A DNA stretch of 64,000 bases. It comes from Gonapodya prolifera JEL478. Taxonomy: Eukaryota > Monoblepharomycota > Monoblepharidomycetes > Monoblepharidales > Gonapodyaceae. The translations under genes were made by a program, and so were the position numbers. Positions 1 through 64,000 of this stretch are shown piece by piece. Location of the stretch: assembly GCA_001574975.1 (NCBI GenBank), contig KQ965744.1, positions 1 to 64,000 on the forward strand. Direction: 5' to 3'. Numbering within the stretch: position 1 is the stretch's first letter; the number at the start of each line of letters is the position of its first letter. A model generated the notes under the pieces. The model had not been told where the DNA came from. It made no database searches and saw only the letters and a list, made by a program, of their open reading frames with translations.

Positions 1-244
1 CGTCACCCAGATATGATTCCGGGACACAAGGTCCTATTGCAAATCATCAAAATATGGAATGGGTAAACATCGTCGCGTTCTAGTATGGATTCTGACTTAG
101 AGGCGTTCAGCCATTATCCTGCGCATGTTAGCTTCGCGGCACTAGCTGTTCAGCTAACCGCAAATACCAATTATGCGAATCAACGGTTCCTCTCGTACTA
201 AGTTGAATTACTATTGCAACAACACTTCATCAGTAGGGTAAAAC
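1..244 (-). rRNA. 28S (large subunit) rRNA, 3'-region fragment
   Basis: The plus strand reads as the reverse complement of the conserved 3' part of fungal 28S rRNA. It contains the sarcin/ricin loop neighbourhood (complement of AGTACGAGAGGAAC) and the segment GATTCTGACTTAGAGGCGTT. Conservation is good up to about position 244 (GGGTAAAACT) and then stops abruptly; normal 28S would continue with the complement of the GACAGGTTAG segment. The fragment runs off the left edge, so its 3' end is not seen. It is either the border of the rDNA array or a displaced, 5'-truncated copy. Identity is certain; functionality is doubtful because of the break. Confidence 0.9.
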
Positions 245-1360
245 TTTTGAAATTTGTTTCTTTCCTTCCCCAGTCATTGTATGGACAGGGTCAGTTGTGC
301 AACTGTAATCATGTTGTTGTGCTTCTTCCCTGACTGCAAGTAATGTACACTGTGAATGACCACAAGCTTAATCATGTACATCATATTGTTGCTAAAAAGT
401 ATTAATACAATGTTGGCAACTTTATTGCAAACAAGGAGGCTGGGACTGCAATGGTTCAACTAACCCATGCTGATGACAGCTTCAAGTGAGTTGTGGATTT
501 AAGGTTCCACCTACCAGTGACATACCAACTCTATCCCAAACCTCAATTAACATCTTGTATCGTAATTAAGGAATATGATGTGCAGAGGGGTCAGTAAGGC
601 AAGACACATGAACCCTATGTGTGGGAGTAGAACATTCATCTCCACAATCCATGATCATGTTCAAATTCCATCTCCAACACCAGCCCTTGCACCACAACTC
701 CAATTTTATCGAAAATAAGGAATTTGTGGCAGCGACTGCTCTGCAAGTCCAGGTGCATGACACCAGTGCTTGGATAGTGAAATACTTTCGCGGGGGTCAC
801 TGCACCATGCTCCAACACCACTCCGACCGCCACCACTTGCTCAAAGTCGCTAATTTTATCGTGGTTTAATGGAAGCTGGGAACATGATGGGTCTTTTAGG
901 CCATTTGCTTGATGCCCGCAAGTGTATTGCACAAACTCCCTTGTCGGATGGCGGTCCACCTTCCCACACAATTCCAAAGACCGCTGCTTACGCCATGACA
1001 CCAACGCTATTTTACGCAAGGAAGGTTCAGTCGACACAGGTTGGTAAAGGTGACTGTGTGCTTGGGCGGTTGAACGAATCGCTGCAGGACCCATTCCAAC
1101 GCCATTCGGACTATGACATCTTGCATTATGATGCAAATTTCACGTTTCAGAAGTAGTCCGGGGCCGTGTATGGCGTTTGATGTCTTGAGAGAAGTCAATC
1201 AACTTTCCAAGCATCTTCCAAACATCGCGATCGATGCATTATGGACCTCGGGGCTACACGAGACGCAATCTCGTGCTCCCGTTTTTCTCCAGGCTAACTT
1301 AGAACTTCACTCATTCCCCCCTTTTTTTTTTGGTTGGAACTGTACACCTTGAAGTTCCGC
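245..1360. other. No gene recognised between rRNA fragment and repeat array
   Basis: About 1.1 kb with only short overlapping open frames on both strands (longest 166 codons, minus), none with recognisable protein character. Base composition changes from AT-rich (245-560) to mixed. I see no match here to the modules of the array that follows. Confidence 0.5.
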
Positions 1361-4045
1361 ACAAACTTCAATCGATTGATTCACGGGCACATGATGCGAA
1401 CCAGCGCATTCCCCTCGCGCTTCCTTCCACAGCTGTCGCTTCAAATCGGTGGATCCCGCCGCCTGCCTGTCTGTCGCCGACTCCCTCAGCTCGCGTCCGA
1501 GTTGTGTTTTGGCGATTGGTGAGTGATTCCCTCGATTGGCCGCGTTTCCAACGTCAAATTTCACCGGCGGATTGATTTTCTACTCTCCTTTCTTCCCCGC
1601 GCGATTCCCCGTGAAGCTTCGTATCTGAGGCAGGAATGCTCCCGGTCTCGCTCTCGGTTGAATGATCCCGCTCAAGTCCCAACACCGAACAAATGCTGCA
1701 GAGAACGGAGTAGCCAGACGGCAACAAAGCGCGTGAGTGGCTTGATGGCACGGAATCTCCTCCCGTCCCTGGATTCCGCTTTGGTGTTCAAAACACTCAA
1801 AACACCTCACACTCAGTCACGGCATCCGCCGCCGGGCGACTTGCAACTCGCGTCGAACCCCACGGAATCCTCCACCATTTCTAGCACTGTACGCTTCCTT
1901 ACCCTCCGCCAAGCCACAATTGGAGCCAAACGGTTGCGGGAAACTTGCAACGTGTCCGCCCTGTTCGTCACCCGATGTTTCGGAAGGCACATGAAACGGT
2001 CGGCGGCGAATGATAAGGTGGGTTTCAGGGAACCGCTGCAATGGCGCACCATTTGTCGCACGATGGTGGTGCTGTTCATGGAGTGGGGTTTCCTCAACCA
2101 ACCGGGTATGGCGCAAGATGTCACTTTGTCCCTTCCTGTCTCCGCAATGGCCCTCCTTTATCCTCGAATGTCAAGGCTATAAAATTTCTGTTTCTTTGCG
2201 CACGGCCTGTCTGAATTCTCCTGTCATCCTGCGTCCCCCGTCCCACTCGTGCAACGTTGCAGAAACACTCCTCCCATGTTCCTTCACCTTTCTACGCCGC
2301 GTTGACTCTCCCTTCCATCCACTACAACGTCACAGCCACCTGGCGTCTCTTCCGTGCTCTTACAGCACCCCTGCCTGAGACTTCACTCCCGCCAACACAC
2401 ACCCCATCCCCTACGGACACAAGGACAACCTCAAGCATTCCGCCTGCCATCCCCACGACACACTCATAGTGGCACGTTGGGCCATGTGCTCCGCCGCCGC
2501 ATCCCCCGCCCGCCCTTCCTGCGCGCCAGATCGTTCACGGCACCCCAGTCACCAACACTCCAAACCGAGCGTCCCTGACAATCCCCAACTGCCACGCCCC
2601 ATATAACCCTTAACTTGACACGGACGGCAATCCACTTCGCGGCTTACGGCCCCGTTGTCCACCACCAACCCGCCCCCACACTCTTCCACTTCCAACCAAG
2701 GCGGTTTCCTCCGGAGCTCCGGGCGTCGTCAGGGGTGGACGGGACGGCGGAAAAGGAACAGGAGCAGAGCGGTGCTGGCGATTTCAGCATGCGATGGGAA
2801 TGGAGGCGTGGGAGTCTGAGCGCACAGCGAGAGTGCCAGGAGGCGTGCGTGAGATGTGCGATGTGCAGAGAGGGGAAGGGCGGCCGGGCGAACCTCGTCA
2901 ATCCAGCCCATGCAGTTGAGTCATACACACGGCACTCGCGGCGTGGGGCTGGCGCGGGTTGGCGCTGATAACGTGGAGATGGGCGAGAGGTTGGAGGCCG
3001 TGCGCAAAGGTGGATACGGGCGTGGCGACCATGGGACGCCGATCTTACGCACGTGGGAACTTCTGCGTGGACGGTGGCGGTGCTGGCACGGGTGTTGGTG
3101 TGGGGACGAAATGCGCCGAGTCCCTCCTCTTGCCGGCTGCACTAGTCATGCGCCGAACCCACTCTTGTCACACCCGTTCTCGGGGGCGATGCGCAACGCT
3201 GGAGCAGGGTCTGGGACTGTCTGGACTGCACTTGGTGGCGGGGGGTGGCGGTACGCGGTGTGCGGGGACTGCTGGACGGAGGGTGGGAGTGATGCGCGAC
3301 ACCGTCGCAGAGTTTGGGATTGACTGGACTGCGCGTGGTGGCGCGGATGTGGTACGCGGTGTAGTGGGGACTGCTGGATGGACGGATGGGGGACTATTAC
3401 CAACGAGATCGCTCCCATCCCAAGCACGCACCACCCCAACCCCCACCACACCACCGGGTCAGCGCTCGCACTGCCATGGACAGTGTCAAGCAGCGTATGT
3501 GACGCATTCACGTAATACGAGCTTGCGGAAGGCGTGGGGATCACGCCGAGCATGGTTTTGCCATGTGCAGCGGGGAAACTGGTGTGCCGGATTGAGAAGG
3601 CCCCCGCCCTTCTCCTCCCTCCGCTTTGCACGCATGCGTTTCCCCCACTCGCCTTGCGCTCATGTACATGGCGCTGGCGGCGCGGGCAATGTAGAGATGG
3701 GCGAGTTGTTAAAGGCTGCACACGAAGGCGTGTGGGGTCGTGGCGGTTGTGGGTCGCACGCTTTCGGGCGTGGGAAAGGGAAAAGATGCTGGCGTGATGG
3801 TCGGGATGGAGACAGAATGCGCCGAGTTCCACGCCCACACCCTGCTGCATGGATTTCCAAGCATCTTCCAAACACCCTCCAAATGTTATCCGAAGCGCCA
3901 TCTCATGTTTCCATTGTTCTTCTTTATTCTCTTTGTGTTAAAAACTTAACTTATATCCTTTGCTATATTGTTGCCTTGAGCGCAGTTTGAAAAATGCTTT
4001 ATGTTTTATCTCAATGCGGCTGAGTGGGGGCTTCCTTTTCTGTTG
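1361..4045 (+). repeat. Diverged repeat array, unit 1 (modules A-B)
   Basis: The unit starts with the A module around TTCAATCGATTGATTCACGG (from about 1368), repeated at about 4052 and, more weakly, at about 12955. Further matches in the same order are the GGTGAGTGATTCCCTCGATT donor-like site at about 1517, the GAAGCTTC stretch near 1613, the CCTACGGACACAAGGAC stretch near 2410 and the CTGACAATCCCCAACTGCC stretch near 2575. A sub-repeat of about 180 bp (GGAGATGGGCGAG ... GCGCCGAGT) occurs at about 2970-3125 and again at about 3685-3830. Long open frames here (for example 343 codons at 2959-3990) look like GC-rich chance frames. The strand given only follows the donor-like sites. Confidence 0.6.
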
Positions 4046-6900
4046 CTCACGAAACTTCAATCGATTGATTCACGGGCATAAGAAGAGCCAGCACGTTCGC
4101 TGCGCCCTCTCTTCCAAACCTCTCGTCGCGAATCAATGGATCCCGCCGCTTGCCTGTTTGTCGCCGATTCCTTCACCTCGGTCGGAACCGCGTCTTGGAT
4201 GGGTGAGTAATTTCCTCGATTGACAGCGTTTCGCGTACGAACGTCACTGGCTTACTGTTTTTTTCTGCACTCTCCTCTCTTTTTCGGCGCCGTTCGTCGT
4301 GAAGCTTCATGTCTGGGCTACGTTGTGTCGACACTCGGTAGAATGATTCCACCCAAATCCCATCAACGAGTGATGCTGCGACAAACGGAGCATGAAACGG
4401 AAACGAGGCGCGTGAGTGTCATGGAGCGCTTGCGCGGAATCTTCTTTTCTGTGAAGTCCAATTTGGCATTCACCACACTCATGGCACTCAGTCACACCAA
4501 CCGCCACCATGCATCTTGCGACACGCCGAGCCGCCACGAGTCCTTTGCTGTTACCGCTCCGCTTGCGCTCGTCGCCACCGTCGAGCCACAACAAGAGTCA
4601 AAAGTTGGCTGCACATTTGCAACACGTCCACCCGGTATCCAACGCGATGTTCCAGGCAGCGCATCAGCGGTCGTCGGGAGATTATAAAGTGAGTTTCGGA
4701 GAGCCGTGATGCAACATTTTTCGGGAGATGATGGAACAGTTAATTGCGTGGTGGTTCGACAACCGAGGGGAAATGGCACGAGGTGTGGCTTTATTATTTC
4801 CTGCCGTGCGCTTCGTGAAGATTCGTGTTTGCGCTCAATCGGTCAAGGGTTTAACAGTTTCGTTTCTCACTTAGTCTGTCCAAATCACCTTTCACCCCGC
4901 CACCGCCTCCCCCCAACCTCGCACAACACTCCTACCATTTCCCTCCTCCTCCGTTCTCTGCGCTGATCCCCCTCCCCCTTGGGTCTACCGCAACGCCAAG
5001 GCTACCTGAACCCTCATCCGCACTCGCACAGAATCACTGCCGCCGACTCTCCTCTCCCATCACTCACTACCCATCCCCTACGGACGCAAGGACTGTCTCA
5101 AACACTCCGCCTGCCATCCCCGTGCCACACGCACTCCGCCCCCTCGCGCCTCTCCCTACCTTCCCGCGTGCCGCCATTGTCCACTTCACCCTTGTCACAA
5201 AAATACAATGCCCTGTGTCTCAACAGGGTTTCTGACAATCGTCAACTGCCTCCCGCGCACTTGTTACTTGACCCCGACAACCACCCTCGCCCACGGGTAC
5301 CGTTGTCCACCGCCACCTCACCCCACGTCTCCTCTACTGCCGGCGGCGCACAACGTATCATCTGGGTAGGACTGACCGGTGGAAGAAGGGACGAGACCAG
5401 GGCACCCTCAGCCATTTTAGCGCGAATGGGTACGGGGGTGTCGGACTCGTTGGGGTGGGCCGGGAGGAGAATACCCTCGTCCCTCCAACCCTTCCCGCAT
5501 CCGCAACCGTGCGTCTCGGCCGCTTTCCCTGCGTTCGTACCTAGAGACCCCCGGCTTGCTCACTTCTTCCTCCTCCCTGCGGTGGTTTTGCAACGTGCGC
5601 GGCACATACAGCCCCGATCAGAGCCCTCGGTCGGAACACGAGAGGCCTTCACGCGAGGCATCCACACGGCGCTCGCGGCATGTGTTGGGAGGGACGGTGT
5701 GGGGATGTACGTGCGGTCGGGATTTTTTTCGGTGGGTGTTGGGTAAACGTGGGCTGAGGGATGGGCGTCGTGGGATAGATGATGGAGTGTGTTCCACAGA
5801 GCATCTTAAATTTTCGGGGAGTATTTTTCTACATCGCGCGTGTGAATGGAAAATTACGGATGGACGTGGAGTCTCGGAGTCGTGTACCCCAGGTGGAGCG
5901 TTAGTAAAGCGTGCAGCATGATGATTGTATGGAGGACGCAACGAACTAACAAATTGGAGGTGGGTAGTGGAAGTGAGGCGTATAGTGGAGGGACGCAACG
6001 GACGAAAAACTGCACGTGAATTGCGGAAATGAGGCGAATGTTGGTTGGTCGCAAATTGGAATAGACACATGGTCGGTTGGATCAGCGAAGACGAGGTCAC
6101 ATGCGTGAGGAGTGGTTGCAAGTGAACGTGTTCTGTCTCTGAAGAGCATTACGTTGGTCCCTTGTTTCACTCAGCTCTTCCTTCATATACAGATCCGTGT
6201 GCACGGCACACTTCCCCCGACACTCTCGCATCCACCCCCCTCGCTGCCACAGAAATACCTTTGCCTCACAAAACGCATTTTTCTCACTCCACGGCCTGTC
6301 CTCCACCCTTCAATCATGCGATGGTCTGCTCCTCCCAACCCCCGTCTCCAGCCGATGCCGCCCGCTCCATTTTCCCACCGCGCTGAGCGCTTTCAAACCC
6401 ACAGGCCATCGTGGAATGCAGTCATTGCGGCGCAGCGGACGGGCTGGGATGTTGGGATGCTGCAACGGGGCTGGGGGGTGGGGAGACATGGCGCTGAGTC
6501 CCGAGCACACACCCCGCTGCCCTCGTACGTGCAAACCCACTTTTGAGAAGCGATTCGATATGCGCAACGCCGTGACCGGGGTCGGGAGCGTGTGGGACGC
6601 GTTGGATGGAGTGTGGATCCCACCGAGCCTGGGGTTTGTCGTGCGCAGGTGGGAGGTGCTCGAGTGTTTGGTTGGGGCGCGACAGGTCGAGGTCGGTGGC
6701 AGTGGCGGTGATAGGAAGAATTTGGTAGCGTGGATCCAGTGGCTGTTTGAAGTGTGGCGGGGTGTGATGGGTGAGTGCAATTTGGCGCACGTGCATCTCT
6801 GGCCTGCAAGTACTCACAACCGGTCATCCGCACCCCAGACCACTGACGCTCACACACACTAAGCTCCTTCCCGCGCATAAAGAACCAGCGATTGCCTCCC
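4046..6900 (+). repeat. Diverged repeat array, unit 2 (modules A-B-C-D)
   Basis: A module 4046-4530 aligns to 1361-1850. B (CTGACAATCGTCAACTGCC near 5232) aligns to 2575. C at about 5690-6160 (TGGGCGTCGTGGGATAGATGA, then GAGGAGTGGTTGCAAGTGAA) recurs at 7370, 14230 and 16550. D at about 6170-6870 contains GAGGTGCTCGAGTGTTTGGT and a donor-like GGTGAGTGCAATTTGG at about 6767, followed by CTGACGCTCACACAC and an AAG acceptor-like end near 6883. The frame around 6560-6770 reads VWDALDGVW and EVLECLVGARQVEV, recalling the copy at about 9600, so the D module may once have coded for protein. No intact gene is seen. Confidence 0.6.
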
Positions 6901-6959
6901 CGTCCAGTGTGCCAATGGGCGTAGCCGCCGTATCACGCAGCAAAAGGTCGTAGCACGGT

Positions 6960-8840
6960 TGACGAACGGTGCATGGTGCGTCGGGATGCGGAGAGGATGT
7001 CGAAGTCGACGGGGAGATTTTCAATTGCGTTAAGGACGGTTGCGGGCACGAGGAAGACGAAGAAGGTGGTGGTGGTGGTGGGAGTCGAGAGAACCTGGAG
7101 GTTCAGGATAGCAAGCCGCCACTCCGACCCGCCCTACCTCCTATGCGCACGTGCACGTCTCGCTCGCTCTGCGTGCCGTGCGCTCGCTCACATGGAACTT
7201 GCGGTATGGATTGGTTTGAATGGCGTGTTGATGGCTGGAGGCCCTCCAGGTACACGTTCACATGGCACTGGCGGGATGGCTTGGGGTGGGCGGCGCGGAG
7301 ATGGTCGGAACGTTGCGTGTTTTTGTCAGGTGAGTTTTTTGAGGGGGGGAGGGGTGAGCGATGGACGTCGCGGGATTTAGGATGGAGAGTATCCTGCGGA
7401 GTGTCTCACCTACGCGGAGCGTATTAACGTTGATCTCATGTTTGAGTGGACAATGTACGAACGGGCGTGGTGTCCGTCGGAGGCGAGTGATCTACGTGGA
7501 ACGTATGCGAAAGTCGGGGTGATGACGGGATGGGGGATGTGACGAACGGACAAAATGGACGTATTTCGCGGACGCGAGGCGTATGTTGGTTAATCGCAGA
7601 TTGGAATGGACGGATGGACGACTGAAAGCGTGATCGCAATGTGTGAGGAGGGGTTGCAAAAATCGCCCCGAAGAACGCTTCTGTTGTCCTTGTCCCTCTC
7701 GACTCATTCGTCCCCGATCCCTTTGAACCGCCGTCATCAGCCGATGTTCTCGCCCGGTCCATTCTCACAACCGGTGGTATCAATCCCTCTGTTGTGGGTG
7801 TGGAGTCCACAGTGGCCACAGTGACGCAGAAGACAGCCACACACATGCACCGTCAAGTGTGTTGGTGGCATCCGCAGGATGCAAACCCCTCGCGTGCGAG
7901 CGTGGGAATTTCCGCGAAACGGAAGGTGGCGATGCTGGCGCATGGGTCTGGTTGGGGATGTAAGGCGCCCAGTCCCGCGCGCGCATCATCTTCTATGTGC
8001 GAACCCCTCCCGTGTGCCCATCTCTCCACGCGCAACACCGTGGCTGGGGGCCGAGATCGGGTGGGTAGCACTGTATGGCCCAGTGGTGCTCTGCGGTGCG
8101 TGCGGTGCGTGATGGGGACTGATCGTGGGTGGTGGTGTTTGGGGGTTCTGGCGGACGAGTTGTACCCGGTGCGCTACCGCCGCCGTGCCATTGCTAGTGC
8201 CCCCATAGACATGGTCAAGCGGTCTATGGGATGGCCACGCGACCTTGTGGAGGCCGCCGAGCGTGGAGTTTGCTGTGTATAGATACGAGGTGCTCGCTCG
8301 CTTATTCGGTCAGGGCTCCGCAGGCGATGTCGGTGGCAGTGGCAGTGGTGCTAGGGAGGATATGGGTATTTGAACACAGCTGGCGTTTGAAGTGTGGCGG
8401 GTTGTGATATGTGAGTCTATTTCGGCTCAAGATTACGCACGCGCGTCCGATCACCCCCGCCACACCATTTCTGACGCTCACACACCGAGTACTCCTTCTC
8501 GCGCACAAGAATACCGGAGCGCTCCTCGTTTACATCTACGCATCTTCCAGCCCTTCCTCTCCGCTTTCCCACACGAACTCCGTCACATTGTTCCGCCACC
8601 GCACGCTGTCTTCGACGTCCTCACGATCCTCGCTTCATAATCCGCCACGGATGGACGCCACGGGAGGTTCCTTCGCAGTGCATATGCCCTATCGGCCCTT
8701 CCGGGATCTTGCCTCTTATCAGACTTCCTGCGCAAATCTGGACCATGAACGATGTTTGAGTGATGCGAGTTTTGAAAGGGACCGAGGCATGTGGGTGGCG
8801 TTCTGATGCGAAATCTCTACTTGCCTTTCAAGTCAATGCA
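6960..8840 (+). repeat. Diverged repeat array, unit 3 (late B-C-D, A missing)
   Basis: A long stretch at about 7770-8840 is clearly homologous to 14720-15840. Shared landmarks in order are GTTTCCGCGAAACGGA-like (7907 / 14825), GGGTCTGGTTGGGGAT, CACTGTATGGCCCAGTGGTG (8070 / 14980), AGACATGGTCAAGCGGTC (8208 / 15130), GGTGAGTCTATTTCGG-type donor (8408 / 15330) and GCATATGCCCTATCGGCCCT (8680 / 15690). By eye the two copies are roughly 80-85 percent alike. The C module precedes D (about 7270-7660). No intact reading frame spans the homologous part. Confidence 0.7.
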
Positions 8841-8929
8841 TTTGCTCTGCAGTTCGCCAAACGGTGTGTTTCTTCAACCCCCACCACCCTCCATTTGACA
8901 CCGATTTCCACTAACACCCACAGCCGACG

Positions 8930-9960
8930 CCATACGTCTCCACTTATCGACCACCGCGAACTGGGGCAGCTGTCTCCCCCGCTCAGCCTACCATGCGGGG
9001 AGGACTGAATGGCGGAAGAAGGGCTGGGAGAAGAACGCTCTCGGCGATTTCAGATGGCCCCTTTGCCCCCTCTCAGTCATCCGTTCCTCCTTTTCGCACG
9101 CAATCTTTTCGTTGCACTTGCACCCCATCCGTCCGCACGACACTGGCGGCGTAGTCGGTGTGGGAAGCGCTTAGATGGGTGAAAGGTTGTAGGACGCCCG
9201 CAAAGGAAGGTGCGGTTGTAGTGGCCACGGGACGCAAACTTACCCCCCGTAGGAGTCTCTGCGAAGAGAGGGTGCGAATGCTGGCATCTAGGGGTGGTGA
9301 GAGTCCTGGGCCCAAGTCTTGATAAACTCTACATGCAGACCCCACTCTCATCACACCTCCTCTCGCGGGCCGGATTTGCCATGCGCGCGACGTTGTGGTT
9401 GGATTACGATCGGCTGGGCCGTGCATGTGGCGCAGTGTCGAGGGTACTAGTTTGCGGCGGGAGTTCATGGGGACGTATCATGCCAGTCCGAGCTGCACGG
9501 CGCTTGAGACTCGCACCTACGAGCAGTGCCCGGCTGCGTATGGGACGCGATCGCACAACAAGTGCTTGTGTATGGCATGTGGATTCTGCCGATCTTGGAG
9601 TTTGCGGTGTGCTGGTGTGAGGTGCTCGAGTGTTTGGTCAGGCCGCGGCAGGTCGAGGTCCTTTGTAGCAGCAGTGCTGGCAGGGAGGAGTTGGGCACAG
9701 CGGGCGTTTGAGGTCGGGGCCGGTGTGATGGTGAGTCAATTTCGAAGGTGTCTCCCTGTGCACGTGCTCACAACCAACCGCTTACACCCACCACCACCCC
9801 CCTGACGTTCGCATACCCCGCGCTTCTTCCCATGCATAAGACACCGACGCGCTCCCCGTATGCTCCTGCCCACCTCCCGAATCATTCCTCCCCGCTTTCT
9901 TATGCCGACGCTGCCGTACTGTCCCCGCGACCTTGGGCACGTTCTTGATGTGCTAACGTT
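8930..9960 (+). repeat. Diverged repeat array, unit 4 (partial)
   Basis: About 8940-9060 (CATGCGGGGAGGACTGAATGG, GGAAGAAGGG, CGATTTCAGATGG) matches late B at 5370-5430, 2730-2800 and 13640-13720. About 9150-9300 resembles the 2970-3130 sub-repeat. About 9560-9840 is a D piece: GAGGTGCTCGAGTGTTTGGT, donor-like GGTGAGTCAATTTCG at 9727, then CTGACGTTCGCATACC and an AAG end near 9840. No gene seen. Confidence 0.55.
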
Positions 9961-12954
9961 CCTTGCTTCGTCCGTTCTTTAGCCTTTCTCAACCGGGCGG
10001 ACGCGGCGGGACGGCCCTTCTCAGCGGATAATGCCCCATACACCCTACTGGGGATTTGGTCCGTGCTCAAGACACCCATTTGCTGTTCCAGGGCAAAAAC
10101 TCGGCGAGAGTATCTCTGACCGGTGTGGCAATGGGCGCGGGGTGTATGCCACGCGGCAAGGGCCTTGGCTTGTTCGTGGGTTGGAACGAGGGGTGTGCCA
10201 AGTTTCTGGTCGAGTTGAGAGGCAGCGACAGCGGTAGTGCTGCAGTGGGCGCTGGGTGTGCGGGAGAAGGATGCAAGAGGCGGGAAGAAGGAGGGGAAGC
10301 GGTGATCGGAAGGTTTTTGGTTGAATGAGGCGCGCTGCTTTTCTGGTGGGAGGCGGTACCTTGCCGTACAGTCTCGATAAGTGCGCGCATGGGGAGAGTA
10401 AGAATGCGAGCGCTGACGCGTCAGCATGATGTGCGCGAGATCCTAACATTGGCCCGAGACTCCTCGGCGGAAGAGTTGTGCCTCGCTCAGTAGGCGACGG
10501 GTTTCATGGTTGTATCCTTGCGGTGTGAGCTGGGTGGGTTCGTTCGAAAGAAGGCCTGGGCGGAATGGGTTGCATGGGAAGCGGACTGAAGTTTTGGAGG
10601 TGGGTTGTATTTGGGGGCGGTAGACCACAGGGTCATCGCAAGTCGTCTAATGGTGTTGGTTTGGATTGTAGGAGCGGCATTGCAAGAGCAGAAGCAAGCG
10701 TACAACGCCGTGGTCCGGCATTGGCCCTGATCTCTCCTTTCGACCGCTCGCCGCACCCACACCACCACGACCATCCACCCTTGCGCCACTCCCCCCGTCG
10801 CGCGATTGCTCCGCTTGTCAACGCCCCGCGTCGACCGTCGTGCGAGCTCCGCGGAATGGGAGGTGCAGATGAGTGATAGTCTTGAAGGTGCAACAGGGAA
10901 GGAGGTCTTGAACCCCGCCGCTGACGACGGCGGCGGTTGGAAGAAAGGGTGGACGGGAAAGGGAGAAGAAGCGGAGCGAGTCAAGGCCTCCTTTGAGGTG
11001 GAGCAGGCGGAGGCAGAGCGGAAATGCGCTTATGACTATGGTTGGACGGAGTCTTCGCGACCCAAGAGGCACAGGACCGAAAGATTCACCAACACGGTAA
11101 ATGATACAACGGCCCTGCCCTGCTGCTCCTGAATGTGAGACCCCTTTATGTAGGACTCTGTTTTAGATCGGTGCAGGTGCGAGGAGAGGAGGCGAAGACA
11201 GTGGTGATAGTGGTGATGTCGCTTGGGAGTCGAGAGAGCCAGGAGCTGCAGGATGGCGAGGCGCCCAAGTTTGGGGAAGACCCTCCTTTGAATCTTGATC
11301 GTGCCTGGGCCTGTTACGTCCTTTTGATATCACCCCAGCCACCGACATGCCACACCCAGCTTTTCAACAGGGTTTCCGACAATACTCCACCGCTACCCCT
11401 GCTGCACTCAATGGGCCCAAACACCCACCGTGTCCTCATCCCACGGTTGTCCACCACCAACTTTTCCCCGCTGCTCCACCACCTCCAATCGGGGCGTTTA
11501 GCTCCAAAATTCAAGCCACCATCCGTTGAAGCCTAACCTGGGGAAGAAGAGTGGGACTTCGGAGCGGTGGACGCAGCAGGACAGGTCAGCAACAACGGGA
11601 CCAGACCGCCGTTGAAAGCGACTAGTGGGAGGCAGGACCGTGGGGTGTGGTCCGCGATTATACTTGCACCTCGGGCGAAGGGAGCGCGAGTGTGTGGCGC
11701 TGTCTGCGTGGCTGAGGGGTTTGGACTCATCTACCAGTTGTCCAGTGGCGTGTCGGTGATGCGGTGGGCGGCGCAAACTGGTCCAATTACTGGAGGGATT
11801 CGAGTGACCGTGGATAGAATGATGACGGGACTGGGTGCACTTTGCATGTGTGGGGCGACTGCTTATTGGCAAATGCGACCAAATGTTCACAGAGAAGGCA
11901 CACTGGGAGCAAGACTCCGGACACGGATACAGCAAGCAAATGGGCAGCAGTGGCGACCAGACACCACGTGAACGGTTTGGTGTATGGGTGGAACTATGCA
12001 GAGGAGCACGCTGACTCCGACGTGAAGGCCGAGAATCAGGGACCTTCGCACAGCCGTCTGGTTCGTCTTCCATGGTTGATTAATTGATAACCCCCTTGAG
12101 AGATAGACTGGACTCACAACAGTTCGCAACGGGCAGCTACGGGTTGCATTGTTGACAACTCGCTATTGAACGATACGATACTCCCGACGAAGGATGAACG
12201 GAGGGGAAATGGGGGCTCGCGCGATTGCGTGGCTGGAAGGACTGTACGGGGGCATTGAGAGGCTGCGCGCAACTGATTATAGGAGTGAGGGGTGTGTGGT
12301 GGTGCAGCCTCACGGGGGGGAGGGGGGAATACGGTCACAAGTTGTGGAAACCAGGAATCATCTGCTCTACTGGTCAGACCGTTCTTTTTGTGGCTACCCC
12401 TGTTACTCCTCTCACCGTCTTTGGATCACACCACGGCAATGAAAGAATAGGAGTACAAGATGTCCCTTTACCTCGAATGAAACATTAGCATTCTTGTTGG
12501 GTACCGTAATGACAGTACTGCGTCTGTGGGCCTCTCTGGAGATGTCAGGCGCCTTGACAACAGGGATATCGAGCGCATTACAGAAAGGAAACCACAAGTC
12601 ACGAAAGAGTGCTGGTGTGGTCCTCTGGAATTCAATGAAGTTTGCAGAACGGTGTCAATTTCTACACGAATTTGACTGGAGCACACTGCTTTTCGCTGCG
12701 ACAGGAAATGGAGCTGTTAGAGAAGTCGTAGCACTGCTATCCCATGAATCGGCCTAAATTGGCAATGTCTACTTTCGTTTTACCGATTTGCTTCCCCATT
12801 TACTGCCCCTTCGTTTATGTACAGGTTTGAATAATAAATTCTTCTGAGATGCCGAAAGATAATGGAGAATGGAAAGAAATCCCAATTGAAGGAAGGAAGC
12901 AAAATGTGGAGCAGCAGGTGAGCTCAGGTGCACTTCCTCAGTCCCAGAAAAAAG
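9961..12954. other. GC-rich DNA, mostly unassigned, with one B-module piece
   Basis: Only about 11355-11470 clearly belongs to the array (TCAACAGGGTTTCCGACAAT, then GGTTGTCCACCACCAAC). The remainder carries short, mutually overlapping frames on both strands (longest about 190 codons, 11498-12073 minus) without recognisable motifs. At 12412-12757 the composition is less GC-rich and both strands have protein-like short frames, but no family could be named. I report no gene here. Confidence 0.4.
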
Positions 12955-13772
12955 CATTGATTCATGAGCATCAGAAACAAACAAGCACATTCCCCAACCG
13001 ACTTCCTCTGCGCCTCTCGTTGCAAATCAATGGATCCTGTCGCTTGCCTGTTTGCCGCGGTCCCGTAGGCAACCATCGTCCCCGATGGGTAAGTGATTCC
13101 TGCGATTACCCGCGTTTCACACGTCGAAAGTCATTTGATTATTGGTTTTCTATGTACTTATCCATTTTTCCGGCGCGATTCCTCGGGAAGCTTCATTTCT
13201 GGGGGAGGGACCCCTCGACTCTCGGTAGAATGATGCCGCACAGATCCGAACTTGTTAACGAATTCTGCGACAACGAGTCGCCAAATGGAAACGAGGCGCG
13301 TGAGTGGCACGATGGCGTGGAATTTCCTCCAACCACTGGACTACAAGTGGAGCTTGCACAATTCTCAGTCACAACATGCGCTGCCCCACGCCTTGCGCCT
13401 CGCTGAGCCTCAACGGCTCTCTCTGCTACCACAAGCGCCGTGCGTTCCCGTTCTCACCGTCGAGCCACAACAAGAGCCAAAAGCTCCGAGCAAGTTTGCA
13501 AACACGTCCCCACTGTCGCATCCCTGACCATTCGCAACTGCCACCCAACCACTTCCTCTTGACACCAACAACAGCCCGCGCCAGCGGCCCCCGCTGTCCA
13601 CCGGTCCACCGCCAACCGGGGCGGTTGCCTCTGCTCACGTGCCTTCCGTGGAGGACTGAGCCGCGGAACGAAGGTTAGGAGCAGAGCGCCGATGGTGACT
13701 GCATCGTGGGAAGGAAATGGTGGCACGGGAGTCAAACAGAGGGGGCGGGAGTGGGAGTGGGTCAGGAGAAGG

Positions 13773-13788
13773 CCCCCCCCCCCCCCCC
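13773..13788. repeat. Poly-C tract (16 nt)
   Basis: An uninterrupted run of 16 C lies inside the B module of repeat unit 5. On the minus strand it is a G run capable in principle of quadruplex formation. Length is prone to sequencing error. Confidence 0.9.
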
Positions 13789-15409
13789 GGCCTCCATCCC
13801 ACTCTTTGTCCATTTCGAGCGCACGCGGCCCGCTCCACTCGCCCTGCGCTCGTATGAAGACGTCTACGGGGACTTAACGCGTGCTCTGTTCATCTCCTGT
13901 TCCCCCTCTAAGGGGGAGAGTTGGGGCAGAGCCACGGCACTCACAGCCGCGATGAACACTCTCATCCGAAAACAAGAGGCCCCACACGACGCTCACACGG
14001 CGCTGGGGATATGGGTTGGTACGGGCGTCGCGGGATGGGCGTGAGTGTAGAGATTGGTTGGCGTGGGAGTGAGTCGCGGAGATGGGTGGGAGGGGAGGCC
14101 TTTGTGCGCAGTGTTCACGTGTCACTGTCGAAATGGGTTGGAGGGAGCTGCACGGAGACGGTCGGGAGGTTGGGTGTTATGGTCAGGTGAGTTTCATTTG
14201 AGAGGTAGATGAGGCCGCGCGTGCCGGGGTCCAGGATGGAGGGCACCCCGCGAAGTGTCTTACCTACCCGGAGCGTATTCTCGGGAAGCGTATTAACGTT
14301 GATCGCGCGTGCAAATGGACAACATACGGGAGGGCATGAAGCGATTGACTCATTGTGGATCGGATTCTTGCAAATGTGAAACGCGTTCGTGCAATAATTG
14401 GGAGGGGCGTAATGAAGAGACGAAGTGGTGGTGGATTGGGGAAGCAAAGATTAGGTTGATCAATCACGAGTTGGAAGGGGCAAGCACACGGATGGATGAC
14501 CGAAAGCGTGGTGACATGAGAAAGCGTTGCAAGTGAAGGTGTCTTGTCCCTTGTCCCTGAAGAGCAGTACATTTGACCTTTTCCCACTGGATTTAATTCT
14601 TCACCAGTTGAAGTCTTCCCGAACCCGCACATAGACCCGTGCGACACTCTCCTCTTCCCGACCCCCTTGAACCACTCTCTCCATCTGCCAACGTCCTCAC
14701 CCGCTCCATTTTTACAACCTGCGGTATCGGTGGAATCCGCGGTAACTACTAGCGGCACCACGCATGCACAGTCAAGTGTGGTCGTGCATCCGCAGGACGC
14801 AACCCCTCGCGTGGGAGCGTGGGAGTTTCCGCGAAACGGAGGGTGGAGATGCTGGCACGTGGGTCTGGTTGGGGATTAAAGGCGCCTAGTCCTGCGTGCG
14901 CATCATCTGTGCACGAAGCCCCCCAACCCCCCGAGGGACCGTGCAACACCGTGGCTGGGGCCGAGATTGGGTGGGCAGCACTGTATGGCCCAGTGGTGCT
15001 GTGCGGCGAGTGCGGTGCGTGGTGGGAAGTGATCGTGGGCGGCGGTGGAACCGGGGTTCTGGCGGACCAGGTTGAACCCATGCCACCTGCACGGTATGCC
15101 ACCGCCGCCGCGCCATCTCTAGTGCCCCCACAGACATGGTCAAGCGGTCCTTGGGAAGTGGTCACGCGACCTTGCGGAGGCTGCCGAGCGTAGAGTTTGC
15201 TGTATCCAGATGCGAGGTGCTTGATGATTGGGTCAGGGCTCCGCAGGTCGATGGTGGCGATGGCATTGGTGGTAGGTGGGACGCGGGCATCTAGACAGAG
15301 CTGTTGTTGGAAGTGTAGTGGGTCGGGATAGGTGAGTCTATTTCGGCGCAAGATTACAAACGCGCCCCCGCTCATCCCCGCAACAACCCTTCTGATGCTC
15401 ACCCACCCA

Positions 15410-15705
15410 GCGCTCCTTGTGTGCTGTCACGTTGTTCGCCACCGCACGCTGTCTTCCATGTGCTCACCTTCCTCGCTTCATTACCTGCCCAGGTGGATGC
15501 AACGGGAGGTCCCTTTGCAGCGCATATACCCAGCGCTCCTTGTGTGCGCTTACGTATCTCCCGACCCTTCCTCTCTGCTCTCTTACACTTGTCGTCACGT
15601 TGTCCGCCACGGCACGCTGTCTTCGACGTACTCACCTTCCTCGCTTCATTACCTGCCAGGGTGGATGCAACGGGAGGTCCCTTTGCAGCGCATATGCCCT
15701 ATCGG
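15410..15705 (+). repeat. Internal tandem duplication in D module
   Basis: The string CCCAGCGCTCCTTGTGTG starts at about 15407 and again at about 15530. CGCACGCTGTCTTC is at about 15440 and GGCACGCTGTCTTC at about 15609. CTCACCTTCCTCGCTTCATT followed by GGTGGATGCAACGGGAGGTC occurs in both halves, ending with GCATATA / GCATATG. The homologous unit at 8510-8700 carries the segment once, so the duplication is specific to this copy. The second half keeps an insert (about 15550-15600) that the first lacks. Confidence 0.8.
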
Positions 15706-15959
15706 CCCTTTTGGGATCTTGCCTCTGATCAGACAATCCTGCGAAACTAGAGGAGAAGCGTCTGAGTGATCGGAGTTCGAAAGGGAACGAGGAATGTGGG
15801 GTGTTCTGATGGGAAATCTCCACTTGCCTTTCAACTCCACTCTTGTGTGCTCTTCAGCATTGTCTCCCGAGGCTGAAAAGCGGGAACAACTTGGGTTGTG
15901 ATTTGGCAAGGTGTTCGCGTCACAACAACTTCCATCGTGGCGGAGCACAAGAAAGGCGT

Positions 15960-17600
15960 CTCGCGCTGCTCCGTCCATGGCATGTGCGTAGTTCTGCTTC
16001 AAACCTGCATCGCTGAAAATCCTGAATGTTTCTTCCTGCACCGCACTCGACCCCTCCATGACGCACTATGTTTCCACCGACCCCTCCACTTGCCTCGCTC
16101 TGTCGCGTTCATCTCCGTTCCATCTTTTGAAACACTGCAATTTCTACCTTCTGGGCTGGTTCAGCCCAACTCCCGCAGTCTCCCCTTCACCACCCTACAT
16201 TGCCCGCCTCCGCTGCTCTGATACACCCGAAACGCTCTGGGCACTCACTCCCCTCGGCTCCCACAACGACTGGGTGACGTCCTTTGTGCACGCTACGACG
16301 TCCCGTCCTGCTGAACCCGACCTTCCCGCATGCCAGTATCGCCATCGACCCCTCACAAACACGAATCGCCTGGTGTTTCAATGGCGTCTCTGACTATTCT
16401 CAACTGCCACCCCACACTACCCTGAGTTTTACCCCAACACATGCGAGATGTTCGCATGGCACTGGCGGGATGGGATGGGTTGGGGTAAGGGGCGCGGAGA
16501 TAGGTGGTTGGATGTTTTGTTTCGGTTGGATTTAGGAGAGGCTCTTGGGTGAACGATCGACGTCGTGGGATATGATGGAGTGTGCTCCGCGGAGCGTCGT
16601 ACCTACATGGAGCATATTTTCGCGAAGAGAATTAATGTTCATCTCGTGTGCGAGAGTGGACAGTATCCGGATGAGCGTGGAGTCCGTCGAGGCGAGTGAC
16701 CTACTTGGATCGTATTCATGCGGAGCAAGTCGGGTTGCCGACCAGATTGGGGACGTGACCAAAAGACAAAATGAAATGTGCATTGCGGAAGTGGGGAGTG
16801 TGTTGATTGATCGCGAGTTGGAATGGACAAATGGACAGATGGATGAACGAAAGCGTGGGAGGATTTGCTGCAAGCGAATGTGTACTGAAGAGCAGTGCCG
16901 TCGTCCTCTTCCCTTTGGACTCATTTCGTCAGACATCAATTTCTTCCCCACCCGACACGATGCCACTGCCCACACACATTTCCTCGTCCCCGGGCCTCCC
17001 ACCCGCTCTTACCCCTTGCGACGCTCTCCTGCTCCCAACCCGCTTGAACACTCAATTCGCCACCCGACGTCTTCCCCAACTTCACCCTCACGTCCAGCGG
17101 TGGCAAACTTGTACAGGCCTGTGCGGAACGCGACCAAGCCGCCTATTGCAAGGGGCGATCCGAACGAGTGCACCGGCGGGTACGGTCTTGGCGGGTCAGG
17201 CAAAATTTGCGCACAGGAACTTCTGCAAGAGGAGGATGGGTATGCTGACACGGAGGTCGGGGTCAAGATGGAAGGCACCGAATTCTGAGCGTATGGCTCG
17301 CTGTTACGCGACCCCCTTTTGGGGGCCGACTCGCCAATGTGATGGCGTACGTCCAGGACCCACGGGGTGTCAACGCTCACGCCCCCACGGACAAGGCCAC
17401 GTGGCAAGCGTTTGAGGGTGGCATGGGGGTCCCGCCGCGCGTGGACTTCTCCATGCGCGGGTTTGAGCCGTGAGATGCTCCTCCCTGTATGTGCTCTCCC
17501 GCTCACCCACACCACAGCCCACCTGACGCCCACACACCCCGCCCTCCTTCCCGCACACGAGGACTGAGGTGGCACAGCTGGGGCCTCGGAGCTGGCGAAG
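15960..17600 (+). repeat. Diverged repeat array, unit 6 (partial B-C-D)
   Basis: About 16380-16440 resembles B (TCTCTGACTATTCTCAACTGCC). About 16445-16930 is C (GGCACTGGCGGGATGGGATG, CGACGTCGTGGGATATGATGG, then GGAATGGACAAATGGACAGA and CTGAAGAGCAGT). About 16930-17590 is a weaker D copy, with a donor-like CGTGAGATGCTCC near 17470 and CCTGACGCCCACACACC near 17522, ending in an AG acceptor-like site near 17563. No intact gene seen. Confidence 0.5.
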
Positions 17601-18950
17601 AATGCACGAGATGGGAAATGGGAAGGAAGGACAAAAGGCGATGGAGGTGGTGGCGGAAAATTTGATCGGGCGAAGTGTGTTCAAGGCTCCTTCTCACGTG
17701 GCGCTCTTCGCCTCAAAACCAATCCTCCCTCTGTGTTATCTGCTTATCGACAACGCCTCACGCCCTTCTCTCCAGCATCGAGCCGGGACCAGTTGCAAAT
17801 TTGGCTGCGTTGACTGTTATTCCCTATCGCCACAAATTACTTCGCGGCTGGTGTGGGCTCCGGCCGTATAATCCCAGCGACACGTCACCCCGACTGTGCA
17901 GCCTTTTCTCTCCATCTGACCATCACCCAAACCCAGGCGATGCCTCGTCGTCCCTCTCCAGCCCACCAACCCCACCAACCAGGGGGTATTATTCGCAGAA
18001 TTCCCTGCATGCTTGCATCCTACTCTGACCACCCGTTTCCTCTGGAACCACCCCCTTCAGCACCTCTACCTTTTCCACCGCTGCCCACTCTACGCTCCCC
18101 TCATTGACTTTCACTCACTCTATTACCACCTTAGCTGACACGAGTGCACCACTGGGCGTGGCTTCTGCACCAGCGCGATTGGGAGACATCGGCATCTTTG
18201 GTTTGCAACCTCCCAATTTGTCACCACCTCGAACCGGCCTCGGATCACGGCGACCAATCTGCCGCCAATCGAGGACAGAACGGTGGAAAGAGGATGTCGT
18301 GGTTGGCTGGGCGGAGCGGAGCGGAGGCACAAGGAAGAATTAGAGAAGTGGCAGGGGGCAAAGGAATTGGGGAGGAACCGAAGCTGGGAAGCGAGACTAC
18401 GTTTTAGACGGGGTGGTCGGGATGGGATGGGTGGAAAGGGCGGGAAAGCGAGCAGCGCGATTGGCCCTCCCGCCCCCTGTGTGGATTGCGCCATGGGAGA
18501 GTGGGACGATAATCTGCAGCATACCATGGAGGGGTGGATGTTGTAATGAAAGTAGAGGGTGCTCGGCCACTGGCAAAGGACTGCATGCTGAATGGGGAGG
18601 ACCAGTTGGAAACCAGCACTTGTCCCCATTGATGAGGTGGAGCTTGGCGCTTGCAAGGATTGGACGGCGGTGTAGAGAGATGATGTTATGGTGAGCGTCG
18701 CTTGCTCTACATTTGTGTATGAATAATTGACTGCATGATGTGTACCAGGTGCGACCCATGTCGGTGGATCAGGTCTTATGAATCTGACACGTGTGTGCCA
18801 CTCGTCACACCACGCCGACGCAGGCCAAAGAGAATGAAAAACAAATGAAATGACGGGATTTAGAATGTGCTTTTGCATGTTTGGATCAAACTCGGACTTA
18901 CCGTGTCCAAAGCTGGATGCAAGTAGCTGTGTTAGCAGCGTCAAGTGGAA
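17601..18950. other. Unassigned region after repeat array
   Basis: The largest open frame is 294 codons (18123-19007, minus). Its translation is rich in Ser/Pro/His with no domain signature and most of its length is antisense to other open frames, so I do not call it a gene. No clear repeat-module match was found. Confidence 0.4.
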
Positions 18951-19034
18951 TGATATCAGCAGAACTTGGGACGTGGACGCGAAAGACATTTGAGGACAAG
19001 ACAACAAAATTCGGCTGGTCTGGCAAGTGGGATT

Positions 19035-19175
19035 TGTCCCTTCAATGCTGGATCTGCACTCCGCTTATATACAGCCGCAGCGAGTCCTCCTAAAGGCCTC
19101 CGTGTCCCGTTGTTGCCGTGGTTCTCATATGCGCCGACGTCAGAAGTGAGGAGACCAACTCCTCTCCCTTTCGGG
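19035..19175 (-). repeat. Diverged dispersed repeat, copy 1
   Basis: About 140 bp, homologous to 20435-20580 in the same orientation: shared strings include GCGAGTCCTCC, GTTGTTGCCGTGG versus CTGTTGCCGTGG, and AAGACCAACT versus GAGACCAACT. Read on the minus strand the copies are alike in the same frame (VGLL-S, G---HGN-G--R-LGGLA-AV pattern), suggesting both descend from one coding exon. Copy 1 is open in that frame. Confidence 0.65.
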
Positions 19176-19539
19176 TCATATTTTGTCGACAATAACCTGA
19201 GCATTATTCCTCCTTTGTATGGCGATAAAGATTGAACGTTTGAAAGATAAAATCCAAGTTCGCAACCTTCGTCACTGGGGGGCTTAATGCAACTAACTCG
19301 CTGACTGGAGGCTGTTCATTATATTTCCCCCTTTCCTTCCTTTCTGAGACTTGTTTTCTGGCCTCCCTCTGGCCTCTCTCCTCCCTCCCAACCGTTCTTG
19401 CCCCTCTGGAGCGTCCGCTCACCAATCGGTGAGCACATCCGCCGATTTGGATGTATTTGCTGGTTGTTTCAACCAATTCCCACTTCCCACCCATCCAGAG
19501 CAGCTCCCACAATCACATTGTACCTGTTCGAAAACTTCA

Positions 19540-20060
19540 ATGGCCGATTCCCAAGCGGCACCAACTCCCCCTTTGCAAATCGCACCTGTTACGATCGTTG
19601 TCATCGTAGCATGTGGCCTTTTTGTTCTGGTCACGGTGGTAGGCTTTGCGGCCCGAATGATTTTGTGGCGACGAAAACGAGGCGACGGCGACGAGGAATG
19701 GAGACCGAAGAAATGGGGTCCTGGTGAGTTCCGGAGTCACTCAATAACTTTTCATTGTCGCCGAGCAACCCTTTTTTGTGTCTGTGTCTGTGTCTGTGTG
19801 TGCGTGTGTGTGTTGGAGACGGCCTGTCTGCTGTTGAATTGTTGCGACAAGAAGAACTGGCGCAGCAAGACGGAAACTCTCACCTCGACGGACCAAAAAG
19901 AGCTCTGCTTCCGCCCAAGAATAAACATGGCGCTTCTGGAGCAAACGGCCCACCAAACTCCACCGAAGATGCAAACATCAGTACACCTCTGATGGGAGAT
20001 GACGACTTCCCAGAACCGGAGACACAGTGGCGGCCGTGGAGTCGGGCACCGCGAAAGTGA
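19540..20060 (+). CDS. Small single-pass membrane protein, unknown function
   Basis: Two exons, 19540-19723 and 19819-20060, joined in frame by a GTGAGT...TTGGAG intron, give 141 residues. The N-terminus (about 17 residues, Ala/Pro/Gln rich) precedes one hydrophobic helix at about residues 17-42 (VTIVVIVACGLFVLVTVVGF core) followed by a basic stop-transfer RRKR. The remaining about 95 residues are hydrophilic and Pro/Asn/Asp rich, probably cytoplasmic by the positive-inside rule. No signal peptide or known domain is seen. The intron contains a TG-rich microsatellite. The gene lies between two copies of a dispersed repeat. Start choice: first ATG of the open frame, with A at -3 of the initiator. 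Function cannot be assigned. Confidence 0.6.
19776..19814. repeat. TGTGTC / TG microsatellite inside an intron
   Basis: Three TGTGTC units followed by TG dinucleotides with one C substitution, occupying most of the 3' half of the intron of the small membrane-protein gene and reaching up to its acceptor. Length variation could affect acceptor use. Confidence 0.85.
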
Positions 20061-20434
20061 TGAGAGAGTGGTACGACGCTCAGAAGGAACGAAGGGGATA
20101 AGAAGGAAAAAGGAGGGCGGCTCTCTGGTTTGCAAATACAACAATCTATGCATCATCCATAACCATGTCAATTCATGCCTCTTCGAAATATGTCGATTAA
20201 ATACGATATCTTTCGCTCAAGTCTTTGCCATTAGCACGTTAGTTACGTCGAGGGATTTGCCGCCTTCAGGTTCTAATTCCCCGCGCTCATTGACCGGCAA
20301 GTTGGTCTTTCAGACCACGTATTCGCCCTCACATATGGTTCCAATGACGGAAATCACCACCAAAATGAGTACCAATGTTCCCGAATGCCACGGTGAACGC
20401 AGAACGCACGGCAGCTCGCGTTGTTCCCTTGGTT

Positions 20435-20580
20435 GTAATTTGTCCAATTCCGGGCATTCAACTGTGCTCCGCTCACAAGACAGCCGTGGCGAGTCCTCCC
20501 AGAAGCCTCTGCGCCCCGCTGTTGCCGTGGCTGTCTTGTGCGCCGGCTTCAGAACTGAGAAGACCAACTGGGATCTTTTC
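20435..20580 (-). repeat. Diverged dispersed repeat, copy 2
   Basis: Partner of the copy at 19035-19175. In the minus-strand frame shared with copy 1 it has in-frame stops (for example after the LGGLATAV stretch), so this copy is not coding. Downstream on the minus strand the reading TRAAVRSAFTVAFGNIG has some resemblance to fungal MFS anion:cation symporters, but this is only a suggestion. Confidence 0.6.
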
Positions 20581-20925
20581 GATTCATATGCGTGATGGAC
20601 ACACGGGGCTCTACTTGCTCAGATGCACCGTCATTCTATTTTGCGTTCATATTGTAGAAGAGAAGAACATGGACCAATAAAATGAAAACACCCAAGCTTC
20701 TCGAACTAAACGTATTGTGGAGTGCCGGTTGCTTGGGTGGGAGCGTTGCGAGAGACTTCTGTGAACCCTGACTCAACTCTGGCCAGCGAAAGATGAAATC
20801 GCAGAATCTTCACTGTCACCTGTACGATACCAGAACAGGAAATGGAAATGATGGAGCAGCAATTCAGTCTCCGCAATATCCACCAATGTGACTTCTGCCA
20901 AGAGATGTGAGACTTCTCATCTGAA

Positions 20926-21396
20926 CCCCTCTTGACATTTGCGAGTGACATCCAAACGATGTCCATGTTCTCTGATACCATAGTAGCTGTTTGTGAGCAC
21001 GGTGCGTTCCTCACCCCAATCCAAGCTCTCGTGCACTCCCAGCACATCTCCCCAAATCAAGACCTCTTAAAATCGCCCCCGAGTTCACCTTTTTTGTGCT
21101 TCCCGGGTAGCAGGGTAGTTTTCATCAAGTTCACGTCTCGTTGGCGCCGCAAAAGTGGTGGGATAGGCATCGAGCTCCAAGACCAAATCCCCGAGACTAG
21201 AGGCACCCCAGTCACCAGAATTAAAAATCTCAGGCTTAGAGCCAACCGACGTTATCATATCTCGCTGGGGGGTCGGCACGTGGAAAGAGACTCACATCTG
21301 TCATCTGCCTGTGTTATAGATGCAAGTTTGATCCACCTTCCCAGCTACGGCCATATGCGCGGAAAATTGCCGCTTCCCGTCCGACCAGGATACTGA
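20926..21396 (+). pseudogene. GT61-like glycosyltransferase C-terminal fragment
   Basis: The frame contains FASDIQTMSMFSDTIVAV then EHGAFLTPIQAL, which fits the GT61 signature in which a Gln-Met helix precedes a HGA-x-LTN loop. After a gap that may be an intron (about 21045-21085) it continues with FLCFPGSRVVFIKF and a WRR motif, comparable to the PGS-x-V-x-E stretch after HGA in GT61 enzymes. Nothing recognisable as the N-terminal half (membrane anchor, substrate region) is found upstream, where the dispersed repeat lies. GT61 enzymes are Golgi glycosyltransferases. I judge this a truncated remnant; the family call is tentative. Confidence 0.35.
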
Positions 21397-21559
21397 CATG
21401 CCTGATTTTCGCGAGTTATGAGCCGATTGTCATGAACTTTTAGGCCCTTTTTTTCGTGAACCAAAGACCCGACCAAGGCAACCAAGCCCCGACCAAAGTC
21501 ATCAACAATTCCACCAGTCAACTAAACAATCGGGTTGTAAACATCATCATCAGCCGAGC

Positions 21560-23122
21560 ATGGCCTACACACGATTCATGGATCAGGATGAAAATGCCAC
21601 CCGCCGTCCGTCATCTCTAGCCCTGAAACTCTCATTCTCCCTGTCTCTTCTCTGCTGCGGAGCACTTGCCGTGATACTAGCCTACATCCTTCTCTTGCCT
21701 ACCCCACCGAGGAAGGGCATTGTAGTGGGACCTCATGTGGTCCATACCTTGGAACATGGATGCCGGGGATTTCTCACCGACACTAAATCCTGGGCAAATC
21801 TGCGTACAGCATGCAGAAGGCCAGCGCCAAGAAGTGTACTGACGAACAGCTTGGCCACGTGTATAAAGCTCCTGGAGGATGAGATTGACCAAAGATTTGG
21901 GTCAGAGATTTTTTCTGAAAGTGATTTCATTGCTGTTTCAGAACCACAGAACAGTCCTTGTTACCTAGAGAGGCAAGGAATCTGAGCGAGGCGCAATATC
22001 GCGAATGAAAGCTCTCATACAAATTTCAGAGATTACCTTATTCTTATGGGTCACTGCTCCAATGATTGTCAGAGGGGACTAGAAGCATTCTTTGACGCTG
22101 CAGAGGTTGCCTGCGGAGAACATGTCTGTGGCTGTCGAAGTATTTGGTTCCTGATTGAACTCAAAAAGTTAATCTCCAAATCAGAACCTGGTGTACAACG
22201 TCTCTTTCGACGGATATGATAGCATTTTTCATTGAACTGATGCCCAGTCAATCTTGTCAAGAAGATTTGGATCGTTCATGCGTTTAGCGAAACCTCAACA
22301 AAACCTTATCATTCGTGATGTGCGAAGCCTCTTTGGTGCCAGAATTGCAGCAGAATGCGCCAAACAAAAAGAAATGGAATACATTGCTGAGCTTCGAGTT
22401 AATTTATCATCTCTCCTCAAACTTGATTCCATCATGACGGGTGCACGATTGTACGTACCTCAGAAAGATCCCGCCCTGGATCAGGACAATGTGACAGATG
22501 GCATTGTTTGTTCGCCTGGGTAAGAGCTTATAAATTCTGTCATTTTCATCTCCTTGTTATGGCATTCCACTTTCTGACTTCTTCAGATTGTTCCCTCTCG
22601 CATCAGACGGCTGGGACCTTATGTCTCTCAAGTTCGGCAATCTTTCAATCAACGTCACTGAACAGTTCTCTGATCATCTTTTAAATGCTGACACAATAAT
22701 TGATCGATCGAAAGTTACTGCGTGTTTCAATAGTACACGTACGGGAACACATCAAACTGGGCTGCGAATTACTTCAGGTAGATGGGAGAACACGCCGGAA
22801 TTCAAAATGTCTGAAATTTCGGATGAGCAGAAAGCTGAACTTGAGTGTTCATGGTGCGAAGTGGTCCGCAGGCATATCCCTTGAATGGCTTCATAATTGA
22901 TCCGAATGTTTTCGCTTGATGAATACCTTCATGCAGCGCCCAGAATATCCTCTTGTCGCTCACAACATCCCAGCAACAACTTCGACCTGGATTGCTTGAT
23001 TTAGAGAAACTTGAGCGCGCCCAAAGTCTCACGGAGCTCATATGCAGTGGCGCGGGTGATTGGATTGGCTGGTTGGCGAGGAATGACATGAAACAATTCA
23101 ACCGGCGGTAATATGGATGATT
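21560..23122 (+). CDS. Type II membrane protein, unknown family, apparently frameshifted
   Basis: The first exon begins at ATG 21560 with a cytoplasmic Arg-containing tail, then a signal-anchor helix (about residues 22-46, LALKLSFSLSLLCCGALAVI core), predicting a Golgi/ER type II protein. Further coding stretches are about 22027-22192 (HCSNDCQRGLEAFFDAAE, Cys-rich), 22248-22519 (from acceptor CCCAG to donor GTAAGA) and 22587-22850 (after CTTCAG, N-glycosylation sites NVT and NST). Beyond 22850 protein-like sequence continues (RSGPQAYPLNGFIIDPNVF, then YPLVAHNIPATTSTW, then AGDWIGWLARNDM) but in changing frames without good splice sites. The first junction is also not in phase. Either introns or real frameshifts are involved; a decaying gene is likely. 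Family not recognised. Confidence 0.4.
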
Positions 23123-23158
23123 AGCTAACTATTTAACCTGTGATGATGTGGAGCATCA

Positions 23159-23431
23159 CTAGACACTAAGGTGAATCAGAGAAGTGTCCGACCAGTTGTA
23201 CATACGACCAAAAATGGGTAAAACGATCGAACACTGATGTTTCAAAGAAGAAATTGGATATCGTCCAAAACTACAAGACAAGACGTATCTTAGCTGCATC
23301 TCAATAATGTTTTCAAGAAGCTGTAGATCGACAGAAGAGTGCACAAAAACGTCTGGAACAAAAGTGTGGTAGAAATGGTTCGAGTCGGCAGTGTCTGAAA
23401 ACACTATGCCATATGCGAATTGGTCAGTCAT
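23159..23431 (-). other. Protein-like open frame abutting the hAT-like insertion
   Basis: A 90-codon minus-strand frame with aromatic-rich, non-repetitive composition (ADSNHFYHTFVPDVFVHSS). Its ATG lies 3 nt from the left target-site duplication of the hAT-like element. Joining the sequence across the element leaves GCTGTCGCAG immediately before this ATG, which resembles a splice acceptor. It may be an exon of a gene disrupted by the insertion. Function unknown. Confidence 0.25.
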
Positions 23432-23441
23432 CTGCGACAGC

Positions 23442-24155
23442 TAAGCTCTGAGCGAGCAAGTTACTTGCTCAATTTTCAGCATGTCGTCACTTGCTCGCTC
23501 AGATATATTTTTAGTTCAACTCGTAACTAACTCGCTCATTTTTTTTTTTCAACTTGCGAGTTGACCCTCAATTTACTTCTCCCTGAACAAGCCCCACCCA
23601 GATGCTCATTTTGAGCAATCAACACACTCAAATAGCCCTGCCCATGTCGCAATCAGGTCAGTGTTGCAAAGAACACACATTGTTGGTTGCTCGCAGGCTT
23701 GACCAACGCTCAAGTCGAGACTGCTTTCAACACCCGAATCCATCAATAATGCACATGCGCTGTATGTACTTGAGGTGTCTAATTTGTGCGACTAGTCTTT
23801 CCTGTAAAAAAAAAGCTTGAGTTTCAGGTTGAGAGCAGATTTTTGTGGTCGCAGGGTTTAACCACAGCGTCGACTGACCAAAAACGACGCGATTGCCCCC
23901 AAGATGCCCCAATCCAACNNNNNNNNNNNNNNNNNNNNAGTAGCGGACTTCTAACTTGTTGGGGGTGGCAAGAATCCGCGATAAATGTGCATGGTGCACT
24001 GAGGGACGGGCGACTGGGGAGTGAGCAAGTGAACTCGCGAGTTTTACAAATTACAACTCGCTAATCACTCAATTTATCTAAACCCAACTCGCTCGCAACT
24101 CGCGAGTTTCAACTCGCCGAGTTGGCAAGTTTTCACTTGCTCACTCATAGCTTTA
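23442..24155. mobile_element. hAT-like non-autonomous DNA transposon
   Basis: The ends are imperfect terminal inverted repeats: TAAGCTCTGAGCGAGCAAGT on the left, and the right end read backwards TAAAGCTATGAGTGAGCAAGT. The 8-bp sequence GCGACAGC occurs directly outside both ends (23434-23441 and 24156-24163), the target-duplication length typical of hAT transposons. Both subterminal regions are full of ACTTGCTC, ACTCGCGAGT and AACTCGCTC motifs in both orientations. No transposase frame is present in the sequenced part; the interior includes a 20-n gap, so lost coding capacity cannot be excluded. Confidence 0.75.
23919..23938. other. Assembly gap (20 n)
   Basis: Twenty ambiguous bases inside the hAT-like element; true length is unknown, and repeat content probably broke the assembly. 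Confidence 1.
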
Positions 24156-24343
24156 GCGACAGCACATGACGTAGCATGACACTCTTTCCCAAGTTGCGTT
24201 TTCCAATAAACACATTCATGGCACCATTGTAAATCTTTTTACGGATATTGAAACGCGTGAACCCGACATCTTTGGTTTATAGAGCTCTCTTGGGTGGCAT
24301 TACAATGAATAGATTCATTGAGCAAAAAAACTTTTGTCTTTCA

Positions 24344-24900
24344 TCACTCGTCGCACCCACTCTTGCTTTCGTCGCTCGTCTCTGCAGCACTCTCTTCTGC
24401 GTCCTCTTCCTCTTCTCCATCCTCTTCCTCTTCTCCGTCACTCATCTCTGCATCTTCTTCTTCTTCTTCTTCTTCGCTCAAACCCTCTTCTTTGCTCAAC
24501 TCTTCATCATCTCCCACAACAAAATTGTCATTCTCGTCATACTCTGACCCATCTTTGCCCAGCTCTGGCCACTCTTCTTGTAGAACAGGTCCCGTGATAA
24601 CTGGCTTAAACCTGTACACGCAAATTCTTGTGTCGTCATCCGACCAAAGGGTGAGCATGCTTTCCACAGCGTCATAAGAAACATAAGGCACGACAGTACC
24701 TCTCTTATAAGTCTCATCTACGTCGATAAGCAGCTCCGCTCTGCGAAGAATGAAGCCAATCACATTTTCGTCACTATCCACGTCTTCGGAAACGCGCGAA
24801 CACTTGGCAATACCCCCAAAGTTGATCTTTTTGCCCGTAATAAACGATTTGAGTGTTGTGCGTGTAAGCGCGAACAAATACAAAATCTGGCAGGGCATTT
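24344..24900 (-). CDS. Acidic-tailed hypothetical protein (exon or small gene)
   Basis: The minus-strand frame reads to a stop at 24344. Its upstream half has normal globular composition (GFILRRAELLIDVDETY, YDAVESMLTLWSDDDTR, FKPVITGPVLQEEWPELG). The last about 70 residues are an Asp/Glu-rich tail with runs of Glu (SEEEEEEEDAEMS). Such tails are common in histone chaperones and ribosome-biogenesis factors, but no defining motif of either is visible. The open frame extends to 25027, overlapping the glycosyltransferase-like frame of the other strand, so the true 5' end is unclear; ATG at about 24895 is one option. The coding strand here is uncertain. Confidence 0.35.
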
Positions 24901-24978
24901 GAACGCGCGGCACCAAACAAAACTCCACAACCCCCCAGCAACAACCCACAAAACCAAATCCTTCTCCCCACAAAACAA

Positions 24979-26149
24979 AACATGGCAGTTCAGCTACCCC
25001 GCCACTTCCGAGTGGTCGACTATGCACTACTAAACAATACTGTACCTACAATCATCCCACAAAGCAACTAAGAAGGCGCATCAGCGCCACAACTTGTACA
25101 AGCTATACCAGGAGTCCATAGCTCGCGGTGAGTATCCATTATTCAACATCTCTCAACTATCTCTCAATTGCAAATTCGGAATCGAAGCCGTTTTGCGCGT
25201 GCCATATATAGCCTATCTTGTAAAAAACAACCTGTATCCCACGGACCCCACCATTTCCCTCCAGACATTTCCTGGCTCTGAATGCCTCAACTGGCCATTT
25301 CTTCCACGCGAGTGAGCTACGACGCACACACATCCGTGGCGCAAGTGGCACGAGCCAGAGCTGCACATGTTGCCACCAAACTGCGACAATGAGCATTTTG
25401 CGGATCTCAACAACACCTCTAGCAACCCAGACAAGCCACCCTTTTGCGAGATACCAATCTATAGACTGTACTACGGACCTCAAACAGCCAACGATCCCGT
25501 GCTCCAATCCAATGTCAACAAAAGCTTTCAAAACAACCCATCCATTGATCCAGCCAACATACGACTCATTGTTGTTGCAAACAAGCTTACAGCAGAATGG
25601 CAGGATAGCGGAATTGTCTACAACCACATTGATGTGGAAACACTTGTGCAAATTTTCGACATTCTCACGAGTCGGGGATACCTTGTAATATACACACGCA
25701 GCGATTCGTGCAGTGAACAGAGAATGCGCAAATGGGGGATATCTTTTGATGACGCAACACATTACCAATACTCGGACGACATTTTGGCGGCCTCGCGACA
25801 TTCCAGCGGGCGCGTTTGGCGCCTCGAGAGTGACGAGTTTGTCCAACTTGTCGCCCAAAGCATTGAATCAACACATGGATACGATATCACGCAGCGCGGA
25901 ATGTACAATGTTTTGAGAATGGTGGTGTTTGCGAGATGCACGCGATACATATCCCCTCAAGGCGGCGGTGCCCATTTTCTGACGTATTTTGCCCAGACGA
26001 TGGCAGTTTTGCATAATCATGGACCTGAGAAGGAGCGAGGAGTGTATGTGGGATGGTATTTGAGCAATAATCAGCTAGAGAACAAGAGGGTTGAAGTCGG
26101 AGAAACTATGAGCCAACTATTGTCGGTAGTGAGATGCTTGTTTCTATAA
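24979..26149 (+). pseudogene. Glycosyltransferase-like gene with in-frame breaks
   Basis: A 261-codon frame (25367-26149) contains IRLIVVANKLTAEW, a Rossmann-like ILTSRGYLVIYTRS, and ARCTRYISPQGGGAHFLTYF followed by MAVLHNHGPE. A Gly-Gly-containing loop followed by a short strand and HNHG/HxxG is seen in bacterial and algal LPS-type glycosyltransferases. The same frame continues upstream (25094-25315, NLYKLYQESIARGEYPLFN) but is interrupted by TGA at 25313; a GTGAGC donor sits exactly there but no acceptor restores phase within the usual intron size. A further stop lies near 25030, although ATG 24979 opens a good-looking frame in a different phase. The 3' end stops where the 12-bp-motif repeat begins. 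Probably inactivated; family assignment tentative. Confidence 0.4.
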
Positions 26150-26150
26150 T

Positions 26151-26567
26151 GCACATTGACAGAATGCCGTTCAGAGAACTCGAGATCCTCTGCCACGAAA
26201 ACTTGGGTGAATTGGGATGAATCTTCGTGGCATCGGGAACTCATCTGAAAACGCGACACTTTGTTGAGGCGGGAGACCCCAAACTGGTATGCAACGAAGA
26301 TTGCTCGGTAAGCACCCCAAATCTTCGTGGCATAATGCTTTGGAGCACCCCTGGGCAGGCTTCAGGGACCCCCCTGATCTGGTGTGCCACGAAGATTTGG
26401 GTGGGTTCTCGATCAATCTTCGTGGCATACCATTTTGGGGTCCTGCGCACTGACAAAATGCCGTTCAGAGGACTCGAGATCCTTTGCCACAAAGATCTGG
26501 GTGAATTGGGATGAATCTTCGTGGCATCGGGAACTCATCTGAAACTGCAACACTTTGTCGTCAGGCG
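26151..26567. repeat. Repeat cluster built on ATCTTCGTGGCA, with 120-bp direct repeats
   Basis: Two direct copies of about 120 bp (26151-26271 and 26447-26567) share GAATGCCGTTCAGAG-type, AACTCATCTGAAA and ACACTTTGT strings. ATCTTCGTGGCA occurs exactly at 26221, 26321, 26416 and 26515, and as its reverse complement at 26385; degenerate forms lie near 26190, 26290 and 26490. The flanks CACCCCAAATCTTCGTGGCA and TGCCACGAAGATTTGGGTG are inverted versions of each other, as in the ends of MITE-like elements. The cluster separates two damaged genes. Confidence 0.75.
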
Positions 26568-26574
26568 TGGCAGA

Positions 26575-27471
26575 TTTGCTAGTTGCTCCACATTGCGAGT
26601 GGTGTGATGATACTCGCAGCCAACTGCACTCCTTCCAAGTCCACCCATCGGCCCAATCAAGGGGGCGCTGATTTTGTTCCTCCGGCTCGTGGATGAGCTC
26701 TTTCGGTCCGCATACAAGTCTTTGTACTGAGCGAAAATCGGATCCAGAATGTGTTCGTATCTGGGGAAACTTGAGCTCTTGCAGCAGCAGCTTTTGTAAG
26801 TCAACCAAAAAGTTTCCCCTTCTCTAAAACTCGATTTCCCGGGTACTGCGATAATTTTCTGACCTGTAGCGTGCTCAATGTAGTCCGTGTCGAAATCAGG
26901 CAGTCGTTTCAAACACTCCAGGTCAAGCTTCGGAAATGGGTCAGTGTGTCGCCACCAACACTCGTTTCTCCGTACCCACACCTGCTGTGCTTATGCGCCG
27001 ACGCGAACGTGCGCAAGTTGTCCAGAATTTGGCACCGCCTCTATACCTTCAGAAGGCTGAAGTTTGAGAAGTTCCCGCGAGCAGTATGTTCGTTGGTCCC
27101 TCGGCAATGCGTATCCCTCCCGCGAGAACCTCTTCCACTGATTCCGTTGCGCGCTCAAAATGGGGTGTTGGGTGGATTTTGATGGTTTGCTCGGGGTAGT
27201 TTGTGTACGCGGGGACTCAGTGTCGTCTTCCGAGTTGGGACCAGGTCGACTGCTCCGCTTACTCGGATTTGCGAAAACGATTTCGATGTAGCAAGGAATA
27301 CGCTCCCCAAAGGTGAGTTGAGGAGTGAGTGAAGGAATCGCGGAACCAACGAGAAACCAGAGGGAGAACGGCGAAGGCAGTGGCGGGGTCAAGCCATCCA
27401 ACGATGACGTCGCAGATCTCCGGCGGCAGGTGCATCGCTAGCAAGATTTTGTGCCTTGTATTGCCAATCAA
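26575..27471 (-). pseudogene. F-box protein gene, 3' end cut by repeat
   Basis: The N-terminal exon (ATG 27471 or 27435) encodes an F-box: LPPEICDVIVGWLDPATAFA followed by LPLVSRWFRDS and HLWGAYSLLHRNRF, fitting the L-P-x-E...V-x-x-x-W motif that binds Skp1 in SCF ubiquitin ligases. A donor GTAAGC follows the FRKS codons. A second coding block at about 26600-26960 (FPKLDLECLKRLPDFDTDY, ...IFAQYKDLYADRKS) resembles the helix after the F-box in fungal proteins where a (Y/W)-K-x-L-Y-x-x-R-K motif recurs. The connecting exons could not be resolved. The last frame runs directly into the repeat cluster and ends there, so the C-terminus is probably missing. Confidence 0.45.
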
Positions 27472-27940
27472 CGTGCGAGATGTGCTTCGAGAAATTAAGT
27501 GCTACAAACTTTGGTCCGTCAGGGCCGACTGTGAGGGATGGAAGCTCTCGGAGGTTCGCACAGAGCAGAAGTAAGCTTCCATCTCATTGGACGCCTGATT
27601 GGTCCATTTCATTGCCATTGTGTCAAACAACGCAAAAGTGCAAATTTCACGGGAAGCTTCGCCGGGAGCTTAGTCGCTGACTTCGAAGGTGAAGACCCTC
27701 CAACACAGCTTCTTGAAACTTGATTGGAAATATTACGACATTGGTTCGGTGTCATTGTTCAGCGCAATCTTCTGTCTCCCGGGAGGGGAAAGGGAAGGGA
27801 GGGCTCTGTTACACAACGGACCAACTTTTCATCCGGGGGCACATAATGAGCCTGGTACTTAGTACTGACCGGGCCTGTACTTTTGTCACCCCAATTTTTC
27901 ACCAGTCCCATCCCGTTTGAGTCATCCCCTTCCCCACCAA
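27472..27940. promoter_or_regulatory. Intergenic region between F-box gene and phenol monooxygenase
   Basis: About 470 bp between divergent starts (minus gene at 27471, plus gene at 27941); it should contain both promoters. No convincing TATA box or repeat was seen. Confidence 0.4.
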
Positions 27941-30718
<2,778 letters not shown>

Positions 30719-30891
30719 GTCGTCACATGACATATCATTATTGGTTTTGTTTAAACTTACTCTGTCTGAAGTTGCAATAAACGTGAAGTTTGCATGTTAC
30801 ACTTGCTTTACAAACTGGAATGAAGGGTTGCTGGGAGATCCAATTCTTGAAGCTGGGGTGACTAGCTGACGGTGACACCGAATCGCACCTC

Positions 30892-33049
30892 ATGTCCGGG
30901 CTTGGCCAAGATGACTTTCGCCGCATGCTTGCAACTCCGCGGTCTGGAGATGGGGGATCCTCGAGGGCATTTGGGATGTGCGTTCCGTTCTGCCTGTCTT
31001 TCCTGCAATCATCCACCATTGACGTCCAATAATGTGGCCTTGATGTATTATTTGCGACATCAGGAAGACTCCTCGCCCAGGAGCGGTCTCTGAGCTCGCG
31101 AGGTCCGGCGGGCAGGGCCGTAATAGTGGAAGTGGGGGGAGTGGCAACAGCGGAGGGGGGAAGGACTCTTTCGACTTCAAAAAGCCTGAACCAAAGAAGA
31201 AAAAGTGAGTTTTTGGTTGTTTTTATCCTGATACAGTGATGGCAAGGGAGGGTTTCGCTCAACGATACAATCTACAATCTCCGTCAGGCCATTCAAGAAG
31301 AAGAAGGCAGGCTCGGATGAGGAAGATGAGGCCAAATCTTCGAATTCAGCTTATCGAGACCGTGCAGCAGAACGTCGAAAGGGGGTGAACCCTGATTACG
31401 AAGAATCAGAGCGAATTTTGGAAGTACTTGGAGCTGGAACACCCCGTCCCGCAGCAGGAGCTTCCGCGACCGGCCTTGTAGGCAGCACTCCGCGTACAGG
31501 ACCAGACTTGTCCAAGCCTGCTTCGTCATTCATCTTGCCTTCTGCGATTGCCCCATCTGAAGACCTCGAAACCAGCGCGATTTCCGAGGACATGACACAA
31601 TACCTCGGAGGATCCATCAGCCACACGCACCTTGTACGCGGGCTGGACCGCTCTCTCCTTAGTCGTGTGCGGAGTGAAATAGAAGCTATTGACGAAGCTG
31701 AGCGTGACCGCCTTGATGCGGAAGAGTGGGAGCGAAGGCAAAGGGAGGAGGCCACGGCAACATTTCACTCCAAGACAGCAGAGCGCCTCCACGAACTTGC
31801 CGTCATCGCCCCCCGACGCGTACCACCCGAGTACAACGACTTGTTTGTTCGGTCGCGTCTTGCTTGGCAGTGGGAGCTTGGGTTCGAGCCAGGACCTAAT
31901 GGCCTTGGCCGCGCGGACCTTGCTGCATACGGTGGCTCGTCTGACGTTCCAACAACCATCGTACGGTCCAAGCATGAACCCTCAGTCCAAGCAGCGCTTG
32001 TGCAGTTGGCAGACAGGAGCGAGCGCATGGTCATTGACAAACTCTGTCTTGCCATTCGACAAGCTAAGATATCTCGTGGCGAGAAAGTGGAGGGTCTGGA
32101 CGAGGAAGAGAAGCGTCGGATGAAGCGAGAGGAAAAGGAAAGGAAGCGAAGAGAGCGGGAAGAGGCGAGGAAGGCTGCACAAACCGGAGTAATAGGGACT
32201 GGCAGTGTTTCAACACAGGCATCATCGAATGGCAAGCAACAGGCTTCTTTAGTGGTCGGCGATCCGGATGATGACATCTTTGCAGACGCAAAAAGCGAGT
32301 ATGTGCTTGAAGTTGATCCACAGAGAAAAGCGCGGGGAGAGGCGGGTGACGGAGCAAGCGACGGTGTTGACCGTGGTGCAGAAGGAAGTGTAGGACTCTC
32401 CCAACCAACGCTTGCAACCAAAGCATTCGGTGGTTTCGGGGAGGCTATGAACACAGATCGCCAGCTATCGGAAACCCCAATCTCCGGCGACAGCTCAACG
32501 CACGATCGTATCGCTCGGCTTGTTCGCGCAGCAGGAGGACGTTTGGACGGGGACACCGCAGAGGAGACTGTGTCTACCCACAAAACCAACGAATCGAGTA
32601 AGAGCCTGCTGGACGACTTGATGGAGGATGAGGAGGAAGAAAAGCGTCAATTGAAGGAGGAGCGTCAAGCAGGCCGAAAAGGCAAACGTGGTGAAAGAAA
32701 GAATGGCTTGGCCAGGCTGGATCCCCTTTCCAGGCCCACGCCGCTGGCGAGTGGAGGATATGGTGAGGAGGGAGGTTTTGACGGTTACGGGTCTTCTGAT
32801 GAAGAAAGAGGTGAAGTGAAGAAAAAGAAGGGAAACACGGAAATGACTGAACGCGCCGAAGAGGCTATGAAACGGAACAGGGACAAGCAGCGGGCTGAGG
32901 TTGAAGTGCAGCGACTTAGCGCAATGATGGATGCTAAGGCGAAGGGAATCACTCTGCCTGGCGTGGACACTACAGGGGGTAGAAAAAGGGGAAATGATGA
33001 AGCCATTTTCGGCGAGTGGGATGGTGGGGGGAAGAAATCAAGGAAATAA
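30892..33049 (+). CDS. IK: RED/IK family spliceosome protein
   Basis: Three exons, 30892-30977, 31064-31204 and 31288-33049 (662 residues). The N-terminus MSGLGQDDFRRMLATPR followed by FGMKTPRPG is the RED start motif. The RED_N core follows: YRDRAAERRKGVNPDYE, EDMTQYLGG, HTHLVRGLDRSLLSRVRSEI. A charged coiled region (EEEKRRMKREEKERKRRERE, about residue 380) precedes a disordered acidic/basic C-terminal half, ending in the RED_C-like NRDKQRAEVEVQRLSAMMD. The RD/RE dipeptide repeat of the human protein is replaced by KR/RE-rich stretches. RED is a component of the activated spliceosome B complex and acts in the nucleus, partnering SMU1 in animals and fungi. The two short 5' introns are phase 2. 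Confident call. Confidence 0.93.
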
Positions 33050-33234
33050 CACAGCGGACATGCAAACTTGTATATAGCAATGACAATCTACAGGATTGGT
33101 TTTGATGGCATTAGAAAAGTGAAAGACACATCACAGCTACGCGTCCGCTGTGTTTATCGTCACTTTTGATAGCTCTGCTCGCGCATCCGCGACCTCTGTG
33201 GTCCCTTGGTCCTGTCACAAGCACCACATGATGT

Positions 33235-33759
33235 TCATTGTGGAGTCGAAAGTAGTATCGGTGGAGTACCTGTCAGCCAAGGAAGACGATGAAGAAAGGG
33301 TCCCGAACCCACAGTTCCATCCACAAGCTTTTCAAGTTCCTTGTACGCCGCGACCAGTCGCTTTTTGCAGTCAGGAATCATGTTGGTAGTTTCCTCGAGC
33401 ACTTCGCGCTTTGCTCCGGAAATATGACGCAACGAACGCCAGTTATTTCATAAAAAAACAAAAAAGGTGCTTTTAATTCCATACCTGCTTCCTGATATCA
33501 TGTTCGTCTTTCCCCTCTTGTACCATCTTGTCAATCCGTCCCCGCTGCTGTTCATGCTCCTTGTGGTACGAGTCCAGCTCCTTGTTCAGTCTTCCAACGA
33601 CGTTCCGGAGAACGAATGTCCGCAAATACGCAAGGGGCAAAGGAGTCGCGCGGAATGAATCCATGAGTTCTGCGAGGTTGGCGCAACACCTTTGCATGAC
33701 GATGAAGTCGCTTACCGTTTGAGAACCCCTGTCTTGATTTTTATGTCCCTCGTAGCCAT
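33235..33759 (-). CDS. TBCA: Tubulin-folding cofactor A
   Basis: Exons (minus) 33759-33716, 33590-33485 and 33408-33235 join in phase to 107 residues. The sequence has the TBCA pattern: DIKIKTGVLKRLNKEL, SYHKEHEQQRGRIDKM, EHDIRKQREVLEETTNMIPD and CKKRLVAAYKELEKLV, i.e. the three-helix bundle with the conserved MIPDC turn. TBCA captures beta-tubulin released from the CCT chaperonin and hands it to the cofactor D/E/C pathway. The last about 25 residues after KELEKLV do not look like the family; a final intron (donor GTGGGT) leading to another short exon is possible, so the 3' end is provisional. It is transcribed divergently from VPS51. Confidence 0.88.
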
Positions 33760-34203
33760 CTGCGCTTGCAAGCAAGAGGACGAAAGTAGCCCCATGATTG
33801 GATTGCATCGATGAAACGATTCCAGGTAGAATTCAGGGTAGACACCAGAAGATGTGAAGAGATTAGAACGATACAGAGATTGCATTGTGAACGGCATCTT
33901 ACGCGTCAGATTGGAATCAATTTATGAGTTGCGAAGATGGGTAACCAGCGAGAGATTCTGCGGCCGACATGAATGATTTGAGAATCAGTTCGCATGGAAA
34001 AAGCTCCAAGCATTTAAAATGGCGACGTTGATTTAATAATATGTTAAATGCATTCCTTGGCTTGCGGTCAAGCGTATGTAGCACACGTTCAGTTGAGAAG
34101 TGTGGACTGCAAGTCTAATCGAGTCGAGGCTCTTCCCATCACATTCACTCCTGCGTGTACAGTGAGCAAGCACGGGAAAAACGCAGCACCCATTTCATCC
34201 ACA
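33760..34203. promoter_or_regulatory. Divergent promoter region TBCA / VPS51
   Basis: 444 bp between the two predicted start codons. The VPS51 frame is open upstream to an ATG at 34048, so the 5' boundary could be shorter. No specific element recognised. Confidence 0.4.
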
Positions 34204-37200
34204 ATGTCTGCTCCCGCGGTGAACTCCGGCGGGAGTACAGAGTCCAATGAGAATCTTCCATCTGCTGCCGCATTGGCATCTCGGAGGCGAACTCGCGGAT
34301 TGCTGTCCGCTTACTACGGAACTCAGGCGACTGAAACTGGAGAAGGAATTGCAAGTGGGGCCGGAGATGTTAGCTCGAAGGATTCGACGAATGATTCACA
34401 GTCGAACCAGACTGCCAACTCAGGGAAAGGAATGGCATCGTCATCCACCATTTCCGATAGCAGAGAGAGAAATGACAGCAAAGGGGTCGCTATGAGTGGC
34501 GAAGGTGGGGAACGGGGGCGTCAACGGACTGGTACAGCTCCGACAATCACCACTGGACAACGGTCGAAGCAAATGTCCACCATTTCCGACCATACAAGCA
34601 CTGGTGGTCAGCAAGCACAGCAGCAAGAAAAGTCACAAAGGCGGAAGCGAGCTGATGTTGCAGATATTAGTGGGTTTCGAATTCGCTATGGTCTCATCGG
34701 ACACCTGAGGGAGGGAAAACAACGGCACACGCTTTATTGTGTCGCTCAATGGGAAATGGCTTTAAAAGTGTGACTCTAAGTCGCCTTGTTTCATCCAATG
34801 TTTCGTTTGTATGGCACCCCAATAATCCGCAATTTGCTCTGGTCTCTGTACTACATTCCCTCCTTCCAGACTCACCGTCTTTTGACCCCGACCGTTATGT
34901 CAATAAAATGCAGTCGGAAGCGGGGCTGGTTGAGCTTATAGCTCGCGACAATGGACTTATTCATGGTGCGTTTTGCGTGCCTTCTCTAAGACCCTCTTCT
35001 GACAACAAAGCACATGCCACCCCCGACATCTAGCCATCACTGCCCTTGATGGGGAGATGAAAACACTCGTCTATGAGAACTACTCAAAGTTCACTACTGC
35101 AACAGAGACTATAAGCAAGGTGAGAACGGAAGATGGACTTCGTGACTTCAACATCATGGGCAAAACATTAAATGGCGAGGAATACGGGATGTTTTTATGT
35201 TGACTGTCGCTCCTTTCCAATAATTCTCACTCTCTTGTCGTCTGTAGATGGAGTCTTCCCTACCGTCCGCCCGTCAATCTCTTGACCAACTTTCTGAATC
35301 CGTTGAAACAGTCAGTCAGCAAATACTAGGGGTCAGCAATTCCATGGCGGAGAAAAGAGCCAAGATTCAGAAGCTTGGAGGTGTAGTTGGAGTTTTGCAA
35401 AAGGTGAGTATCGAAACGAGTTATTTCATCTCACAGATTACCAGTTCAGATGAAGCTCACGGAACGTTCTGTAGCTTCAATTTCTTTTTGATCTTCCTCC
35501 CCGACTTCATCATTATCTTTCTGCATCAAATTTCTCTCAAGCGGTGCGATCGTACGCTCGTACGTCTCGCCTGTTGCGCCGCTACGCGCATCTCGCTGCT
35601 TTTCGAAGAGTAGCGGAGGAATGTGATCGCGTAATGAAAGATGTGGAGAAGGGCGTGGAAACAAAATTGAATGCGGACACCGTGAGTGACCAACCACCTA
35701 CTTTTCGCGATCGCCATTGACAAGAGGTCTCGTTGGGACAGTCAAATGTCAAAGACATTACAGAAATGGCGGAACTCCTTCTTGGTCTCGGGAGAAACCC
35801 GAAAGAAGTGTGCAGAGATTACTTAAAAGCGTATGTACGAGCTCTTAGCCAGGTTCTTCATATCGATGTCAACAATCTTGTGATTTTTAGGGTGTCCGCG
35901 CAACTTTCGAAGCTCAAGGTTTTGGCAAAAAACGAGATAGCGAAAGTTGAGGCAGCGTTGCAGGCATCTGGAGTGGCACCAATTCAAAAACCGCATTCCC
36001 CGACCCAAACGACTGCACTGAATGCGGTCGCTTCTCCAATTAACAGCAAGGGACAGCCGCATTTGCCAACGATTCCCTCAGGCAACCCCCTGGAAATGAA
36101 ATCATCACTCGTTTCAGCGAGCGGTGTTCAACAGGGTGCAAGTACGACCACCTTCGAAAGTCAGGATATTGTAGCAGACAATCCTCATGTGACAGCCGCA
36201 AACCAGAAAGTTGATGTTTTGAATTCCACATACCTTGCCGCTTTCTCTCTCTTCGTGCAGTCCTATGATGCCATGTTTCTTTCTGGCGCCTCTGTGATTT
36301 CGCCTTCTCCCACAAGTGAAGTTGGTCTGAGACCTGGAACTCGATCTCGAGCAGCTACCCGTGTGCACTCTTCACCGCGGGTCTTAGCAGCTGTCGGAGC
36401 ATCTAACGCCTCGCTTCTTGGTCCGCCCCTGTCGGAGAAAGAACGAAATGCCCAGAGTTCGGGACGATTTGTAGCTAAGCTTTCACAGGAGGAGGTTGGA
36501 GAATGCAAATGGGCTTTGGAGGAATCTCTCAGAGAATTTGAAAGAGCTTACCTGGATATTGTTGAGAGCATGGCTGGTTCTGGAGTGGTAAGGGGTTTGA
36601 CTTGCCAGTTTTGCACCTGTGACTTACTTCTGGAATGCAGACAGAACCAACAACGTTTCAGCCTCTACCCTCAATCATCATCCTCGGTCGTGTACATACC
36701 GCTGTTTCCGATCTTATGCCACTTAGGAAAGTGGCACATTTGGATCTACATGTACGACACCTCACCATGACGGTCCTTCGACGTGCTTTTGAAGCACAAT
36801 TCGCGGAAGTAATTGGACAGATAGGAGTGAAATGTGTGGCAGTGGAGCACGTGTCCGCTTCAGAGATCGAACTTGCATCTTGGGCAAATGACACTGCAAT
36901 GGCGATTGCCGAAGCAATGGTTGGAAGATGTCTGGATGTTATAGATGCAAGTATGCCATCTCAGTTCGTCGAAGCCAAATTTGATGAACAACCATATTTC
37001 ACAGACATTTGTCACGCCAACACATGTTTTCATTCAGCACATCCAAGACGGTCGTACCGTTTGCCTTGAAATCGTGCGGCAGACACTGAGAGAATTCTGG
37101 CAAACTGTTGTCAATGGAATTATGGTGTGTCCTAAACCAAACCCGATCTTAACCTGGACTAATGTTAATCTTTACAGGATTTTGCAAACTCCAAAGTCAC

Positions 37201-38743
37201 CGAAGCCTCGCAGAAGTTTCTCGCCAAAGCTCCCCATTCTACCGGAAATCAACGCATTCGCCCAGTTGCACTAACCCTTCTCGCCATGTCGGGGCTTCTC
37301 AGGGAGCTTGGCTCTCGTTTTAGTGAACGCGTCTATGCGATTTTTGCTGAGCGATTGTATGGAGTTAAGCGGAAAAGGAAACAGGACGAGCGTGAAGCGG
37401 AGCGGGAGCGCGAAAGGAACATTGGTGTTGGACAACGATCGTACCTCGGTCAGAATGGTGATTTGGGAAGACCAACTGGCGAACGAGATGCGGATGGATC
37501 CGGCCCAACTCCAGCTGACGATTTCTTGGAAGATGGGAAAGAAGTCGGATATTTGTTGCAAGATGCTGTAAAGGATGCTCTTGTCTGTTACGTGGGGAGG
37601 GCAGGTGACATGATTGTCCAGCCACTGAAGGACTTCTATGCGATGACAGAGTACTGTGTATTGCGTGAAAGCGCTACTGAGTGGTCTAATCCGGCAATGG
37701 TAGTCGCTTTAAAGTTACTTGAACTCGACAAAGATGTGAGCAGCTTGTATGGAGAGGAGGAACGAAAGGAGAGGTCCTCAATCGGGGGTGAGTTAAAATT
37801 TGGCTTTGTCGTCAGATCACTCCTTTCATTCTCTTTTGATAGAGCGAACGTCATTGTCTGGGAGGACCTCATACACTCATACGCCTTACATGCTCGGCAA
37901 TGCGAGTCAATCTACCTCAAAGTTTGGACAAGCGTATCCATATTCTGCAAGCATGGGCTCGGCTTCAGGCTCCGGGACATTTTCGCCTCTGTCGTCGACC
38001 TTCGCTTCCACTTCGTCCACGTATCCTTATCACGCTGCCGCCAACTCTTCGACACTGTCCTCTTTAGGCAATTTAGGAGCGGTGCTGGGTAAATCAGGTG
38101 CCAAATACGACCAAAACTTGATGAGCGGAATCGACAAGCTGTTTGCAGAAAAGGTGGTCTACTATGGTAAAGTCGAGGTGTCTCGGAGCGGTATCGTTCT
38201 TGCAGTGGTGCGAATTGTCTTGAAGGTGTGTTTCTTGCAAGGTCTCGCACACGGTGTAGACGAATGTCCACAATTTTTCAAATGCAATAGGCCCTCGTTG
38301 AAACAGTGCGCACCCAGACGTTCAGTCGGGCAGGATTCAACCAGTTGCAAATAGACGCCGAACTTCTCAGGAGTAAGCTATGGCAACTTGTACCGGATGC
38401 AAAGTAAGCCTCAAACGTATTTTCGAAAGGTCGAAAAACGTATATATCCCCTTCCTTTTGTAGACAACTCCACAATCTTGTTGAAGAGCTCGTATCCAGT
38501 GGCTCTAAACGATGCACTGAACCGAAAGCTCTGCCCAGAGAAGCAATCGATCGAGTCATATCCTCCTTTGACACTCATCCTCGCATCACATTAACACCCC
38601 AAACCTCCCCCGTCGTCGTCTCTGGAACAGCTTCTTCGACGCCAACAATGACTACGAACGCTGGCGTGGGGCATGGACAAACTGTCCATCGAGGGACATC
38701 TGGATTCTCAGTTGGAAGAATGGGTGGAATCACTGAAGCCTAG
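34204..38743 (+). CDS. VPS51: Vps51 subunit of the GARP/EARP tethering complex
   Basis: Exons: 34204-34669, 34870-34965, 35034-35119, 35248-35403, 35475-35681, 35727-35830, 35891-36587, 36641-36919, 36975-37124, 37178-37787, 37843-38225, 38291-38403 and 38464-38743 (about 1208 residues). Diagnostic motifs: RRRTRGLLSAYYG; SPSFDPDRYVNKM; ARDNGLIHAITALDGEMKTL then VYENYSKFTTATETI; a coiled coil (SMAEKRAKIQKLGGVVGVL); LQFLFDLPPRLHHYL. This is the Vps51 N-terminal alpha-helical domain; Ser-rich spacers interrupt the C-terminal part. Vps51 tethers endosome-derived vesicles at the trans-Golgi network with Vps52-54. Intron 35831-35890 is 60 nt and open in frame, so it would be missed by ORF finders. 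The 36919/36975 junction uses a weak GTTGGA donor and is my least certain one. Confidence 0.88.
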
Positions 38744-38971
38744 AAACATCGACCAAGGTCGTACAAAAACGCCTTGTGATGTATCCAAACAGTTTCAACT
38801 GTAAGCCTACATTTTAATGTGTTAATAAGATTCACCAAATGTACATATGTAATACTTGCCTGCTTGAGTGCAGTGAAACCTGCGTGGCTTGGCTTTCGGG
38901 GCCAAAGCACACCGCCTCAGCAAGCCGATTCATATCAATACATGTTTTCCCTCTGCAGCGGGCTGTTGAGA

Positions 38972-41130
38972 ATGCAGCGTTTATCCCCTCGCTTTCCTTT
39001 GGGTCTCATTCATCTATGTGTTGCCGTCGCACTCCTCGTGCTTGCGATGGACAATGCTCACGCTCAGTCGTTGAAATTTGCAACCCCATCTCCCAGTGGG
39101 AACTCGAAGAGCGATCCAACCAACAACCCTATACCTGTGCCTGGAAGCGGGAAGGTCTACATTGGTGCCCATAGTGAGTTCAAAGATGTTAATCTGCGCT
39201 TTCATCACCTTACTGATGCATTGGCGATTACCTTGAAAACCGGGAAGTTGACTGGAACGCAGAAGCTCCGGAAGCCTATGCGACGACTTCTGGTCTCGAT
39301 TTGCTTGGTTACGGGCTGTTTCTTCCCTTCCCCTTGTCTTCCGGCGACTTTGGTTACTTCCAAGATAAGATATTGAATCAACCATATCCATCCGCAAGCT
39401 CGGATGGAAATACTCGCTCTCAACTCATGCTCACGCTTGAGCCTGTTGCTGGAGGCCTCGCCATGGCCGCAAACAACGCGTCCGCCGTTGCTGACGTCGT
39501 CGCAGTCTGCAAGCTATTGAACGAGCGTGGAGTTTCAGTTTTCTTGCGGTTTGCGCATGAAATGAATGGGTGGTAAGCTCTTTTTCACGTGGAGCCAGAT
39601 GCGACGATAAGATTATGATGATCGCCTGCCCGTTTTAGGTGGAGCTTTTGGGCCATGAGACCGACGGCATACAAAGCTGCTTTTCGCGCCATTGCTCTGG
39701 GAATACAAGCATGCAAGACATGTACTGCAACAGCAATGGTGTGGGCACCCCAAGTGTAAGACTTGACGATTCAAAGTTATCCGACAATCAATGTGACTTC
39801 TGACGACTGAACAGGGGTGTTGGTTATCCGTGGGGCTTAGATATTCCCCTGAATCAACCAGGTTTCTTCACGGCCAATCCAGGGTACGTAAAAGAACAGT
39901 CAAATACAGTTACAGGTGTTCTGGATTGACATTCTCTGTTACAGGTATGGTAACATTGACGTCAACGAGCTCAAGACCCTTGATACGAACGGCGACGGCA
40001 AGATTGCTTCCGGAGATGAACCATGTTGGTCTTTTCGTTATTCAAGGAGAATAGAAGTATTGATGCATCGCTCTCTTGCCTCACTCAGATGAGCCGTACT
40101 GGCCGGGTGACGATGTTGTGGACTGGGTGGTAGGTTAAAGCTTTACAACGAGCCGGATGAATGTTACGAAAGCTTTTGTTTTCAGGGGCTTTCGATTTAC
40201 TATGCCGGAAGGAACTGTAAGTAATGTTGCGCCCTTTTGCAAATGATATGTTTCTGCACCTCACGATTTGAAATCAAAAGATGGCGAGCCCTCTGAGCCA
40301 TGGCCGACCATGTTCTCCAACGGACTGCAGGGATTTGACTTTGCGGATGGAGTCACCGTCCAAGCACCAAATTTCTACCAAATTTATTGCGTCAGCAGAA
40401 AGAAACCTTTTACGCTAGCAGAAACATCTTTAATGCGTGAGTACACACCGAATCTTGGAGCAACCAATGACGAACGTTGTTCAAAATTCCTTGAACGTCA
40501 CTTTTACCCCTTCCCTTCCCATCCCGGGCACTCACCTTTTCTTCTAACTTTCTTTCTTTCTATTACTTGCAGATATCAAGTATGACTCTCTCGGCACAGC
40601 TGCAAATGCGACTCGATTGAAACTGAAACAAGACTGGTGGCGTCAGACCATAAACGCAACTTTGTTTGACCAATTCCCCAACTACCGGTCAACCTGGTTA
40701 TTTGAGTTTGCAAAAGAAGACACTATTCCAGGAGTGATTGAGGACTTCTGTGGGTATCATGAAAAATTCACGATTTCATTGGATCACGTTTCAATATGTT
40801 GTGGTTTTCAGCCTACACGTTTGATGCAGCTACGCGGGCTGCGTTCAAAGCAGACCTGCCAACCTCTCGCATGGTGTTTGGAAGGTGCGTATATCCGAGT
40901 TACCGAAGCACGTCTGAGACCTGACACGATTCGCACAAAGGTCAAACTATGTGAACCTTGCTAACTACACATCGAGTCTATCCACTCTTCGCACGTCTGG
41001 TAGCTCCGGTAGCCCTGGTAGCCCTCCAACAAGTAATGATGCTCCTACAAAGATTGAAAAACCGTACATATTGCTCCGAGTGTTCTCATCGCTTGTGATT
41101 GTTATGGTTGGAGGAGCCCTGTTACTATAA
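38972..41130 (+). CDS. Secreted GH26-like beta-mannanase/glucanase with C-terminal anchor
   Basis: Eleven exons (38972-39173, 39248-39572, 39639-39755, 39815-39883, 39945-40024, 40089-40129, 40186-40216, 40281-40436, 40573-40749, 40812-40884, 40941-41130) give 486 residues. A signal peptide occupies about residues 1-30, ending AHA-QS. The mature part shows GH26 features: GAHIDWNAEAPEAYA, VSVFLRFAHEMNGWWSFWA (His-Glu of the acid/base motif), YEPYWPGDDVVDWVGLSIYY, and WLFEFAKED, probably carrying the nucleophile Glu. An insert LDTNGDGKIASGDEP has the D-x-N-x-D-G-x-I-x-x-x-D/E pattern of a calcium-binding EF-hand/dockerin-like loop. The C-terminus is a Gly/Ser/Pro linker followed by a hydrophobic tail (VFSSLVIVMVGGALLL), as in GPI-anchored or membrane-tethered wall enzymes. 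Likely extracellular polysaccharide hydrolysis; exact substrate unknown. Confidence 0.85.
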
Positions 41131-41440
41131 TCAACACGCATTGGTATTGAAGTTGTGTACCACTTTTCGAAGTTCTGTAACTATTGCGTGCTGTACTTAG
41201 ATTTGCACTGATGCAATTGTGAAACCTGTTCATTTTGTTAGTCATCGATTTGCAATAACCCTCTCGTACTACATTGATGTGGAACACAGCGACCAGAACA
41301 ATAACAACAGTAAATCGTGCCCAAATACTTGAGAAGCGTGTCTCCTAATTAATTCCCTTGGGGGGAGATGGTTTCAAAAGTTAACTTGCCAGCCGCCATA
41401 CCGCTTTGGAGACATTTCCTCATTCTCTCGAACTGAATCG
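41131..41440. other. Intergenic, no feature recognised
   Basis: About 310 bp between the GH26-like gene and the histidine phosphatase gene, AT-rich, holding the 3' UTR of the former and the promoter of the latter. Confidence 0.5.
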
Positions 41441-42393
41441 ATGCCATCATCGTTTTCACTGTTGGTGATTCGTCACGCCGAGTCTGTCGCGAACATTCGT
41501 GGACATATAGCCGGTAGTTCCGATTCTCCTTTGACAAACCATGGTGGTGAGTGGCCTTCGCTTGACCATCCATCAATTAATCCAATAATATCGAAAACCC
41601 ACAAGCGGCCCAAGCACTTCTTTTAGCACGACATATTTCTTCGTCCTATCCTCCTCTTGACCTTATAGTCACGTCAGACCTTGTTCGAGCACGTGAAACT
41701 GCACGCGCGATCGCTGACCGACAGAATGCGTCCTGCGAGCTACTAGAGGAAAGAAGGGCTCGAGAGAAGGATTTCGGTCCCAGAGAAGGAAAGTCTCTGT
41801 GGGAGGGGGCAGCAACGGCTCACCAAGATCCATCTGGAGTGCACGAAGGAGAGGGATCTCAGGAGGAGACCTTCGACCAAGTGCGCGCACGATCTCGGGC
41901 AGTTCTCAAAATGTTGCTTGATCGGGGTTTTGGAGGTGATGAGGAACGGGATCGCGATAACGATGGTCCGAGGCACATCGCGCTCGTATCTCACGGAATT
42001 TTCATCTCACGCTTGCTCCGAGAAATCGCAAGCGCTTCACTATCATCCGCATTTTTACTGTCGTCTTTACTTCCGGCATCAAGCAGACCCAACGGACTGT
42101 CCACCTCCAATACGGGTGTATGGCGGTTTAACATAACGCTGGCTGGGGGATGTGCTCCGAATCCTGAATCACCTGCTGGAGTTGCTTATAAGGTGGAAGT
42201 GCTCGAGCGGAACAGCACGACGCATTTGAAGGGGCTGAAAAGACAGGGCGTGGGGAGTGAAAAAGTTGATACCAGCCAAAAGAAATTGGACCTCTTCTTC
42301 CAAAAAAAGGATCCGTCGAGTACTGTAGTTGGGAGAAACTTCGCGCAGGACGAAGAAGGAAAGGCTTTTAAGCGACAACGCACTTCCTCGTGA
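41441..42393 (+). CDS. Histidine phosphatase (PGM-like) with C-terminal PIP-box
   Basis: Two exons (41441-41546, 41606-42393; phase 1) give 297 residues. The N-terminal catalytic motif is VIRHAESVANIRG (RHG motif with Ala for Gly), followed by SDSPLT, VTSDLVRARETARAI and, late in the domain, HIALVSHGIFISRLL supplying the second catalytic His. This is the phosphoglycerate-mutase-like histidine phosphatase fold, probably a broad phosphatase rather than a glycolytic mutase. The C-terminal extension contains QKKLDLFF at about residue 260, matching the PCNA-interacting PIP-box (Q-x-x-h-x-x-a-a), followed by basic residues and a KRQR nuclear-signal-like end. This suggests a nuclear, replication- or repair-linked role, which is inference. 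Start: first ATG, immediately before the catalytic motif. Confidence 0.85.
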
Positions 42394-42634
42394 GCGACTA
42401 CTGCATTCAATGTGGGAACAATATGGACCCGTCGGATTGTACATACGCCTGTCCGATGTAAGTCGAAATTAATTTCTGGCGCTTCTTGTGTGATTAACAA
42501 TGTGTAATTGATTTCAACAATACTGGTTTGTCCAAGGCGGCAGAAATAATAGCGGTACGCAAACAAATAATAATAAATGTATACACTTCAACGAATTGGT
42601 TACCAAGAAAGAGAAGTTCCAGGGTCAAGAGAGT
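42394..42634. terminator. Shared 3' region of convergent genes
   Basis: About 240 bp between the stop codons of the histidine phosphatase (+) and the LRRCC1-like gene (-). It includes AATAATAATAAATG near 42567, a plausible polyadenylation signal for the plus-strand gene. Confidence 0.4.
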
Positions 42635-45600
42635 TCACACGTCTTGCATCGCCGCACGCAACTTTGCCATCTTTTCCTCGCTCTTCTTCCGCGCCTTATC
42701 CATTTCTGTTAGCAGGACTTTCATCTCTGCCTCGCACTTTTCACGCTGTTTGTCGAAGGAGGTATGAGGTGTCAAGAAAGAATGAACACTACCGTTCGAC
42801 CTACCTGCTGAATCGCTGCCTGCAGCTCTGCCTCCAGCTTACGAACCGATATATACACAGCGTCACGTTCACGTTCTACCACGAGAATACGGGAGGTACT
42901 GGCCTTTTTCGCATCGAATTAAAACAAAGAGAATGAAGCACAACCTGTTGTACTCACCTCAAGCGAGTTTCGCAAGTCGGTAATAACTCCGTTTTTGGTC
43001 AAAATTTCGATTTCCTTCTCCTGCACAGCTTTGGACTCCTTAGCTTTGAATCCAGCCTTCACCTTGTTTACCTGGCCGAGAACGATATCAACAAGAGAAC
43101 TTGCGGTAAGGCTGCAGTCAAAACACCACCTCTTCCTCAATCTTTTCAATGCTTTCATTCCTCTCCTTCAACTTGCGCGTGAGCTCGGCCGCTTCCTTGC
43201 GGAGGTAGTCACGCTCCTCCTTGTATTCATCGGCAAGGGTCTGCAGATGGTCCACATACTTCTCCGTTTTCTCGAGCTGAAAAACAGAAAATTTGCCGAA
43301 CACGGTTTATTGGTTGTCAATTGATATTGATGAAAGAACCAACCTCCATCCGAAGCTCCCTGACCGTACGTGACTCCATGGCAAGTTGTTCCTCGAGGCG
43401 ATCTTCCCTCTTCGACGCATCTGTGGTCACAGCTTGAAGCTCCTTCACCTTAAACAGCAGAAAAGTGTATCTTCGAGGCTAATGTACAGACTGGGTTTCG
43501 ACACCACGCACCTTTTCCTCCAAACTTTGCTTCAGCTTCCGGATAGTGTCGTTCTGATCATCCAACATTTTGTTCTTAACCCTCAGAGCCTAGACGTGTA
43601 GAGTAAGAAAAGCAAAAGATCACATGAGCTCTTCATCCACGAAAGCCATCCGTTCGCTCCGATACACACCTGTTCGCTCGACTCCTTCGACCTTTCAAGA
43701 GCCGCTTTCTCATCTTCAAAAGCTTTAAAACGTCCTTCAAGAGCTCCCCGTTGATGTTCTAAAGCCGAAGTCTGCAAAGTTCGTTCGAATTCGCGGATAA
43801 GCGAGCGAATAGCTGTCTAATCACTGTCTCCCGTCTCACCTTTCTTGCCAGTTCTTCCTCGAGCCTTTTTCGATCCAGCAAAGTCTCTTCTAGCCGTGAC
43901 TTGGCTTCCCCAAGCTCAGCTTGAAGTGTACCCACTGTCCTTACAGAGTCTCTCATGTCTGAACGTTGCTTCTGAGCAGACCGGAGGCGCTCTTCCAAGG
44001 CGTGGACTTTATCCTTCAATCGCAGAAAGTTAAGTTATCGATACTTCGACAACGTCAAGTGGCACGAACCTCGTAGACTGTGACGTAGGTTTGGTTCTTC
44101 TCCAGGAGGTCGGAAATTTTGGCTTTCTGCTCTTTCGCAATAGCCGACAAGTCGCGAACGAGATCCGAGGAATCTTTTTCCTTTTGCGCCGCTATTTTCA
44201 GTTGCTCCTCTCTCTCTTTTCCGACACGTTGGGCCTCCTTGAGAGCCTCCCCTGATTCTTTCACTTTCTCCTCAGATTCCTTCACGGTTCTCCGGTATTC
44301 CTCCTCCAGAGCAGCATATGCCTCACGGGATCGCACGAGCTGCCCCGCTAACGAGTCTCGCTCGGCTCGATGTCGTGCTTCAAGGCGTTCAGTCGTCCGT
44401 GCAAGTGCTGCTTCAAGCGATTTTGTGTGGCCACTGGAAACGTCGCGAATTGCAAAAATAGAAAGGCGCAAACGATGCTTCTCCCCTCCCACCTTCCAAG
44501 TTCATCAAGCCGTTTTCGGTGATCGGCGTCCTTCGTAGCCGAGGCATCACGCAAAGCTTGTACATCCCGTTGTAGTGCTTCCACGGCGACCCGATAGATT
44601 TCGGCTTCTTTCTTCGTCTAGGATGGTAAATGTTGGTATGAATAAACCCAAGTGAACGGTCGGACCAGCCCACCTCTGCAATTTTTATCCGAGCCTGCTC
44701 CCGTTCTTTAAGGATCCTGCCCGCCATCCGAGCGCGATCCTCCTCGCAACGCCTCAGACGAGCTTCGAGGGAAGCAATCGCTACCTACTCGAAGAAGAAA
44801 ATTGCTGTGTGTCCCACATTCATAGACGATGTGAACTGACTTTGGTTTCCTCCAATCCTCTTTTGGCATCCAAATTATCACGCTCTGCCTTTTCCCTCGC
44901 TTCGTTCTCGATGCGAAGCCTCTGCTCTACATCCCGTGACTTCTCCAACGCCACAGAAAGCTGACCTTCAATATCTTTCAACCTTCCCTCAAGTTCCAAC
45001 ACTCGAGCCTTCGCTGCCCTACTACCCTCTGCTTCCTCTCTAAGCGTCCGGAGCTCTCCATCAAGCGTAATGCACCGTTGCTTCGCCTCTTCGGCCACTC
45101 GGGAGAGTTCCTCGACACGTTTGGCTGCAGAATCCCTCTCCAAACGCAACGTTTGCAGTTCTGCTGCCATTGCGTGTATCCGCTCCTCTTCAGCTGCAAG
45201 CATTGCAAGAAGACGTGGTGTATCGTCGGGTGGGGGTGGTGCAGGAGGTGGTAAGGGAGCACGTGGTGGAGGCGGATGGGATGATGTCGCGGTTGTGCGC
45301 TTCGGGGAGGGAGGAGGACGATTCGTTGTTCGACGAGAGGAGCCTTCCTCATGAGGTGCTGCAGCTGCAAAACCTGGAGGCTCTGCTGCAGGAGCGGATC
45401 GCGGACCAGGTGCTGCCTGGCGAATGGTTCTAGTGAAAGAGATGAACGAGTTCCGCCCACACACACAGCCGCGCGCCAGGAACTCACGTCTTGGACTGTT
45501 CCTCCTTCCTTTTCGGCTTATCGCGGTCCCGCTCCACCATGCCCGGAGGTCCACTCCCCGTGCCTTCCAGAATTCCCGACCTTCTCGTTCTGTTGACCTC

Positions 45601-47274
45601 CTTCAGCTTTCTCTTCTTCCACTCAGCAAACCGCCTCGCTTCATCGTCCTCGTCCGGCTTCTCGCCATCCCCTCCTGCACCCGCGGACGCGTCCGAATCG
45701 TCCCCGCTCGCCCGGCGGGAACGCCGTCCTCCAGAAACAATTGCATCCATGAGCATAGTGACGCGGCGTTCCAGCCGCGAGAGCCGGTCCACAGGAGGCT
45801 GCGAGCCACGAGGCGGGCGCATCTGTGTTTGAGGCGAAGCTGGGCGTGAAGGTCCCCTTCCTGCCGGGTCGAGAGCATCCAAGAGGCCGGCGAGACGCCG
45901 TTCCAATACGACAATGCGGTCCAGAGGTGGTTGGGCAGTCGGTCCCAATGTTGAGCGCGGCGCGCGAAGTCCAGGGGGGGAGTGGTGACCTGCAGCACGG
46001 TCAGCAAGAGTGTTGCTAAGCTCCGCGAGCTGATGCTCCAGAGAGGCAAGTCGGGGATCAGGAGGGTTATCGGGGGCTGGCATTGGAAATGGTGGTGGTG
46101 GTGGATTCGAAGGCGGGTTCGGAGGAAGAAAGGACGGGTTGCCTGGCCACCCAGGAGGTGCGTTTTGTGTGGTGGGATGAGGAGTTCGACGGGGGAAAGT
46201 GTGATGCTGGGACATGTATGATCGAGGAGCTTCTTGGACTGGAGCGGCGTAGGAGCGCTCGTTTCCAAGCATTGGAGAGTATAGCGGAGCATGTTGGGGG
46301 AGGTAGGAAGATCTGCGCGGCACTTGATGTCAGTATTAACATAAGAGGGGCCGCTTGGAGCGCCAAGGACGTACAGAGGTTCCGGCCCAAATCCACGTGA
46401 CTGCTCTCTCGTCGTCTTCCTGCCCAGCATACGCTCGCCTTCTTCGAGCTCCTGTAGGATCTTCTCGTAACTGTCCACCTCTCCACCATCCCAAGCGCCC
46501 CGTTCACCAGGGGGTCTCGCATAAACGGGGCTGAGGCGATTCAAGTCGGCTTCTTCGAGCCTTCGTCCAGACTCGTCCGCGCCATCCAGAGACCGGAGCT
46601 GGGGAAGCAAGCGAAAGACAATCCGGCGGAAGGATGGTACAAGTGTCACGGCGGAGGGACGTGGCGCGTGCTGGCGAGAACTGGAATAGTTTTGGAGAGC
46701 ACCCGAGGCAAAGGACAAGTCCCTGAGTTTCTGTGTACATAAATGATTGAGCGGGTCTCTTGAATGATAACAAGGAACATAATGCGGGGACACTCACCGT
46801 TAGGCCAGCAAGGTAGGCAAGTTCCTCCTCGTCCTGCACGGGATTGCATCTCAGGTCCAGCTTCTCGAGTGTGTAAGCGTTCCCGTGGAGCGCCACTAGT
46901 CCATCGAGCAAGGTGATTTTGTTGAACTGCAACTCCAGCCACCGAAGCCGGGCAAGCTGTCCCAGGTCCTCTATTCTGCGGATCCGGTTACTCGCCAAAT
47001 TGAGCCTGACCAGGCTGCGCAGCTCTCCGACGCCTTTCATGGATTCGAGGCGATTGGAGGAAAGGTCCAGGTGGGTGAGATGGCCCGAAAACGGGGCCAG
47101 TGGCGCAGCATCGATCACGCGTATCGCGTTTCCGTGCAGAGTCAGCCGCGTGAAGGGGCGACTGCTCTTGTGGGCCGGGTGTGCCGAAAGAGGAGCGGCA
47201 AGTGTAACGGCGTCCGCGATGGATGCGATGCCCGCGTCGCATAGGCTCACGTGCGAGGAAGATGAGAGCGCCAT
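42635..47274 (-). CDS. LRRCC1/VFL1-like centriolar LRR coiled-coil protein
   Basis: Fifteen exons join in phase to about 1258 residues: 47274-46798, 46730-46375, 46312-45488, 45429-44841, 44784-44674, 44617-44493, 44433-44070, 44013-43840, 43771-43670, 43589-43512, 43448-43344, 43276-43130, 43071-42958, 42903-42805 and 42745-42635. Residues about 20-175 are leucine-rich repeats of the SDS22 type (LTHLDLSSNRLESMKGVGEL, LVRLNLASNRIRRIEDL), with HGNAYTLEKLDLRCNPV and a cap LLPQLRSLDG as in LRRCC1. Residues about 290-620 are Pro-rich and disordered; from about 625 to the end is near-continuous coiled coil. LRRCC1 (human) and VFL1 (Chlamydomonas) sit at centrioles/basal bodies and set their asymmetry. 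Some short 3' exons depend on weak acceptors (for example GAGCAAAG-type ends). Confidence 0.82.
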
Positions 47275-47689
47275 TCGCCGCGTGCCAATCGGATTGAAAT
47301 GGAGGATAGGTCTCCGAGATAACAAAGATTCGTGGAATGTTGGAGGTGCGATTGCAGCTGCCGCTGTTTCTTTCGTGGGCCGCGCAATTCAGTCGCAGAG
47401 TTCACGAAGCATCGGGTGCAGCGCGGCAAGAGTGGTCAGGTGACTCCATCAAGTGTAAGTGGGTGGGTGACAGGGGCAGGAGGTGGCCAAAGGAATATGC
47501 ACGGGGCACGGCGCTAAACAGATTCAAGCGGAGGAAGAGCGAAAGAACTCGGGCAGGTAACAAGAATTTAAACAATTCATTGGTGTATACTAGAGATGCT
47601 ACGATACATTGTGGTCTCTCAACAGATGAGGTCACCCCCAGGACAATGTACGGCCACCAAGGTATCACAGAGAGCTTAATTCCGTCCCG

Positions 47690-48110
47690 GAATCGCGTTC
47701 CCGATTGTGAATCTGTAGCCCAAGCATTGAGTGCAGTACATCATCTCTAACCCCATCATTACGTTTCCATCAGGCAAAAAGGCTGTGTCAAACAAATCAG
47801 TAAGTAGAAATCGTAAAAATCGAGTCGTGGCACTGTTGAGCCTTTCAGGGGCATTCATATGCACTTCCAAAGGTTTGAGACGTACCAGTTCGAGCACATG
47901 GTTGGGGATTGTAGTGAGATCGGTTATCAAACACCAATTCAGCCTTAGCGCTTCCAGATTGGGGCAAAATCTCACGACGTGCCCAACGAAAAAAATCATG
48001 GGAGCAGTCAGATCCGGACGTGTTCAGAGCTTTGAGCTGCATGTGAGAACAACCTTGGAGAATCGGAAGAACGCCTTGCTGGAACGGAAGTCCGAATGCA
48101 TCAAACGTTA
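47690..48110 (-). pseudogene. LRR-type protein fragment
   Basis: The minus strand reads FGLPFQQGVLPILQGCSHMQ (from about 48100) and, after a frame change, FCPNLEALRLNWCLITDL and LRFLLTDLFDTAFLPDGN. The pattern of a helix ending GCSH and a CPNLEALRLNW repeat is typical of F-box/LRR proteins. There is no start, the frame shifts at about 48010, and the piece is squeezed between the divergent starts of the LRRCC1-like and PARG-like genes. A remnant is most likely. An intron at the frame change cannot be excluded. Confidence 0.35.
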
Positions 48111-48143
48111 GATCTTGTGACTGGGAGGGAGTAAATGCAGGGC

Positions 48144-48188
48144 GGGGGGGGGGGGGGGGGGGGGGGGGGGAGGGGGGGGGGGGGGGGG
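48144..48188. repeat. Poly-G tract (45 nt, one A)
   Basis: 27 G, one A, 17 G on the plus strand, located 64 nt upstream of the PARG-like start codon and immediately followed by TAAGTC, so that the last Gs create a GGTAAGT splice-donor-like site. The run could form G-quadruplexes; its length may be mis-assembled. Confidence 0.9.
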
Positions 48189-48252
48189 TAAGTCAAGGCC
48201 ACAGTGAAAGGGGCACTCACAGCACAACAGCGGACAGTGAAGACATCGCCCA

Positions 48253-49731
48253 ATGCCTTCACCAGTGTATCTTCTGCCCACGCACCCTTCGTTTTTCTCA
48301 GACGATCCGCTTGGCGTTGTTGCAGCCGGGGAGGGGATCGAATCGTCTGATGGTTCGCATTCCGCAGCAGCGGTGCTCCAATCGCTGCTGCGGGCAGCCA
48401 TGAGCAACCTGGCGACGGGAAACGCAGATCCGGCTCTCGTGTGGCCCGTTCTCGTCGAGGAAATCGCCTGGTCGCTCCATCGTGATGGCAACGTGGACAC
48501 ATCGTTCCTGCGGCGAGTGCTTGGGTATGAGACATTCTTCACCAACAGAAGGTCCGGCGCGGCTGGAACGGAAAACGATCACGATGACTCTCCACTTAAA
48601 TCAGCCGTCCTCTGCATCCTGCATGCCGCATGCGACCTCCCAACAGTCTTCCCTTTACACTCGGTACCTTTCTTGTCACATGAAACAACATTGGTCACTT
48701 TCACTCCTCGACAAGTCGACGCTCTGCTCGCGCACATGGCACTTTGCGCTCTACATTCTTCCCCCGCGGGCGGAGATTGGGGAAGACCTGGTTTCGTGTC
48801 GTGGTACAGTGGCTCAAATGCATCGAAACACACGGAGGCTGTGACGCGGTACATTGAGATCCTCGCATCTTTATTTGCGAGGGGAGGATATTCACGGATC
48901 CTTGGCGTCCCTGCAGACCAACCATGGCTGACCTTTGCTCTGAGCACATGCTCTGACAACGATCCCAGCCCTTCGGATCTTCATCATTCAATATGCCCCT
49001 TGTTTTCCATCTCCACCGTCCCCTTCGAATCCCACCCATCCTCTTCCACCACCCAACTGCCGCCATTCATGCTCATTCCTTCACACCGCAACCCAGGCCC
49101 GGGCCCCTCCGCCACGACTGAAGAGCTTATACTCGCCTCGTCCCCCGCGCTCTGCCTCATCTCCCTTGTGTGTCCTTCCATACCCTCCCACAGCGCCGTC
49201 GTGACAAGTTCCGTACCCGTCGAGGCCGCTTGGTCGGGTTACGGCCGCACAGCGCGCGTCACGCAGTTCCCCCTTCTCGGCATCTCGCGGCGCTTTGTCG
49301 CCGCCGACGCGCTCGAGCTTGACGCGGAGTTTGTTGGACTGGACGTAGGAATACCCGACTTGCACCACGACTTCCTCCGTAGGGAGCTCTCCAAGCTACG
49401 CGCTGCTTTCAATGGAGCGCAACAGCTCCACCTCTCAGCTTCACACGATGCACCTCCAGTGATAGAGACGCCACCCTGGGGATGCGGCGCCTTTGGTGGA
49501 AACATCCTTGTCAAAGCCGCGCTCTTGGCTGTGGCGGCGGGAATGGAAGATGTCCAGCTCCGCCTGTTCATGGTGGAGGGACGCGAAGGTGTGGCCCAGG
49601 TCTCGGCATTGGAGGGGAGACGTGTTGGGGAATTATGGGGTTCGTTGGTCGTGGAGAGACGGGAGCGGTGTAGGAATATGCAGGAGCTTGCGGACTTTAT
49701 GAACCAATTTTGGGGTATGCTACAGAATTGA
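48253..49731 (+). CDS. Poly(ADP-ribose) glycohydrolase-like protein
   Basis: Single exon, 492 residues. The C-terminal half has PARG landmarks in order: a TTEELILASSPALCLISLV segment matching the QEE helix; SGYGRTARV, matching the Tyr-loop SGYA; RRFVAADALELD, matching VAIDAL; FLRRELSKLRAAFNGA; and ETPPWGCGAFGGN (about residue 409), matching the NWGCGAFGG active-site loop, followed by ELADFMNQFW. The GGG of the signature GGG-x(6-8)-QEE is replaced by GPGP-x-ATTEE: the two acidic residues remain but the glycines and Gln do not. PARG removes poly(ADP-ribose) chains in DNA repair. Catalysis is therefore probable but uncertain. The long N-terminal part corresponds to the PARG helical domain. Start: first ATG of the frame; a short upstream exon is possible. 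Confidence 0.8.
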   Translation: MPSPVYLLPTHPSFFSDDPLGVVAAGEGIESSDGSHSAAAVLQSLLRAAMSNLATGNADPALVWPVLVEEIAWSLHRDGNVDTSFLRRVLGYETFFTNRRSGAAGTENDHDDSPLKSAVLCILHAACDLPTVFPLHSVPFLSHETTLVTFTPRQVDALLAHMALCALHSSPAGGDWGRPGFVSWYSGSNASKHTEAVTRYIEILASLFARGGYSRILGVPADQPWLTFALSTCSDNDPSPSDLHHSICPLFSISTVPFESHPSSSTTQLPPFMLIPSHRNPGPGPSATTEELILASSPALCLISLVCPSIPSHSAVVTSSVPVEAAWSGYGRTARVTQFPLLGISRRFVAADALELDAEFVGLDVGIPDLHHDFLRRELSKLRAAFNGAQQLHLSASHDAPPVIETPPWGCGAFGGNILVKAALLAVAAGMEDVQLRLFMVEGREGVAQVSALEGRRVGELWGSLVVERRERCRNMQELADFMNQFWGMLQN

Positions 49732-49872
49732 CAAGTCGTCATGATGAGGAAGGAAAGACATGACGGAGATTGATTATTGATAACGTCAATACATTACAAT
49801 CCACACACGAAATACAAAAAGTCGACAAGTCGGGGGAATCCTCAGGGAAATCCATTACAGCGTAAGAAACTG

Positions 49873-51276
49873 TCAAACATCTCCGCTTCGTTGATGGTTG
49901 GAAGAAGCACTTTGGCCCTCAATCACATTATCATCGTCCAAAACAAAAACTTCATCAGCATCACTGATTGCCACTTTAGCAGATCTTTTTGGGCGCTCAG
50001 GTTGCTCCTGGTCTGTCTCGAAGGCCATTAGTTGGGCACGACCACTATCACCTTCCACACGCGCTGACGTCAGTCTGGGCGATAGAGCTCGCACCTCTTC
50101 AGCGAGATCAGCGCGCCCTCGCCGCTCCAGCTTCCTCGCAACCAGCATGAGTGTGGAAGCGTCCCATGGCGGGTCTCGATGAATGAGGAATGTTCCTTCC
50201 CCGCCTTGCTCAGGGTTTGACGGCCACGCCCACTCATTTTCAGCAAGCTTTGTCAAAATGCTGTTGGCAGCACGATTTCGGGCGTTCTCAACCGCAAATT
50301 TTAGCAACGGCGCCGTGCGAGTTGCCCAGGACGTCCCGAATGCAAAGCTTGACTGGAAGCGCGCCACCACCCAGGAGAACTGCTCCTCATCAATTGGGTT
50401 GCGAGTAAAGGCATTCTCAACCACATTTTGGTCGATAGCGCCGGGTTTGAGAACCAGTGACACCAAAGACGATGTTTTGGTGAGATCGCGATGAAACGCA
50501 ATTGCAGAGGCAAGGCGGGACGGTTCAAGAGGAGGAGCAATGATTGAGTCGAAATGAGACTGCGCTAAGTGCGCAGCGGGAGAGAAGTCAAGTTCGAGAG
50601 AGATGGAATGAAGGACCTGGGCGAACGTCTCGTCTGTCCGGATCTTCTCCGAAAGGCAAGATTGCCAGAGTCGTTGCAACTGTTGCGCTGGATCTACTGA
50701 TGGACCATTCTCACTCCCGCGTGCAATCAGGGCTGATCTTGCACTCGCCACGAATTCATTCGCTGCTCGTCGCCTTTCCCCATTAGCAAAGGCATTGAAT
50801 TCCAACGTGACTTTTTCGTATCCATCAACGTCTTTAAGAGGACATTCCTCGAAAAAGCGGTTGACTTCACTCTGCGCCTTTCCGTCAATGTATTCGCCGT
50901 CAACCATGTTTGCAATGGTGAACTCGTTCCCTAGTTGTTCAACGCCCCCCGTCCGCATCCTCTCCCGGCTTTTTTGTAGAACCCGAGACGCAAGTTTGAG
51001 GCAGAGCTCCTTAGCTCGGACAGTATACCGCGGTGAGAGGAGTGCAGGTTTCATCGTTTCCAAGGTGCTAGTTCCGAATTGGTTTGCGATCCTTTGAGCA
51101 GTTCGCCGTGCGCCGATGGAGAGCTCCACATCGTTTGGAATGATGTCATTCAAGGTGGGTCTCTGCAAGCGAACAATTTCCTGTGACATGCGGGTGTTCG
51201 TGTGGATGGTCGGTGTTCGGCTGGACAAGGGATGGCTCACGAAAGTCATGTTTGTGCCTAATAAAGATGTATACAC
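49873..51276 (-). CDS. Unrecognised 467-residue protein with SIM-like C-terminus
   Basis: Single long open frame. Alternative start at about 51189 (MSQEIVRLQRPTLNDIIPND), more typical than the first ATG because the preceding about 29 residues look like translated leader. The protein is mainly alpha-helical by composition (LATRTAPLLKF, RRAANEFVASARSALIARG) with no signal peptide or membrane segment; no family was recognised. Near the end, DEVFVLDDDNVIEG fits a SUMO-interacting motif (hydrophobic core followed by acidic residues), after a Pro/Glu-rich and Lys/Arg-rich linker. The gene is convergent with the PARG-like gene and tail-to-head with the RhoGEF. Codon use and intact length argue that it is real. 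Confidence 0.75.
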   Translation of the reverse strand: MYTSLLGTNMTFVSHPLSSRTPTIHTNTRMSQEIVRLQRPTLNDIIPNDVELSIGARRTAQRIANQFGTSTLETMKPALLSPRYTVRAKELCLKLASRVLQKSRERMRTGGVEQLGNEFTIANMVDGEYIDGKAQSEVNRFFEECPLKDVDGYEKVTLEFNAFANGERRRAANEFVASARSALIARGSENGPSVDPAQQLQRLWQSCLSEKIRTDETFAQVLHSISLELDFSPAAHLAQSHFDSIIAPPLEPSRLASAIAFHRDLTKTSSLVSLVLKPGAIDQNVVENAFTRNPIDEEQFSWVVARFQSSFAFGTSWATRTAPLLKFAVENARNRAANSILTKLAENEWAWPSNPEQGGEGTFLIHRDPPWDASTLMLVARKLERRGRADLAEEVRALSPRLTSARVEGDSGRAQLMAFETDQEQPERPKRSAKVAISDADEVFVLDDDNVIEGQSASSNHQRSGDV

Positions 51277-51285
51277 CCGTGGATA

Positions 51286-54200
51286 CTAGTTTCGCAATGC
51301 TACTGATAAAGAAATTTGTTCGGAGGACCCTCGCTCTGAGTCGAGGAGTTTGTCAATGTCGGTACCCGAAGCTTGCTTCCCACCGACTTTCCCATCCTTG
51401 GACTTTTGCAAGCCAACGTCTGAGACAACGCCCGCTTCCATCCCGTTCCCTTCAGGAGGTGCTTTAGCTCCGTCCTTCTGCCGGTCGTTTCGTCGTCCTT
51501 TCCCACTCAGCGCGTCAAACGACCCAAACAAGTTGCGCTTCATCCAAGCGCCGCCTGCAGTTTTAGGAGGGAGAGGGTCCTGCAGGGATTGAGGTCGACT
51601 AGAGCGATCGACGAGGGGTGGCGGAGCCTGTCCGACCGGGTTTGGGCCATCCTTAGTCTTTGGAAGTCGTGATATGCTGCCGATCCAACCTTTCTTCTCC
51701 GAGCCATCATTTCTCTCAGAGATTTGCGCTGGGGAGTCGCCAGTGCCATCAAGAGAAGCATTGTCCGTACCTTCACCAAAAAACGAACGGAGCCCAGATC
51801 CCATCGAGCTTGTCCTTTTAAGAGCAGCCTTCTTGAGCTCAGCTTCAATAGAGCTATCGCTGTCGTGAGTCGCAGCTGCCGCTGTCACAACGCGACGCCT
51901 TCGATCAAGCACCACACGATTGTCTGTGGTTTCACCATCCTGTACGGATGGCGTCTGAGAAGTGACCTCTGACGTCACTGGGGCTCCACTTCCAAAGAGG
52001 AACATGTTCGGTTTTCGCCGCCAGCTCTGTGTACGGGCTCTCAGCGAACCAATCTCTTGAGTAAAAGGGGGCCCTTCCTCCGGCAGGGTACCTCCGCCGT
52101 TGTCCTGATAGTTCTCATTTTTTAGTGAACCTGGTGAAGTCATGGTGCTTGCCCCTCTTCTATGAAGTGATCCACCTTCCTGCGTATCATCCGATCTTAG
52201 ACTGCGACCTCGCTCCCTTTCGCACGAACGTGGCACTCGCGACCCCATGTCAAGCAAGTGAAACACTGAGCAGAAATTGCTACGAACAGTTTCGGTCTGC
52301 TGCAACCACGAGTTCTTGTCGTAGGCTGTCATTGCTTGGAGAGAATGGATCTCCTGTTGAAGGTGAATGACCTGGAAGGTGTTCTTGACGTCTTGAAGCA
52401 ATGATACAAAAACTCTTAACAAAAGAAAGAAAGATATCTGAAGCTCAGGGGAGTGAAACTCACCGTCAGCATCTTGCTTGTCCAAAAAGACGACAGCTTC
52501 CATGGGTATCTGTGCCACGGATTTTCCACTCCTCGTCTCAGTACCGAATACTATATCAGAACACTCACCGGAGGCTTTAACAACACAAACTGCTCCCGTT
52601 TCATTCGAGTGATGAGAATCATATCCGTGAAGACGAGCATGTTCACATCAACTGGGTGGGAGGTCCTTCGAAAGTAAGTGAAGTTCTTTTCTGACAGCAG
52701 CTCGCGACGACCATTGGCAAGATTGAAACGCTATTAAAAGGAGTCTCTTCTAGTTTTTCGTTGCAATCGGACACCAAAGCTTCTTACATCAACGACCCCA
52801 TTGAACTCGAGCGTTTCGTTGATGTTTTTTATGCGATAATCCGATTCTTTTCGACGGACCTGCTCATTGACTTCTGTGATTTTCGTTTCGAGGTTTCGTA
52901 TCAGAAGATTGAGAGACTGTGTGACGTGAGCACATTCTGGACGGCGGGAAACAGTCCCTGCCAGGCGTTTGAGCAGCAACGGAAGTCGAGTAAGACGATG
53001 CATCGGCCTGAAAATTGAATTGAGCAGGTTATGGTCAAATTCGCAGAAAATCGAATGTTTACGGACATGATGAGGAGATCCTCAAGTTTATATTTCCCAA
53101 GTTTGGGGTTCGCCTGGCAATCCTCCAACAGTTTCCGCGTTGCAGTGTCAGAGTTCATTATTGACGTGAACACTCGTTTTCCATTACTTTGATTGCTACA
53201 GTAAGGAACGTAAACGTCGAAATCTTGAACCTTAGCATATGTGTATGTCAGGTCGTGTATGTTGCTCGATGAGTAGCCTATTCTGTGGCTCACCTTTGTT
53301 TCAAACATCCGGATAAACACATTGATTGGGGGTACGCCTTCATCGGTTTTCACGTCGAGAAGACTCTTGAGGATACTATCGTGAAAGTGGAGAATCTGCT
53401 CAACATTGCTGAAAATGCCATGGATTGTTTCCTGTGAGGCTGAACTAGAATCTCTCAGGGGTTCAACGAAAGCCTATCGATGGGCGGCATATGATGGCTA
53501 TCTCGCAGTAGCGACAGGGTAACCACTCACATCAACAATCAGCTTCAGGTTTTCGACATAGCTAGATTCTGTCTCAAGAATTTCCGCGAGGACCTCACGC
53601 TGTTTGCGTTGTTGTTTGAAGTCTTCCGCATTCCTATTGTAAAGTACGCCTCTCGCTATCGTTCAGTCTGCCCAAAAAACGACAAAGACTCACTGTGAAT
53701 TCTTCTTTAAGTCGACCTCTTGCTTAAGAGGCAACGATTGGCCAGATTGACTCTCTTGTTTCGAATGCTTCTTTCGTTTTTTCAATTGCAATACAGATGA
53801 CTTGAGATCCACGTTCATTATCAACGGTTTGTCGTCAGGCTTGAACTCAATATCTAAAAAACGAGGGAAAACGTTTTACGGTCCCTTTGCATCCAAACAT
53901 TGAAGAGAAGTCGATCGTACCATCTTTCTCGCCCTTGAAAACGAGCACATAGTTTTCCGCCGGGCCAGGTAATACCAACTTCTCTATTGCAAGCTCGACA
54001 ATTTTTGAGGCACTCATGTTTTGACCGAGAAACATTGACTTGGTGCTGGATTCTCCGTTCTCGATGTACACCACTTTGAGGACTTCAGAAGACTCGAGAT
54101 CAAGGTGAGTTGTTGCGTCGCTTGCAGCGTCCGGGGATTCCTATATGGAGGGATTTACGTTCCTTCCTGATCATCCCACGTCAGAGCTAACTTACCGGAG

Positions 54201-57200
54201 CCTCGGCTTCGGGTTCCTCTGCAATGGTTTGACTCATGCCAGTCACTCGATTAAGGCGTGTCATTGATCCTGCGAGACCGGGTGCGAGACCCTGATGGAC
54301 GTGGCTACTATCATTTGGTGGCGCTTCTTGTAGTTTCACATCCTGTACAGCGCTTTGAATCGCAGAGAGCATGAGCTTGTACTTCTGCATTTCTTGTTTG
54401 AGCACTTGTAGCTTCTTGTCCGAATTGCGCAGTTGGCCCTCAAGCTCTTCTACTTCAGCCGATTTCTTTCTCTTGTGACCGCCATTCGAAAGAGGATAGC
54501 CACCATTTCGAGCTTTGAGCATACGCTCAACGCCGTCTCGTATCTTCATTTCGATATCCAGTTCTCGCTGAATCGCTTCCACTTTCTGCTGAATCTTGCC
54601 GATCCTTTCAGACTGTCCGCTCTATTAGATAAACGGGGTTCATCAGAACTGCAGTGAAGAGGGAAAGCAACGACCCAATCCATGCCAAAACACACCTCTA
54701 TGTTTTCCACCTTCATGGGGACAGTTGTACGCTTACAGACGACACCCACGTATTGTCGACAAAATCGGTGACAAACATATCCACATGCTGTAGAAAAAGG
54801 AAGAGTTCCTATAGATGTCTCCAGCATTAGTTTGAATGGCGCGACTTACTTTCACATCGATATGGTGTGACTCCATCTTCGTTCTTCGCTCGACCCGTTA
54901 AAGATGCTGCAGAACCCGTTGCGCTACCTGCTTTACCTTCAATTCCGGTAGGAAACTTTTTGAAACCTTGATAGCACGATTCACAAAATCGATCCATATC
55001 TTCTGTGTCGCGTACGAATGTGTGTTGTGCTGCCTCGTTCGCGGAAACGGCGGGAACATAGCCTGGATTGTGAGCGAGATGAGGGTTCACCGGTTTGCGG
55101 GAAGTCTGTTGTCCTTGCTGTTGGTTCTGAGCTGTCACTAATGAAGGAGTAGAGAGGGCGATTGTTGTATATCCCAAAGAACCACCCTGGGACGGGGGAC
55201 TTCCGGTTGATTGATCTATTTGCCCCAACGAAGCCGTAGTTAGACCGAAAGATTGCTCCATATGACCACTATCCGGAGTACCCGCTCGGGGGTGATGGTT
55301 TTCATCCGAGTCTGGAGCAGAAGGATCCCCTTGTGAATCGACATTCACGTCCCCATTGCTGGTACTAGCGCGCCTGCCTCGATATGTGGTGGATCTGACG
55401 ACCTTCGCGACGGTTGAAGCGGCACTAGACGCGGTCGTCGAATTCAATACCATTTCAGAACCGCTGTAAACTGCAGCTGTATCGGAAGGGGTCATTCCTG
55501 TTAATGTCCGCTTGCGTGGAACACTACCTCCGGGCCCACCCATGCTTGTTAAAAGAGAGGACATGGAGGCCGTTTCGTGGATGTTCATTCCCTTGTTTCC
55601 AGTTCCAGCGGGTGAGGTGGGCTTCGAGAATCCATTTGATGAGGCTTTGTTCGCGCGAGAGGCGACAAGACGGGTTCTCTCAACACCCAGAGTTTCAAGA
55701 TGCACAAAAAGGTGATCTCTAATGTCCGAAGTATAGTATTCCGATGGCATATCGAGAAGGCGATCCACAGCTCGATCAAATTGACTATTCGATGCAAACT
55801 ATAAGAAATTGTTAACCATCATATAACAGCGCAGAGACTCACATCGTGGTCAAGAATTTGGAACCCCCTCCAAGGCAAAGCCATGTGTCAGCTGGTGCTT
55901 TTATAAGAGATCACGCTCACCACAAGACTCACGAAAATCATTCTCCATGGCCTGCCAGAAGGCGGTGTCCTCAAACCGTACTCCGGTGTCACCGTTGCCA
56001 CCCCAGACATTCTTCCTTCCGATAGACGAGAATTCGGGTTCATAATTCGTTGTGGGCACATCCGCCCCACCGTCTTTGTCCGTGGTATCCTGACCCCGCT
56101 GCGAGTTGGCGCTTCGTCCTCGTTGGAGGCCCAATATCTCCCCCAACAAAGCGAGACTGATTTCATCTCCAGAGCCATAGTAAACCGCCCTCAAGACCTT
56201 GAGCGCAACGAACGCGAGGTCCTCAAAGGTATTCGCTGTTATTGGTGGGCCATGCGACCCAGCAGGACATCCACACTCTCGCGGAGCTGTGACGTTGGAG
56301 GTGGCGGCGGATTGCGCTGAGCCCTGAGTGGACATGGGTCGTGGACTTGTGTCTCGCCCACCCCCAGGATTGCTATCTAGGGCGTGCCTGATGCTAGCAA
56401 CGCATTGTCCGACAGAGATGCCTTCAAACTCTGAGCCGGTAGACAAAAAAGGTATGGCGAGAGGACTTCGTCGCTGAAGGTAGGTTTGGAATATACGATG
56501 TGCATGCGTCTTCCGCCCCGTTGGCGTGAGTCCCGAATAACTGAGTCGGAAATCGAGAGCATCCATCCGAAAAAACTGATGTGGGTAGCTCTTAGGGTAG
56601 TTGATGGACAGATACCGTACAACTGGGTACTCACAAATAAGTTCACGAGGGGTCTCCCCCTCCATAGTAGATACATCACGAAATATAATCGCTTCACGGG
56701 GTTCCCCCAAATGCTGAAAAATCCTCTTGGATCGAAATCCTTGTTTGTTGAAGATTCGTGGGGGTCCGGTGAGAAGGACGGGTCCGAATATAACGGACTA
56801 GTTGTTGATAAGTTTGAGTTCGGGGAAGCCTTCTGCGACGAGCCAGTCGTAGAACAGGTACGAGAGGAAAGGGAAGTGGAAAGTTCTGTGGATGGACTCG
56901 TTGGAGATGACGGAACCGTTGACGAGCTGTCCGACATCCGCGACGGGGAATGAGCCACATTTGTTCGAGAGGAGCTGTTTGACGACGCAGTCAACGGTCC
57001 CGGGGTCAAGAACCCGTTCGAAATTCCAACAGCGCCGTCGTGGGTGGAAAGATATTGGGAGATAGCTCCAATCGAGAATGAGGATCGTGACCGAGCATTT
57101 ACATCGTCACAAGGAGATGGAAAAGCTTGTATCTGAGAGTTTCCTGTTCTATTCGAGAGTGTCCGTCCATTTGAATTGTCTGTGGATTCACATTCGCTAG

Positions 57201-57420
57201 AATTGGTTGGAGGATCTACAAGCCCAGGGGTTGATGTAGTGGCTGGCTGGATGAGATCCCCCGCTGACGTCGAGCGTCTTCGGCCATCTGTTATCGAAGT
57301 AGTATTTGAATCATTCCGCGACAGGTTCTGAGGAGTCCAGGAGGAGTTGGCGACGGATTGATCCCCTGGACTGCTCTGTCCTCCCGTCTCCGAGGGTTGC
57401 TCCACGCGTGCGTCCATCAC
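51286..57420 (-). CDS. Multidomain RhoGEF: RGS-like, C1, RA, DH, PH
   Basis: Many exons on the minus strand. Order from the N-terminus: Ser/Thr-rich leader (57420-56840); RGS-like region (about 56750-55680; HAHRIFQTYLQRRSPLAIPF ... FDRAVDRLLDMPSEYYTSDI) with a large insert; C1 domain (about 55030-54740) with complete HX12CX2C...CX2CX4HX2CX7C spacing but 39 residues between the second and third Cys; coiled coil (about 54590-54200); Ras-association-like domain (about 54110-53690; VVYIENGESSTKSMFLGQ, YVLVFKGEKDG); DH domain (about 53640-52740; signature HRLTRLPLLLKRLAGT); PH domain (about 52690-52270; MLVFTDMILITR, FQVIHLQQEIHSLQAM). A disordered tail follows. DH-PH activates Rho-type GTPases at membranes; the added domains suggest inputs from G-protein, lipid and Ras signals. 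The exon junctions around 56700-57000 are unresolved, and the RGS call is the weakest. Confidence 0.8.
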
Positions 57421-58178
57421 CCGCTACGCATTCGATTGGACCGGATGGTTCGAGATCGCTGTGTGCTGACTTGGGAGAGTGTCGCGAGATTGTGCCGATC
57501 GAAACGTGGGTGTGTGCTGTGGCCACTGGCTCCGCATTCCACTCCCCACGGGATCGACACTAACCGCGCTTGTGACTGAAGCAAGCGTGAAGTCGGCGTA
57601 TCTATTATGCGCTCACCTCACGCCGCTAAACCACGCTTGAGCGTGCACCCTATGGTGCTGCATTCATCCATTACAACAACTTTAGAGCACCTGTTGTGAT
57701 GATATTTCATCATAAGCATCTGCTGTAATATTATTTCATCACAAACATCAGCGAAGCAAGGCGACATCGGACCTGACTTCGAACATTCTGGAGCTGCGCG
57801 CACTTTGAAAGTGATCCTTATCACCGATTTGGCTCAATAGATATTCAAGATGCCAGGCATCACTCTTTTGAAATTTCATCATTTGGTTAATTCTTCTGTT
57901 CAACCCCAGGCAAGCAAGATATATGCTGTACCAAATAATTGTTCGCTGGTTTCTCTTGTGGCGTGGGGTTTCAAACAAGGTGGAGCCCTGAATGACGTGA
58001 TGAATGCCCGTGTGCGCGGAGAGTCCCAACCAAACCTCACCGAACCAAACTCCACCCATTCCCCATTCGTTATTTGAAGACCCTGCCAGAAACCGGGAAC
58101 CGTGCAAGCTTCCATTTTCCCGTGCCGACGAAATCTGTCGCATAACGTAATCTGGGACCATCCACGGTTTGGAACTCG
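57421..58178. promoter_or_regulatory. Divergent promoter region RhoGEF / MAPKKK
   Basis: 758 bp between divergent start codons. It contains a short imperfect direct repeat (GTGATGATATTTCATCATAAGC near 57692 and GTAATATTATTTCATCACAA near 57723) with ATTTCATCA cores that are candidate shared regulatory sites. A 75-codon frame at 57850-58077 has no recognisable character. Confidence 0.45.
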
Positions 58179-61100
58179 ATGGCGATGCGAATGGCGCCAG
58201 AGCCGAATGTGAAGGAAGAAATGATCCATCGCCCTGATGGCGGCTCATCTCGGAGCGACACGGCGTTGACGATTGAGGGCGAGAGCTCAGAATCAACTGC
58301 GAGTGAGCGGAAAGCCAGCGCCGCTGCCGACCACGCATCTGGGCCGGTATTGGATAGTTCTCAAGATGATTCTGCACAACAGGATCATGATTCAAATCGC
58401 AAGGATGATACAGGACCCACCGGATCACTGTTCGCCCGTTCGAATATCGACATCGCGAATACCCGTGCAGTTTTTCCGCCGGGAGCTCTGACGCTTAATG
58501 GAGACCGACACGCTTCTCTCCCGGGGATGGCACTCGGTTTCGAGACAGCCGGAACGTTGTCAGAAGCACCTCCGCTCCCAACACCTCTGACTCCAACGAA
58601 CATCTTGGGATCCCCGTCGCACCCCGGAAGTCCATCGATCTTTGGAGCATCCGACGCAATAGAAAGCAGTAGTGAGTACCTGTGGACCGAGTTGTTTCTT
58701 TCATAGTTGTGGGGAAACCAAGCAACGTCTCATTGTTCAACTCCTCACCCCCCCACCCCACCCCCCTTGAACCATCTATCGACCGAAATGGTCAAAGGTT
58801 CGCGGCCACCGCTCTCCCGCATCCTGAGCTCCTTTACCGCTTCACCGCAACCCAGCCGTATGGTGGACACACCACCGTCTCGGTACTCTTTACAACCTTC
58901 GCGTCCTCCCGCAAAGCCACCACCGCCAGCTCGCCCAAAGATTCATTTTGCTTCTCCTTCAAGCTCAGTTATTCCACAATCTCCTCCCACCGCGGTTGCT
59001 GCCGCTCCATCGACGGTGCAAAAACCCACACCTCAAGAGCGTCTTGAGTGGCAATCCATGCTCACCTCCGTCTTGACTGGAGAAGTCATCCGCTCTGAGA
59101 AAGACCGTTTCAATCCACAAGCACCAACACATCGCCCCCCACCCGTTCCTCCACCACCTGCAGAACCACTGTTCCCATTCCTTCCCCCACCAGTCCCACC
59201 TGCAGTAGCAAATTCTCTGGAGGCCCACTCCATGCTCCCTCCTCAAGCGAAGCGAAACTATCACGCAGATCAACGCACAGCGATATGGTTCGGAGTCCGT
59301 GCAAAGGTTCGGGACCGGACCGAGACAGAGGAGAGGTGGTGGGTGGAGCAAGCTCGAAGAAGTGTGGTGCCAGGGGCGGTGAAGAATGTTCTGGAGTTTG
59401 AAGTGAAGGATGAAGAGGATGACGGCGGAGGAAGGTCCCCATACCAGCAAGGTGCGTATTGGAGAGAATGTTCCATAAAACGTTTTCTCGAGACCAGTGA
59501 CCATTGCTTCCAACCTCCGTTTAGTCGTTGACGTTTTAACTCTCGTTGACCTTGCTGAATCGCTGTTTCCGACTCGTCGACACCTCATTGCCTACTATCC
59601 GGACTTTGCCTCACTTCAATTCACATACAATGTAGACGCCCTTGTCTCCTGGTTGGCTGTAACACGTTCTTTAAAGACCCAAGTTCACGTCCTCCGATCC
59701 TGGACGAACTCGGAGACTATTCTCTCTGCCGATCGAGTTTTCATTGAGCGAATTCTCAAGGAGAGCGGGGTGAAAGGAACTTTTGAGAAGAGGATCATGA
59801 CAATTTTGTCCGGTCTCGTCCGCCGTGCGAAGGATGCGATGGTGTCAAACGCCCAAGCATTTTCAAAAATGAAACTACCTGTTAATATGGACGATTTGAG
59901 CCAGCTGGCGGCCTTTCCGGGGAGTCTCATGGAGGAAATTCTCAGAGTCCGCCTGGAGTATGCAGAAGTCTTAATGCGTCCTCGTGATGGGAGTAGTGCT
60001 ATTGGTGAGGTCATTGAAGACTTTGGTATCACGCTTGGATTTACGGCGAGGATCAAAAGAGTAAGCTGGTTTCTTTCGAAAAGAAAGGAAAACCACGTCC
60101 CTAAATGGGCCTCATTCATTGCTTTAGGAAACCTTGTTTATCAATGCACCTGCACCTGGGTGGCATATCACCTCTTCGTTGTCCTCCACCTACGACACCA
60201 CTTTCTTGTCGTCACTTCGTTTCTATTTCCGATTACTTGGAAATCGTCTGAAACTCTCTACTGAGGGCGCGTTTTTCAAGGAGGTCGAAGCTCTGGAAGG
60301 GGAATATGACTTCATCACCGGTGTTGTGGCACCCTGGTGTAAAGGTGCAGATGTTGAAGCCGCGGAGGAATTTTGGTGAGATCCAGGACTAGATTGCTTT
60401 GTGGTAGGAGATAACTTTTCTTTTGGTTGTCGCAGCGCACTTGAAGAACAACTTTTGATGAAAGTCAAGAGCTATTTTCAAGCGAACATGAACGTTGGTC
60501 CAAGTTTTCTCACTACTGCACCCAACACCGGTAGTGGTGCTCTGGGGGCCCGTGGGAAGTTCAGGAGAACAGAAGTGGCGATTCCGGAAAACGCGGAGGC
60601 TTCTCGCTATGGATCCGAGCCACGGGTGGATGGACCAGAAGATAGTTTCGATGAACGCCAACGGACTGTTGCCACCGATCGCAGTCTGACTCTCGGAGGG
60701 GCTAGTCACACTCCACCACCGTCACTGTCCTTATCCATTCGTTCAGTCGCAGTCGAAGCCACTCTGGCTGCAGCTTCGGGTGCTATTCCACCTACTGCAG
60801 CCCTTGCTCGGTGGTACAGATCCCGCGTCCTGGAAAATGTTCGTTCTCGTTCTCGGAAGCTACTCCAGTTTCTGCGGCGTTTGATTGAGGAACTCGAATG
60901 TGCTGCCGAGTACGATCTAAACGATGTAGAGTCCCTAGTCACGAGACTCAATCGCTCAGGGCATTCACTTCTGGACTGTGACGGAACGGGGAAATATGTT
61001 ACTGAAACAGGGAGTCTGGTTTTCGCGAGTCCTGCTCTCAGGGATAAGCCCGAAGTCGTGAAGAAGATGCTAAAAGGCTGTTTCGTGAGAGATCGCCAAG

Positions 61101-63678
61101 GATCTTCTGTGGGAACTGGATTGGAGGTGGCCGATGGGGGTGGTGTTTGCGGTGTAGGGCCAAGTGGATGGCTGACAGTCGTGAGCCCGGGAAAAGGGAA
61201 AGTTCATTGGGGCCGTAAAGGTGTGCTGATGCAATTTTCTGAGCCCCCAATGCTCAACAGCAGACCATTCCTTGTCAGAACAAATCGAGCACGCCTTGTC
61301 ACTGACGGTGGAGATATCTTGATGGCTGCTAGAGCGAACTTCGAGGAACTGATAGAGATGGCGGCGAACAACAACACTAATGAATCAACAACCATCTCCT
61401 CTGCTTCATTTGGGGCAGCTCGGAACATGAACACGCAACGATTCCCTATCACAGTTGGGTCGGCTATTGGTTCTTGGGGCGTTCTGCGCAAGGAGCACAA
61501 AGCTCATCAGAGAAGTGTTGGTTTCGCTCTGAAGAGTGTAAAAAGGACGTTGATGTCTCTTGCGATACTGGTGGTCCAATCAATTGAAACAGCAAGGGAT
61601 ATGCTCCGCAAAGCTGCATCACTGGAAGCGGCAAGGGCACGCTTTACAGGTATCGCTGAATCTAGCCTTAAACTGGATGAAGATGGTGCGACTGCTGGTC
61701 ATCGAGAGTCTGACGAGTTGAATGATGGGCGTCCTGCTTCTGCAAGTGGATCCGCTGGTTCCTCTCGAAGTGGAACACTTTCAATAGGATCCGAAATGGG
61801 CCCTGGGCAAGAATTGCTTGAGGAATGGTTCACCTTTGCCAGTGATTTTGGATATCGTGTTTTGCGATATATTGGAAAGAAAGGCAGGAAGGAACTTAAT
61901 CACAAGTTGGTTCGCCTTTCTGTTGATTGGATGCATTTTGTTGTGCGGGATTGTGTGAATACGGATAAACGAACTTTCCGCTGGGCTCTACTCGCGTTGG
62001 AGTTTGCGATGAAAATTACGTGAGAATATTGGAACTTGCAATGTTTTCACAATAGTTTGACTTCCGAAATCTCAGGTCTGAAAACATATCTGAACTGCGA
62101 GACGATGAGTTCGTTGCAATGCGCATCGGTGTCGCACGTTGCATGTCTCTCTCAGTTTCACACGTCGACATCCTCGGAGCGCGACAATTGGCGAGAGAGG
62201 CACTTGAGGCCTCTTCCAATCGCCATGAAGAATTCAGTCGTCCTGCACTCGGGTCGATTGCGGAAACGCATAAGTGGCTTTCAACAGACGTTATGACCGC
62301 GGAACGCGAACATTGGATTCGTCAATTAAGCGATCTTGAAGAAGACCGGCAGCGGAAACAGAGAGGTCTTCGGGTTATTGGTAAAGTACTCGATAGCCAG
62401 AACATTGAAGACAGAAACATTTCGTTCTTGGCCTCATCTGTCGGATCATCGATAACATTTCGGTGGCAACAAGGGAAGTTCCTGGGTGGTGGTTCGTTTG
62501 GGTCGGTATATATGGGCATCAACCTCGATAGCGGTGATGTCATGGCGGTCAAGGAGATTAAGTTTCAAGATGTCAGCTCCCTTGATTCATTAAAGAGAAA
62601 CATAAAAGAGGAAATGAACGTCATGCAGATGCTACATCACACCAACATTGTGGATTACTACGGCGTGGAAGTTCACAAGGACAAGCTCTACATATTCATG
62701 GAGTATTGTCCCACATCAATGGCTCGGCTTCTTGAACATGGTCGGATGGACGACGAGGCCATTGTAAGAGTCTATGCAAAACAAATGTTGAAAGGTCTCC
62801 AGTATCTTCATTCAAAAGATATTGTTCATCGGTGAGTTGGTCCAGCAACCTTTTGAAATAAGGAATTTCTGACGTCTATTTTTTGCAGAGACGTGAAGCC
62901 TGCAAACACGTTGATGGATGCCCATGGCACTCTGAAATTTGTTGATTTCGGGGCGTCGAAGATCTACAAAAATCAAAAGACCATTGTGGTGGACGGGGAG
63001 CAGAACAGTTTCATAGGCACACCTCACTACATGGTGATTGTGCAATTGCGTGTTCGGATTGCGTTTGTGTAAGCTGACTGTTATCGCTCTTTGAAGGCAC
63101 CAGAAGTGATTACTGGGGAACCCTTCAAGGATATTCCAAAAGGGGCGCAGGACATCTGGTCCATGGGTTGTTGTGTGTTGGAAATGATCACGGGAAGGAA
63201 ACCTTGGAATACCCTTGACAACGAATGGGCGGTGAGTCCCCAAAGTGCAATAGGGGCGTCCGCTCAACTGACCTAGTGAATGCGGCAGATTATGTACCAT
63301 ATTGGGATATCCGGTCGCCACCCACCTCTTCCAGATCCCACTCAAATCTCTGATGAAGGAATGTCCTTCCTTGCCCTTTGCTTCACCCGACCTGCTAAAG
63401 ATAGACCGACCGCGACACAGCTTCTCGAGCATCCATGGGTCTGTGACGTGGATGAGAATGCTTTTTACATTACGGAAGGCCTCACACCGAGTCCCGGGTT
63501 TGAAGTGATTGCGCAACCGTTTGGTCTTGGTCAGGGCGGAACTCTTGCCGTTAGCACACTTTCATCCACACCTGGTACCGGCGGATATTCTAATCCGAGC
63601 ACGATTGCGACTGCGAGAAACTCTCCCGTTTCTGAGGTCGTTGGGGTTGACTACATTTCGGCATTTTCCCACTCGTAG
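58179..63678 (+). CDS. Ssk2/Wis4-type MAP kinase kinase kinase
   Basis: Nine exons in phase (58179-58671, 58798-59451, 59525-60060, 60128-60375, 60436-62019, 62076-62831, 62889-63033, 63097-63231, 63289-63678) give 1646 residues. The N-terminal about 230 residues are disordered. LEWQSMLTSVLTGEVIRSEK (about residue 245) is the conserved start of the long helical regulatory region of Ssk2/Ssk22/Wis4. The C-terminal kinase (about 1300-1600) has GKFLGGGSFGSVYMG, AVKEIK (catalytic Lys), IVHRDVKPANTLMD (catalytic loop), VDFGASKIY (DFG) and GTPHYMAPE. These MAPKKKs activate the Pbs2-Hog1/Wis1-Sty1 osmotic and oxidative stress pathway, usually downstream of a response regulator that binds just before the kinase domain. 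The gene shares a promoter region with the RhoGEF. Start: ATG 58179; two in-frame ATGs follow shortly. Confidence 0.92.
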
Positions 63679-63874
63679 TTCAATTTCGTTTTCACATTAG
63701 AGTAGTGACCCATTCCTAATTGCATTGTCTCATATTATTGTCTGCTCAAATAATGAGAATTGTATCAAAGAAACACACGTCTGTTGAAATAGCGCAGCCG
63801 GTTGTCCTTGGAACCACCACCGCTGAATGATCGTGACAGAATCCCGACAAGCGAGCCCAACGTAGACCTTGAAA
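63679..63874. other. Short intergenic region at right edge
   Basis: About 195 bp, AT-rich in its first half, holding the 3' end of the MAPKKK gene (AATAATGAG near 63751). A minus-strand frame here (63730-63987) opens antisense to the next gene and is not supported by motifs. Confidence 0.4.
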
Positions 63875-64000
63875 ATGTCGCAGGCGGCACCTCGTGCTGA
63901 CTCTCTACGCTTTTCCGGTCGCCGCCAGCCTCCAGCTCTCACGACATCTTCCTCAAACCAGCAACTGCAATCTTTTTCAAACTCCACGTCCTCGGACCCA
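63875..64000 (+). CDS. N-terminus of a gene cut by the window edge
   Basis: ATG at 63875 (context GAAAATGTC, A at -3) opens a frame to the window end: an Arg/Pro-containing start (MSQAAPRADSLRFSGRRQPP) followed by a Ser/Gln/Asn-rich disordered stretch. This is typical of fungal regulatory or signalling proteins, but the family cannot be told from 42 residues. Confidence 0.45.
   Translation, partial: MSQAAPRADSLRFSGRRQPPALTTSSSNQQLQSFSNSTSSDP

What the first reader, a model, noticed from the sequence alone, without database searches (positions are those of the whole stretch)
1361..17600. Tandem array of decayed units with conserved splice-like signals
At least six partial copies of an ordered A-B-C-D unit fill 16 kb. 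Coding frames are not conserved, yet equivalent positions carry donors GGTGAGT/GGTAAGT: A at 1517, 4202, 13086; C at 7326, 14185; D at 6767, 8408, 9727, 15330, 17470. In D each is followed after about 60-90 nt by CTGAC/CTGAT plus a CACAC/CATACC pyrimidine-rich stretch and then an AG such as GCATAAAG, GCACAAG, GCATAAG or GCACACGAG. This looks like a family of spliced transcription units, either dead genes or noncoding RNAs, amplified next to rDNA.
Basis: partly seen in the sequence, partly recalled or inferred. Interest (0 to 1): 0.75.

Follow-up and report, generated by a model that had tools for sequence, protein, structure and literature searches.

The report
Decayed duplicated flank of ribosomal DNA
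Next to the ribosomal RNA genes this genome carries a non-coding block, copied in tandem and onto a second rDNA-bordering contig, that has been drifting apart; its splice-like sites look mostly inherited from shared ancestry, and whether any is still used is untested.

Summary
The ordered units are real: pairs align at 67-82% (one at 92%) over 1354-17,557. GGTRAGT is exact at 8 of the 10 listed donors; 8408 reads TGTGAGT, 17470 CGTGAGA. The window starts contig C14. Contig C84 also starts with the 28S 3' part (99.6% identical over 245 bp), then shares the flank in mostly the same order, its main blocks at 73-78%. Seven own-genome DNA searches found the block only there, bar one 89-bp match. 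Pfam gave only sub-cut-off hits for the 10 of 29 array ORFs sent; changes lack codon periodicity and 115 of 134 indels are not multiples of three. Changes since the C14/C84 split cluster, but not at the same places in the two tandem copies tested. The A donor is GTRAGT in 5 of 6 copies, a second GTGAGT in 6 of 6, the C donor in 2 of 5; the D signals are complete as described in 3 of 7, by looser rules in 4-5. Best reading: an old rDNA-flanking duplicon decaying with little detectable selection. A dead spliced gene as its source is possible; live spliced RNA is unlikely but untested.

The parts
1..245 (-). 3' part of 28S rRNA, 5'-truncated; contig C14 starts here
   Evidence: Rfam LSU match 69-223 at 154.6 bits; 99.6% identical to C84:175-419
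246..881 (.). C14-specific filler between 28S and the shared flank; in C84 the 28S joins the shared flank directly
   Evidence: No C84 match; only C14 in the own-genome search; C84 28S runs to about 454 and the shared flank begins at 451
882..1353 (.). Start of the flank shared with C84
   Evidence: C84:451 onward, part of a 1791-column match at 72.9%
1354..2600 (+). Unit A1-B1 (donor-like GGTGAGT 1518-1524; second GTGAGT 1733-1738)
   Evidence: 67% to 4042-5133; 76% to its C84 counterpart
4042..5270 (+). Unit A2-B2 (donor-like GGTGAGT 4202-4208)
   Evidence: 78% to its C84 counterpart
5640..6135 (+). C copy 1 (GGTGGGT at the donor column)
6603..6880 (+). D copy 1 (GGTGAGT 6770-6776)
7256..7659 (+). 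C copy 2 (GGTGAGT 7329-7335)
7840..8834 (+). D copy 2, long form (TGTGAGT, GT at 8411)
   Evidence: 79% to 14759-15837 in two pieces
9569..9839 (+). D copy 3 (GGTGAGT 9730-9736)
10085..12734 (.). Further flank shared in pieces with C84:20827-21752
   Evidence: 70-74% identity, same order
12956..13509 (+). A copy 3 (GGTAAGT 13088-13094; stop in the would-be first exon)
14113..14511 (+). C copy 3 (GGTGAGT 14186-14192)
14759..15837 (+). D copy 4, long form (GGTGAGT 15331-15337), with an internal tandem duplication (15426-15531 and 15594-15699, 92%)
16450..16887 (+). C copy 4 (GGTTGGA at the donor column)
17484..17557 (+). D copy 5 remnant (no GTRAGT; CGTGAGA just upstream)
17688..17804 (.). Last stretch shared with C84 (22369-22485)
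   Evidence: 75%

Best explanation
The stretch 246-17.8 kb is the flank of a ribosomal DNA array. An ancestral flank grew by tandem duplication into A-B-C-D units. The flank was then copied, or exchanged, onto a second rDNA-bearing chromosome end, now the start of contig C84. Since then the two have diverged with little detectable selection, while the rDNA beside them was kept uniform by concerted evolution. The splice-like signals are mostly features shared by descent. Shown: the 28S edge on both contigs, the mostly colinear shared flank, its confinement to these two places as far as the searches reach, and the lack of a codon signal. Inferred: that both contigs border live rDNA arrays on different chromosomes, the order of events, and that the block has no present function beyond spacing rDNA from genes.
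For: C14 and C84 both begin with the 28S 3' part, 99.6% identical over 245 bp, while the adjoining flanks differ: 882-2596 with 451-2195 at 72.9%, 3521-5978 with 2978-5522 at 73.6%, 6049-6403 with 5525-5885 at 77.7%, pieces of 10085-12734 with 20827-21752 at 70-74%. The 28S fragment's only other genome match is 44 bp on C20. A 5.8S primer pattern has no match at up to 1 mismatch, so the rDNA array itself appears not to be assembled. Own-genome DNA searches with seven stretches of the two flanks found them only on C14 and C84, apart from one 89-bp 74% hit on C19. A1 pairs with A1 (81%) and A2 with A2 (83%) across contigs, against 66-70% between A1 and A2, so that tandem duplication came first. 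No codon periodicity: largest chi-square 5.6 in 127 windows; 19 of 134 indels are multiples of three. Pfam on 10 of the 29 array ORFs of 150 aa or more gave only hits below cut-off (best E 0.02); on 6 of the 8 of L002, none. Substitutions since the C14/C84 split do not cluster at the same places in copies 1 and 2 (r -0.06 to -0.02). Segment identities lie between 73% and 81%.
Against: Decay is not even: within each lineage substitutions cluster more than shuffled (copy 1: p 0.003 and 0.02; copy 2: 0 of 2000 shuffles), and 100-bp windows range from 61% to 87%; misalignment or conversion tracts may add to this. A is slightly slower than its surroundings: 79.8% against 75.3% around copy 1 (p 0.04), 80.7% against 77.4% around copy 2 (p 0.11); with my own cut at column 560 the contrast is p 0.016 and 0.001. 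Columns conserved in all four A-B sequences cluster more than shuffled (p 0.002-0.009). The third A copies do not pair across contigs (67%; C84_A3 is nearest C14_A2 at 73.5%), so colinearity fails there. Donor-like motifs exceed chance on one strand. That the contigs lie on different chromosomes is inferred from unlike inner flanks (30 kb of C84 examined); no chromosome map was seen.
Confidence: 0.6

Rival explanations
1. Dead spliced genes: A is the 5' end of a former protein-coding gene (short exon with an ATG, an intron of about 100 nt, second exon, second donor), with C and D later exons; the gene was duplicated beside rDNA and died before or during the spread. This concerns where the unit came from and is compatible with the best explanation.
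For: In A, an ATG or GTG followed by similar peptides precedes the donor-like site in 6 of 6 copies; the stretch from there to an invariant GAAG is 98-102 nt in all six; the 44 nt before it are 70-82% pyrimidine; exon-1 changes lean to third positions (14, 17, 24), not significantly. Donor windows rank 17 of 709 (A), 25 of 406 (D) and 27 of 583 (C). A kinase gene in the window has a GTGAGT...CTGAC...GCAG stretch that looks like an intron.
Against: The would-be second exon is read in different frames in different copies; the joined reading is stopped in 4 of 6. Exon-2 changes have no periodicity (35, 30, 28). The would-be acceptor is GAAG rather than YAG. No intact relative was found by DNA search, and no Pfam family in the 10 ORFs sent.
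Confidence: 0.2
2. Live spliced non-coding RNAs from the rDNA flank, comparable to the spliced transcripts of the human distal junction.
For: Position beside rDNA and sharing between two rDNA-bordering contigs; one-strand excess of donor motifs; A donor GTRAGT in 5 of 6 copies and a second GTGAGT in 6 of 6; D GTGAGT in 5 of 7, one of them on C84; A changes slightly less than its surroundings.
Against: C donor in 2 of 5 copies, the D set as described in 3 of 7. A general intron-like composite is no commoner than in shuffles (2 against 0.79, 17.5% of shuffles reach it). Little covariation in A (term -0.02; 6 of 52 predicted pairs with a double change) and no Rfam match at E up to 1. No shared slow places between copies 1 and 2.
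Confidence: 0.08
3. Remains of a mobile element, for example a retrotransposon that inserts into 28S, amplified in tandem.
For: The flank is joined to a 28S cut at its 5' side; units are tandem and partial.
Against: No reverse transcriptase, integrase or other family above cut-off in the 10 array ORFs and 6 C84 ORFs tested; no further copies found elsewhere in the genome; only one side of the 28S is seen, so no insertion can be shown.
Confidence: 0.08

Closest known systems
Human NOR junction regions (distal junction DJ and proximal junction PJ)
   Same: Abut rDNA arrays and are shared by several rDNA-bearing chromosomes; the DJ carries spliced polyadenylated transcripts (PMC6942050, passages seen)
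   Different: Human DJ contigs average about 99% identity over one stretch and fall below 90% over the next 100 kb (passage); here the main shared blocks are at 73-78%. The human DJ has large inverted repeats (figure legend); here the array's self-matches are direct. No transcript is known here.
Segmental duplications beside rDNA and at chromosome ends in general (recalled)
   Same: Tandem and inter-chromosomal copies of gene-poor sequence
   Different: Found only at two rDNA edges by the searches made
28S-specific retrotransposons (R1, R2 and the like; recalled)
   Same: Sequence joined to a broken 28S
   Different: No element genes in the ORFs tested, only one 28S side seen, no other copies found

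Membership tests
rDNA (NOR)-flanking duplicon, general kind | Directly adjoins the rDNA array | tested here: met
   28S at the start of C14 and C84; in C14 with 636 bp of its own in between
rDNA (NOR)-flanking duplicon, general kind | Shared by more than one rDNA-bearing flank | tested here: met
   Mostly colinear matches; placement on different chromosomes is inferred
Human DJ/PJ type | Homogenised between chromosomes | tested here: not met
   Main blocks 73-78%, segments 73-81% without gaps
Human DJ/PJ type | Large inverted repeat | tested here: not met
   Array matches are direct in the self-comparison of the window; one 55-bp inverted match between C14 and C84
Human DJ/PJ type | Spliced polyadenylated transcripts | not testable with these tools
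   No RNA data
Family of spliced genes or RNAs | Donor conserved in all copies of a unit | tested here: inconclusive
   GTRAGT in A 5 of 6, C 2 of 5, D 5 of 7
Family of spliced genes or RNAs | Donor, branch and acceptor complete and aligned (D) | tested here: inconclusive
Family of spliced genes or RNAs | Coding signature in the would-be exons | tested here: not met
28S-inserting retrotransposon | Reverse transcriptase domain | tested here: not met
   10 of 29 array ORFs and 6 of 8 ORFs of L002 against Pfam
28S-inserting retrotransposon | 28S on both sides at a fixed site | tested here: inconclusive
   Only the 3' side of 28S is assembled

The most novel reading that the evidence does not exclude
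The A unit is the promoter and first intron of a spliced non-coding RNA made from rDNA flanks, kept on both rDNA-bearing chromosome ends while the rest of the flank decays: a counterpart, in a distant eukaryote, of the spliced transcripts of the human distal junction.
Probability: 0.06. Interest if true: 0.7.

Novelty: new member of a known kind. Interest (0 to 1): 0.3.

Why it matters
Flanks of rDNA arrays are often missing from assemblies (general knowledge). Here two survive in one genome, and they show a sharp step: 99.6% identity inside 28S, about 73-78% in the shared flank outside. That marks where homogenisation of rDNA stops and offers a natural clock for how long two rDNA edges have been apart. 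It also shows how copies of a decaying block can look like conserved splice signals to the eye.

Tried and rejected
Coding frames: 127 windows of six pairwise alignments (four C14-C84, two within C14) and the A alignment gave no periodicity. Pfam: 10 ORFs of the array (29 of 150 aa or more overlap 246-18200) and 6 of the 8 of L002 gave nothing above cut-off; the ORFs of L001 and the 14 of L003 were not sent. Rfam at E up to 1 over 246-18200: nothing. Consensus folding of A: covariation term -0.02. Sequence model of A over the window and 30 kb of C84: the six known copies, and three more hits at E 0.23, 1.5 and 7.7. Test for shared slow sites after the C14/C84 split: none. The search for 18S failed twice for technical reasons; a 5.8S primer pattern was used instead. 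Paper searches for rDNA flanks, fungal or general, showed no direct precedent in their listings, of which I saw titles and abstract beginnings only; the last returned no paper. I did not establish the organism.

For this I lowered the best explanation from 0.65 to 0.6, and raised live spliced RNA from 0.06 to 0.08 and the novel case from 0.05 to 0.06.

Full report
What was checked. Self-comparison of the window confirms the units, in direct orientation, at 67-82% identity with one younger pair at 92%. Eight of the ten listed donors are exact GGTRAGT, displaced by 0-3 nt; the sites at 8408 and 17470 are not. GGTRAGT occurs 8 times on the + strand and twice on the - strand of 1361-17600 against 1.58 expected from 200 shuffles; GTRAGT 15 and 7 against 6.34; a composite tuned to D 3 and 1 against 0.17; a general intron-like composite 2 and 1 against 0.79, reached by 17.5% of shuffles. 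Counted by unit, GGTRAGT is in 3 of 3 C14 copies of A, 0 of 2 of B, 2 of 4 of C, 3 of 5 of D. The excess therefore stems from three ancestral sites.

Where it lies. The window is the start of contig C14 of a 47.6 Mb, 207-contig assembly. Bases 1-245 are the 3' part of 28S on the minus strand. A second contig, C84 (222,826 bp), starts the same way: its 28S part covers about 8-454 and reaches the 28S 3' end. The two 28S parts are 99.6% identical over 245 bp. Beyond them C14 has 636 bp of its own, and then both contigs share a mostly colinear flank: main blocks 72.9%, 73.6% and 77.7%, shorter pieces 66-87%. The third A copies break the pattern: they are only 67% alike, and C84_A3 is nearest C14_A2 (73.5%). 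C84 carries about 13 kb with no match to C14 in its middle (7.2-20.4 kb), and another decayed repeat (7964-8166 with 16310-16530; 8083-8469 with 24763-25138). A 5.8S primer finds nothing in the assembly, as expected if the rDNA array was left out; two tries to search 18S failed. Neither C14 nor C84 is among the 100 telomere-repeat places listed of 133, which run in contig order to C148.

How widespread. Seven DNA searches of the whole genome with different parts of the two flanks return C14 and C84 only, apart from one 89-bp 74% match on C19. The tool warns that weak matches can be missed.

Is it coding, or was it? In six pairwise alignments the largest codon-position chi-square over 127 windows is 5.6 (2 degrees of freedom), and 19 of 134 indels are multiples of three. 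Pfam gives only hits below cut-off for 10 of 29 array ORFs of 150 aa or more (best E 0.02) and none for 6 of 8 ORFs of L002. In A, a short ATG- or GTG-led reading precedes the donor in 6 of 6 copies, with similar peptides, and the stretch from the donor to an invariant GAAG is 98-102 nt long and pyrimidine-rich at its end. But the reading beyond it changes frame between copies and is stopped in 4 of 6, and the periodicity test over A is null (largest chi-square reached in 97% of permutations). A dead gene's 5' end is a fair guess for A, no more.

Are the splice sites kept? In multiple alignments of the copies the donor windows rank 17 of 709 (A), 25 of 406 (D) and 27 of 583 (C), but these sites were chosen because the copies share them. 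The best window of A is another GTGAGT, about 210 nt further on, kept in 6 of 6; the named A donor is GTRAGT in 5 of 6. In pairwise C14-C84 alignments, background hexamers are kept at 22% (2617 of 12061) and + strand GTRAGT at 8 of 13 site readings. These are 9 places, of which 4 are kept, all in A. One D place counted as lost there is lined up with a C84 GTGAGT in the multiple alignment, so this count depends on the alignment. In C the donor is in 2 of 5.

Is anything under constraint? After the C14/C84 split, substitutions in copies 1 and 2 of A-B show no tendency to avoid the same places (r -0.06 to -0.02). Decay is not even: within each lineage changes cluster more than shuffled (copy 1 p 0.003 and 0.02; copy 2 0 of 2000 shuffles) and 100-bp windows run from 61% to 87%. 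Segment identities run from 73% to 81%, A being highest in both copies (79.8%, p 0.04; 80.7%, p 0.11). With my own cut at column 560 the contrast is stronger (p 0.016 and 0.001), and columns conserved in all four sequences are more clustered than shuffled ones (p 0.002-0.009). So a weak, perhaps former, constraint on A cannot be excluded.

Reading. The best account is an rDNA-flanking duplicon: tandem growth first (A1 pairs with A1 and A2 with A2 across contigs), then sharing between two rDNA edges, then decay, with the rDNA itself homogenised up to a sharp edge. Structurally it recalls the human NOR junctions, which are also shared among rDNA-bearing chromosomes and carry spliced transcripts (PMC6942050, passages seen). 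It fails two features of those tested here, homogeneity and inverted repeats, so it is compared with them and not filed under them.

Noticed in passing
window 246-881: 636 bp between 28S and the shared flank in C14 with no other match in the own-genome search; CpG observed/expected in 246-1360 is 0.61 against 0.93 in the array.
   Followed up: partly
L001 7964-8166, L002 6310-6530, L003 4763-5138 (C84): A second decayed repeat family, three partial copies about 8 kb apart; two of the three lie in the part of C84 that C14 lacks.
   Followed up: partly
L001 about 6912-6950 (C84): A short stretch with GGTGAGTGATTTGC resembling the donor region of unit A, outside any recognised A copy (seen by eye).
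   Followed up: no
window 15426-15699: Tandem duplication with a 168-bp step, 92% identical over 106 bp, younger than the other copies.
   Followed up: no
window 26150-26558: Direct repeat (26150-26264 and 26444-26558, 90%) framing a self-complementary stretch 26275-26442: looks like a small inverted-repeat element.
   Followed up: no
window 48140-48188: G-run of 49 bases (91% matches) about 50 bases upstream of a PARG-like reading frame (48241-49731).
   Followed up: no
L003 8295-9329 minus strand (C84 about 28.3-29.3 kb): Long open frame with GHSLGAS, lipase-like by eye; may be the first gene inward of the C84 flank.
   Followed up: no
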